This document shows positions 1 through 64,000 of a stretch of 64,000 nucleotides of DNA, piece by piece. The notes beneath the pieces were generated by a model. It was not told where the DNA came from. It saw only the letters and a list, made by a program, of their open reading frames with translations, and ran no database searches. Source of the stretch: Austropuccinia psidii (lineage: Eukaryota; Basidiomycota; Pucciniomycetes; Pucciniales; Sphaerophragmiaceae); contig JALGQZ010000011.1 in assembly GCA_023105745.1 (NCBI GenBank), forward strand, positions 21,974,975-22,038,974. Reading direction: 5' to 3'. Within the stretch, counting starts at the first letter, position 1. Every line of letters starts with the position of its first letter. Made by a program: the position numbers and the translations under genes.

Positions 1-689
1 CTCAGTTTGATGACATCATAGGCTTGGCAGAAGCCTAAACTTTTTGGATCTTATTAGTATTAATCAGCTTTATCACTTATATGACTGTTAAACTTAAAAT
101 AAGATTACAGTGAGTGATCATAAATGATCAAACTTAAGCTTGAACTTTGCTCATTAATAACTTATAGGTTATACATGCTAAAGGTATTCTGAGAGTAGTT
201 TCTGATAGCTTGGAATTTCCTTAATAAACTTCCAACAGAATTTCATTACATAATCAAAACTCTATTTTTGATGATTTTTCTTGTAACTCATCTTTTCTCT
301 TGAAATTCAGTATTTTAAACTTCAAACCATGATTTCAAGGGGTTATACCATGAATATTATGATAGAAATTCTGTCATTATTCAGGGATGAACTAGTAGAA
401 TCCGACTGTATACCTTTTTTCTAATTTTGGAACACTTTCACAACAAAGTGGTCAACAGCTCTATTGATTTTATTCCATAATCCATTACAAGTTTTAATCT
501 TGTTTAGAACTTGTGAAATAACGGTCATATCTGTATTCCTACAGTAATTACATTGTGACTTTATTATTGGTTTATCTCTATATCTTGTATATTTCAAGAG
601 ATATTAGCTAAAAACCATGAAAATATGTGTTGACCCAAAAAGTGCATATATTCTGCTTAATTCCTTAAGTATTAACTTTATAGATGAGC

Positions 690-1050
690 TTTATAATCTT
701 TTTATTTGTAGATGTTTATTTAGAATCCAATGGTACAGTTTCTTTCACATTTTGTTCCATTGGATTCTGAGATAAATGAGGTTTTGTATCTTTTCAGATA
801 TTATTACTTATACTTCAGTAATTATTGACTTTTCAGATATGCCATGAAAATGACATATGTGTATTTTACCATGAGGAATCTAATGTTGTAATTTCTTTCA
901 CATGTTTACTCATTAGATTCTGAGTTAATTCAGATTTTGTACTTATTTATGGTATTTTATTAATTTTTGAGATGGTTATCATACGTATAATTATTACATA
1001 AACTTTTCTGTGACCTTTTGGGATATGAGGTCATATCTCAAAGGCTCACA
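690..1050 (-). repeat. Decayed B-type LTR end
   Basis: The last 40 bases (about 1011-1050, ending AAGGCTCACA) match the end of the LTRs of elements B and C as read on the plus strand, including the GGTCTTTTGGG-like and CTCTAAGGCTCACA-like blocks. Upstream, GAATCCAATGG-type sequence also recalls the same LTR family. The left limit is uncertain because divergence is high. Bases 1-690 are AT-rich and show nothing I recognise. Confidence 0.55.
722..920. repeat. Tandem pair of stem-loop sequences
   Basis: Two related segments lie about 153 bp apart. The first has a perfect 12-bp inverted repeat, AGAATCCAATGG (722-733) and CCATTGGATTCT (757-768). The second has a 10-bp inverted repeat, GAATCTAATG (876-885) and CATTAGATTC (911-920). 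Between the copies both arms carry the matching change, so pairing is kept. An ATCCAAT...ATTGGAT pair is also present in the B/C LTRs. Confidence 0.7.
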
Positions 1051-1908
1051 GAACATGTTTGTGGACCCTGTATTGACAAATCTATGAGCTAATGAATGAT
1101 AAAAAAGCTACTTTGTGGATTTGACACATCATATTCAAGGATATGGAAACATATCCCACAGTAAAGTTGTATTGGCCAAACTATGGGACTTTAACCTCAA
1201 GCCTGAAATATCTTTTCAGTTTTCAAGATATTGAGCTCAGCATCAGCTCATTGTGTAGCTGTGAATGGGTCTACACAATGGGACCTCATTTGGTATGGAT
1301 AACAGTAACTATGGCAAAGCTATTCCATGTTTAATTTCCATTATTAAAATGTGGCTTTTCCTCCAATCCTGTATGGGACTGGTTTTCTCCATATTTTTGT
1401 TCCAGATGGGTTATGTGGAAATTTTTTGCACCATCATATATCCTTGATTGTAATTTTCTAAAATGACCCCACTTCAGGTATCTCACACTAAATCTGTAGA
1501 AGTCAGAGGAGAATTGAATGTTTTATTCACCCTTATTTGGCTTTAATCTGGCCAAACGTCTGTGTTTTTTATGCTAGCTCAGCTTGGCTATTACCATTTG
1601 ATAACCCTGATTGAGAACTTCAACTTGAAAACTCATTTAATGGGGTTCAGCCTCTTTCTCTGGATTTCAGATGGGAGGTGAAAATCAAAGGTATGCTTAG
1701 CAACTGCTTTGAGCTTGAATAGCTTCGTTATTCTTTGTCCTATGATTATGGGAGTTTTTTATTTGGAAAGAGATGATTTTCCTCTTTTTTTGATATCTTT
1801 TGAGCTGTTTTGGGCCATCTTCATATTCTGGTGGCATTTTACTCTACCATTGATTTATGGTATTTTGGCTGTCATGCTTGTGTTGTGGTTTTGAAACACA
1901 GGCTGACA
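1051..1908 (-). repeat. Truncated D-type LTR remnant
   Basis: This aligns by eye with the reverse complement of the element D LTR (57765-59187). Shared blocks are TGACACATCATATTCA, a TATTGGCCAAA-like block, CTACACAATGG, CATTTGGTATGG, and the end ...CACAGGCTGACA. It lacks roughly the first third of the LTR, directly abuts the B-type LTR end on its left, and has no coding content. Short ORFs here are accidental. Confidence 0.75.
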
Positions 1909-3169
1909 AATCAATTTTGATTTATTTTAATGAATTTTCATTCATTTTAAAGAACTTTAATTAATCTCCATGAATGAAAATTTATTCCAATCTATTCTCA
2001 TTAATAAGTTTTAATCAATTCTAATTAACTTCAATTTATTTTAATTGATTTTAATAAATTTAAATTAATCTTTATCAATGTTGAGTCAGTTTTGATACTT
2101 TGGACCTATTATAATTGATGTGATGCAATTTGAAGAAATTTATTCTATTTAATTTCAATTAATAAAGAATTCCAAGATTTTTTGTCTATCTGAAAATAAA
2201 CAATTTCCAAAAAGTATACAAGATAAGCTTTCATTATTGTTTTATTTGAAGAGTGGAGTTTTTCATATCTCTTATCAAAAATGATTTTTTATAACTACTC
2301 TCTCTGTAAAATTTATTCTTCAGTTCATCTTATTTCAAAGTGTCTTTTGATAATTTTCTTTAGAAGTTTTTTTTGAAAATTATTAAATGCAAAAGGCTTT
2401 TGTATTCAGATACCTTACATTATTAGAACCTTCTCTTCCTTCAATATTAAACCATTTTCACTCATAAAGAGTATCTATAACTATATATTTCAAGATATTT
2501 TTGATAAAAGTACAGTATTCAAATATTGTTCATTTATATTTGTATTCTTCAAGTTACTTAAAATAATTTCTAATTTCCTATTTCAAATTTATTATAGAAA
2601 ATATTTATGTAAATTCTCTCCAAATTCTCAGTAGAGACATTCCATTTTTATATTTGGTTTCAAAAAAAATCTTTAGGTTCAAATTTTTCTAGTTTTATTT
2701 AGATGTGTGTTTCAGTTTGAAAATTAATTCCTAACACAATTGAAGTTTAATTTTTCCAATATTTGTTTTGAAATTTATGGATTTCATTCAAAGGTCAAGA
2801 AATCCAAATTCGTAGATGAATTAGTCAAATAGTTTATATTGAGTTTTTTGAATAAGTACTTTTTTGCAAAAAAAAATCAATTTTTTCATTTGGAGGTAGC
2901 AAAATTCAAATTCAAAGATTAATTTTCTAATAGTTCAAATGAAATCTTTCAAATATCCATTTATTTCAATATTAAGATTAATTTCTACTTTGTTCCCTCT
3001 AATCACTTCTAATGGTTCATGGTCTAAAGGAAAGGAATTCTTTATGCATACAATACATCAATAAGATCTTTCTTCATTTTTTGGCTATAACCCTGGATTA
3101 ATTGTGCTTCCCAAACTTTATTTCCCACAAATTCTTATTTTTGCTCATATTTTACTGAAGATATCACTG
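1909..3169. other. AT-rich spacer, no gene seen
   Basis: Very AT-rich. Bases 1910-2170 hold a degenerate run of TTTTAATTNATT-like words. No ORF of interest, RNA gene or terminal repeat is visible. The 3' part of the minus-strand relic may extend a little into the right side but is not recognisable. Confidence 0.6.
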
Positions 3170-4335
3170 ATATTTTAATTTCTGTCTTTTTTTGTCTCCA
3201 ATTGTATAACATCCATTTTTATGGTTACTGATATCAATACTGTAAATTCATTAGTCCTTACCAAGAATTATGTGTTAAAAAGTACAATTATCCATCACTA
3301 ATATCTCTTTTTTAATCCTCATTCTTTCTTCTGGGTGTGGGAAGACCAGGTTAGTATCCAAAACACCTATTGGGTAAATATTGCTACTATCACTGAGAGA
3401 TTGCACTCCTTTTATGTGAAATAGATATTTCTTACACTGAGGAAGCATACTATGCAGTTATTCCTCTCCAAAACAAGTGAAAAAAAGCCCCTGTTTCTAG
3501 GTTTACTTTGGCCTCTACATCATTTATCAAATTTTATTTAATACAAGATTCTTCAGAAGCCTTTTCCTCTGGAAGGTTTGGTTTTATGCATTATTGTATC
3601 TTATATCTTCATTATGCTATAGAAGTCTTTACTGTGTTGTGTAAAGTGGATATAGACTTCATCAACTTCAAAGCATACTGTGATATCTTCAATCTGACTC
3701 TCTTCCACTGGTTTTTTATTGGAAATTTTAGATTATTCTTTCTCTTCCTTAAACTGGATTTCTACAATCACTTGTACTTAATTTATCTTTGTCTTTTTAG
3801 TACAACTATTGGACAACTCTGCAGTGCTTCCACATATGTGACATTTCATAACAGGTCTCTCTTTTTTCTTTTCTTATCTTTGGCTCTTTGACATTATTCT
3901 GAACTCAACAGGATCCCTAGTCCATATACTACCTCTTCTGGCTCTATTTATGATATATTCCATTGCATTTATGTAGTCCTTTTTTTGAAAAAATTTACTT
4001 ATCTTAATTTCATATCATGTTTTAGTTCACCTCCAAATTCCCTCAAGATTCACAAGCTAATTATTGAGTCAGACATACCTGGGTGCAAGGCAGAATGTCC
4101 CTTATGTTTAAGGAATGAAGTAAGTGGTTTGTCTTTCTTGGAATCAAAGATGGAGCATTCAAAAGAATCCTCCATGTTAAATCTCCAGGAATTATTGGCC
4201 CACTTGGTGATTCTCTCAGATTTCCACAGAAGCAAATTATTTTGTCCATTATCTTGCCTCATCTTATAGTACCATTTCTTAGAAGCCTTGATAAACAAAG
4301 AGTGAAATCTTGCCACTATTGATTCATCTTGTATG
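3170..4335 (-). pseudogene. Decayed Ty3/Gypsy gag-protease relic, 3' half
   Basis: The minus strand reads through multiple stops and frameshifts but keeps clear landmarks of a gag-pol related to elements B and C. About 4050-4300 encodes a capsid-like stretch with KKWYYKMRQD, ITKWANNSWRF and HPGMSDS. About 3810-3850 encodes a zinc-knuckle relic, CHICGSTAELSNSC, whose His is replaced by Glu. Near 3350-3500 a protease-like ETGAFF remains, and near 3190-3280 come HIILGKD and GCYTIGDKKRQKF. The right edge ends exactly at the 5' LTR of element A, and the N-terminal half resumes at 14592. It is a sister family of B/C, not a copy. There is no intact product. Confidence 0.85.
4331..4335. repeat. Target site duplication GTATG, left of element A
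   Basis: GTATG immediately precedes TGTAACAACC at the start of the 5' LTR and is repeated immediately after the 3' LTR at 14587-14591. A 5-bp duplication is usual for Ty3/Gypsy integrases. Confidence 0.95.
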
Positions 4336-5095
4336 TGTAACAACCATCCATCAGGGGTAAGGGTATTCATTCATACACCCACTCAAACACCTCAAATCAG
4401 CAAATCCAGTATCTGCATCAGCAGTCAGTTTCAGCAATCTTCATTCTGAAACATGCATACAGCTTGGTACATCAATACAGCCTGTCAATACCTGTACAGG
4501 TTGGATTCACCCAATACAGTTTCAATACACCAGTAAGGAACTGTATGATCACTCAAATACACCACACCTCTTGTACAGGTTCTGTACAGCTGTACAGGAC
4601 CTGTATTGGCCAGACTCAATTCAATCATCAATTGTTCTCATGAAAATTCTTCCTCTGGATCAGGGCTGGTGATTCTCACATATACCAGCCCCTCTTTCTC
4701 CCCCCTGGGGACTTTTCCCCAGTTAATTAATTTAGTTTATTTATTATTTTATAATTACTCTTATCCTTATTTTGGGTATTATAATTATTTAATCTTAAGT
4801 TATTCTTTGCATTTCTCTCTTCGCCTGTACAGTATGAGTTGGGTGGCCATATCCTTATTAACCCTTCTCTTTCCATTCTGACAGGTTGAAACAGTGGACT
4901 TGGACTTGTTTGTGGTTAGCTCTTCTATTCTTTTACTCTTATCTTTTGTTTCTGCTTTTCTTATATTTATTCTTTAGCAATTTATCTTTAACACTCTTAA
5001 GTGTATCCCCTTTTATCTTATCTTTGAGCCCTCCATAAGTGAGTCCCAGTTTACTGAGTGCCAGGCCCTCTTCACTTCGAAGAGCCCCTGTGACA
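4336..5095 (+). repeat. Element A 5' LTR
   Basis: 760 bp, TGTAACAACC...CCCCTGTGACA. Against the 3' LTR I count six substitutions and no indel. U3 contains several CTGTACAG palindromes. A TATA-like ACATATACC lies about 40 bp before the segment that matches the primer-binding site, which suggests U3 ends near 4720. Confidence 0.96.
4679..4734 (+). promoter_or_regulatory. Putative TATA box and transcript 5' end (self-primer) of element A
   Basis: CATATACC at 4679-4686 is TATA-like. Downstream at 4721-4734 is AGTTAATTAATTTA, the exact reverse complement of 5097-5110, just after the 5' LTR. In Tf1-type elements the first bases of the transcript fold back and prime reverse transcription, so a start at 4721 would fit that mechanism. 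The spacing is seen in the sequence; the start site and mechanism are inferred. The core TTAATTAA is palindromic, which weakens the case somewhat. Confidence 0.6.
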
Positions 5096-5096
5096 T

Positions 5097-5110
5097 TAAA
5101 TTAATTAACT
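5097..5110 (+). other. Putative self-priming primer-binding site, element A
   Basis: TAAATTAATTAACT begins one base after the 5' LTR end. There is no TGG that a tRNA CCA end could pair with. All 14 bases are complementary to 4721-4734 inside the LTR. This is the position and pairing expected of a Tf1/sushi-type self-primer. Confidence 0.6.
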
Positions 5111-5758
5111 CATATTTGATTCTTTCTCTTCATTCATTTATATTCATTTCCTCTCATTCATCAATTATGACCTTTTCATGATTTTATGATTTTTTATGAT
5201 TTTCTATGAAATTTTCTCTCTCATCAATTTTCATCTCATTCATTTCATTCTTATGAAAATTGATTCTTTTTCCTTTCTTAATCATTGCTGACCATTTCAT
5301 CACTTCATTTTATTTTTATCAATCAAATTTCTTCTGTGTTCTTATTCAGGTTTTATCTAGGGATTATTGATTGGTTTAATTGATTGGATTATTCATTGGG
5401 ATTCATTTGGGTTATTGATTCAGGATTTATTGGATTTATTGACTTTGAACTCTCAAGATATTGAATTGATTTCTGAAGATTTTGAACTGATTGATTGATT
5501 CCTCAAGACTTGATTTCATTTGAAGACACTTATTGATTGATTATTGATTGAATATTGATTGATTATTGATTTCCTCAAGATTATTGATATTTGATTGAAT
5601 TGATTGTTGATTGATTGAATTTATTTGACTGTTGATTGAATTTGATTCCTCAAGATTTGAATTGATTCCTCAAGATTCATCAAGATTTTATTGTGATTGA
5701 TTTGGCCAAGCCTGATTATTCTTCTTAATACCATCAAGTTATTTTAATTCTTTTCATA
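5111..5758 (+). repeat. Element A leader with GATT-rich simple repeats
   Basis: The untranslated leader between the 5' LTR and gag. Bases 5340-5700 are dominated by degenerate GATT/ATTGATTG words interrupted by a repeated CCTCAAGA motif. It contains several ATGs with short frames, so gag translation would need leaky scanning, an internal start or a leader intron. No ORF of note. Confidence 0.75.
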
Positions 5759-7120
5759 ATGCCAGTCCAGCATAGCCCCCCAGCAAAGAATACTAGATCC
5801 CAGAAAATTCCAGCTGTTCTCACTCCTACAGCAAGGGCTCCTCTTGACCGCACACCATCAGTTCATCAACTGAGTGCAAATTTGGACAGAGGACCACCAA
5901 TGGAAGGAGCAGCACCCTCAAGAAGAGGTGGAATGAAATCTAGAAGATCAAGATCCTTTTCTGGACTTTTGGGTGGCTACCCTGGCATGTCTGAAGGTGC
6001 AAGAGCAAGATTAGGGGAAGTTGAAGATGAAGAGGGGGAAGAGTCTGTGGAAGAGGAAGATTCTGGGGAAACTGAAGTGGCAGATGCCTTGGCAAATGTT
6101 CCAGAGGTGCCTCAGGGTTCTAATCTAGCCCTTTCTAGTCAACCTCTTGTCTCTCAAACTGATCCAAGTCTCCTCAAGATGATGGAGCAGATGACTCAAT
6201 TCATGGGACAACTCACTCAAGCAGTTGCCCCCAGGGACAATTCCAAAGCCCCTGCTTTCAAGACTCCATCCATGAAGGCACCTGATTCTTTTGATGGTAC
6301 TCAAGCTCATAATTTGAGAGGATTTATCCAATCCTGTCAACTAATTTTCCATAATGATCCAGCAAACTTCTTCTCTGACAGGAAGAAGGTTTTGTACTCA
6401 ACTTCTTTTCTTACTGGTAGAGCTGGCAAATGGATTGAACCTTACCTCTCAAATATTTCCAATGAAGACCCTTCCTACCTCCTCAATAATTGGCCATTGT
6501 TTGAATCTCAATTATTCACTCTGTTTGGTGACCCCAATGAAGTCAGGAAAGCTGAACAAGAGTTGGACAATTTGAGGATGAAGGAAAGTGGTCATGTTTC
6601 CTTGTACATAGCAGATTTCAGAAGCTTAATGTCAAGAATTGGAGATTGGGGGGAAAGAGCTTATATCCATGTTTACAGAAGAGGATTGGCATCAAGATTA
6701 TTGGATCAGTTGGCTTCTCACCCTGGAACTTTTGATACTCTTCAAGAACTTATGGATGTCACTCTAGAATTAGACACAAGATATCATGAGAGGCAAAAGG
6801 AAAAGGGTGGCAATCAAGAAAAGAAGCCTCCAGTCAGTGGATCCAATCAGTCTAGGCCTCCTCAAAACTCATTTCAAAAGAGGCTTCATCAGAAGAAGAA
6901 TAAGAAAGGCAAGCAATTTCAATCTTCAAAGGACAAACCCCATGCTGCTCTCCTCAATAAGGACAATAAATTAATCGGTTCTGAAAAGGAGAGGAGGATT
7001 CAAGCAGGGTTGTGTACTTATTGTGGTGGCAAGCACCCAATTGAAAAATGCTTCAAGAGACCTCAGAACAAGCCTGGGTCATCATCAGGAGGCTTCCCTA
7101 GCAAGCAGGGAAAAGCCTGA
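5759..7120 (+). CDS. gag: Gag polyprotein, element A
   Basis: 453 residues from ATG 5759. Residues 1-60 are basic, and residues 85-105 form an acidic Glu/Asp run (EDEEGEESVEEED). About 165-345 is a retrotransposon capsid domain with RKVLYSTSFLTGRAGKW, LFTLFGDPNE and YIADFRSLM. A Lys-rich linker follows, and near residue 420 comes a zinc knuckle, CTYCGGKHPIEKC. Its spacing is CX2CX3HX4C, one residue shorter than the usual CX2CX4HX4C. Gag forms the cytoplasmic particle and binds element RNA. The stop TGA (7118) lies directly downstream of a slippery heptamer that leads into pol. The frame is intact. Confidence 0.95.
   Translation: MPVQHSPPAKNTRSQKIPAVLTPTARAPLDRTPSVHQLSANLDRGPPMEGAAPSRRGGMKSRRSRSFSGLLGGYPGMSEGARARLGEVEDEEGEESVEEEDSGETEVADALANVPEVPQGSNLALSSQPLVSQTDPSLLKMMEQMTQFMGQLTQAVAPRDNSKAPAFKTPSMKAPDSFDGTQAHNLRGFIQSCQLIFHNDPANFFSDRKKVLYSTSFLTGRAGKWIEPYLSNISNEDPSYLLNNWPLFESQLFTLFGDPNEVRKAEQELDNLRMKESGHVSLYIADFRSLMSRIGDWGERAYIHVYRRGLASRLLDQLASHPGTFDTLQELMDVTLELDTRYHERQKEKGGNQEKKPPVSGSNQSRPPQNSFQKRLHQKKNKKGKQFQSSKDKPHAALLNKDNKLIGSEKERRIQAGLCTYCGGKHPIEKCFKRPQNKPGSSSGGFPSKQGKA
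7108..7114 (+). promoter_or_regulatory. Putative -1 frameshift slippery site at the gag/pol junction
   Basis: In the gag frame the sequence reads CAG GGA AAA GCC TGA, so the heptamer is G_GGA_AAA, a canonical X_XXY_YYZ site, one codon before the gag stop. Slipping back one base gives GGG AAA and enters the pol frame, which is open from 7102. Pol has no ATG near its beginning. I did not identify a downstream stimulatory structure. Confidence 0.8.
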
Positions 7121-10100
7121 GTGGGGATCATGATGTGTTCAATGGTTCTCACTTATTTCCTTCAAGAGCACAATTGTGCACTCTGAATACTAGTGTCAAG
7201 AAATCTTTAGAATTTCTTATTTTCTCTTCTGTCTCTGATAGTTTTTATAGTATTCTCATTGATTCTGGTGCTACAAACTCTTTTATTGCAAAGAATTTTG
7301 TTCTCAAGTACTCATTGACTCTGTCAGAGCTCCCTGAAAAGATTCCACTTTTCATTTTGGATTCTAATGAATCCCCTGCCTTGTTCATCACCCATTATAC
7401 CAAGTGGGTAGTTGACTTGCCTTCCTTCCCAAGCTTTGAATGGGATTTCTTTATCATAGATTCACCCAAAGGAGAAGACCTGATATTGGGCTATGATTTC
7501 CTTTACCATTTCAATCCCATTATTGATTGGAAAAATGGATTGATCACCTATGATTCTAATCATAAGGATTCTAGTGGTATTATTCCTTCTACTAGTAATG
7601 ACTTAGCCACTGCTGTCAACAGTGTTGCTCTGGCTGGTGAACTTAAGACACCTTCCATCCCTTCTTCTGTCCATATCCCTTCCATAATTCCCTCTCAGTC
7701 ATTACTTCCATCAAGAGATGAAGTCTTCAAAGAGATAAAGGATGTTGGAGAAGATGTTGCCATATCTTCACTTCATCTCTTCCAAGGGGATATGGACCTT
7801 CCTCCCTTATCTTTTCATGCATCCCTGGAGGAGCAGTGGGATGAGGAGGAAGAGCCAGAAGAAATTGAAACTGTGTTGAAGGTTGTTCCTCCTGCTTATC
7901 ACCAATATTTGGATGTATTCTCCAAGGTGAAAGCAGAGAAACTTCCTCCACACCGCGCCTGTGATCACCATATCGAATTGTAGGGTCTTCTACTTCCAAT
8001 TGGTGTTATCTACTCATTATCAAATCAAGAGTCAGAAACACTGCGGTCCTACATTTCAGAGAATGTAGAGAAAGGTTTCATTAGACCAAGCTCCTCTTCA
8101 ACAGGAGCACCTGTCCTTTTGGTCAAGAAAAAGGATGGAGGTCTTCGTTTGTGTGTTGACTACCGCAAACTCAATGCTGTCACTAGGAAGAACAGATACC
8201 CTGTTCCTCCTATGAACCAGCTTCTTACCGTATTCAACGGTTCCACTATCTTCTCCAAGATAGATTTGCGTGGTGCATATAACCTTCTGAGAATCAAAGA
8301 GGGGGATGAGCACTTAACTGCCTTTAGAACCAAATATGGCAGTTATGAGTATTTGGTCATGCCATTTGGTTTGACCAATGCTCCTGCTTCTTTCCAAAAT
8401 CTAGTAAATGATATCTTTGCAGATTTTTTGGATGTGTTTGTTGTGGTTTATCTAGATGATATTATGGTCTTTTCCAGTTCTGAGGAGGAACATGTCAAAC
8501 ATGTGGCCTCTGTCCTCCAAAGACTGAGGGACAATAATCTGTTTGCCAAAGCCTCCAAGTGTGTATTCCATGCCTCAAGTGTGGAATACTTGGGCTATGT
8601 TGTTTCAAGTGATGGCCTCAAGATGGATTCTTCAAAAGTTCAGCAAATCCTCAATTGGCCTCAGCCCAGAAACATCAAGGCTCTTCAATCTTTTCTTGGC
8701 TTTGCCAATTTTTATCGACGTTTCATTAAAAATTATTCTAAAAAAATCACTTCTCTCACTTCCCTCCTTAAAAAAGATTCTCCCTTCATCTTCAATGAGG
8801 AAGCTCTTAGTCAGTTTCAAGCACTCAAAGAAGCTTTCACCTCTGTTCCTATCTTATCTCATTTTAATCCTTCTCTACCTACTATAGTAGAGACTGATGC
8901 TTCTGATTATGCATTGGGCGCCGTACTGAGTCAGGTGAATGACTCTGGAAAGCATCCCATTGCATTTGATAGTTGCAAGCTCTTACCAGCTGAGCTCAAC
9001 TATGGGATTCATGACAAGGAACTCCTTGGCATAGTTTGGGCTCTCAAGCGCTGGAGAGCATTTCTTCTTTCTCTTTCCAATCCTTTTGAGGTCTTGACAG
9101 ACCACTCTTCCTTGCAATATTTCATGTCTTCCAAAGTTCTTACTCGTCGTCAGGCCCGTTGGGCCGAATTTCTCTCAGAATTTCATTTCACTATCACTTA
9201 CCGCCCAGGCAGGCTGGCCACTTTACCAGATGCCTTATCACGTCGGGACAACGTGTACCCAGAGAGGGGGGTGGACTTCATCAGCAAGAATCCTCAGAAT
9301 TTTCATCAAGTACTTAAGCAAGATGGAATTCAAGAGTCAAGATTCTTCTCAATCAAAGTGGAAATTTTCTCAGATTTAGTTGACAAGATTCAAGAAGAAG
9401 TATGGCAAGACAAAGACTATAAAGAAATACTCAAGCAACTAGCAAGAGGTGAATCAGTTCCAGATTATTCTCTTGAACCTCAAGCCAAGTTATTATTATT
9501 CAAAGATAGAGTGGTAATCCCAAGCAATGAAGAACTTCAACTCAATATTCTTCAAAAGCGTCATGACTCACCATTGGCTGGCCATCCTGGCCAGGAAAAG
9601 ACCCTCAAGCTCATCAAGAGGGATTTTTATTGGGCTGGCATGAATCAATTCATCAAGGACTATGTGTCCTCATGTCAGCAATGTTCAAGAAACAAGAACA
9701 TCCATCACAAGAAGTTTGGATTACTCAAGCCTCTTTCAATTCCATCTGGTCCTTGGAATTCATTATCAATGGACTTTATCACTCAATTGCCACTGTCCAA
9801 CAACTTTGATTCAATTTTAGTAGTTGTGGACAGATTCTCAAAAATTGCAATCTTCATTCCAACTTATGGCACAATCACTGCTCTGGATTTAGCTCAAATA
9901 TTCATTAGCCATGTATTTTCCAAGCATGGACTCCCAGTCAGTATTGTCAGTGATAGAGGATCCTTATTTGTTTCATCATTCTGGACTCAATTGTGTCAGC
10001 AGCTCAAGATATCAAGATATCTTTCAACTGCCTTTCACCCTGAAACAGATGGACAGACAGAGAGGGTAAATCAGATACTAGAACAGTACCTTCGGATGTA

Positions 10101-10836
10101 TGTCAGCTATCATCAAGATGACTGGTACACCTGGCTCCCTCTGGCTGAATTTGCCTATAATAATGCAGAACATTCATCAACCAAGCAATCACCTTTTTTC
10201 ACCATTTATGGAAGAAATACCAGCTTTGACTCAATCCATATTTCTCAAGACTCACCGGCTGGAAAGTTATCAACAAAACTCCAATCAGTACAGCAAGTTG
10301 TCAAAGAAGAATTAGAGTCAGCAATAAGGAGATTCAAGAAGTATGCAGATAGAAATAGGGCAATTCCACCTGATTTCCAACCTGGGGACAAAGTATGGCT
10401 AGCTTCCAAGAACATCAAGACAACAAGACCCATCAAGAAATTATCAGAAAGATGGTTGGGACCCTTTGAAGTTCTTAAGAAGATTGGCAGCCATGCATAT
10501 CACCTCAAGTTGCCTCAGCAATGGAAGACAGTTCACCCTGTATTCCATGTGTCCTTATTAGAACCAGTCAAGCATTCAACTATCCCAAATCGTCATCAAT
10601 TGCCGCCACCACCAGTTTTAGTGGAAGAGCAAGAAGAATGGGAAGTGGCTCAGGTTCTGGACTCAAAACTCAAAAGAGGTAATTTATGGTATCTTGTAGA
10701 GTGGAAAGGATTCAGTGAAGACCCAGAAAGAACCACTTGGGAACCAGCTTCCAACCTTACCAACTCACCAGACCTTGTCAAGGATTTCCACTCATTGTAT
10801 CCAGACAATCCTGGTCCAAATACCTCAAGAGTTTGA
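7108..10836 (+). pseudogene. pol: Pol polyprotein, element A (one internal TAG)
   Basis: In the -1 frame relative to gag. Order: aspartic protease with DSG at 7261-7269; reverse transcriptase with YLDD at 8449-8460; RNase H with TDAS (Asp at 8896); integrase with an HHCC zinc module (about 9565-9690), then MDF, SDRG and TDGQTE giving a DX35E spacing; a GPY/F-like module (LGPFEVL); and a C-terminal chromodomain (about 10640-10805, LWYLVEWKGFSEDPERTTWE). The only break is TAG at 7981-7983, between the protease and RT, in frame and with no shift. From memory of relatives it is probably a GAG codon changed to TAG. Without readthrough, RT and integrase are lost. Apparent starts at 7135 (GTG) and 8119 (TTG) are not ATG. 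Confidence 0.93.
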
Positions 10837-10838
10837 TT

Positions 10839-10948
10839 TTATGGTGCTTGGTGGGGAGAAGAAGTTATGAAAGTAAGTTCCTCTCCTGGCATGCACCTTT
10901 AAGGGGGTATTCTACCCATATGTTGTTGTAAGCATCACCTTGGCCACT
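10839..10948 (+). repeat. Direct repeat copy 1 in the element A 3' spacer
   Basis: TTATGGTGCTTGGTGGGGAG begins just after the pol stop, and the copy continues through GTAAGTTCC, CACCTTGGCCACT and GTGAGCA. A diverged second copy starts 368 bp downstream at 11207. The repeat has no coding content. Its role, such as recombination or RNA processing, is unknown. Confidence 0.85.
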
Positions 10949-11206
10949 TTGTGAGCACTTGTCAATTCTTTGGACAGGTTCAGGAAGCATACAACATCAA
11001 TACCCTCCATTTGGACCTTATCAAGATATGGCCAAATATTTTCTTTCTTTCTTTTTGTTTCATTTTCTTTCTTTATTATCATTTCATTTTATGCCAATCA
11101 TCATGATTCAAGACATTCATTACTTCAAGTCATTTACGGCAATTCATTTCAGTAGTCATTTATGGCAAATCATTTCAGAAGGCATTTATGGCAATTTATT
11201 TCAGTC

Positions 11207-11316
11207 TTATGGTGCTTGGTGGGGAGTGGAAGTTATGAAAGTAAGTTCCATCTCCTGGTATGCATCCCTGAGGGTTCTACTTCTTGTAAAACATCACCTT
11301 GGCCACTCTGTGAGCA
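11207..11316 (+). repeat. Direct repeat copy 2 in the element A 3' spacer
   Basis: Second copy of the 10839-10948 unit, sharing TATGGTGCTTGGTGGGGAG, GAAGTTATGAAAGTAAGTTC and CACCTTGGCCACT. Pyrimidine-rich TTTC tracts separate and follow the copies (11039-11100, 11400-11560). Confidence 0.85.
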
Positions 11317-11615
11317 TCAAAATGCTTGGTTTTCACTTTTCAGACACTTTTTTGGCCAGAATCAAGCAACTCACCACAAGAAGGACCAACCATCAGGATT
11401 TTTCTTTATTTCTTTCTTTACTCTCATTTTCTCTTATTATTTTTCTTTCTTTCTTTACTTGTATAATTTTCTTTCTTTTATTTCTTTAAAGCAGCAGCAT
11501 CCCCTCCCCAAATCATGTATTGGGAGGTTCCATTATCTTTTTTATTTTTTTTATTTTTTAGTATTTATAAGAGTGGGGATAGAAGCCAAACCAAACACAA
11601 ACAAGGAAAAGGAAA

Positions 11616-12754
11616 CTAGTTATCTCTACCCAAGTCATCAAAAGTTCTCTGGAAGTCATTTATCAACTCATCCTCATACCAGGCAAATTTTGCAGCCATC
11701 TCTTCAGAAGCAGTACCTGGAATAGTCCTGTCATTGGCATACATAATCACCTCTCTGCTATTTCTATCAACCCTCCTGAACAATCTGGCCACAGCATCTT
11801 GATTTTCACTAGCCGCGTTGGGATCTTCTCTGGTAACCCAGATAGGCCAATGTTTTCTTCTTTGGAAGACTTGGGCGGCAGGAAACGGCAAAGGGGATAA
11901 TCCATCTCTTCTTCTGCTGGAGCTGGCCACAGGTTGGAGTTGACGGGAGGTGGTTATGGGTGAGTTTCTAGGCTGTTGAACTGGTGATGGTCTTACTGCT
12001 GGAATCAAGGCAGGCCTGATGGTATGGGAAGTAGTTGGTGAAGGAGGAGGAAGGGTTGTAGGAATGGAGGCAAGCATTGGTTGAAAGGTTCTTGGAGTAC
12101 TGGGAATGACTTGACTTTGGAATCTGGTGTTGGCAAGAGGTTGAGAGGAGGAATTGCTGGATGGCTGGCCACTTGAATGGGGAATAACTTGAACTTCTTC
12201 ACCATCCAACTCATCACTTCCTTCAGCATCTGGATCTGATGGGGAATCAACAATTCTTCTTAGCTTCTTCACTACTTTCACCACTCCATCAGCATTGGTC
12301 CTTGAAATTGGAATTTCTGAGCTGTAGTGGATGGGCCTACCACCAATGGGAATGGACCCTCCAACATTAGTCCATCTGGCCACATCCCTCTGCCTGGAAC
12401 CAGTCACTACATCAAGATATCAGCACCAATTCAATCAAAATATGCAAAGCACTCACATTGAGAAAATCCAGAAGTGGCATCAGGGGTAGGCTCCTCAAGA
12501 ATGGGGAATTCCTGCCCATAAGGCCCATCCTTCCTACTCCACAAGTGTCTCTTGACCCGGGACAAAGTTGATCCGGTACGGCGGCATGGCTTCTTCCCAA
12601 TAAAGCAGAAATGGAATTTTGACGATGGAGGATTGTAATGTTGAAAGCAATCCTTACCCCTGGCCAAACACTCAGTACAGGCAGAATCAAGGACTTCAAC
12701 TGCTCTGAACCCATCATATGTTTGGGAGGGGTCAAAATGGCCAGAAGACGCCAT
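11616..12754 (-). CDS. Antisense accessory gene in element A, Zn2Cys6-like protein
   Basis: Two exons on the strand opposite gag-pol: 12754-12457 and 12406-11616, joined across a 50-nt GTGAGT...TAG intron, giving 362 residues from ATG 12754. N-terminal cysteines are C26, C29, C36, C50 and C57. With Phe at 47, the spacing is CX2CX6CX10(F)X2CX6C, exactly a fungal Zn(II)2Cys6 cluster in which the fourth Cys has become Phe. Next is a basic stretch, an acidic patch (DPDAEGSDELDGEE), a long Pro/Ser-rich linker, and a conserved-looking C-terminal helix region (about residues 300-362). An upstream in-frame TTG at 12769 is not a start. From memory, similar proteins recur in rust genomes. A DNA- or RNA-binding role is only inferred. 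Confidence 0.8.
12407..12456 (-). other. Intron of the antisense gene in element A
   Basis: On the minus strand the donor is CAAT|GTGAGT and the acceptor is GATGTAG|TGACTGG, 50 nt long. Reading through it hits a stop (FAYFD then TGA). Removing it gives a continuous frame, GFSQ-LTGSRQRD. The length is typical of short fungal introns. Confidence 0.85.
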
Positions 12755-13813
12755 AGAAGGAGAAGACAATCAACTGAAGACGCCAGAACCATGAAGAATA
12801 GACGGTGGCGGTGCAGAAGGGGAAGATTCAGTGAGCTCAGTCAGTTTGGAACTCATAACTGAAGAATATGCAAGCAGAAGATTCAAGACGTCAGAATCAA
12901 TCCACTCCATATCAAGAAAAAAGGAACTTGACTCAAGGAAATGGGGCCATAACTCAATTATGCCCCCCCTCAAAGCCTCTAAGGTGAAGGTTCATACCCC
13001 TTTGGGGCTGAACTCATCACCCAGGGCGTCCCCTGCAACTTTGGGGAGGCCAGGATCTTGATGGTCCTGGACCCCATCAATGGGTCCAGGCCATGTAAGG
13101 TAAAAAATGGGTAAGGGCCATTTCTGGACCCCTTGGTCACCCTGGGTCCCCAGCAAATTTGGGCCCAGGGGCTCCATTTTGGTCCTGGGGGCCTCCAATA
13201 GCCCCCACGGACCGCGGACCGTAGGATCCCAAAGACTCAAAAGGGCCAAAAAAGGCCAAAAATCAAGATATCGAGGTTTTTCACCAGAGCACCCAAAAAG
13301 GCCCATAGGCCATAAAAAAAATCAAAGACATCAAAATCCATCAGAGCAAAGGCCATAGCCCAAAGTGCCTTATAGGGCTGTTAAGGCCATCTCCATGGAT
13401 TATGGGGACAAGACCCCTTGGAGGAAATTTTTTCAAATGTTTCAATTTTTCAATTTTTTCCAGAGATTTAAGGCTTGCCCAATGAGTACACTTCATATAC
13501 TCATTGGGCATCATTTTTTGAGCACAAGAGCTCAGTGGTCCTTATTCTGGGATATATCCCAAGGCCACACCCCAAGAGCATGGCTGATTGAATCAAAAGA
13601 AAGAATGGCATATTCTGGAAGGAATACTCACTTAAGCTTGGAAAAAGGGGGGAATCAATTGAATTTGGCAGGGAAGAAGGAATGAAGGATTTTCAGGATA
13701 ATTGTCAAGAGGAAAAGAAAATTAAAAAGAAAATTTTTTGAAAAAATGTGGGGATATTGAGATTCCACTCAACAGTGGCAGGGTATTATGGTGTTCAGGA
13801 GCCCACCAGTTTC
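12755..13813. other. Element A 3' region with a GC-rich island
   Basis: Upstream of the antisense gene and before the polypurine tract. Bases about 12960-13380 are unusually G+C-rich for this window, with many GGCC, CCCAGG and GGGGCC words and a CGGACCGCGGACCG stretch. Overlapping frames are open on both strands (12831-13061, 12992-13306, 13107-13358), as expected from low stop density at high GC. None has recognisable protein features. It could serve as the promoter or leader of the antisense gene (inference). Confidence 0.6.
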
Positions 13814-13823
13814 AAGAGGGGGA
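13814..13823 (+). other. Polypurine tract, element A
   Basis: AAGAGGGGGA followed by TAC directly precedes the 3' LTR at 13827. This is the expected plus-strand primer position for reverse transcription. Confidence 0.9.
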
Positions 13824-13826
13824 TAC

Positions 13827-14586
13827 TGTAACAACCATCCATCAGGGGTAAGGGTATTCATTCATACACCCACTCAAACACCTCAAATCAGCAAATCCAG
13901 TATCTGCATCAGCAGTCAGTTTCAGCAATCTTCATTCTGAAACATGCATACAGCTTGGTACATCAATACAGCCTGTCAATACCTGTACAGGTTGGATTCA
14001 CCCAATACAGTTTCAATACACCAGTATGGAACTTTATGATCACTCAAATACACCACACCTCTTGTACAGGTTCTGTACAGCTGTACAGGACCTGTATTGG
14101 CCAGACTCAATTCAATCATCAATTTTTCTCATGAAAATTCTTCCTCTGGATCAGGGCTGGTGATTCTCACATATACCAGCCCCTCTTTCTCCCCCCTGGG
14201 GACTTTTCCCCAGTTAATTAATTTAGTTTATTTATTATTTTATAATTACTCTTATCCTTATTTTGGGTATTATAATTATTTAATCTTAAGTTAGTCTTTG
14301 CATTTCTCTCTTCGCCTGTACAGTATGAGTTGGGTGGCCATATCCTTATTAACCCTTCTCTTTCCATTCTGACAGGTTGAAACAGTGGACTTGGACTTGT
14401 TTGTGGTTGGCTCTTCTATTCTTTTACTCTTATCTTTTGTTGCTGCTTTTCTTATATTTATTCTTTAGCAATTTATCTTTAACACTCTTAAGTGTATCCC
14501 CTTTTATCTTATCTTTGAGCCCTCCATAAGTGAGTCCCAGTTTACTGAGTGCCAGGCCCTCTTCACTTCGAAGAGCCCCTGTGACA
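13827..14586 (+). repeat. Element A 3' LTR
   Basis: 760 bp, TGTAACAACC...TGTGACA. Six substitutions from the 5' LTR: two near 14027-14034, one at the AATTTTTCTC block, one at TTAGTC, and two near 14409-14441. Confidence 0.96.
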
Positions 14587-14591
14587 GTATG
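14587..14591. repeat. Target site duplication GTATG, right of element A
   Basis: Second copy of the 5-bp duplication. The relic gag sequence resumes directly after it. Confidence 0.95.
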
Positions 14592-15940
14592 TTAAATCTT
14601 TCCTGTAACATATCCCCTGTTTTTGAGTTCAATATGGATTTATTCTCTTTCACCAGAGAATGTTGGCCATGCTCCTAGTCTGGAAATATCCTTTAAAAAA
14701 TCTAATTTCTCCAGTGATATGTCTTTGAAATGTATTTAACATTTACTTTGGAAAGAATTTCCCTTCAGTTGAGGTTGAAGAAAGGCTTTGCATATCTGAA
14801 GTTGGTTCATAACTCTTATTAATTTGATCCACTTGTGAAACTATTTCCTCCTTAAATTTATTTCTCTCCTTAGTACTTCTTTCTAAGTGTGTACAATGTG
14901 CTATCTCTAGCACATGGTCTTTCAAATTTATTAGTTGGTCATTGATATGATTAATGTAAATATTATGCATTTCTTCATTTTGTAACTCAATTCTACTCCC
15001 AAATGTTTTTCATGTGTAAGAAATAGACTCAATTCCTGCAGTGTTCCCTGTACAACATTTAGTAAAATTTCTGTCATTTTTTAGCTAATTCATATTTAAT
15101 GTTGATTTATTGAAGTAATTATCATAATTGTTACGTTTTACATTAATGGTGTAATAAATATGTCTAATTTTATTCATAACTTTTGTGGAAAGGTCCTCTT
15201 AATCCTTTCTTGCTCCTTGATGGTGAGCTACATAAGAGTACTTACCATATTAAACACATTGTCCATGGATGAAGTTTCTCATTTGGGAATCCTGTACCCT
15301 TGTGGGTAAGGTCTGTTCCAATTGTCTTTTACTTTCCCCTTGTTTTTGTGAGTCTGGGACTTTTCTGCTTGCTCTGAGGTAGCTTGGGATTTTCCTTGGG
15401 GAGTTCTATAGCTTCTTGATGCTGCTGGTCCCTTCTTTTCCAAAGATTTGGTCATCTCCAGCTTTTTCTTTTTTTCTACTGCTAAATTACTTTTACTGTT
15501 AAACTAATTCTTGATCTTCTTGACCTTGTCCTGGAAAAACATTGGGCTCCAACTTCCTAAGAGTTCTATGGTATTCTTCCAAACCCAAAGCTCTTGATGT
15601 GTAAGTGGGATTTCATTCCCCCTGACAAATTCTTGGGAATATTTCCCATGCTTCCTTGTTGGCTGCTCTGAACAAGTTTCTGTACTGAGACTAATAAATC
15701 TCTATGACTGCCACATGGAAATAGACAGCCCTTAATACAGTACTATTAATCAGTTTTGGTTCAGAATTCACATCAAAATTTGTGGTTACATACCTTGGGG
15801 AATGGGGCAACTTTGGAATTCTCCAAATATGCCTTTATTGAGGAAGGCCTTCCAGTTTTGGCCCTTTTCTTACCTCTTACTCCTTGTTCATATCCATCTG
15901 GTTGAACTGAATAATTGCTTCCATTTCTGGTATGCACCAT
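14592..15940 (-). pseudogene. Decayed Ty3/Gypsy ORF1-gag relic, 5' half
   Basis: Minus-strand continuation of the relic at 3170-4335. ATG at 15940 begins MVHTRNGSNYS, comparable to [11 protein letters not shown] of elements B and C. A possible donor AAG|GTATGT follows at about 15791. About 15220-15320 encodes RPYPQGYRIPK then SSMDNVFNM, matching the ORF1 C-terminus of B/C ([11 protein letters not shown]...AMENVFQM). ORF1 ends ...KRTFPQKL-stop, and this stop overlaps an ATG as ATGA (15177-15174), the same junction as in B/C. Downstream, 14970-14743 gives a coiled-coil-like gag stretch (INDQLINLKDHVLEIAH...NKSYEPTSDM). Many stops and shifts, so no functional product. Confidence 0.85.
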
Positions 15941-17864
15941 TTTCAAAACTATATGAGATATAAAAAGGCTTAAAACAATAAAACACACACCTTTTGGTGG
16001 TTTTTTGGGTAAATCTGCTTTGAATAAAGTGCCCTTTATGGAAATATGGACTTTCCTGCTTTCTTCAGATTCTGGGCTGGTAATTTATCTTTTACCAGGC
16101 TTATAATTACCAGATGCAATATTTCCAATCCCAGACACTAAAACATGAAAATTCTAAAGAAAAAATTATTTTTAGGAGATTATTTATAATTTTTCTCTTT
16201 TATATTGACAATAATATATCCCTTTCAAGAAAAAATTGATATATCAGATTTTGAATCAAAGAGAATTCAGAGTAACTCAAAGAAGAATTTTATCAGTTTT
16301 TGGATGTGAAAAAGCAATTTGTAGATAAATATGAAATCAATCCTCATTCCTCAATGATAAAAGATTTGAAGACAATCTCAAAAATAAAAATATTCTTCTT
16401 TGAAAGAATAGGAAAAATTATTAAATTGATATACTTTTAATTTTGATTATTACTTGATGATTCTTTTTAGCTTTAGCTTGTATTATCCCTTTTTCCATTT
16501 TTCCTGAAAGATTAAGAAGTATCAATCAATACTTGTACCTTCACAAATTTTTTGATTACCTCATTTCCTATGTGGTATAGGCAATTAGCATAATGATAGC
16601 TGGTTGCCATGAGGTAGTTTGATGGATACTAGTTCCAAAAGGGCTTTAACTATGTTTATTTGGCTTATCAATGGTAAATAATTAAGAATTGGAATGGGTA
16701 CAGGAGTAACATTTGCTCATTACCTCCTTGTCACATCAAAATAGAAGCTTATTTGCTATTTTCTCATGCTTTTAATCAATTTTAACTTGGTAATAAGGTT
16801 CCCAAGCGGCTTCAAGAGAGAAATTGGGGAATTATCAGTCATGGATCAATTCTTTGGTGATTTTCACATCTCAGAGGCCTCAGAAGCTGACTACCCTGGC
16901 TCTTTTTGATGTCTTTTGTCCCTCTTAGCAATTTTCACATCAAAATTAGTAATTCAGGCTTCAAGACTGATATTTTCTATGGGTGTAGAAAGTCTTCATG
17001 TAAGAATATGGTGATATTAAGTGCCATAAGAATTGTATTCATTATTAGGTGTTGAAGTATTTTCCATATTACCACCTCATAGAGTTAATTTATGCTTATT
17101 CACCCCATGGAGTTACCCTGGGTTAATTTTTGCTTAGAATCCCAATCTGGCCTTAAATCCATTGATATAATTACTCAAAAAATGTTTATTCATAGCTTTT
17201 CTATATGAAAAATGATGAGCTTTGGATATATACATGACTTAAAGATGATTTATATTCCAGAACTTATTTTTATATCAATTGTGGCCGATTTGGGTGTTTA
17301 CAGTACACCTCAAGGCTCATGACTAGTGATACTTTTCCAAAAAAAACATTTTAGAAGATGTGGGTGCTATTTTAGGTTCTTAGAGCTAGGGGTTTCCAAA
17401 AAGGTTTGAGTTTTTGGGCCTTTGAAATCCTGATATTAAATAGACATTGTATTTAGAAAATCTCAGAAATCAATTTCAAGATTTTCTTGAAAGAAATCCA
17501 GATTTAAACCTCAAATTAGGAATATTTTACACCCATGATATTCAAAAAATGAAAAACTCTTGCAAGTATTACACAAGAAAACTTAATTTCTTAATTTTAA
17601 GTCTCTTTTTTACCGAAATTTCATTTGATGGTTTTTCAGGGATTTCTATACTTTGGGGAAACCATATCGTTTTACTGTTTATTGCTTTCATTCTTTATTC
17701 CCTTGAAGTATTTTTATTTGGATAGCTAAATTTCAGATTTTTCAATAATATCGGGTATTATCCAATAAGATCCCTTCATTAGTAAATTAATTAAATTCAA
17801 TGGGATTTACTGAGAAAAGACATGAAAATATGAAGAGACAATTTTTTCTCTATGTGTAAATTTA
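15941..17864. other. AT-rich spacer, no gene seen
   Basis: Probably includes the leader of the relic on its left, but no LTR or primer-binding site could be recognised. The 92-codon frame at 17447-17725 has no family features and is likely chance. No RNA gene seen. Confidence 0.55.
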
Positions 17865-17869
17865 TTGGC
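17865..17869. repeat. Target site duplication TTGGC, left of TRIM-1
   Basis: TTGGC precedes TGTCACAATG and is repeated at 20244-20248 right after the end of TRIM-1, which confirms the outer boundary of the nest. Confidence 0.92.
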
Positions 17870-18230
17870 TGTCACAATGCTGTCTTCAAGACCTCAACAA
17901 AGGGAACTCTTTCCAAAAAGGCTGTTAAACTGGTTGAAAAATGGGTTAATACTGGAAGTTGTAGATCACATTCCACCATGTGACAATACCCCTGGTTTCA
18001 GAGAGCTGTGTCCCAAAGTGCATGTAACTGATGGTATTACCCATGTTATCCTCATGGAGCTACATTAGTCACCACAGGAGCCTACAAGGAACCTCCAAGG
18101 GGCAGAACCCTTTTACACCAATGGAATGGAAAATCCAGCAATTTTTGGTTGTTTTTATTGAGACATTCCCTTGTCTCCAGCCAGAATTGAACCAGTGACT
18201 TTTTTAACCAGCTTATTGTCACAATGCTGT

Positions 18231-20135
18231 TTTCATGCTTAGTCTATGATGAAGTTACAATAATACTATTTACAACTTTAACTATGACTGTGACATGGTG
18301 AAATCACTTTGAAAAAGTTTTGAGGATAATAATAATGGTTTAAATATGAAGTAGGGAGGGATTTACTATTAATAAATAGTGGTGGTGAGTGCTTTTGAAA
18401 TCCCTGGGTGCAGTCTTACCAGTTGGGTTACTATAATAAGAGCTACAATATTAAGAATTAAAGTATACCAGACTTGTTTTCCAAGGGTATAGCTGTTTTT
18501 GAAATCTGTACTATGTAGTAATTTAAGATCAGGATGGGGATTCCTCTTTTGGGCAGAGAAAGGTCCCTTTTTATCCTGAAAATGGGTGAAAAGGTCCTCT
18601 AGACCATTTCACCTGGATGAAGTGAAGCTTTTTCACTTCAGAGTACTGGCTTGTGGCTTTCCACAAGGCCTGTATACTATTTATTGGGCTCAGATGTGGT
18701 TTTGAAATCACTGTCACAATGCTGTCTGCCAGACCTCAGCAAAGGGAACTCTTTCCAAAAAGGCTATTAAGCTGGTTGAAAGACCAATTAATACTGTAAA
18801 GCTGTAGATTACATTCCACCATGTGACAGTACCCCTGGGTTTAGAGCACTGCATCCCGAAGTGCATGTAACTGATGGTATTACCCATGTCACCCTCATGG
18901 AGTTACATTAGTTACAACAGGAGCCTACAAGGAACCCCCAAGGGGCGGAACCCTTGTACGCCAATGGAGCGGAAAACCCAGCAATTTCTGGTTGTTTGAT
19001 TGAGATCTCCTCTTGTTTCCAACTGGAATCAAACCCATGACATTGGTAACCGTTTTATTGTCACAATGCTGTCTGCCAGACCTCAGCAAAGGGAACTCTT
19101 GCCAAAAAGGCTATTAAACCGGTTGAAAGACCAATTAATACTGGCAAGTTGTAGATCACATTCCACCATGTGACAATCACATCTGGCAGTTTTCACCAAT
19201 ACAGGGTGAAAAGTTTGATCTGGGGACCACACAGCCCTATTCTGACATGTATGACATGTAGAATTCTGTACAAAACCTGTATGGTACCCCAGTATTGAGT
19301 GAGCTGTGATTATTGAGCTATAAGCAAGCTTCTTCATTCTTTTGACACTTCATAATAATGGCTATGGGATATTATCCCACAGAAAAGGTGTATTGGCCCA
19401 ATTCTGGGATTTTAACCTTAAAACTGCTATAGATTTGTCCGTTTTTGATATATTGAGCTCAATTTTGGTTCATTTTGTAGCCCTGGATGGTATCTACACA
19501 ATGGTATCTCATTTGGTATGGGTAAAATTAGATATGGCAAAGTTATGCCATGTACAAATTTTGTTATTCAGATGTATGATTTTCCCAATATCTGTATGGA
19601 GCTTGTTTTCTCCATAACTTTTGTTCTGGATGGGATATGGAAAGATTAATGGCACCATCAGATAGCCCTGATTGTGATCTTCCCAAAAAGACACCACTTC
19701 AAGTATCTCACACTGAAACTGTAGAAGTTAGATGAGAGGTGGATATTTTATTCACCCTTATTTGACCTTATTTTGGCCATAACTTCTGTAATTTTGGTGT
19801 TAGCTCAATTTGGCTAGTATTATTTAATATCCCTGACTTAAAGCTTAAATTTCAATACCCATTTTCTGGGATAGGCCTCTTCCTTGTGATTTCAGATGAG
19901 AGGTGAAAATGAAGGTTTAGGTTCAGCAACAACCTTGTGCAGGAATAACTTTGTTATTCTTTGTCCTATTATGATGGGACTTGTATATTTGGAAAGAGGT
20001 TAATTTCCTCTCCCTTTTGATAATCCTTTAGCTGATTTGGCTCAGCTCCATGTTTTGGTAGTATCTTAGCTTTACCATTGGTTTATGGTATTTGGCTGTC
20101 ATGCTTTTGCTCTGGTTTTGAGTCACAGGCTGACA
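18231..20135 (-). mobile_element. D-type solo LTR inserted in TRIM-1
   Basis: Aligns along its whole length with the reverse complement of the element D LTR. It starts TTTCATGCTTAGTCTATGAT (degraded from TGTCAGGATGAAACTATGAT) and ends GAGTCACAGGCTGACA. After removing nested TRIM-2 it is about 1436 bp, against 1423 bp for the D LTR. The flanking 5 bases GCTGT (18226-18230) and GCTAT (20136-20140) are a slightly mutated TSD. A solo LTR implies LTR-LTR recombination after insertion. Confidence 0.88.
18712..19175 (-). mobile_element. TRIM-2: complete 464-bp mini-LTR element
   Basis: LTRs at 18712-18828 and 19059-19175 (117 bp each, 7 differences by eye) with TGTCACA/TGTGACA ends and a 230-bp noncoding interior. 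TSD ATCAC at 18707-18711 and 19176-19180. Removing the element restores the D-type LTR sequence (GAAATCACATCTGGCAG). On the minus strand the interior, just after the LTR, has GGTTTGATTCC, which resembles a tRNA T-arm or B box. Confidence 0.92.
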
Positions 20136-20243
20136 GCTATCTTCCAGACCTCAAAAAAGGGAACTCTTTCCAAAAAGGCTATGAAACTGGTTGAAATACC
20201 AATTAATACTGGCAAGTTGTAGTTCACATTCCACCATATGACA

Positions 20244-20871
20244 TTGGCTTATTTAAGCCTCATTTCTGGATTGATTTTTCAATACCTTTTAAAATTGAAA
20301 TTTATTGGTTTTTGTTGTGTCATTTACCTTAATCTTCTTTTTCAAATATTAAATTCCACTACTTTTTACTAATACTAAATATTCCACAATATTCATAATA
20401 ATCATTGGTTATATTAAAAGTAATGAATATTCCCATTAATAATTTTCTCATATTTAGTTTTGAATATAATATTTAATGAGGCCTTTATTCAGTTTAAAAA
20501 ATCTATGAGGTCATTTTTTCATCCTAAATTAATATTTATTTTGGGAAAATAATAAAAAAAGTTTCTTTTCATCTTGATATTTTGATATTTATTTTGGAAA
20601 TTAGACATTTATTAAATAAATTGGTATTTAGTATTAATAGATTGATACATTAAGATTGGTGATTTTAGTTTCTCCAAGTACTTTTTTGTTTGTCTTACAT
20701 TTGTGTAGTTCTGTTATTGTGCTAGCAGTTGTGGAAAATTCTACTCTGTGGTCCTGAAATAGAAGTTCAAAATATATATATAAGTTTTGGTACTCATACT
20801 TCATTTATAATTTTCATTGTTATTGGATGTTTATAACTGTTAGAACTCATCTTTGATTGAATAATAATTGA
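20244..20871. other. TTGGC duplication, then AT-rich spacer
   Basis: The right TTGGC copy of the TRIM-1 TSD is followed by about 620 bp of AT-rich DNA up to element B. No ORF, repeat or RNA gene recognised. Confidence 0.6.
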
Positions 20872-20876
20872 GCTTT
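20872..20876. repeat. Target site duplication GCTTT, left of element B
   Basis: GCTTT before TGTAAGGTGTGG is repeated at 30971-30975 right after AAGGCTCACA. Confidence 0.95.
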
Positions 20877-22712
20877 TGTAAGGTGTGGATATGAAACTTT
20901 GATTAAAAATCAAGTACTTTTCCTGTCCTCAAAATTTGTATAAGGTAAAATTCAGTTAAAAATAGTATGAAATATTATTTTTAAGAGAAAACACGCCAAT
21001 TTTATTGTTTATAACTTTATTAGTATAAAACAATAATATAAAAATTTATTGTTTTACCAACAATAAAGATTTATCCAAAAAATACTCTACAAGAGATATT
21101 TTAAGGCTACAAAAGAAATTTCTTCAAGAGCAATTTCAATTGGAATTAATTGAGCAAAGAACTGCAAGCAATTAATTAAAGAACAAAGTCTTTAAAAAGA
21201 ATATTAAAGAGAAAACACGCCCAAAAGTGACCAGAGTGAATTTGGAAACAAAGTGACAAAGTTTACAGTGATGAAAGATGCTTTAATTCACTTTTGGGGT
21301 GGTTCAGGGGTAAAAATGATTATAAGAGTTACAAACAATGATTATAATGATTTTTTCACGTGGTTAAAAGGATTAAAATGATTATAAATTGGTGGTTGGA
21401 ATCTTTGATTGATTGGTTTAACAGTGTTTAAACTAATTAATAAAAGGAAAAGATTCTAACATAAAGAGAAAAGTGGGGCAAAGAAGAAATTCTTTTATAG
21501 CCATCAATTCTCTTACTCCAAAAGTAAAATTTACTCTTGTCAGTCGTGAAAAACAGTCTGACAACAGAAAAGCCAATTATGGCATCATTGAACCCTGGTT
21601 TAGACCAAAAAGGGCTGGTTTAAGCCATTTTTAGCCATTTTTAGCCATTTTAGACCCTTAAATCAGCCATTACTATAGCAATACCAGGCCTAGAGCCTTC
21701 AAAACACGTCAGAATGTGTGTCAGAGGCGTAGAAACCAGTTAAAACTGTTTTTATTATGATTGTTTTATCTTAAGGGTAGTTTTACCTTCTTGGCAACAG
21801 CTAAAACTACCCCAGTTGGTATCAAAACCTCATCATCAATTGAGTCCACAGACCCTGTAACTCAATTCCAGGCCAAAAGTGATGAACTTTTGCGTGAATT
21901 TTGACATCCCACGCCTGTCAGCAAGGATTTTGGGGGTCTAGCTCCCCCTTAGAGCTGGAGTTCCTTTTCCCCCCCAAATTTAATCTTTCCAATTTATTTT
22001 TCCTTTAATTCCTCATCATGTATTATACTTATAATTTACACATGTAATTCAATTCAATTGTACAGTACAATACAGTAATAATTGACACCTCATATGTAAA
22101 TCAAAGTTCACTTATGTAATACACGCGCACATTTTGACATTTCAATTGAATTCAATTGAAAATACTTTAATTCCTCATAACTTCTAAACTAAACACAACA
22201 CCTCAATTTTAACACAAAAATTGATGGTTAACACCACATGTGGTGTGAATTAAATTAAGGTTTTGAGGATTTTCAACTTTTGTATTGAAAATACTAAAAA
22301 CTTAATTTAAGCTTATTTAGAGTTGAGTTACAAAAATTTCACTCAGAGGTGACCCCACCTGATTTTTTATGAGGAATCCAATGGTGAAATAAAATTTATA
22401 TGTTTATTTATTGGATAAAAAGTTATAATAAATTTTATTTAACTTTTTTCCAAATTTATTTATTTTTTCACAATTTTGTTAAAATTTCATTTTTACTTAA
22501 ATTTTTCAAGTATAAATGTAATTTTATATTTACAAAATTTAAAGTAATTTTATTTTTAAATTATAATTAATTTTTTATTTTTAATATAATTTTATATTTA
22601 TATTTTTTATTTTTATTTTAATAATATAAATAAATTTATTTTATTTATATTAATATGTTATTTTTTATATTTGTGGTCTTTTGGGTATATGAAATTACCT
22701 CTAAGGCTCACA
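20877..22712 (-). repeat. Element B 3' LTR
   Basis: 1836 bp. In sense orientation it starts TGTGAGCCTTAGAGG and ends CCACACCTTACA. No difference from 29135-30970 was found in a line-by-line comparison. The U3 side (right part on the plus strand, 22430-22670) is extremely AT-rich. Confidence 0.97.
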
Positions 22713-22724
22713 TTCCCTCCCCCT
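22713..22724 (-). other. Polypurine tract, element B
   Basis: On the minus strand AGGGGGAGGGAA lies directly before TGTGAG of the 3' LTR, as expected for the plus-strand primer. The same tract is in element C at 39439-39450. Confidence 0.92.
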
Positions 22725-22735
22725 AAAAAAGAATA

Positions 22736-22993
22736 TTACTTTGTAATATTGGTGTTTCTAGTGTGTCTGAATCTCCTCAGGAGTTTGGTGGCTTCTGGTA
22801 TATCTTTCTCTTCTAACCATTCATCTTCACAAGTTGGGTCACTGTACCTAACAAGGTATTCCCTTACTTTCTTGGTTCTTAATTTCCTTTCTTTAAGAAC
22901 TTTGGTTATTTTCTTAGTACCAGATGTCTCAATAGGAGGTATAACTTGGGGAATCTTATTCCTCAAGGGAAATTTCTCAGCATCACTAGATTT
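22736..22993 (-). pseudogene. Cut-off C-terminal part of element B pol (chromodomain-like)
   Basis: In frame with gag-pol but after a TAA at 22996-22994. Element C has TAC (Tyr) at that codon (KPYKSSD). The detached part encodes KKVREYLVRYSDPTCEDEWL and ATKLLRRFRH, a chromodomain-like module that in chromoviruses guides integration to particular chromatin. In B it would be absent from the protein unless the stop is read through. Confidence 0.88.
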
Positions 22994-25900
22994 TTATGGC
23001 TTTATCAAGCTTACTGGAAATGTAGGGTGCTTATTGCTAAGTTCTTCAGATAACTCTACTTCAACAGCATTTTCTCCATGGAGGGCCTTAATCATAAAAG
23101 GTCCTGCAAAGGAGTCTTTTAACTTTTTACATCCTTTGATGTTATTGAAGTTAGTGGTGGATACAAGAACTAGGTCCCCCACTTTGAAATCTGGAGTTGC
23201 ATGAGATTTATCCCATTTGTCTTTAGCATATGCAAAAGAGTCCTCCATGCATCTCACTGCATGCTTTCTAGCTTTGTCTAGCATTCCTTTGAAGCTAGCA
23301 GCTGTGGGATGTATTTCAATTAAGTCTTTCCTCAAGGAATCTTGGGGTAACTTGGGGTTCCATCCTTTTTCTAGAATAGCAGGAGTCTGATTGGTACTGG
23401 AATGGATTGATGTTTTATATGCTAATTCCAGTGCTGGTAACAGAGTACACCAATCATGGGTAAATCCATCACAATCTTTGAATTCAAGGCCATATGCACA
23501 AAATCTTCTCACCATGTCCTCTAAGGTTTGGATCATTCTTTCAGCCAGACCATCAGTTTGTGGGTGGTAGGCTGTAGAGAAAGACAGTTTTGTGCCAAAT
23601 AATTGGTGAAGATTTGTCCATAGAGCTGAAGTGAATTTGGGATCTCTATCACTGATGATATTTGTAAATATCTCAGTCCATGACACTACTCTATTCCATA
23701 TCAGAAGAGCTGTATCCATGGCTGTATCATCTTTGTGACATGGTAAAAAGATTGGAGTTTTACTGAATCTGTCCACAATTACTAGGCAAGCATTATAGCT
23801 CTTGTCACCTCCTGGTGGTAGGCCAGTTACCCAATCCATATGGACAATTTCCCAAGGTCTGTTTGGTTCTTGGATTTTCATCATATTTCCAAGTCTTTTG
23901 CCAGTGGATTTATTTGCCTTTTGGCATCTGTCACAGGTTTTGCAATATTCTGCAACATCTTTTTGCCACATTGGCCACCATATGCAGGTCTTTACTTTCT
24001 CTCTTGTTCTGTCCTCAGAAAGATGTCCTGAAAAGGGACTATCATGGCATTCTTTCAGTACAAGATTGATTAATGACCTGTCTACAACTGTCATGACACA
24101 TGTGTGCTTGGTTCTGTGGTAAATTATACCATCCAGTAGGTGAAATCTCCCTTCATTATAAGATTTTCTCCATACTTCATCCAAGGCATGTATTAGAGAG
24201 TTGTCTTTACAGTCTTTGTTAAGTAATTGGCATAAGATGCTACAATTCTTATCTTGAGTGTAACTATTTCTGACTTCTTCAAAGAAGGTGGTGTTCAAGT
24301 CTGTAACACTTATTCCTTCTATTGGAATTTGTGGTGAAGCTTCTTCTGGAACATAAGCAGGATTATCAATGTTATTTGGTAATGGCCATCTGCTTAGTCC
24401 ATCTGCATTCTTATGAATATTCCCATCCTTATGAACAATAGTCATATTGCCTCTGTATTCTTGTATGGCTATTTGCCATCTGAGCATGTGTCTGTTAGGT
24501 GTTTTCATGTTCAAAAGTGATTTCACAGCTGTACAATCTGTTATTACTTCAAAAACACATCCCTCTAAGAAATAGTTCAATTTCTCTAAAGCCCAGACAA
24601 GGCATAGACATTCCATTTGACTTGCTCCATATCTGGCTTCAGTTGGTTTGATTTGCCTGGATATGAAACATATTGGTCCTTCTACAGGTTTGTCATTTAT
24701 GATCTGAACTTGGTGAAGTGCAGCACCTAGTCCATCCCCTGATGCATCAATATACAGTTTGAAAGGCAATTTAAAGTCTGGCATCAGTAAGAGTGGAGCA
24801 GTGGTCAATGCTTCTCTTAGAGACTCAAAAGCTTTGACTCTGTCAACAGTCATCTCAAATACTGTGTCTTTGTCACACAACTTATAAAGTGGTCTTGCTA
24901 TGGATGCAAAGTCTTTAATGTGTTGCCTGTAATATCCTGCAAAACCTAAGAATGACTGAATTTCCTTCTTATTCTGAGGCATGGGTTTTAACAATACTGC
25001 TGCAACTTTGTTTTTATCAATTCCAAGGGACAAACCAGATACAACATGTCCTAGTGCCTTAAGTTCTTTAAATCCAAAATGACATTTCTTCAAGGAGATT
25101 TTCATGTTTACTGATTGGATTTTTGTCAAAACTCTTGATAATCTGTACATGTGCTCCTCCCAAGTCTTTGAACAGATAATAATGTCATCAATGTAAATGA
25201 TTAACCATCCCTCTGAGAGTTCTTCAGGGAAGATTTCATTCATCATTCTTTGGAAGTGTGAAGGTGCATTTTTGATACCAAAGGGCATCCTTAAGTATTC
25301 ATACACTCCACAATGAACAATAATTCTCAAGTATTTTCTTGCTCTTGGTGTTACTACATTTTGATGGAATCCTTTAAGGGCATCCATAGTGGTTATATAC
25401 ACTGCTTGAGATATTTGAGTAAGGGCAATTTGGATTTTTGGTATTGGGTATCTGTCTGGAACAGTGTAAGTGTTCAGAGCTCTAAAGTCCCCAACCATTC
25501 TGGATTTTCCATTATGCCACGCCACTATGACTGGTGTAGTTATTTCTACTTCCTCATTGTGGCCTACTTTTCTTATTACACCAAGGTCTAGAAGTTCTTT
25601 GATATGAATTTCTAGAGCTTCTCTTGATTTTGGACTTTCTGGATAAGCAGGTCTTCTTAAGAGTGGTGGATAAGGTCTCTCAATGTTAAGAATGATGTCA
25701 ACTTCATGACCAATAATTGCTCCCAGGGGTTCTTTGTCTGTAGCAAATGCTCCTCTGTGGTCATACAAAAGGGAAGAAAGTTCATTTTCTTGCTTATCAG
25801 TCAGATGAAGGCTTATTTCAGCCTCATTTAACTGTTCAGACTTGAATTTCTCTAACTCTAAGTTGACTGGTGATACTTTGTTTACTGTAATTTGTCTTTT

Positions 25901-28660
25901 AAAGGGTAAAAAGGCAAATTTCTGGCGCTTATTGTCTCCAATTGTAAAGTATCTGTCTTTGTTATTATGTAAATCTATCCCATACATGATTAAATAGTCA
26001 TTTCCCAATATAAAATGGGTACTAGAGCAATTTTCCATAACAACAAATTCAACTGTGATCCTTAAATTCCCATTTATGTGTGGGAATATGACATTGGTCT
26101 CAAAGATTCCTAATGCTTTCATTGGGTTACTTGCACTGTTGAATTTTATACCATCAATTGGTAACAATTGGTCTTCAAAATTTGGTACACAAGTCTTAAG
26201 AAAAGATTTTCCAACACAAGAGCAGAAGGCTCCTGGGTCAAGCAAAAGTTTGGTGGGCTTGTTGTCAATCACCACTTCTGTTATACAGGAGTTACCAGCT
26301 GTATAACCTTTTCCTCTGTTTGGTTTTGTCTTCATAAGTTGTGCATCTTGAACTTTTGATAAATCAACTTGACCATTGCTCAATTGTGGTAAGTGGGAAT
26401 AAGATTCCATGATGTCAAAAGTGGCATTGATATTTTCTATATCTTTTGAAGATTCAGTGAATATGGATGACTTATCATCTGAATTGTCTTCAATTATGTC
26501 TTCCTTTTCAACATCTGGTTCTTTTTCAATGTCAATTTCATTGATTTTCCCCCTTTTTGGACATGTATTGGCTAAATGGGTGGTGCTTTGGCAAATATGG
26601 CATTTTCTGACTGTATCTGCAGATTTATATTTAATATTACTAGAATTTTCTTTGGGGTTTTTGTCCACAGAATCTTTCCAAGGTGTATTAAACCTTGTTT
26701 TAAGATTCACCCTACTAGAACCAATTTTGGTTCTGGTGGTTACTTCTTCTAGTATATTGATAATATCCTCTGCTGAAGATTGTTCAGTAGTCCTGCTTTT
26801 GACAGCATGCTCTAAGTCACCTCCACATTGTCTCAGAATTTTTCTATGGATCATAAATTCTGACATGTCAGGATATAATGCTGTTAATCTGTCCTTTTGT
26901 TGGCAAAACCATGGTAAAGCTTTGTCTTTATCAGCATTAAATTTGGCAGATTCAAAGGCTGTTTCAACTTTAAACCTCCAAGCATCATTTGCCCATTTGT
27001 TGATGATTTGGGTTTTCCACCAAGTCCAACTCTGGTGTCCATGTGCTTGTCTTATTTTGATGTACCATCTGTGAGCTGATCTGGTAAACAAGGTGTTAAA
27101 CCTGGCTGTTACCAATCTGTCTGGTAATTCAAAATCCTCTTTGATCATGTCAATACCTCTAATGAATTCCATATGGTCATACTCTCCTTCACCACTGAAG
27201 TGAGGCCATTCTTTAAGTTTTGGAACTTCTTTCAAGAGTGCTTGGCCCATTGATGGTTCCAAGTTATGAAAAGAAGTGGATAATTCATTTTTTAATTGTG
27301 AATTATCAGGATCCAATACTTGTGGATTTGAAATTCTTGTGCCCTCATTTTGATTTAGAGGTGTAGACATTCTTGGTAAGGTGTTCAGTAATTGTTCAAT
27401 GTCATTCATTTTACTGTTGCTACACCTTTGGGAATTTCTGTATTCATGTTGGAAGCTTTGTATTAAATTTATTACTTCAATTTTATACATGTCTTCTTTA
27501 TGTGTAAGTTCTTGCCATAACTCTGTCTGTCTTGTATTATCAGCAGTGACTTGATTCAATTTCATTGATAATTTTGATACTTCTTCTTGTGAAGCATCAA
27601 AACACTTTTTCAAGGCAATGGTATATGTCTTTACTTCAGTAAATGAATTTGAAATGTCATCAAGGACTTTCTTGTTATCTGTCTTGATAATATTTATGGC
27701 TTGTTTAATTCTTGTTTCAATTATGTCATCAATATTGAATTTAGAATATTTATCTGTTAATTCTTTAATAATGGCAGATTGTTCATTTATTTTATTGTTA
27801 GAAGAATTATCATTATTGGAATTTTTAATTGTTCTCAAAACTTTTTCAAAACACATAAGTGTTTCATTAATTTGGCACAGACTCAGGTTGTTTGTTTTAA
27901 TGTTGTTACAAATGGTGTCATTTTTATCAGAAAGATGTTTTTTCACGTCATTTATAGCATTATACAACTCTGGGATGGAATCAAATATGTCAGAAATCAT
28001 TTCTGGAACCTTAATCTGGCTTCCTCCTTCTTCTGTAATTCCATCATGGTTCTGGCCATCTGAAATACATTTTCCATGGCATCCTGCTGAATCTTTGGGA
28101 TTCTGTAGCCCTGGCTGTAAGGTTTTGGGGCTGGTGCCTTCCCTTTGCCCTTGTTTGGAGTTTGTGGCTGCTTTTTCACGTTGGAATTGCTGCTGCTGGC
28201 CACTGGGGCTGTTTTTGGCACTGGTTTTGGTGGTGGAGGGTTGTTTTTCCTCCATTCCAGTGTCAAAAGCATCATGTTTTTCTTCTCCATCAATGGATGC
28301 CATCCATTGAGCAATTTGCAAGTGTTGGGATGGCCCAAGAATTTTCTTACTGTCAGGTAAGAATTCATGCAATTCTTCCACAGGTCTGCAAGGATCTGGT
28401 ACTCTTTGAATTGAAGTGCATTGTTGTATGCACTGTGGCTGGCTTTGTATATGTCCACAGAGGCTTGTTGTGGCGGTGTCAGCTCTTTTTGAAGGTAAAA
28501 TGGTATTATCAGCTTCAGAATGACCCATTTTAGTTGTTTGGAAGTCATCAACTGACCCTTTTCCTTCTGTACCTGGTTGGCCTCTGCCATAATCACGTCT
28601 ATTACCTTTTTGGGAGCTGCTTGAGGGGTTGTAGCTGGCTCCTGACCTGGTTGAAGGCAT
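22994..28660 (-). CDS. gag-pol: Gag-Pol polyprotein, element B (C-terminus truncated)
   Basis: 1888 codons from ATG 28660, the first ATG after the 5' LTR in unspliced RNA. ATG 28000 (codon 221) overlaps the ORF1 stop. Codons 1-220 overlap ORF1 and are low-complexity. Codons about 225-450 are coiled-coil-like; a capsid domain follows ([24 protein letters not shown]), then a zinc knuckle [14 protein letters not shown]; a protease with D808-P-G instead of DTG/DSG; RT with Y1156-I-D-D; RNase H ([13 protein letters not shown]); integrase with HHCC, then D1609, D1671 and E1707 (DX35E) and a GPF module. A TAA at codon 1889 truncates the chromodomain-like tail. Gag and Pol lie in one frame here, unlike element A. 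Apart from the tail it looks intact. Confidence 0.93.
27997..28000 (-). promoter_or_regulatory. AUGA stop-restart junction, element B
   Basis: On the minus strand the ORF1 stop TGA (27999-27997) overlaps ATG (28000-27998) in the gag-pol frame (codon 221, MISDIFDS). AUGA overlaps are used for coupled termination-reinitiation in some viruses and retroelements. The same junction is found in element C and in the relic at 15177-15174. Confidence 0.8.
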
Positions 28661-28986
28661 AATTATGGTTAAAAAGGCTTAAAATAGTATTTTTACGTCA
28701 AAAACTTACTATTGGCCAAATTTTTAGCTTTCTGAAGGGTATTACTTATGTCCAAGTTAATTAATTCAGAAGATATTGGTTCAGGTTGGTTATTTTGAGT
28801 CACAATAACAGTACTATTATGATCAGAATTAACAGTACTGGCAGGGATAATGCTGGTTACTGTTGAGGCTGTTTCAATGTTTTCTTGTCTTACCACGTTG
28901 TCAGACACTAAAATTAATGAAAAAGCCAATTAATTAAGTAAAAAAAATGGTTATTTCAAAAAAGAAATAAAAATATAAGCCTCACT
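27997..28986 (-). CDS. ORF1, spliced accessory protein of element B
   Basis: Predicted three-exon gene of 282 residues. Exon 1 ends with A (28986); intron 1 is 28985-28908 (78 nt, GTGAGG...TTTTAG); exon 2 is 28907-28710, beginning TG, so A+TG makes the start codon ([10 protein letters not shown]); intron 2 is 28709-28647 (63 nt, GTAAGT...ACCAG); exon 3 is 28646-27997. Features: a Gln/Ser/Thr-rich N-terminus, helical stretches with [11 protein letters not shown] and [13 protein letters not shown], a Pro/Lys linker ([10 protein letters not shown]), and a C-terminal amphipathic helix ([20 protein letters not shown]). Exon 3 overlaps gag-pol in another frame. All nine substitutions from element C are silent in ORF1. 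Function is unknown; the basic Pro-rich linker might bind nucleic acid. The splicing is predicted, not observed. Confidence 0.78.
28647..28709 (-). other. ORF1 intron 2, element B (contains the gag-pol ATG)
   Basis: 63 nt, donor AATA|GTAAGT, acceptor CAACCAG|GT. Splicing removes ATG 28660, the first codons of the long gag-pol frame, and joins exon 2 to ORF1 exon 3. In element C the intron is 64 nt because of one extra T, with exon lengths unchanged. Confidence 0.72.
28908..28985 (-). other. ORF1 intron 1, element B (splits the start codon)
   Basis: 78 nt, donor TTATAA|GTGAGG, acceptor TTAATTTTAG|TGTCTGAC. Neither B nor C has an ATG in frame with exon 2 without this splice. The unrelated-looking leader of element D has the same layout, TTATAA|GTAAGT and TTCAG|TGGAAG. 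Confidence 0.7.
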
Positions 28987-29116
28987 TATAATATGAAAAA
29001 AAAAATATTTTTTAAGGATTTTTTGGATTATAAGTATTTTTTATATGTTTTTTAAATTTTTCAATATAAGAAAAAAGATTTAAAAAGAGTAAAAAAATAT
29101 GTCACAGGTAAAATAT

Positions 29117-29132
29117 CACGGCTGGGCCCCCA
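29117..29132 (-). other. Primer-binding site, element B
   Basis: On the minus strand the 5' LTR ends CTTACA and after two T's comes TGGGGGCCCAGCCGTG. TGG would pair with the CCA end of a tRNA. I cannot name the tRNA. Element C has TGGGGGCCCAGCTGTG and element D has TGGGGGCCTGGCCGTG. Confidence 0.8.
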
Positions 29133-29134
29133 AA

Positions 29135-30970
29135 TGTAAGGTGTGGATATGAAACTTTGATTAAAAATCAAGTACTTTTCCTGTCCTCAAAATTTGTATA
29201 AGGTAAAATTCAGTTAAAAATAGTATGAAATATTATTTTTAAGAGAAAACACGCCAATTTTATTGTTTATAACTTTATTAGTATAAAACAATAATATAAA
29301 AATTTATTGTTTTACCAACAATAAAGATTTATCCAAAAAATACTCTACAAGAGATATTTTAAGGCTACAAAAGAAATTTCTTCAAGAGCAATTTCAATTG
29401 GAATTAATTGAGCAAAGAACTGCAAGCAATTAATTAAAGAACAAAGTCTTTAAAAAGAATATTAAAGAGAAAACACGCCCAAAAGTGACCAGAGTGAATT
29501 TGGAAACAAAGTGACAAAGTTTACAGTGATGAAAGATGCTTTAATTCACTTTTGGGGTGGTTCAGGGGTAAAAATGATTATAAGAGTTACAAACAATGAT
29601 TATAATGATTTTTTCACGTGGTTAAAAGGATTAAAATGATTATAAATTGGTGGTTGGAATCTTTGATTGATTGGTTTAACAGTGTTTAAACTAATTAATA
29701 AAAGGAAAAGATTCTAACATAAAGAGAAAAGTGGGGCAAAGAAGAAATTCTTTTATAGCCATCAATTCTCTTACTCCAAAAGTAAAATTTACTCTTGTCA
29801 GTCGTGAAAAACAGTCTGACAACAGAAAAGCCAATTATGGCATCATTGAACCCTGGTTTAGACCAAAAAGGGCTGGTTTAAGCCATTTTTAGCCATTTTT
29901 AGCCATTTTAGACCCTTAAATCAGCCATTACTATAGCAATACCAGGCCTAGAGCCTTCAAAACACGTCAGAATGTGTGTCAGAGGCGTAGAAACCAGTTA
30001 AAACTGTTTTTATTATGATTGTTTTATCTTAAGGGTAGTTTTACCTTCTTGGCAACAGCTAAAACTACCCCAGTTGGTATCAAAACCTCATCATCAATTG
30101 AGTCCACAGACCCTGTAACTCAATTCCAGGCCAAAAGTGATGAACTTTTGCGTGAATTTTGACATCCCACGCCTGTCAGCAAGGATTTTGGGGGTCTAGC
30201 TCCCCCTTAGAGCTGGAGTTCCTTTTCCCCCCCAAATTTAATCTTTCCAATTTATTTTTCCTTTAATTCCTCATCATGTATTATACTTATAATTTACACA
30301 TGTAATTCAATTCAATTGTACAGTACAATACAGTAATAATTGACACCTCATATGTAAATCAAAGTTCACTTATGTAATACACGCGCACATTTTGACATTT
30401 CAATTGAATTCAATTGAAAATACTTTAATTCCTCATAACTTCTAAACTAAACACAACACCTCAATTTTAACACAAAAATTGATGGTTAACACCACATGTG
30501 GTGTGAATTAAATTAAGGTTTTGAGGATTTTCAACTTTTGTATTGAAAATACTAAAAACTTAATTTAAGCTTATTTAGAGTTGAGTTACAAAAATTTCAC
30601 TCAGAGGTGACCCCACCTGATTTTTTATGAGGAATCCAATGGTGAAATAAAATTTATATGTTTATTTATTGGATAAAAAGTTATAATAAATTTTATTTAA
30701 CTTTTTTCCAAATTTATTTATTTTTTCACAATTTTGTTAAAATTTCATTTTTACTTAAATTTTTCAAGTATAAATGTAATTTTATATTTACAAAATTTAA
30801 AGTAATTTTATTTTTAAATTATAATTAATTTTTTATTTTTAATATAATTTTATATTTATATTTTTTATTTTTATTTTAATAATATAAATAAATTTATTTT
30901 ATTTATATTAATATGTTATTTTTTATATTTGTGGTCTTTTGGGTATATGAAATTACCTCTAAGGCTCACA
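29135..30970 (-). repeat. Element B 5' LTR
   Basis: 1836 bp, apparently identical to the 3' LTR. It supplies promoter and leader for minus-strand transcription. A TATA box could not be chosen with confidence because the U3 side is almost all A and T. Confidence 0.97.
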
Positions 30971-31689
30971 GCTTTGATAAGAAATTATGAATACAAACCA
31001 AAAGATAATCATTATATAATGACCTATTGGTATATTTTGAAACTTTATAAAAGTTGAATTTAACAAAGCTTTCAGCTTATTATTATCCTGGTCTTTCTAT
31101 ACCAGAAAAAAATCTTAATTTCCTTGGTATTTTGGAAAAAGGTCTAAAAATAATGGGCACATTTTTAAATTCTCATGATATAGATCATGATCATTTTCAC
31201 CAAATGAGCTGGTTGTTTGGTATAACAACCTTCACTCCTACCTCAATCTTAATCTTCATTGAAAAGCAAAAGTTAAAGTATATGATTAAAAATCTGAATG
31301 AAATCAATTGACCTCATAAAAATTGAATTTATTAATATAGAGTAGTGAGCTAATATATTTTAAGTGCCATTTACTTTTAGTATAATGAATTCAGTAATAG
31401 TATATTAAATAGAGATCCATGGATATTATTAACTAAAAAAAACTCTTTTTATGCCACATATTATGATTTTTCCAATCCTTCAGCTCTAGATTAACTATTA
31501 TTAATTGTGGGTTCCATGCTTTTTCCTTGATTCTCAAAATCAAGTTCCATGATCAAATCTCCCTTTATGGTTGTTTTTTAGTTTGTAATTTTCTCTAGTT
31601 GTCAATATGAATCTATGAAGTAGCTTTTAAATACTATGACTATGAGTTTGAAATAGTAAATAAAGTGATTTTACAGCTAATGAGTGCTC
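30971..31689. other. GCTTT duplication, then AT-rich spacer
   Basis: Right copy of the element B TSD (30971-30975), then AT-rich DNA. The 85-codon frame at 31054-31311 has no family features and is treated as chance. Nothing else recognised. Confidence 0.6.
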
Positions 31690-32957
31690 CACTATAATTA
31701 CAGTGATGGTTAATTTTTCTCGAATCCTGTGTTTTAGTGTTTATGAATTTGTTAATTAAAATAAAAGCTACAACAATTATAATTCTAATTATAACCTGGT
31801 CATTTTCAAAGAGTACTATTTTGATTGAAAATATTATTATTTAGGAATTCAAGAGCAGGATTAGGATCTACCTTTGGGAAGAGAAAGGTCCCTTTTGGTC
31901 CTGAAGAGGGATGGAAGAGCCTCTGGACCTCACCACATAGGAGGTGTCAAGGAATTTTAACTCTCACTGGTGGTCCTGTGGCTTACACAGCCCTTTATAG
32001 ACTTCATTGGGCTCAGATGTAGTTTTGAACCCACATCTGGTCACGTTTCTCCAATACAGGGTATAATTCTTTATTTGGGGTCCTCACAGGCATGTTTTCA
32101 CAGGTCAGACATGTAGGATGCTGTATGGAATGTGTCATTGGACCTCATATTGGTAATACTATGAGGTATTGGAGTATAAAAAAGATTTTTTGTGACTTGG
32201 ACACCACATATTCATATTCATGGGATAGTAAACAACTGGGTTGGTATTTTGACCTGAAAAGTGCCATAACTTTGTATTTTTTTAAGATATAGGGCTCAAA
32301 ATTGGTTTATTTTGTAGCTCTTGATGAGTAAAGAAAAGTTTTTAATAATTTGATATTACTAACATTAGATATAAAAAATCTAAATAGTATTCACATTTTA
32401 TAATCGAGTTTGTATTTTTGATAAAACCTCTATCAAGCTATTATCTTCGATAACTTTCATCTTAGAGGTGATATGGCGTGGTGGAGGGTACCATTCAAAA
32501 GCTCATATTATTCTATTTTTACAAATACCCCACCTTTTGTATTTCACACTAAAGCTGTATAAGCTAGCTTGGAGGTGGATATTTTGCTTATATTTGGCCA
32601 TAACTTCTGTAGTTTTGATGCCACCTCCATTTGGCTGGTACCACTTGATATCCCTGACTAAGATATTCAGTTTTAACACCCATTTCATGGGGTTCTGCCC
32701 CTTTATGTATATTTTATATGAGAGGTGAAAGCTACCTCTTATTCTCAGCTCTGGCCTTTGGCTGGAATAGGTTTTTCATTCCTTTTCCTATGGTTATGGG
32801 AGTTGTGTATTTGGAAAAAGGTTACTTTACTCCTTCCTTTTAAGGACATTGTGAGATATTTTTTCTCAAGTCACTTCTAGGGGGAAATTTTCTCTACCAT
32901 TGGCTTATGTTATTTTTATTTCATACTTTTGCTCTGGTTTTGAGTCACAGGAAGACA
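31690..32957 (-). repeat. Decayed D-type LTR
   Basis: Clear blocks of the D LTR in reverse orientation from about 31845: TTCAAGAGCAGGAT, GGGCTCAGATGTAGTTTTGAA, CCAATACAGGGT, and the end TGGTTTTGAGTCACAGGAAGACA. The left end is vague. No TSD was found. Confidence 0.75.
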
Positions 32958-34289
32958 CTCTTGGAGAAAAAAATTATTTCTTTTTCTTTTTGTAAAATTA
33001 TATTTCAAGTTGATGTAGGATTTCACCCTTTTTAAGCTGTTTGATTTGCACACATTTTTCTTTTTTTTAATAGAATGTTCTACTTTTCATTCTATTATAT
33101 CCATGAGCCGAAAAATATCAATCTCAAAGGAGGTTCAGCATTTAGAATATATACTGGACTCAGGCTGGACTTGAATTTCAATTTTAACCAGGCATGGAGC
33201 TTAATTTTGTCAGCTCCAGAAGATCTTTTTTTCATAATATAATTCTATTTATAATTAATTAAACTGTTTCAAATATGCAATTAAATCACATCATAGAAAT
33301 TATTAAGTTTTGAAACAATACGTTTTAATGAGAAATCCAAGAAACTCTATATAAAGATTTCCTCAAGGCTTGAAAGCTCAAACTATTACAAAATGAATAA
33401 GGGAGGATAGATGCATTAAAACCAGATCAAAAGCATCATTAATCTCAATTTTCAATGGTAGATTCCTTATTTGAAGATTAATTCCAACAACTCACAACTA
33501 AGGCTCTAGAGCTAGATGGTTCTTATTCTTCAAATTTATGGAAAGCAGAACTCCTCCCCAAAATTACCTTGTTATTACAATAAAAATATGAAACATTAAG
33601 AGCTAAATAATCCACACATACAATTTCTTCCAATTATAAATATCTCTTTAAGAAATGAAAGTCATTCAGGATTCATATTTTCATTTCTTATAAGTAGAGC
33701 TCAAACACAAACTCGTTTAAATTGAGATTGAAGATATTTCTATCACACCATGGAAACATACCCTGAATGAATTTTGGTCAATAAATTACTATTTTTTATC
33801 CTGCTTTAAATGAAAATTTTAATATAAAAAATGAAACATACTAAATTCTTTGTTTGAAATATAATGAAATGATTTTAACCTGTAAGCAATATATTCCCTT
33901 GTTTTTTTATTTCAATGCCATATTTAAATCAAAAATTACATCTTTTTACTTACTTATTTTCATTTGAGGAGAATCTAATTCCTTTTACAACTAAAAAATA
34001 TTCTGAAAGATGTATTACTTTATTTGAAACTACTGTTCAATAACTAACACATTACAATGAAGATTATATTTTAGACAATTAATAGAAAAAAAATATTTCT
34101 TAATTATTGAAATGAAGCTTCTCATTCAATAAAATTTGAGAATGGTTTTTATGACAATCATTATAATTATGAAGGTTTTATAAATAATGTTTTACTTGGA
34201 AAGCTTGGGCAAGAATAAAAATTGAAAACAATATTAAAAAAGAAATATTTTTGATAAAATTTGAATATGACTTGTTATATTATTTTCTG
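32958..34289. other. AT-rich spacer, no gene seen
   Basis: AT-rich, many short homopolymers, no ORF above chance and no recognisable repeat end. Confidence 0.6.
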
Positions 34290-35690
34290 ATGAATCTCAT
34301 TTAGCCATTGGATTCCCCATAAATTTGATCTTCGGCCACCTCTGGGTCAAGCTTTTTTACCTCAACTCTGAACCAGCTTAAATTAAATTTTTGGGATTCC
34401 CCATATGAAAAGATGAATATAATAGAATTTAATTTTAGTTAAAACTACATGTGATTCTAAAAAGCATTCTTTGGGTCAAAAATAATTTGTAGTGAGTAAT
34501 TTAGAATTTATGAGAAATTGAAGTATTTTAAATTGAATTTTGGGAATATTAATTTGTATTTCATGAGTGAACTGAAATTCAAAGAAAATTACTTTAGAGT
34601 TACAGTTCTGTACTTTTATTTTTATATTTAATTACATTGTCTGAAGTCTGTTTATAGTATATGTGGAGAAATCAAATACAAAAATTAAAATATTTATATT
34701 TCAAAGGGAAAGTGATCATAGCTCCAAGGGTTCCAAACCAGCCCCCCAGCACCACCACCACAAATCCCTTCCCACAGGATTGGGATGTAAAGCCACATTC
34801 AATATTTTGTTACCTTTGGCCTTAAATCAACTAATAAGGTCTTTTACTCAATCAAGAATGTGGTTCTTGTATCAAGCATGTCAATTTTAAATTTTTCTAA
34901 GCCTGTAAAACTACCCTTTAGAAAAGACAAAATTCACCAAAAAAGTTTTAAAATCTTCAAATGTTCTTTATACACATTATAGCAAGGCCTCGGGACCTGA
35001 GACAGACAGTTACTATAGTAATATCTGTTTTCTTGAACTAAACTGGATAAAACCAGCCCTTATGGCCAAAACTAGGGTTCAGTAATGAAATTATTGGCTT
35101 TTTTTGTTGTCATTATGTTTCTCATGACTGGTGAGAATTTTCACAAGTTTTTAGGAGAAAATTTGAGGCTATGAAAGAAGCCCTTCTTGGCCACATCTTG
35201 CCTTCCCATGCTAAAATAGTTTCCTTTTATGAGTAGCTTTATTACACTTAATCCAATCGATAAAATGTTTTAATTGCCATTTTGAATCATTTCAAAGATC
35301 TTTACCATTTCAAAAAAATGTTATCTTTTTTGTAACTCTTTATAATCTCTCTACCCTTGCGCCACCAAAGAAGTGAATTGAATAATCTTTCACAACTATA
35401 AACATTCTAGCTTTGGTTTCAAACTAAATCTGGTCACTTTTTGATATCCTTTTTAAGGACTATTTTCTAATATTAACTTCCTTCAGTTCTTCTTTCAATG
35501 AATCCCGATTTAAATTTCTCTTCAAGAAATTGTTTTTAGAGCCTTTATGGATAAATTTTCATTGTTGGTAGAATAATAAATTGTTCTTTATACTAACAAA
35601 GCTGAAAGAAATTAATCTGGGTGTATTTTCTCAAAAAACTCCCAATATCAGTATTTTTGTTAAATCCTACCATATCCAGCCTTTTAGGTC
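34290..35690 (+). repeat. Decayed B-type LTR, plus-sense
   Basis: Scattered blocks match the sense-strand B/C LTR in order: CCATTGGATTCC, GGCCACCTCTGGGTCAAG, CTTAAATTAAA (34290-34400), GGTTCAGTAATGA and TTATTGGCTTTTTTTG (about 35075), and TTTCACTT-like and GGTCACTTTTTGAT (about 35440). It is more diverged than the solo LTR at 50345. The 75-codon frame at 34663 is not a gene. Confidence 0.65.
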
Positions 35691-37598
35691 ATTAAAATTA
35701 CTTTCTTCTTAATCAAATCTAAATATCTTTATCTTTAATAAAGAGAGCTCATACAGGATTTCTTTGGAATCAAACTTCCATATTATTTGAATTATTTTAT
35801 ACTTCTAACACTTCAGTATTATGGACAATCATTTTGGTGTGTCAGATATGGATAGAATATTGCACTCAATTGGGGCACACTGAATTTGTGCGTACCAATA
35901 TTCTCCATAGGCATAATGGTTAATACTGAAATTAGGTTTTGGATTTTTAAAGTGGCTTGGACCCAGAAAAGTAGAATATTGAGCTCTAATTGGAACTAGG
36001 TTTGACCCAGAATTTCAATATCTGTTGCTTTTCCAACATCTTTTAAGCCACTGGAATATTGAGGAATTTTAAGTTTTTATCCTTTTTCATTTTGATTGAT
36101 AAGTTATAAGATATTTTCATTTCCAAAAGAATGAAAGCTATGATAAACTTAATCATCCTATACTTTGAAATTATGTTACATTTTTGGATTATCTCATTTC
36201 AAATAAGGCTCATGGATTTATTCTGGGTGAACCCCTTTCCTTTAGTACTATATGATTTGGCCTTGTCCTCTTATAATATTTATTTTTTCAAAATTTGAGA
36301 AACAAATAGATTTTTCCAAAGATTTTATTCAAAAAATAAATCATCAAGAAAATCTACAATTTTTTTTCTTATTAATTTATTCATTTTCATTTTGATCATT
36401 TTTTTTAAAAAAAATGGTAGGACTCAATTGAAGTCTCCTCATTAAGAAAAATCCTATTTTTCAATTAATAAGTAATATCATTTTATTCTTTCTTCTATTT
36501 TTTATCTTGGTATATTTCATGACTTTCAATTATATATTTTTGTGTTTTTTGTGGAGTTTTTTTGTTAAGAATTTAAGTGAAGATCTCTGTCAATCCTTTT
36601 AATGTAAAAGAATTTTGACATTAGTACTGTAAAAATATCCATACAGTATACCCTTTCACCATGCAGGAATTTTAAGAGACTCTTAGTGTAAATTATTTCA
36701 AAACAAATAAAATAAAAATGATATTGATAATTCATGATAATAAAACAATCACAAAATGATAAATACAATAGAATATAGCTATTAAAATCTAGGAAACTTT
36801 CATTCTTTCCTCCTACCTTGCAGAGATGAATTCCAAAAAATCAAAAATAAGAAAAAGGATCAATATCATAAAGAAAAAATTAACAAAATACACAAAAAGA
36901 GCTACATATCCTGTTCCTCAAACCTTTGAATCAATTTTCATTTTTTTGATGAATTTTTTCTGTTATTCTCTTTGGGCTTTTTAGAAAATATTTTGTCAAA
37001 GTCTTTCTTACAATTCTTTATGGAAAACATTTGAGAAAAAGGAATTGAAAGATATAAGTCAGGAAAGTAATATTTTGAGATCATTGAAGGTAAAATAAAT
37101 CAATATTGTTATTATTCCTAAAAACTTGAATTTTAATAAAACGTTTCCCTCAAAGATTCCAGGAAGATTAGATAAACAGAATGAATTTTTTCTCCAATTG
37201 CTCTTTTTGTGGCTCTCTAAATAAGGAAAACAGTTTCATTTGAATTTACTATGTTGAAAAAAAGGTAAGATACAGCTTTAAAGCTGATTTTTTGATATAT
37301 AACGTCTTTCATTAGTATTATTAATTTCACAAAGAATTAAACCCAGAGATCAGATATTCATTCATCCACTAAATAATAGATTTATTCAGCTTAGTTAGTC
37401 AAAAATTTATTTTATAGAAAGAAATATTTATAGTGGAATAAAAAAATCCTTAACAGGAATGTATGAATATATTTTTTTTATAAAATTTTGGGTAAATATT
37501 CAGTGTGAGGTGTAATGAGAATAGCTCAAATTTTGGGAAGAAAAGTTATATGATGAAGGGAATTCAATTTTATTTGTCTATAAAGTGATATGTGTATC
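35691..37598. other. AT-rich spacer, no gene seen
   Basis: No gene, RNA or mobile element end recognised. The minus-strand 67-codon frame at 36565-36768 looks like chance. Confidence 0.6.
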
Positions 37599-37603
37599 AT
37601 GTC
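37599..37603. repeat. Target site duplication ATGTC, left of element C
   Basis: ATGTC precedes TGTAAGGTGTGG and recurs at 47697-47701 immediately after AAGGCTCACA. Confidence 0.95.
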
Positions 37604-39438
37604 TGTAAGGTGTGGATATGAAACTTTGATTAAAAATCAAGTACTTTTCCTGTCCTCAAAATTTGTATAAGGTAAAATTCAGTTAAAAATAGTATGAAAT
37701 ATTATTTTGAAGAGAAAACACGCCAATTTTATTGTTTATAACTTTATTAGTATAAAACAATAATATAAAAATTTATTGTTTTACCAACAATAAAGATTTA
37801 TCCAAAAAATACTCTACAAGAGATATTTTAAGGCTACAAAAGAAATTTCTTCAAGAGCAATTTCAATTGGAATTAATTGAGCAAAGAACTGCAAGAAATT
37901 AATTAAAGAACAAAGTCTTTAAAAAGAATATTAAAGAGAAAACACGCCCAAAAGTGACCAGAGTGAATTTGGAAACAAAGTGACAAAGTTAACAGTGATG
38001 AAAGATGCTTTAATTCACTTTTGGGGTGGTTCAGGGGTAAAAATGATTATAAGAGTTACAAACAATGATTATAATGATTTTTTCACGTGGTTAAAAGGAT
38101 TAAAATGATTTAAAAGTGGTGGTTGGAATCTTTGATTGATTGGTTTAACAGTTTTAAACTAATTAATAAAAGGAAAAGATTCTAACATGAAGAGAAAAGT
38201 GGGGCAAAGAAGACATTCTTTTATAGCCATCAATTCTCTTACTCCAAAAGTAAAATTTACTCTTGTCAGTCGTGAAAAACAGTCTGACAACAGAAAAGCC
38301 AATTATGGCATCATTGAACCCTGGTTTAGACCAAAAAGGGCTGGTTTAAGCCATTTTTAGCCATTTTAGCCATTTTAGACCCTTAAATCAGCCATTACTA
38401 TAGCAATACCAGGCCTAGAGCCTTCAAAACACGTCAGAATGTGTGTCAGAGGCGTAGAAACCAGTTAAAACTGTTTTTATTATGATTGTTTTATCTTAAG
38501 GGTAGTTTTACCTTCTTGGCAACAGCTAAAACTACCCCAGTTGGTATCAAAACCTCATCATCAATTGAGTCCACAGACCCTGTAACTCAATTCCAGGCCA
38601 AAAGTGATGAACTTTTGCGTGAATTTTGACATCCCACGCCTGTCAGCAAGGATTTTGGGGGTCTAGCTCCCCCTTAGAGCTGGAGTTCCTTTTCCCCCCC
38701 AAATTTAATCTTTCCAATTTATTTTTCCTTTAATTCCTCATCATGTATTATACTTATAATTTACACATGTAATTCAATTCAATTGTACAGTACAATACAG
38801 TAATAATTGACACCTCATATGTAAATCAAAGTTCACTTATGTAATACACGCGCACATTTTGACATTTCAATTGAATTCAATTGAAAATACTTTAATTCCT
38901 CATAACTTCTAAACTAAACACAACACCTCAATTTTAACACAAAAATTGATGGTTAACACCACATGTGGTGTGAATTAAATTAAGGTTTTGAGGATTTTCA
39001 ACTTTTGTATTGAAAATACTAAAAACTTAATTTAAGCTTATTTAGAGTTGAGTTACAAAAATTTCACTCAGAGGTGACCCCACCTGATTTTTTAAGAGGA
39101 ATCCAATGGTGAAATAAAATTTATATGTTTATTTATTGGATAAAAAGTTATAATAAATTTTATTTAACTTTTTTCCAAATTTATTTATTTTTTCACAATT
39201 TTGTTAAAATTTCATTTTTACTTAAATTTTTCAAGTATAAATGTAATTTTATATTTACAAAATTTAAAGTAATTTTATTTTTAAATTATAATTAATTTTT
39301 TATTTTTAATATAATTTTATATTTATATTTTTTTATTTTTATTTTAATAATATAAATAAATTTATTTTATTAATATTAATATGTTATTTTTTATATTTGT
39401 GGTCTTTTGGGTATATGAAATTACCTCTAAGGCTCACA
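37604..39438 (-). repeat. Element C 3' LTR
   Basis: 1835 bp. Differences from the 5' LTR noted at TTTTGAAGAG, GCAAGAAATT, ACACGCGCAC, TTTTTTAAGAGG, GAAATAAAATT and TTTTATTAATATT (about six, all substitutions). Confidence 0.97.
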
Positions 39439-39450
39439 TTCCCTCCCCCT
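39439..39450 (-). other. Polypurine tract, element C
   Basis: AGGGGGAGGGAA on the minus strand, adjacent to the 3' LTR, identical to element B. Confidence 0.92.
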
Positions 39451-39461
39451 AAAAAGGAATA

Positions 39462-42400
39462 TTACTTTGTAATATTGGTGTTTCTAGTGTGTCTGAATCT
39501 CCTCAGGAGTTTGGTGGCTTCTGGTATATCTTTCTCTTCTAACCATTCATCTTCACAAGTTGGGTCACTGTACCTAACAAGGTATTCCCTTACTTTCTTG
39601 GTTCTTAATTTCCTTTCTTTAAGAACTTTGGTTATTTTCTTAGTACCAGATGTCTCAATAGGAGGTATAACTTGGGGAATCTTATTCCTCAAGGGAAATT
39701 TCTCAGCATCACTAGATTTGTATGGCTTTATCAAGCTTACTGGCAATGTAGGGTGCTTATTGCTAAGTTCTTCAGATAACTCTACTTCAACAGCATTTTC
39801 TCCATGGAGGGCCTTAATCACAAAAGGTCCTGCAAAGGAGTCTTTTAACTTTTTACATCCTTTGATGTTATTGAAGTTAGTGGTGGATACAAGAACTAGG
39901 TCCCCCACTTTGAAATCTGGAGTTGCATGAGATTTATCCCATTTGTCTTTAGCATATGCAAAAGAGTCCTCCATGCATCTCACTGCATGCTTTCTAGCTT
40001 TGTCTAGCATTCCTTTGAAGCTAGTAGCTGTGGGATGTATTTCAATTAAGTCTTTCCTCAAGGAGTCTTGGGGTAACTTGGGGTTCCATCCTTTTTCTAG
40101 AATAGCAGGAGTCTGATTGGTACTGGAATGGATTGATGTTTTATATGCTAATTCCAGTGCTGGTAACAGAGTACACCAATCATGGGTAAATCCATCACAA
40201 TCTTTGAATTCAAGGCCATATGCACAAAATCTTCTTACCATGTCCTCTAAGGTTTGGATCATTCTTTCAGCCAGACCATCAGTTTGTGGGTGGTAGGCTG
40301 TAGAGAAAGACAGTTTTGTGCCAAATAATTGGTGAAGATTTGTCCATAGAGCTGAAGTGAATTTGGGATCTCTATCACTTATGATATTTGTAAATATCCC
40401 AGTCCATGACACTACTCTATTCTATATCAGAAGAGCTGTATCCATGGCTGTATCATCTTTGTGACATGGTAAAAAGATTGGAGTTTTACTGAATCTGTCC
40501 ACAATTACTAGGCAAGCATTATAGCTCCTGTCACCTCCTGGTGGTAGGCCAGTTACCCAATCCATATGGACAATTTCCCAAGGTCTGTTTGGTTCTTGGA
40601 TTTTCATCATATTTCCAAGTCTTTTGCCAGTGGATTTATTTGCCTTTTGGCATCTGTCACAGGTTTTGCAATATTCTGCAACATCTTTTTGCCACATTGG
40701 CCACCATATGCAGGTCTTTACTTTCTCTCTTGTTCTGTCCTCAGAAAGATGTCCTGAAAAGGGACTATCATGGCATTCTTTCAGTACAAGATTGATTAAT
40801 GACCTGTCTACAACTGTCATGACACATGTGTGCTTGGTTCTGTGGTAAATTATACCATCCAGTAGGTGAAATCTCCCTTCATTATAAGATTTTCTCCATA
40901 CTTCATCCAAGGCATGTATTAGAGAGTTGTCTTTACAGTCTTTGTTAAGTAATTGGCATAAGATGCTACAATTCTTATCTTGAGTGTAACTATTTCTGAC
41001 TTCTTCAAAGAAGGTGGTGTTCAAGTCTGTAACACTTATTCCTTCTATTGGAATTTGTGGTGAAGCTTCTTCTGGAACATAAGCAGGATTATCAATGTTA
41101 TTTGGTAATGGCCATCTGCTTAGTCCATCTGCATTCTTATGAATATTCCCATCCTTATGAACAATAGTCATATTTCCTCTGTATTCTTGTATGGCTATTT
41201 GCCATCTGAGCATGTGTCTGTTAGGTGTTTTCATGTTCAAAAGTGATTTCACAGCTGTACAATCTGTTATTACTTCAAAAACACATCCCTCTAAGAAATA
41301 GTTCAATTTCTCTAAGGCCCAGACAAGGCATAGACATTCCATTTGACTTGCTCCATATCTGGCTTCAGTTGGTTTGATTTGCCTGGATATGAAACATATT
41401 GGTCCTTCTACAGGTTTGTCATTTATGATCTGAACTTGGTGAAGTGCAGCACCTAGTCCATCCCCTGATGCATCAATATACAGTTTGAAAGGCAATTTAA
41501 AGTCTGGCATCAGTAAGAGTGGAGCAGTGGTCAATGCTTCTCTTAGAGATTCAAAAGCTTTGACTCTGTCAACAGTCATCTCAAATACTGTGTCTTTGTC
41601 ACACAACTTATAAAGTGGTCTTGCTATGGATGCAAAGTCTTTAATGTGTTGCCTGTAATATCCTGCAAAACCTAAGAATGACTGAATTTCCTTATTATTC
41701 TGAGGCATGGGTTTTAACAATACTGCTGCAACTTTGTTTTTATCAATTCCAAGGGACAAACCAGATACAACATGTCCTAGTGCCTTAAGTTCTTTAAATC
41801 CAAAATGACATTTCTTCAAGGAGATTTTCATGTTTACTGATTGGATTTTTGTCAAAACTCTTGATAATCTGTACATGTGCTCCTCCCAAGTCTTTGAACA
41901 GATAATAATGTCATCAATGTAAATGATTAACCATCCCTCTGAGAGTTCTTCAGGGAAGATTTCATTCATCATTCTTTGGAAGTGTGAAGGTGCATTTTTG
42001 ATACCAAAGGGCATCCTTAAGTATTCATACACTCCACAATGAACAATAATTCTCAAGTATTTTCTTGCTCTTGGTGTTACTACATTTTGATGGAATCCTT
42101 TAAGGGCATCCATAGTGGTTATATACACTGCTTGAGATATTTGAGTAAGGGCAATTTGGATTTTTGGTATTGGGTATCTGTCTGGAACAGTGTAAGTGTT
42201 CAGAGCTCTAAAGTCCCCAACCATTCTGGATTTTCCATTATGCCACGCCACTATGACTGGTGTAGTTATTTCTACTTCCTCATTGTGGCCTACTTTTCTT
42301 ATTACACCAAGGTCTAGAAGTTCTTTGATATGAATTTCTAGAGCTTCTCTTGATTTTGGACTTGCTGGATAAGCAGGTCTTCTTAAGAGTGGTGGATAAG

Positions 42401-45386
42401 GTCTCTCAATGTTAAGAATGATGTCAACTTCATGACCAATAATTGCTCCCAGGGGTTCTTTGTCTGTAGCAAATGCTCCTCTGTGGTCATACAAAAGGGA
42501 AGAAAGTTCATTTTCTTGCTTATCAGTCAGATGAAGGCTTATTTCAGCCTCATTTAACTGTTCAGACTTGAATTTCTCTAACTCTAAGCTGACTGGTGAT
42601 ACTTTGTTTACTGTAATTTGTCTTTTAAAGGGTAAAAAGGCAAATTTCTGGCGCTTATTGTCTCCAATTGTAAAGTATCTGTCTTTGTTATTATGTAAAT
42701 CTATCCCATACATGATTAAATAGTCATTTCCCAATATAAAATGGGTACTAGAGCAATTTTCCATAACAACAAATTCAACTGTGATCCTTAAATTCCCATT
42801 TATGTGTGGGAATATGACATTGGTCTCAAAGATTCCTAATGCTTTCATTGGGTTACTTGCACTGTTGAATTTTATACCATCAATTGGTAACAATTGGTCT
42901 TCAAAATTTGGTACACAAGTCTTAAGAAAAGATTTTCCAACACAAGAGCAGAAGGCTCCTGGGTCAAGCAGAAGTTTGGTGGGTTTGTTGTCAATCACCA
43001 CTTCTGTTATACAGGAGTTACCAGCTGTATAACCTTTTCCTCTGTTTGGTTTTGTCTTCATAAGTTGTGCATCTTGAACTTTTGATAAATCAACTTGACC
43101 ATTGCTCAATTGTGGTAAGTGGGAATAAGATTCCATGATGTCAAAAGTGGCATTGATATTTTCTATATCTTTTGAAGATTCAGTGAATATGGATGACTTA
43201 TCATCTGAATTGTCTTCAATTATGTCTTCTTTTTCAACATCTGGTTCTTTTTCAATGTCAATTTCATTGATTTTCCCCCTTTTTGGACATGTATTGGCTA
43301 AATGGGTGGTGCTTTGGCAAATATGGCATTTTCTGACTGTATCTGCAGATTTATATTTAATATTACTAGAATTTTCTTTGGGGTTTTTGTCCACAGAATC
43401 TTTCCAAGGTGTATTAAACCTTGTTTTAAGATTCACCCTACTAGAACCAATTTTGGTTCTGGTGGTTACTTCTTCTAGTATATTGATAATATCCTCTGCT
43501 GAAGATTGTTCAGTAGTCCTGCTTTTGACAGCATGCTCTAAGTCACCTCCACATTGTCTCAGAATTTTTCTATGGATCATAAATTCTGACATGTCAGGAT
43601 ATAATGCTGTTAATCTGTCCTTTTGTTGGCAAAACCATGGTAAAGCTTTGTCTTTATCAGCATTAAATTTGGCAGATTCAAAGGCTGTTTCAATTTTAAA
43701 CCTCCAAGCATCATTTGCCCATTTGTTGATGATTTGGGTTTTCCACCAAGTCCAACTCTGGTGTCCATGTGCTTGTCTTATTTTGATGTACCATCTGTGA
43801 GCTGATCTGATAAACAAGGTGTTAAACCTGGCTGTTACCAATCTGTCTGGTAATTCAAAATCCTCTTTGATCATGTCAATACCTCTAATGAATTCCATAT
43901 GGTCATACTCTCCTTCACCACTGAAGTGAGGCCATTCTTTAAGTTTTGGAACTTCTTTCAAGAGTGCTTGGCCCATTGATGGTTCCAAGTTATGAAAAGA
44001 AGTGGATAATTCATTTTTTAATTGTGAATTATCAGGATCCAATACTTGTGGATTTGAAATTCTTGTGCCCTCATTTTGATTTAGAGGTGTAGACATTCTT
44101 GGTAAGGTGTTCAGTAATTGTTCAATGTCATTCATTTTACTGTTGCTACACCTTTGGGAATTTCTGTATTCATGTTGGAAGCTTTGTATTAAATTTATTA
44201 CTTCAATTTTATACATGTCTTCTTTATGTGTAAGTTCTTGCCATAACTCTGTCTGTCTTGTATTATCAGCAGTGACTTGATTCAATTTCATTGATAATTT
44301 TGATACTTCTTCTTGTGAAGCATCAAAACACTTTTTCAAGGCAATGGTATATGTCTTTACTTCAGTAAATGAATTTGAAATGTCATCAAGGACTTTCTTG
44401 TTATCTGTCTTGATAATATTTATGGCTTGTTTAATTCTTGTTTCAATTATGTCATCAATATTGAATTTAGAATATTTATCTGTTAATTCTTTAATAATGG
44501 CAGATTGTTCATTTATTTTATTGTTAGAAGAATTATCATTATTGGAATTTTTAATTGTTCTCAAACCTTTTTCAAAACACATAAGTGTTTCATTAATTTG
44601 GCACAGACTCAGGTTGTTTGTTTTAATGTTGTTACAAATGGTGTCATTTTTATCAGAAAGATGTTTTTTCACGTCATTTATAGCATTATACAACTCTGGG
44701 ATGGAATCAAATATGTCAGAAATCATTTCTGGAACCTTAATCTGGCTTCCTCCTTCTTCTGTAATTCCATCATGGTTCTGGCCATCTGAAATACATTTTC
44801 CATGGCATCCTGCTGAATCTTTGGGATTCTGTAGCCCTGGCTGTAAGGTTTTGGGGCTGGTGCCTTCCCTTTGCCCTTGTTTGGAGTTTGTGGCTGCTTT
44901 TTCACGTTGGAATTGCTGCTGCTGGCCACTGGGGCTGTTTTTGGCACTGGTTTGGGTGGTGGAGGGTTGTTTTTCCTCCATTCTAGTGTCAAAAGCATCA
45001 TGTTTTTCTTCTCCATCAATGGATGCCATCCATTGAGCAATTTGCAAGTGTTGGGATGGCCCAAGAATTTTCTTACTGTCAGGTAAGAATTCATGCAATT
45101 CTTCCACAGGTCTGCAAGGATCTGGTACTCCTTGAATTGGAGTGCATTGTTGTATGCACTGTGGCTGGCTTTGTATATGTCCACAGAGGCTTGTTGTGGC
45201 GGTGTCAGCTCTTTTTGAAGGTAAAATGGTATTATCAGCTTCAGAATGACCCATTTTAGTTGTTTGGAAGTCATCAACTGACCCTTTTCCTTCTGTACCT
45301 GGTTGGCCTCTGCCATAATCACGTCTATTACCTTTTTGGGAGCTGCTTGAGGGGTTGTAGCTGGCTCCTGACCTGGTTGAAGGCAT
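39462..45386 (-). pseudogene. gag-pol: Gag-Pol polyprotein, element C (stop in integrase)
   Basis: Same frame and length as in element B, from ATG 45386 (or internal ATG 44726 at the ORF1 stop) to 39462. The Gag capsid, zinc knuckle, DPG protease, RT (YIDD), RNase H and integrase zinc module are intact. Codon 1655 is TAG (40424-40422) where B has TGG (LLIWNRVV), between the first and second catalytic Asp of integrase. Outside the ORF1 overlap there are about 11 amino-acid differences from B in roughly 1750 codons. The detached C-terminal 316 codons keep DX35E, GPF and the chromodomain-like tail. Predicted product: Gag, protease, RT, RNase H and a truncated integrase. Confidence 0.93.
44723..44726 (-). 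promoter_or_regulatory. AUGA stop-restart junction, element C
   Basis: Same overlap as element B: ORF1 TGA (44725-44723) inside ATG (44726-44724) of the gag-pol frame. Confidence 0.8.
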
Positions 45387-45713
45387 AATTATGGTTAAAA
45401 AAGGCTTAAAATAGTATTTTTACATCAAAAACTTACTATTGGCCAAATTCTTAGCCTTCTGAAGAGTATTACTTATGTCCAAGTTAATTAATTCAGAAGA
45501 TATTGGTTCAGGCTGGTTATTTTGAGTCACAATAACAGTGCTATTATGATCAGAATTAACAGTACTGGCAGGGATAATGCTGGTTACTGTTGAGGCTGTT
45601 TCAATGTTTTCTTGTCTTACCACGTTGTCAGACACTAAAATTAATGAAAAAAGCCAATTAATTAAGTAAAAAAAGGATATTTCAAAAAAATAAATAAAAA
45701 TTTAAGCCTCACT
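44723..45713 (-). CDS. ORF1, spliced accessory protein of element C
   Basis: Exon 1 ends with A at 45713; intron 1 is 45712-45635 (78 nt); exon 2 is 45634-45437 (198 nt); intron 2 is 45436-45373 (64 nt); exon 3 is 45372-44723 (650 nt). This gives the same 282-residue protein as element B, with no amino-acid difference despite nine nucleotide differences (five in exon 2, four in exon 3). Intron 2 by contrast has a substitution and a one-base length change. One intron 2 difference creates ATGTAA on the coding strand, a minimal start-stop present only in unspliced RNA. Function unknown. Confidence 0.78.
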
Positions 45714-45843
45714 TATAATATGAAAAAAATTATTTTTTATGGGTTTTTTTTGAATTATAAGTATTTTTTATATGTTTTTAAATTTTTCAATATAAGAAAA
45801 AAGATTTAAAAAGAGTAAAAAAAATATGTCACAGGTAAAATAT

Positions 45844-45859
45844 CACAGCTGGGCCCCCA
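45844..45859 (-). other. Primer-binding site, element C
   Basis: TGGGGGCCCAGCTGTG on the minus strand, two bases from the 5' LTR end, one base different from element B. Confidence 0.8.
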
Positions 45860-45861
45860 AA

Positions 45862-47696
45862 TGTAAGGTGTGGATATGAAACTTTGATTAAAAATCAAGT
45901 ACTTTTCCTGTCCTCAAAATTTGTATAAGGTAAAATTCAGTTAAAAATAGTATGAAATATTATTTTTAAGAGAAAACACGCCAATTTTATTGTTTATAAC
46001 TTTATTAGTATAAAACAATAATATAAAAATTTATTGTTTTACCAACAATAAAGATTTATCCAAAAAATACTCTACAAGAGATATTTTAAGGCTACAAAAG
46101 AAATTTCTTCAAGAGCAATTTCAATTGGAATTAATTGAGCAAAGAACTGCAAGCAATTAATTAAAGAACAAAGTCTTTAAAAAGAATATTAAAGAGAAAA
46201 CACGCCCAAAAGTGACCAGAGTGAATTTGGAAACAAAGTGACAAAGTTAACAGTGATGAAAGATGCTTTAATTCACTTTTGGGGTGGTTCAGGGGTAAAA
46301 ATGATTATAAGAGTTACAAACAATGATTATAATGATTTTTTCACGTGGTTAAAAGGATTAAAATGATTTAAAAGTGGTGGTTGGAATCTTTGATTGATTG
46401 GTTTAACAGTTTTAAACTAATTAATAAAAGGAAAAGATTCTAACATGAAGAGAAAAGTGGGGCAAAGAAGACATTCTTTTATAGCCATCAATTCTCTTAC
46501 TCCAAAAGTAAAATTTACTCTTGTCAGTCGTGAAAAACAGTCTGACAACAGAAAAGCCAATTATGGCATCATTGAACCCTGGTTTAGACCAAAAAGGGCT
46601 GGTTTAAGCCATTTTTAGCCATTTTAGCCATTTTAGACCCTTAAATCAGCCATTACTATAGCAATACCAGGCCTAGAGCCTTCAAAACACGTCAGAATGT
46701 GTGTCAGAGGCGTAGAAACCAGTTAAAACTGTTTTTATTATGATTGTTTTATCTTAAGGGTAGTTTTACCTTCTTGGCAACAGCTAAAACTACCCCAGTT
46801 GGTATCAAAACCTCATCATCAATTGAGTCCACAGACCCTGTAACTCAATTCCAGGCCAAAAGTGATGAACTTTTGCGTGAATTTTGACATCCCACGCCTG
46901 TCAGCAAGGATTTTGGGGGTCTAGCTCCCCCTTAGAGCTGGAGTTCCTTTTCCCCCCCAAATTTAATCTTTCCAATTTATTTTTCCTTTAATTCCTCATC
47001 ATGTATTATACTTATAATTTACACATGTAATTCAATTCAATTGTACAGTACAATACAGTAATAATTGACACCTCATATGTAAATCAAAGTTCACTTATGT
47101 AATACACACGCACATTTTGACATTTCAATTGAATTCAATTGAAAATACTTTAATTCCTCATAACTTCTAAACTAAACACAACACCTCAATTTTAACACAA
47201 AAATTGATGGTTAACACCACATGTGGTGTGAATTAAATTAAGGTTTTGAGGATTTTCAACTTTTGTATTGAAAATACTAAAAACTTAATTTAAGCTTATT
47301 TAGAGTTGAGTTACAAAAATTTCACTCAGAGGTGACCCCACCTGATTTTTTATGAGGAATCCAATGGTGAAATGAAATTTATATGTTTATTTATTGGATA
47401 AAAAGTTATAATAAATTTTATTTAACTTTTTTCCAAATTTATTTATTTTTTCACAATTTTGTTAAAATTTCATTTTTACTTAAATTTTTCAAGTATAAAT
47501 GTAATTTTATATTTACAAAATTTAAAGTAATTTTATTTTTAAATTATAATTAATTTTTTATTTTTAATATAATTTTATATTTATATTTTTTTATTTTTAT
47601 TTTAATAATATAAATAAATTTATTTTATTTATATTAATATGTTATTTTTTATATTTGTGGTCTTTTGGGTATATGAAATTACCTCTAAGGCTCACA
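45862..47696 (-). repeat. Element C 5' LTR
   Basis: 1835 bp, sense start TGTGAGCC at 47696 and sense end CTTACA at 45862. Confidence 0.97.
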
Positions 47697-50339
47697 ATGT
47701 CAATCTTACTTCCAAAATATTTCCAGATAATTTCTATGGAATATATTAAAATGACCTAGTCCCAATTGATACTTTCATCTGTATTCTTTCAAAGAGAACA
47801 ACAAATATATTAAGATACTCTTTCTGAATATTTTATTTTGTAAAGGTGCCATGGATATGCAGAAACATAATCATAAATACGAATTTATTTAAAGAATTTT
47901 AGTTCCTTTTGATTCAGTTTTGGATTTCATTTCTATCTGGTAGTACTTTTTAGCTTCAGGACGCTGAAAGATATCTTTATATATCAGAATCAAGATATAG
48001 AGCTTGATAAAATTCCATCTTCTTTTGTATTTTATGTTTGAAAAAAAATCAGAAAGAAAACCAGGTCAATATCACTATTCATTAAATTATCTTCATGCTG
48101 GTATCCTTTTCTTATAGCTACGCAATATTTATATTGTTTTAAGGTGTTTATTCATATCCACAATGGAAATTTTATATTTTGAGCCATGTTCTTAGGTGAT
48201 ATTTATGGTGAAAAAAGTCTCAAATATTTCTCCTCATTAATTTAACCTATTTATATTTCCAGTTATGAAGTATTTATGAGTTATTTGAATCGTGTTTAAT
48301 TAATTCAAGTCCAAAAACCATTGAAAACTATACAAACTGTGTATTTAAGCATATAAATCAATTAGAAAGAATATCTAAGAGTGATTAACCTCAAGATAAT
48401 CAATAACAGAGTCCATAGCACTGTAAAAATATGATCCAAAAACAAATTGAATGAAAGCTTTTTTAAGAAATAATATTGATCTTTGAGAATGATTTAATGA
48501 AAGTAAGCTCAATATACATTTTTAAAAATCACCACAAAATAATTTTACTAGCTAAATAGAGGATAGAGAAAATTTACTGAAGGGGCCCTGAGAAATTTTG
48601 ACAAAATATTACCCACTAAGAATCTTCAAATGGGAAGTAAAGTTATTGAGATAAAAAAAATTTTCTGAACTGAATAATTGATATGATATATAAATTTTTC
48701 CCCTTATTATGAGATACTTCAGCTATGTAAACTCAGAATAACCCAAATATTTTGAATTTTCATGATGAATGTACATGCTATTGTACACAATCTCTCATTT
48801 TTCTCATATAAGAATAATCCCCAAAATATGGCCTGGGATCTTAAGAAAAAAACCTTTCATTATTGAAGAAAGACCACATATTTTCCTTGCCACTCTTATT
48901 ACTCATTGATGTAATTTACTTCAGCTTCACTCAGAATTTTGAGATCCTAAGATACTGGTGATCTTTATTTAATAAGAAGACCATTTTAGTATGTTTTTAT
49001 ATTAAAGTCATATTTTTGATTTAAATTGAACAAATTTACTTTTTCTTCTAAGATCCTGTTTCTCAAAAGAGAGAGAAAAATAGACACATACGACTTATAA
49101 GTTGATAAAACCTTTTTTGGGATTGAAAACCTTGATCAAAATGCATTTGTTTCACAAAACTGTAATGGATATTTAAGCCAGCTCATTCATTAATCAATTT
49201 CTTTAACTGATCAAAGCTTCTTCCAGAAAAAGAGATCTTATCATAAGCTTATTCACTCATTTTTTTAACATATGTGGAATGGAGAAAAAGTATTTTTCAA
49301 AATCTGTCTATGTGTGGGGAGATCTATAAAAAAGAAATGAAAATATTAATTTTTGTCTCTTTAGTTATTTCAATTTAAATAAAAAAATAAATTGTTTCCA
49401 ATGTAAAATATTTTTTGTCATGTAGCTTTGAGCTCTTGATCTTTTATAATTGCTACCAAACACTCATATTGAGAAACTGAACTGCAGATAAATTTCTTGC
49501 AAATGTGGCGTGATCTTTTCCCAAACCTTCTATTTTTAAATTTTCTTTCAAACCCATCTTCTAATATTTCTGAAGCTTATCTACTTTGTTGATTTCCAAA
49601 TGAAGAACCTGCTATCAGGTTTAGCCACTTTTTGCATGGTGATTGAGGATAATTTCTCTTTTGAGATTGGCTTCATTGAAAAATATCCAAGAAGATTTTG
49701 AAATGGGCCTTTTATTCTTTTTTTAGACTGAGAACAATTTTCAATTGATTAGAAAGCCAAAAAATAAATTTTTTCAAGGTTTCAATAGCTTTATGGTGAT
49801 TAAGTTCACTCATTCCACAAAAGTTGAAATATCATAGCAGTTTTCAAGACTCTTATGCTTTTGAAATCTGTCTTAATGATCCCAAAAGACTTGTAAAAAA
49901 GAATTTTGAAAAATATCCAAACCAAAAATAAATTGCATAATAGGAAAATTATACTTTTCTGTCCAAAGCTTTAGCCCTCTTGATATTCGAAAGAATTTTT
50001 ACAGAATAATTTTTCATATTTCTCTTTTCTCAGGTTTCAAATAAAAATAATCCTTTAAGTGTTTCATCTTTTGAGTTACAATATGGATCACATATCAAAG
50101 GCTTTTTCACTGGAGAAAAAAATATTTTATAGCCATTATATAGGTGGTTTGAATTCTTTGACATTTTAGACTATTTTTACATTATTGGTAAGCTTAGATT
50201 TCAATATTTAAATTTAGATTTCTTCCCTCAGGGTTGGAGCTATTTATTAGTGACTTTGAATAAGCGAAGATAGATTTCTGTAATAAGCTTATAAAAGAGG
50301 TGGCTCATTAAAAAATTGTGTATTTTTAAGATGTTAATT
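47697..50339. other. ATGTC duplication, then AT-rich spacer
   Basis: Right copy of the element C TSD (47697-47701), then 2.6 kb of AT-rich DNA without any ORF of 60 codons or more, known repeat end or RNA gene that I can recognise. Confidence 0.6.
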
Positions 50340-50344
50340 GAATC

Positions 50345-52111
50345 TGTGAGCCTTAGAGGTATTTTTATATACCCAAAAGACCACAAATAACAAAGAATGT
50401 TATAATTATAAATAAATAAACTTCTTTATATTATAAAAATTAAAATATAAATATAAATATAAAATTTATATACACAATTAAAATTCCAATTATAATTTGA
50501 AATTATAAATACAGTGAAATTTGAAACTTAGAAAACACATTTCTGATTGAAAAAATTAAGTAAAAATAAATTTTCAATGAGAACATTAAGCTTAAGATAC
50601 TTTTGGAAAAAAGCTAAATGAGAATTATCATACCTTTTCATTCAATGAGTAAGCTTATGAGAATCATTTCACCATTTGATTCCTCATAAAAAATAAGGTG
50701 GGGTCACCTCTGGGTAAAATTTCTGTAACTCAATTATAAATAAGCTTAAATTAAGCTTTTAGTATTTTCTTTATAAAAAATTAAAATCCTCAAAACCCTA
50801 TTTTAATTTGCACCACATGTATTGTTAACCATCAATTTTTGTGTTAAAATTGAGGTGTGGTGTGTAGTTTAACAGTTATGTGGAATTGAAGTATTTTCAA
50901 TTAAAATTTCAAAATGTGTGCATGTATTACATAAGTGAACTTTGATTTACATATGAGGTATCAATTATTACAGTTGTGTTCCTTCAAAACTCAATTGAAT
51001 TAGAAATGTAAATTACAAGTATAATACATGATGAGGAATCAAAAGAAAAATAAATTGGAAAGATTAATGTTGGGGGGAAAGTTATCATGGCTGAAAGGGT
51101 GCCATACTCCCCCAAAATCCCCACTGACAGGCATGGGATGTCAAAATTCATGCAAATGCTCATCACTTTTGGCCTGGAATTGAGTCACAGGGTCTGTGAC
51201 CCAATTGATAATGAGGTTTTGATACCAACCAGGGAAGTTTTAACTGTTTCCAAGAGGATAAAACTACCCTAAAGTTACAACAGCTTTTACTGGTTTTTAT
51301 CTCTCTTAAACACATTCTGATGTGTTTTGAAGGCTTGAAACCAAGTATTGCTATAGCAATGGCTGATTCAAGGGTATAAAATGGCTAAAACCAACCCTTT
51401 TTTGGTCAAACCCAGGGTTCAATGATGACATAACTGGCTTTTCTGTTTTCAGAGTGTTTCTCACGACTGAAAAGAGTAAAATTCATCTTTTGAGTAAAAA
51501 AATTGGTGGCTATAAAATAATGTCTCCTTTGCCCCACTTTTCTCTTCATGTTAGAATCTTTTCCTTTTATAATTAGTTTCAACACTGTTAAGCCAATCAA
51601 TGGAATATTCCAACCACCCTTTTCATATCATCTTGAACTTTTTATTCATGTGTAAAAATGATTATAATCATTTTTACCCTTGAACCACCCCATAAGTGAA
51701 TTCAAGCATCTTTCATCACTGTTAACTTTGTCACTTTGTTTCCAAATTCACTCTGGTCACTTTTTGGTGTTTTTTATCTTGAAAAATCTTTTTAAAGACT
51801 TTTTTCTTATGTTAATTTCCTGCATTTCTTTCTCAATTAATTCCAATTGAAATTTCTCTTGAATAAATTTCTTTTTGTAGCCTTAAATATCTCTTGTAGA
51901 GTATTTTTGGGATACTTTTTTATTTTTGAAAAGCAATCAATCTTTGTGATACTATTGTTTTATACTTATAGAGTTAAAGACAATAAATTTGGCGTGATCT
52001 CTTATAAAAATCTCAAATCTTACTATTTTTAATCATATTGTACCTTACACAAATCTTTGGGACAGGAAAATTATTTGATCTTTAATCAAAGTTTTATATC
52101 CACACCTTACA
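50345..52111 (+). mobile_element. B-type solo LTR, plus-sense, TSD GAATC
   Basis: 1767 bp starting TGTGAGCCTTAGAGG and ending CCACACCTTACA, in the opposite orientation to elements B and C. GAATC at 50340-50344 and 52112-52116 is a perfect TSD. It is clearly diverged from the B/C LTRs along its length, so it is an older insertion that lost its interior by LTR-LTR recombination. The three short ORFs inside are incidental. Confidence 0.95.
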
Positions 52112-52116
52112 GAATC

Positions 52117-54183
52117 AGATATTGTGTATATTTTCTTTGAGAACCATACCTCAACTTCACAAAATCATTAGAAACATTCTGAAAGTTATTTCGTGATCTT
52201 TTTATTCCAAAGATAAAAATATAGCACATATGACGATATTTTGAAAGTCAAGTGAATTCAGATAAAAGTAGTAAAAGAAAAGAATTTCTTTCTTCTTAAA
52301 CTCCTAAAGACTAAGTCATCATAAATATTTTTTTCAATATATCATCCATTTCTCAGTAGCTTAAAGCTATCTAATAGATACCAAAGTATGTACTATAGAT
52401 AGGTATGTAAATGGGAAAATTTGACCAAATTTGAAATACTATTTTTCAAATGAATAAGAGCTGAATTTGTAAAAAGCAAGTACTCATGGTTTCTAAAAAA
52501 AACGTTACTCAAGCTTCAATTTTATTTCTTTAAAATATAAAAATTTGTTGATATAAAATGAGCAAGCTCTGTTTATATTATTTCAAGATAGATATTCTTT
52601 TTAATAGGACAGAAAATTCAAAGATAAATACTGTTTTCTTCCATTATTTATTTGAATATACCCTCAAATATATGAGCCTTTTCTCTCATGAGATAGTCAT
52701 TTCAGAATCCTTTTTGAGATACTTTTTACACTTTCCTAGTAAGGAGAAAGATTCAAGTTCTACTTGTTTCAAAGTTTTATAAAATGAATATCAGTAATAT
52801 GCCAAAATTATGTTAATTTTGAGTACCTTCATCAATATTATGTATTATATCCATTAGTTTAAATTTAACTAGTCCTTGCTCAAGTGCTTGGATCACTATT
52901 TCCATTTGTCTCCCAATTAGTTATTCTTAAGGGGGAAAAGACTTTACAAATTCAAAGATAAACTTCAAGCTTCCTGAAAAGTGACCATTGCTTTATTTTT
53001 AAAGGTTTATTATTTTACCTGTTAGCTCAAACAAAAAAATTAGAGCTCCTTGGAAGTACTTGAAAATACTACTCCAAATTTCATGGAAATTTGGTGTTTT
53101 CACCTATTTTTGTGGTAAAAAGCACTTCAGAGACCTTGAAATTCCTTTCAAGGCCATCTAATTTACATGTCCTCAACAAGAGTCATTGAAATCCACAAAA
53201 TGGGCCCTTTAGGTCTCATTTGTTCACTCTTATGCTTCATTGTTATTTATTTTTTAAATATATTGAGAAATGCAGAACTTTTCTACTTCATATTTGAGCC
53301 ATAGCATTTCTATAAACCTAGGATATCTGATGACACAAAATCTGAAAATCCTGACCCTATCCCTGCACAATAGAAATAAAACTCAAACCCAAATTTTTTC
53401 ACATTTGAAATACTCTTACTCAGGCTCATCACTTATCCAGAGATTAGTTCAATAAAAGCTCTTATTTTATCAATTTTCAAAGAGTTTTTCTTCCCCTGAT
53501 CAATAGAACCAAGTGCAAGCTTAATTAAAACTTAAATTTGTATATTTTATTCAGCTTTCATCTTGTAATTTTAAATATGGAGGATTTATAAACTATATAG
53601 TTAAATAAAGCCATACATATCTCCAATGATATAGCTATAGTACTTTCATTTCTTGAGAAATTGGCTTCTCTTGAGATCTCAGTATTACCAATAATGTCTT
53701 ATTATGACGAATATCTCTGTACCTTTCTTAGAATGCAGAATTTAAGGCTTGGGTAATTTTTTAAGCATCTTTATCATTTAAACTTCTTTTTTACCTCTAT
53801 TGAGAAACAAAAATGAAAAGCTTCTTTTGAAGAATCTAAAAATAACAATAATTTCCAGTTGGAAAAAATATTCTGGAGGAAACAGGTTACTTCAAACTTT
53901 TAGATTCTTTTGCCTAGAATCTCAGGAGAATTCAAATATGGAAGCTATGGCTCAACTCCAATTTTCTTTATTTCTATCAGAAATTGAAAAATACTATTTT
54001 TTATCAAGTATACAGGTAAATTTTGAATATAAATACTTATACTGAATATTAATTGGAATTAAAACAATTTTTTTCCGAAATCTTGTATATTCCACAATAA
54101 CTCAAGGTAAAATAGTGATTCCTCAAATTTCATATTTATATTTATTGAGGTAGATAGCCACTTTCATAGAACATTATAAATGT
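52117..54183. other. AT-rich spacer, no gene seen
   Basis: Several frames of 60-80 codons (52558, 53270, 53800) lack composition or motifs of real proteins. No element ends seen. Confidence 0.6.
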
Positions 54184-54668
54184 TAGGTTGATTTTTAATA
54201 AGCCTATGGTTCATTCTGAAGCAACAACAGGTTGATTTAAGATCAACAATAGGTTGATTAAAAAATAAATCACAGTTTGATTTGAGACTGACCATAGGTT
54301 AATTAAAACCAACCATATGTTGATTTAAGATCAACCATATATTTATAAAAAGTCAAACACAGGTTTATTAAACCTCAACCACAGGTTGATTAAAAATTAA
54401 CAACAGGTTCATTTAACATCAAACGTAGATTGATTAAAATTCAACCAAAGGTTGATTTAAGATCAACCGTAGGCTGATGAAAATTTACCCACAGGTTCAT
54501 TCAACATCAATCATAGGTTTATTTAAGATCAACCATATGTTTATTAGAAATAAACCACAGATTAATTTAAAATCAACCATATTTTGATTAGAAATAAACC
54601 ACAGGTTTATTTAATATCATCCATAGGTTTATTTAACAGAAACAATAGGTACAATTAACATAAACCAT
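54184..54668. repeat. 22-bp palindromic minisatellite, about 22 units
   Basis: Diverged tandem units of 22 bp, best form AGGTTGATTTAAGATCAACCAT. The core GGTTGATTTAAGATCAACC is itself a near-perfect palindrome, so each unit could fold. Late units alternate between two variants (for example ending ATCAACCAT and ATAAACCAC), giving a 44-bp higher-order period. Not coding. Confidence 0.9.
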
Positions 54669-57342
54669 AAGTTGACTTGCAAGTTATAGTCAAATAATCT
54701 TGTTTTGGTGTTGTAACTCTCACTAATTGGTACTCTTATTAGTGAGTATCCTTGATCCAAATAACATTGGAATATTCAATATCCGAATTCACAATATAAT
54801 GGACCATCTATTTGGAATTAATCTAATATTCATATCAATATTTTCTTATATGATAAGCTCTTATGTCGTCACCAACAGCACATAAATACCCTAATATTTG
54901 TGCATTATTTCCTCACAAAAATTGAAGCATCATATCTAAATTTATAAACTTCAGGTCCACCATCCCTTGAGTACAGCCTTTCTCAGAGCTCAGTCAATAT
55001 GAAGTACAGTAGTGGATTGTATTAATAAATAGAATCAGAAGACCATATTTCTGGGGAATATTATTTTGAAGGCAATTATTATGTGATTTCCAAATATAGT
55101 GGTATTATTATATATAATAGTACTCCATAAAGCTTTAATAATACATCTTCAAAGAAGCGAAATATCCAAGCCAAAATTTATTTATTTTTTTGGATTTAGT
55201 CAGGTGCTGTCCTCTGATTATCTCTTGTGAAACTTCAGGTGTGTTTCTAGCACTTCTAATTTGGAAAAACGAACTTCTCATGAGTAATGGGTTAAGTCCA
55301 AAATAACTTTTGGATTAACTTACAAGATTAGCAAGAAATATTTTTCATTTTTCGAAAAATTATTTATTTGATACTTCTTATACAGCTCAGTATTAATCTA
55401 GAAACTATCAGAAAAAATCTGCAAAATTTAAGCAATCATTAATTTTTATGGTATGGGAAATTGAGTTTTTGGGAGTTCAAAAACCCAGGTCCAGTTTATC
55501 CCAATATTGGAGGCAAGATATTGGAATTAAAAAACAAATTGATACTCAAAGATCTGGTTGACCTTCATGTTTACCTTTTTTGATCTTTGAATCAACAAGG
55601 CTGCAAAAGGTTTAGCAGTTCCTAGCATAAAATCTCATTTGTCCAAAAGTATGGCTTTTGGTCACAACGGAATTAGAATCGTACCTTTATAAAAATAACT
55701 ATTCATAAAGAAATTTGAGAGCTTACCAATTGATTACTCCCTTTTTTGTCCAATAAATTTTTCTATTGATAAATATTAGACATGGAGTCATATATCCATT
55801 ATTATTAAATGGATAAATCCAGTGACTCATATCTTTTTCAATTCTCTTGTGCCATTTGAGGTGAGAGTTAATTTTGATTATTACCATCTCATTACCCAAT
55901 TATTCTTATTTTAGTTCGTAGAGGCTGAATGGGTCTCATCTTGTCTTGCTTTACAATTGAGACTTTAGGATTCATTCATAGAAAAAGGTATGAACAAGTA
56001 CCAATACAGTAGTATATACAGGTGATAATTTTGGAAAACACTTCGCAATGATGATTAATTTTCAGTGCAAATAGTATCTGGTATCAATATAACATGGTAT
56101 CAAGATCACTCATTTCATTGGTTTGATTTTCATTTTCACAACTAAGTAGAAAAGCCCATTCTTACAAGGGTCAACTACCCAATGAAGACTGTGATTTATC
56201 TGATTAATATCCATTAGTAACCCACTCCATCATTGAATATATCTATAATCAAGTTACTTCTAGTGCTTATTAGCTTCATGGATAGTTCTTTAAATATATT
56301 TGGATTTAATTTCAGCATTAATTCTATTTTTTCATTTATTTTCAAACAAGAAAGAATCAAGAACATTAGATAATAAACTACTAATATATACCAAAAAATT
56401 GAAAATTTTTGCATTGAATAAAGCCACAACTAATACACAGGACAAAAGAATTGTTAGGAATCACTTTTGGGTAATTATAATGAGAAACAATACTATCACG
56501 ACCAAAGAGAGTTAATACTGGTAATTAGACCTCCAGGTGATTTACCTGATCCAATGCACAATAGATTTTTTTTATTAACACATTACTTATCAGACCTTTC
56601 AAATTCATCACTTTACATAATAGCTTTCATTATATTATGAGATCTATTTTTTCACACCTGTGGCTCCACTAAATCAAAAGAAATTTCAATAGAAGCCTAA
56701 AACAACCCTATTATGTGATGTAGCTATTTTCTCAAGAAATCTCAAAGACCACAAAAATGAGAGTTTACACTCTAAATATACACCAGCACTTTTCAAACAC
56801 ACAGATTTCAATGAAAAAAGTATGTATGGTGCACCATTTAATTTTCTTAATCAAGTGCACCCACAAAACATTTTTTGATGCAATACTATTGGATAATTGT
56901 GAATTTACTTATTAATTTTGCAATTGTCAGTCCTACCACATGGGCATGCATTCAAAGAATCAAACAATAAAATACAAAAATCTTTTCAATTGGAAGTTTC
57001 TAAGAACCCATTAGTTGCCATGCTTTTAAGTCCAAGATACCAAGAATGTTTTTTAAACAACCCATATTTCCATGCAATTTCACCAAATATTTCATCAATA
57101 TTTGGGAAGGGGGGCACATTTTTATTATATCCACCACTAAAATGGATTTTTCTTGAGTATAATTCAGACTGTCATTGAGATATTTTAGTGGATTCAATAG
57201 CCGAAAGCTCAAATACTTGAAGCAGATTCCAATTGAGGTGTCTCTTAATTTACTTAAATCTCAAGATGATTATGCAGAAGGAAAACTAAAAAAACACCCA
57301 ATGGCTAAAAGTGATTGCATTGGATATTGGAGGTTATGCTTA
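54669..57342. other. AT-rich spacer, no gene seen
   Basis: Frames at 56214-56515 and 56918-57178 are short, overlapping on both strands and without motifs. No repeat ends recognised. Confidence 0.6.
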
Positions 57343-57764
57343 TTTAAGGTGTGGATATAAAACTCTGACCAAAAACTAAGTAATTTCCCTGTTCTCAAAA
57401 CTAGTATGAGGTAAATTTATGTAAAAAATAGTGATTTTCAGATTTTTGGGAGGAAATATGGAAAAACAATTATTAGTATAAAGAAATAGAATCATGCATA
57501 TTTTTGAAAAATAAGACTGTGAAGATTTATTCTTCTTAAAGAAAACAAAAATTTATCCAAAATACTCAACAAGAGATATTTATGGCTACAAAGACTCTCT
57601 CTTAAAAATATATTTGAATTGACTTTAATTGAGAAAAGATATTAAGGAAGTTAGTATTAGAACAGAGTCTTCAAAAATTATATTCAAAGATAAAAATTAC
57701 CAAAATTTATCAGAGTTAATTTGAAAACAAAGTGACAAAGTTAAAAGTGACAACTGATGCTTTA
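57343..57764 (-). repeat. B-type LTR fragment interrupted by element D
   Basis: TTTAAGGTGTGGATATAAAACT aligns with the plus-strand start of the B/C LTRs, and homology continues (ACTCAACAAGAGATATTT, AAAACAAAGTGACAAAGTT) to GATGCTTTA, where element D begins. In B the same place continues ATTCACTTTTGGGG. The remainder presumably lies beyond D, outside the window. Confidence 0.85.
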
Positions 57765-59187
57765 TGTCAGCCTGTGACTCAAAACCAGAGCACAAGCATG
57801 ATAGCCAAAATACCATAAACCAATGGTATAGCCAGAATACCACCAAAACATGGAGCTGAGCCAAACCAGCTCAAAAGGTATCAAACAAAAGAGGAAACTC
57901 ACCTCTTTCTGAAAATATAAGTCCCATCACCATAGGACAAAGAATAACAAAGTTATTGCTGAGCATAAACCTTAATTTTCACCTCTCATCTAAAATATAG
58001 AAGGAGAGGCTTAACCCCATCAAATGGGTACTCAAAATGAAGCTCTAAGCTAGAGCTATCCAATGGTACCAGCCAAACTGAGCTAGCACCAATATTACTG
58101 GAGTTATGGTCAATTTCAGGCCAAATAAGGATGAACAAAACATTCACCTCTCATCTAACTTCTACAGTTTTAGTGTGTGATACTTGAAGTGGGGTCTTTT
58201 TGGAAAGAGCACAATCAGAGCTATATGATGGGGCATCCACTTCCCCATATCTCAACTACAGCAGATGTTATGGGGCAAACAAGCTCAATACAGCTTTTTG
58301 CCTAAAACATGCATATGTACAAAACTCTTGTACATGGCATACCTTTGCCATATTTAATGATAGCCATATCAAATAAGGTACCATTGTGTAGCCCACATAC
58401 AGGGCTACACACTGGTTCAGTTTTGAGGTTGATATCTTAAGAACTGACAAAGCTATAGCTGTTTTAAGGTCAAAATCCCACATTCTGACCAATACAGCCT
58501 TACCATGCGATAATATCCCATAAGCATGAATATGAGGTGTCAAATAGACAAAGAAGCTTGTTTTTACTTCAATACCTCATATTTCAGTCAATACTGGGGT
58601 CCCATACAGCTTCTTTACAGCATTCTACGTGTCATACACATCAGAATCAGGCTGTGAGGTCCCCAGATGAAACTTTTCACCCTGTATTGGTGAAAACTGC
58701 CCATATGTGGTTTCAAAGCCACATCTGAGGCCAATACAGGTTATACAGGCTGTTTGCCAACCACAAGCCAGTACTAGAGAGTGAAAAAATCTTCACTTCC
58801 TCTACGTGGAAAGTTCTAGCACCCTCTCCACCCCATTTCAGGATAAAAAGGAGGCTTTTCACAGCCAGATTTGTCTCCTCATCCTGCTCTTGAATAACCT
58901 ATGTAGTAAACTGTCAAAAACAGTTTTACTCTTGGTTAATAATCAGGTATAATTATAAATCTTAATTATTGCAGTTTTTTATTATTGTAACCCAACAGAT
59001 AAAGCTGCACCCAGGGCTTTCAACAGTGCTCACCACCACTATATTATATATAGTAAAGCCCTTTTTATCTTAAATTGAATTATCTTTAAACCCTTATAAA
59101 TCTTTTTTAACCATTTTTACCGTGTCACAAACATAGTTAAAGTTGTAATTAGTCTGTTTACACCTTTATCATAGTTTCATCCTGACA
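57765..59187 (+). repeat. Element D 5' LTR
   Basis: 1423 bp, TGTCAGCCTGTGACTCAAAA...TTTCATCCTGACA. Defines the D-type LTR family also seen at 1051-1908, 18231-20135 and 31690-32957. Short ORFs at 58268 (minus) and 58537 (plus) are incidental. Confidence 0.93.
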
Positions 59188-59190
59188 TTT

Positions 59191-59206
59191 TGGGGGCCTG
59201 GCCGTG
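59191..59206 (+). other. Primer-binding site, element D
   Basis: TGGGGGCCTGGCCGTG three bases after the LTR, nearly the same as in B and C although the LTRs are unrelated in sequence. Confidence 0.8.
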
Positions 59207-59231
59207 TTTTAAACTTGTTTTGGACCTTATA

Positions 59232-60821
59232 AGTAAGTTTTTTCTCTTATTCTTTATTTTCTGACAATTGTTTTATATTTTCAGGCGTATTTTCTTTTAA
59301 AAATATATTTTATATTTATTTTTACTTTAAATACTCATATTATAAGAGTACTTACCACGTGGTTAATACCCACTGAAACCTTTATTTTTGGCATGTTTAC
59401 ATATAAAAACACATAAGCCATCAACAATTCCTGTATTCTTGATTGAATAAGGACACCTCAGACTGAAAAACCATCAGTTGAGGTGTGTTTAAGTGTATTT
59501 TTAACTCAATTACACTTATTCAGATTACACTTGAAAACCACAAGTGTATCTGTGGGATACTGGCACACAAACAGTGTGACAGGGTACCAAAAGCTGTAAT
59601 TCTGATGTGGAATTGTTGACTCAATTACACTGTCATTATACAGGGCATATTGTAGTAACATACAAGCCCAGAGGCCAATCCTAGACATGCAAAACCAGCA
59701 TTTTGGAGAAGTCTTAACTGACATAAGCCCTCTTTTTCCTGCCTTGATTCAGTGGAAGAAAATTACATCCCACTTGAGACCCAGTCACAGGCCAACACAC
59801 CAGTCACACCCTCGGAACCAGAGGGAAGCAAGGGCAAAGGAAAGAGGCACAGTGAAGGTCTCATCACAGCCAAGAAGTGGACTCTAATAGCCACTCAGAG
59901 GAGTAAAAAACCACAAAACTCTGCATCAATACAAGGTAAACCAACCTTAACCACTTATACAGGAAAAATTATAATTATTAACCCAGTTGTAACCTACAAA
60001 GGCAAACTCCCCAAATCAGAAGATAACAAATTTGTACAAGGCACAGTCAAAGGTAAATACCCTAAGAACATGAAGTTTTTGACTGCTTGCAAACACTGAT
60101 ATGTCTCCTGTATACCTCAGAGACCTTGGCTTCCAAAGGAACCAGCTAGAGGACAGAGAAGGCTTGTCCAGAACCAGAAGACCTGGAAGAGGAGACCTTG
60201 GACACAGTGGTGGATGGCAAAACAATGAGGGAGATAATATAAACCCTTCCATTCACACTCCAATTCAACAGGAACCTCAAACCAGAGGACTGGAAGGGTA
60301 TGAATAAAGTTCTTCAGCTCCACCAACTCCTCAAAGATTTATTTCAATGAAGCATGGACAACAAGAGGTTCAACCTGGCAAGTCACTGGGCAGAACTTGG
60401 AGCAAGTTGCCAGAAGATCTGTCTCAGAGAGATAGACTTCAAAGACCTTATGTTAATCACCAAAGGTTGGAATCCTACCAAGCAGTTCAGACTCCTGGAG
60501 GCAAGGGCACAGAGGATAAAGGAGAATCAAGCCACTATCCAAGCTATAGAAGAACAGTTAACCCAGACAGGGCCTACTCAGATTCCTTCAGGCTCACAAG
60601 GAGCAGGCCAAATCAGCTCTTCAGTGGTTTCACACCATTCATAAACCAGCAGATCAGTGGCCAAGAGTCACCATTATTCACAATTCCAGGAAGTTTCCAG
60701 GAGAAGACAAGGAAACAAGGGCAAGAACAAAACCTCCTTCAACCAGAGGAGGAAAGAGTCAGACCCCATGATCCAGAAGCTGTTAGATCTGGTGAAAGAA
60801 GTACACAAGAACCAGAAGTAG
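59232..60821 (+). pseudogene. ORF1 of element D, spliced, with four premature stops
   Basis: Predicted exon 1 ends with A at 59232 (CCTTATAA|GTAAGT); intron 1 is 59233-59752 with a strong pyrimidine tract and acceptor TTGATTCAG; exon 2 is 59753-60052, starting TG so that A+TG forms the AUG (MEENYIPLETQ); intron 2 is 60053-60120 (68 nt, GTAAAT...CTCAG) in the same phase as in B/C; exon 3 runs to TAG 60819-60821. Shared with the B/C ORF1: LPFTLQFNRNLKP (compare [11 protein letters not shown]), KGWNPTKQF (compare NGWHPLMEK), and a terminal helix ESDPMIQKLLDLVKEVHK. Premature stops: 60147, 60240, 60348 and 60642. The gag-pol frame is again -1 relative to ORF1, although no AUGA is left at this junction. 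Confidence 0.72.
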
Positions 60822-63800
60822 TTGTAAACCACTCTAGAATCAGTAGTCCTAGTAATAGAAACATTACCCCCACTCAGACTGAACATAGCATTGTCACATC
60901 TGAGAGTAACATCAACAGTGACACACTGTGGTTACAAATGTCCCAATATGCTGAACAATCTGCAAAGCAGTTTGCAGAACTTGAAGCTGGCCATGAGAGG
61001 GTGAGAAAGACACAAGCCTCCTTGGAACAGATAGTTAAGAATCTTCAAGAAGGATATGTTCAATTGAGCAAAGCCTCTGAATAAACCAACAAAAGACTGA
61101 ATCTAGTCTTTGAAGAACAACACCACATAAAAAGGGACAGGGATTGTCTGGATCAAGACATAAAAAAACTGTTTAATGTCTACCATAACTTGAAGCCCCA
61201 TCCACAAGGCCAAGTTATGGATAATCCATATCAACCAGATGCCATGTTGGTGAATAAGGCAAGATCTCCATCACAATACCAGGATGGAGATGGCATGTCT
61301 TATTCAGAAAAGGAAGCCTTGAAACATCTTCCTGAGGCCTCAAGCTGGCCCAAGTTCTCTGGATCAGGAGAATATGATCATATGGAACTCATAGATTATA
61401 TTTATGGACTCTTCATTGATGTACCAAGCATACCAGATTACTGGATCACTGCTAGATTAAATACAGCATTTAAAGGTCATGCTAGTATATGGTACAATGA
61501 AATGAAATAAATCCATGGCAGAAGAAACTGGCCATGGTGGAAGAGTCAAATCATCCAAAAGTACTGTAATGGAACTTGGATATGGCAGAAGACCATGTCA
61601 TATGAGAATGACAAATACTCAGTGGACAAATATCCATATGAATGGTGTCTTAGACAGTCTAAAAGACTTAAAGCCATTGATCCTCAGATGAACATCCAAA
61701 TGAGCAATCACAAACTTCTGACACAACTGCCAGGAGAGCTAGAGCATGCAGTAAACTGCAGATGCAACCAAAATTGCACTCTAGATGACATTGCCAATAC
61801 CTTACAAGACATAAGGAAAAGGACTAATATAGGGAAATTCACCCCATATAAGAGCAGTGGTTTCAAAGAGAAACAACATTTCAGGGTAGAGCTTAAAGAC
61901 AAACCCAGAGAAAGAGTGGAAGAAGTGGCAAAGAAGAGAAATTCTTGTCACAACTGTGGTTCAACAGACCACTATGCCAACAACTGTCCAAAGGCAAAGA
62001 AAAAAGTCTATGCCATTGAGAAAGTCCCAGAGGGAGAATTCCCAACAGAGGATTCTGAATCAGAATCCATGGGTGATGCCATCAGAGAACCATCTGATGA
62101 TGATCCAGACCCAAGAGAGAAATTTCTAGTGGAATACCAAGAGGAACCCCCACTAGAAATTCAGGACATACAGTTGGAAGCAGGCATGCCATAGGACACT
62201 GCTCACAAGAACTTGTGCAAACATACACAAGATGCACAAACATTCCTGGTTACACCAACCAAAGGAATGGCATATATACATGGGACAGCCACAAAAATGA
62301 CTGTTTGTATTGACAATGCTCAGCATCCACTGATCATTGATAGTGGAGCACACTGCTCCATAGTGGCCAGAAACTATCTGGATACCCACTACCCAAACTG
62401 GGAAAAACAGCTCTTGCCCACTAAGGAAAAGAACTTTAAAAGTGCATCAGGGAAGATGACTTCCATTGGGACAATTATCAAAGAGATAATTATACCCCAC
62501 AGGAAGGGTAATATCAGACTCAACCCAGCATTTGTAGTGCTTGATGATTCCCACATCCAAGGGCTTTTACTGGGAGCAGATTACCAGAGGATGTATGGCA
62601 TAGACATTTACAACAGTAAAAATAGGCACATCACCATTGGTACTAACAAGGAAAAGAAATTTTCACTTGATATATACCAGATATCTTCACAAGATACACT
62701 AGAAGAGCTTCTGAAGGAATTCAGAGAGGGAAGGTTTAGAACTACCCTCACCAGTAAACAGAAACTAAGTTTACTGAAGATACTGAGAAATAATAGACCA
62801 GCATTTGCCATTGGTGAAGAACCATTAGGCAGGATCAAAGGCCATGATATAGAACGATATCTGGATGTGGAAAGGCCTTATCCACCCATGCTTAGGAGAC
62901 CTCCTTACCCAGAAAGTCTAGAAACCAGGAAAGAAATTGAAAAATATATCCATGAACTCCTGGACATGGAAGTCATCAGGAAGATTGGACACAATGAAAT
63001 AGTGTAAATAACCACTCCTGTCCTAATCACCTGGCATGATGTCAAGTCTATATTGTGTGGAGACTTCAGAGCTCTGAATAACTACACAAAAGCAGACAGG
63101 TAACCTATGCCCAGGATACCTCATGCCTTGGATAAACTGGCAAAAGCCAAATACATAACCAAAATGGACTGTATGAAAGGCTTCCACCAGAATGGAGTTA
63201 AACCAAACTCCATGAAATTACTCAGAATAATATGCCATATGGGCATATATGAGTATATTAGGATGCCATTTGGCATTAAAAATGCACCAGCCCACTTCCA
63301 AAGGATGATGGACACAATATTTCAAGGAGAAATATTAGAAGGCTGGATGGTAGTATATATTGATGATATCATTATATACTCAGAGACATGGGAAGACCAT
63401 GTACAATATATAGACAGAGTGCTAAGTAAATATACACCCATCAATCTGAAAATTTCACTAAAAAAGTGTAATTTTGGCCAACAAGAGCTACTAGCTCTAG
63501 GACATAAAGTCTCAGGTCTTAGTCTGGCAATTGACCGGAATAAAGTAGCAGCAGTACTGCAAAAGCCAGTACCAAAAAGCATCAAAGAGATGCAATCCTT
63601 TCTTGGGTTTGCTAGCTACTATAAAAACCACATCAAAGCCTTTGCACACATAACTAGTAGTTTATACAAGTTATGTTCAAAAGATGTATTTTATGAAATA
63701 ACCAAGGAAAGGAGGGATGTATATGATAGGATAAAATATGAACTCACAAATGCACCTGTGCTCATCTTACCTGACTTTAAACTACCATTCAAGTTATACA

Positions 63801-64000
63801 TAGATGCAGCATGCAGTCCAGGCCTTGGAGCAGCCCTTCACCAAAGACAAATTGTGGATGGTGAACCAAGAGAAGGAGTAATTTGCTAAATCTCAAGGCA
63901 GCTGAAAGATTCAGAAGCCAGGTATGGGGCCACCCAGACTGAGTGTCTATTTCTAGTCTGGGCTCTAGAAAGACTCCATTATTATCTGGAGGGTGCATTC
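60822..64000 (+). pseudogene. gag-pol: Gag-Pol of element D, partial, six in-frame stops
   Basis: One frame (open upstream through the ORF1 overlap from 60347) with stops at 61082, 61508, 62192, 63005, 63101 and 63887. Coiled-coil N-terminal part (about 60940-61080); capsid-like region with SSWPKFSGSGEYDHMELI and WWKSQIIQKY; zinc knuckle CHNCGSTDHYANNC (about 61948-61990); protease with a normal DSG (62339-62347, IIDSGAHCS); RT with YIDD at 63356-63367; start of RNase H (LYIDAACSPGLGAAL). Some stops replace codons conserved in B/C, for example TAC to TAA at 63101 (DRYPMPR) and TAC or TAT to TAA at 63887 (CYISRQ). The window ends inside RNase H. Confidence 0.9.

Follow-up and report, generated by a model that had tools for sequence, protein, structure and literature searches.

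An LTR retrotransposon lineage of the Ty3/Gypsy type in the myrtle rust fungus Austropuccinia psidii appears to use splicing to switch the first AUG of its RNA, such that unspliced RNA would yield Gag-Pol, whereas spliced RNA would yield the protein of an additional upstream frame, ORF1; on the sequence evidence presented below, we put the probability of this switch at about 85%. In elements B, C and D of the window (the whole 64,000-nucleotide stretch analysed here, G000:C11:21974975-22038974), the start codon of ORF1 comes into existence only after splicing, when TTATAA|GT...AG|TG is converted to ATG. The steps that are directly supported are the splice junctions, which are seen in processed genomic copies, the coding selection on ORF1, the depletion of AUGs upstream of Gag-Pol, and the position of the Gag-Pol AUG.

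Anatomy of the elements and the split start codon

The elements are laid out in Table 1. The Gag-Pol frame of element B has Pfam matches to RVT_1 (residues 1050-1206), RT_RNaseH (1295-1402), Integrase_H2C2 (1526-1584) and rve (1600-1700), i.e. reverse transcriptase and RNase H lie upstream of the integrase in a single pol frame, which is the Ty3/Gypsy arrangement. About 280 nt separate the ORF2 stop (22994) from the 3' LTR (22712), and the ORF1 protein of B has 282 aa. The presumed primer-binding site (PBS), TTTGGGGGCC, opens the internal regions of B and C, in B directly at the LTR edge; a search for its primer tRNA with ARAGORN, covering 10 of 20 random loci, returned no tRNA. The window copy of D is broken, with a stop at ORF1 codon 88 when the predicted exons are read, and its splice sites are intact.

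Table 1. Features of elements B, C and D, numbered from the first nucleotide of the window.
Element	Feature	Positions	Strand	Basis
B	Ty3/Gypsy LTR retrotransposon	20877..30970	-	self-BLAST; RT, RNase H, integrase Pfam domains
B	LTRs, 1,836 nt each, identical	20877-22712, 29135-30970	-	self-BLAST
B	putative PBS region TTTGGGGGCCCAGCCGTG, adjoins 5' LTR	29117..29134	-	sequence
B	leader exon 1, internal part, ends CATATTATAA	28986..29134	-	joined to exon 2 in L070, L071
B	intron 1, 78 nt, GTGAGG...TTTTAG; removal makes ORF1 ATG	28985-28908	-	sequence; processed copies
B	ORF1 exon 2, begins TGTCTGAC from 28907; ATG-free	28710..28907	-	purifying selection in ORF1 frame
B	intron 2, 63 nt, GTAAGT...AACCAG; holds Gag-Pol AUG	28647..28709	-	sequence; missing from L070
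B	Gag-Pol (ORF2) start codon, within intron 2	28658..28660	-	sequence
B	ORF1 exon 3, stop TGA; overlaps ORF2 in different frame	27997..28646	-	sequence; dN/dS
B	ORF2, Gag-Pol polyprotein, 1,888 aa	22994..28660	-	sequence; Pfam
C	intron 1, 78 nt, junctions as in B	45712-45635	-	sequence
C	ORF1 exon 2	45437..45634	-	sequence
C	intron 2, 64 nt; Gag-Pol AUG at 45386-45384	45373..45436	-	sequence
C	ORF1 exon 3	44723..45372	-	sequence
C	ORF2, Gag-Pol frame; ends after 1,654 aa, inside integrase	40422..45386	-	sequence; Pfam
D	PBS and leader exon 1, ends TTATAA	59188..59232	+	joined to exon 2 in nine processed copies
D	intron 1, 520 nt, GTAAGT...ATTCAG	59233..59752	+	sequence; processed copies
D	ORF1 exon 2a, begins TGGAAG	59753..59935	+	sequence; processed copies
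D	extra intron, 66 nt, GTAAAC...ACAAAG	59936..60001	+	missing from L072-L075
D	ORF1 exon 2b	60002..60052	+	sequence; processed copies
D	intron 2, 68 nt, GTAAAT...CCTCAG; Gag-Pol AUG at 60101-60103	60053..60120	+	sequence; processed copies

A sequence-only reading of the window had claimed that exon 2 of ORF1 holds no in-frame ATG in B, C or D and that unspliced RNA thus lacks an ORF1 start; in fact, exon 2 of all three elements is free of ATG in every frame. It had also paired TTATAA|GT donors with AG|TG acceptors across introns as different as 78 and 520 nt, and these sites are found at the named elements, their ends joining to TTATAATGTCTGAC in B and to TTATAATGGAAG in D. The range that it had marked, 28908..28986, is indeed intron 1 of B but is one base too long, and the 66-nt intron of D was not named in that reading. 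The window contains the motif TTATAAGTRAG only at the donors of B, C and D, three occurrences in all, whereas 100 shuffles gave a mean of 0.13 occurrences and none reached three.

The annotation of the genome bears traces of the missing start codon. In three protein searches, of which the best 120 of 561, 470 and 767 matches were considered, all named matches among these came from A. psidii MF-1, and the search with 470 matches had two unnamed ones among those listed. Among 120 MF-1 gene models that were listed, 17 lack a Met and open directly with ORF1 codon 2, as would be expected of a gene finder that sees an acceptor without a start codon, and genes of this kind can escape annotation; two more (P0025, P0038) have a Met ahead of codon 2. 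About 25 of 120 listed B-family models begin at an ATG of codon 5, which fits CpG decay in AACGTGG.

Processed genomic copies carry the predicted junctions

If the predicted splicing takes place and spliced RNA is occasionally reverse-transcribed, intron-less genomic copies are to be expected, a fossil record of RNAs that once were reverse-transcribed. Eleven such copies were found, all of which lack intron 1; two belong to family B and nine to family D. The exact junctions were absent from a first set of 69 loci. As these natural copies carry the ends joined, a chance joining of sites in our predictions is excluded, and as they exist in both families, the predicted junctions must have been used in vivo. 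The claim that splicing makes the ORF1 start codon in two families that differ from each other is thereby supported.

For the B junction, the whole genome was searched with TATTATAATGTCTGACAA at up to two mismatches, which gave 206 matches (100 listed) and 150 with the reversed control. The two exact matches among those listed were both fetched and are genuine processed copies, so that the B count covers these two of the 206. In both, LTR end, PBS and leader continue directly into exon 2. Introns 1 and 2 are precisely missing from L070 (C2:43.88 Mb), whereas L071 (C2:75.78 Mb) has lost intron 1 and retains the first 33 nt of intron 2 up to the end of the fetched stretch, which shows that intron 1 can leave without intron 2. 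At about positions 64-82, L071 also has GGGGGCCCCGTCGGGAT in place of the PBS GGGGGCCCAGCCGTGAT, as if a different tRNA had primed reverse transcription.

For the D junction, GACCTTATAATGGAAGA at up to one mismatch gave ten matches, all of which were fetched; the count by itself proves nothing, as the reversed control gave 14, but nine of the ten (L072-L076, L078-L081) turned out to be processed copies with PBS and leader joined to exon 2, while L077 is unrelated. Four of them (L072-L075), read over 487 nt, lack all three introns, i.e. intron 1, the 66-nt intron and intron 2, and when they are aligned with window D minus the predicted introns, the 12 nt to either side of each of these junctions are free of gaps. 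For the remaining five copies, the stretch read is 122 nt long and covers the first junction alone. L072 reads open across the three junctions, and L073, L074 and L075 have stops. The four differ from each other by 7 to 19% and therefore do not stem from one recent duplication, although descent of some of them from a single processed ancestor is not excluded.

Could these copies be artefacts, in which recombination or assembly deletions fortuitously joined the sites? Their small number would allow for this, as eleven stand against first-look candidate counts of at least 1,165 (B) and at least 6,495 (D), which are rough lower bounds. Yet an artefact would have had to produce identical junctions in eleven copies of two families, to remove three introns from each of four D copies without alignment gaps at the junctions, and to take different introns from L070 and L071, which makes this explanation hardly credible. 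The low ratio of processed copies to candidates suggests that reverse transcription of spliced RNA is rare.

The B-junction search also yielded evidence that counts against the proposed switch. In 26 of the 100 listed B-junction matches, the sequence reads TTTTAATGTCTGACAA, i.e. the acceptor AG is lost by conversion to AATG and the ATG is encoded in the DNA, so that copies of this kind are not rare.

Conservation of the arrangement and genome setting

A sample of 20 stretches of 10 kb at round coordinates contained seven elements with the presumed PBS at an LTR-like edge (ACATTT), which belong to four families: B-like L029 and L030, D-like L040 and L045, L033 and L038 of family E, and L044 of family G. 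An extra TTTGGGGGCC in L030 without the ACATTT edge was left out. AG|TG is intact in five of the seven, L033 having CG and L045 TT in place of TG, and AG|TG together with a Gag-Pol ATG shortly upstream of the intron-2 acceptor is found in B, D, E and G, in the latter in one copy.

The sequence-only reading had proposed to look for the site pairing in other copies, and in those of B and D the donor and AG|TG recur. The 30 B rows that were aligned are window B and C plus the closest copies, 28 of 40 listed places (29 are distinct, one being B itself); AG|TG and, at intron 2, the donor GT and the Gag-Pol ATG are present in all 30, the intron-1 donor GT and the intron-2 AG in 29 each. The D alignment has 18 rows (window D, L040, L045 and 15 copies fetched out of 40 listed); donor, AG|TG and intron-2 AG are each present in 17 of them and the ATG in all 18; exon 1 of the D-like L040 and L045 ends in ATAAAA rather than TTATAA. 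AG|TG is found in seven of eight E rows (six fetched of 40 listed, L033 and L038). Two candidate donors of family E, TCTA|GTATAA and TATAAA|GTGAAT, are both conserved, and either would yield an ATG; a third, TTTATAA|GTTATT, is weakened, as this stretch is an inverted-repeat arm that is missing from L033. The inverted repeat, TATAAGTTATT...AATAACTTATA, lies just upstream of the intron-1 acceptor in L064-L069 and is deleted in L033. By eye, an additional ORF1 intron seems to lie within the Gag-Pol overlap of L038 and L044, about 850-1000 nt past the PBS, for which G (L044) offers a GC-AG type donor candidate, AAAG|GCAAGT.

The genome comprises 1,015,390,075 bases, and the window has 33.6% GC. 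The published A. psidii genome is described, in the part of PMC8063080 available to us, as CpG-depleted, with 33.8% GC, and as made up to more than 90% of transposons, most of which are Gypsy. The window contains a second Ty3-type element at 4336-14595, which bears a chromodomain, has 769-nt LTRs that are 98.8% alike, and spreads gag, protease and RT-integrase-chromo over three frames. Fourteen of 40 listed E-family matches, 97-100% alike, lie within 4.5 Mb at G000:C6:37.27-41.79 Mb, a cluster that may reflect local amplification or a centromere-like region, and G000:C2:28.1-32.5 Mb is possibly another such region, as 15 of the 100 listed B-junction matches cluster there, all reading TATTTTAGTGTCTGACAA, i.e. 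intact B-type acceptors.

ORF1 evolves as a protein-coding gene

Pairwise comparisons, some of them with decayed partners (in L029, the ORF2 frame is interrupted by two stops), indicate that exon 2 evolves as a protein in the ORF1 frame only. For the true exons of D, dN/dS is 0.18 against L040 (77 codons) and 0.18 against L045 (73 codons), whereas the other two frames give 1.84 to 2.83; with the 66-nt intron counted in, the values are 0.20 and 0.23, and 1.16 to 2.09 in the other frames. Exon 2 of B against L029 gives 0.25 in the ORF1 frame and 3.1 and 5.1 in the others. D and L040 align without gaps in exons 2a (85% identity) and 2b (78%), whereas intron 1 is 68% identical with 12 gap openings. 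The 66-nt intron, however, is also 85% identical and open in the ORF1 frame, so conservation alone would not tell it from coding sequence.

The ORF1 frame also dominates in the overlap with Gag-Pol, which extends over about 660 nt (27997-28660). For B against L029, dN/dS in the overlap is 0.20 in the ORF1 frame and 1.9 in the ORF2 frame; the third frame has 0.79, with 19 and 21 stops. As the constraint in this comparison falls on the ORF1 frame alone, the N-terminus of Gag-Pol, its first ~220 residues, may be a passenger frame, and a later AUG could serve.

These data bear on two other explanations. Splicing might occur for another end, such as leader shortening or the production of export-competent RNA, while ORF1 decays or is left untranslated; the Pfam search, which returned nothing for ORF1, and the poor structure prediction for an ORF1-type protein (mean pLDDT 62, pTM 0.29, from an alignment of 36 rows) would agree with that. 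We regard this as very improbable, since it conflicts with the dN/dS of about 0.2 in both exon 2 and overlap, with the D alignment, where one row of 18 has a 9-nt gap in exons 2a and 2b and all others are free of indels there, and with the C-termini of ORF1, which by eye are alike in B, E and G. Alternatively, ORF1 might start on the unspliced RNA at an in-frame GUG or another non-AUG codon, with the spliced ATG as a mere by-product of splicing. Any AG followed by TG indeed leaves a GTG in frame as long as the RNA is unspliced, as is seen in B, C and D, but the unspliced exon 2 frame runs into a stop inside intron 2 in B and just before the Gag-Pol ATG in D, so that such a start would give a short peptide only. 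As the exon 3 region is selected in the ORF1 frame like exon 2, and as the junctions are used in nature, a non-AUG start is very unlikely, and translation of ORF1 from the splice-made AUG is the explanation that we prefer.

The Gag-Pol AUG and its AUG-poor leader

The Gag-Pol AUG lies within intron 2, in B at 28660, 12 nt ahead of the acceptor AG, and in D at 60101, 18 nt ahead of it, and is therefore removed together with this intron. In E (L038) and G (L044), the Gag-Pol frame begins with MTPNRSG and MTTRRG, and by eye the likely acceptor AG falls within an Arg codon.

In B, transcription was assumed to start about 28 nt past a TATA-like GGCTATAAAAG at 29760. Counted from this assumed start, the sole ATG of the leader is that at nucleotide 7; the 1,055 nt between nucleotide 12 and Gag-Pol have none, whereas shuffles have 13.6 on average, none of 300 reached zero, and the reverse complement CAT occurs 19 times. 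The deficit lies mainly in the LTR part (0 versus 7.5 expected) and exon 2 (0 versus 4.3); exon 1 and the two short introns are individually too short to show depletion. Twenty-seven B copies, L001 being the window's own B, have 9 ATG versus 492 CAT in 28,527 nt, two of 29 having been left out as they have no recognised TATA motif.

The counts for D and E begin at the PBS, and in those for D 'exon 2' included the 66-nt intron. From PBS to Gag-Pol, 18 D copies have 61 ATG versus 239 expected, and 275 CAT. Of these ATGs, 49 lie in intron 1, where CAT occurs 199 times, and each of the five ATG columns common to at least four copies is a decayed CpG. L057 has no ATG in 929 nt, while depletion is weaker in L040 and L045 (11 and 7 versus 15 and 17 expected). 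The AUG poverty of the 520-nt intron 1 of D suggests that RNA keeping this intron is scanned. Eight E copies have 18 ATG versus 80 expected, with none in the 713 nt of L066, and the single G copy has 4 versus 9.5. In the 600 nt before the PBS, which may not be leader throughout, the picture is mixed, with few ATG in most elements and 20 in L033. Any retroelement that depends on scanning is expected to have a long leader with few AUGs, and such a leader by itself is no proof of a switch.

A probable splice-controlled switch of the first AUG

Mechanistically, we envisage that a single LTR promoter gives rise to a single primary RNA, the first kilobase of which is nearly AUG-free. On unspliced RNA, ribosomes would scan to the first AUG, which lies in intron 2, and produce Gag-Pol. 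On spliced RNA, the removal of intron 1 would join ...TTATA-A to TG..., and the AUG thus formed, that of ORF1, would now come first, while the removal of intron 2 would delete the Gag-Pol AUG and join the exons of ORF1, the final one overlapping Gag-Pol in a different frame. An AUG within ORF1 itself would precede that of Gag-Pol on the genomic RNA and prevent Gag-Pol synthesis, which would be why ORF1 lacks one of its own, and a start codon that is split over an intron would solve this conflict. RNA spliced at intron 1 only would start ORF1 and then hit a stop inside intron 2. What we infer in this scheme is scanning, the site of transcription start, that each RNA is translated, and whatever function the ORF1 protein may have.

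The sequence-only reading had concluded that splicing separates messenger RNA from packageable RNA, and in this strict form the conclusion is not supported. The unspliced RNA very probably serves as a messenger as well, since beyond the assumed start it is the Gag-Pol AUG in intron 2 that comes first, and the spliced RNA has evidently been reverse-transcribed, as the processed copies carry the LTR end and the PBS; any separation is evidently leaky.

How one RNA is divided between messengers and genome is a long-standing question in the retroelement field. The rust elements would answer it with a readable rule: an AUG split by an intron would be hidden from scanning ribosomes as long as the RNA is unspliced and offered first once it is spliced. 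This rule predicts AUG-free introns, AG|TG acceptors and an intronic Gag-Pol AUG, which can be checked in other genomes. More speculatively, and with considerable doubt on our side, the split start codon could be the core of a two-state programme across this rust retrotransposon lineage, with a Rev-like ORF1 protein that would come from spliced RNA alone and feed back by holding or exporting unspliced RNA. If so, splicing would time regulator versus particle, in a lineage that built much of a 1-Gb genome.

Comparison with known systems

A second messenger is produced by splicing also in BARE and copia, and for BARE separate pools of messenger and template are reported, but there, as far as the available part of PMC3735527 describes it, splicing favours Gag, with no start codon made and no extra ORF expressed. 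Ogre elements, plant Ty3/Gypsy retrotransposons, likewise have a long ORF without assigned function upstream of gag and a spliced transcript (available parts of PMC1142308 and PMC3735527), but Ogre splices between its ORFs according to the latter source. In Rice tungro bacilliform virus, splicing fuses a leader start codon to the distal ORF of P4 and regulates how much unspliced RNA is left (PMC5902531, in part). There, splicing does not create the AUG, which belongs to a short ORF already present in the leader, and pararetroviral leaders hold several short ORFs, whereas the rust leader is AUG-free.

In 2005, an intron upstream of gag was unreported for any LTR element, as stated in the accessible text of PMC1142308. 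Our literature search, which included accessible text of PMC7264820, found no precedent for a layout upstream of gag with the Gag-Pol AUG in an ORF1 intron, and the portions available of the rust genome papers PMC8063080 and PMC12210899 yielded no mention of a split-start layout. The suggestion of the sequence-only reading that no LTR element of this layout has been described thus holds, within the literature searched, for the position upstream of gag, but not for the splice-made start as such, which has been reported for Drosophila gypsy env.

The env gene of Drosophila gypsy is located downstream of pol. The rust elements share the splice-made start with gypsy-type errantiviruses, but in place of an env downstream of pol they have an extra ORF upstream, which has no Pfam match. 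Both are members of the Gypsy superfamily in which the start codon of an extra ORF arises only via splicing; in gypsy, AT comes from the 5' site and G from the 3' site, and the authors, in the part of PMC2585583 available, state that the spliced RNA was undetected in their own species. In gypsy, the ORF is env and the donor lies in gag, whereas ORF1 of the rust elements lies upstream of Gag-Pol and overlaps it, its start codon is split as A|TG, and the Gag-Pol AUG resides within an ORF1 intron.
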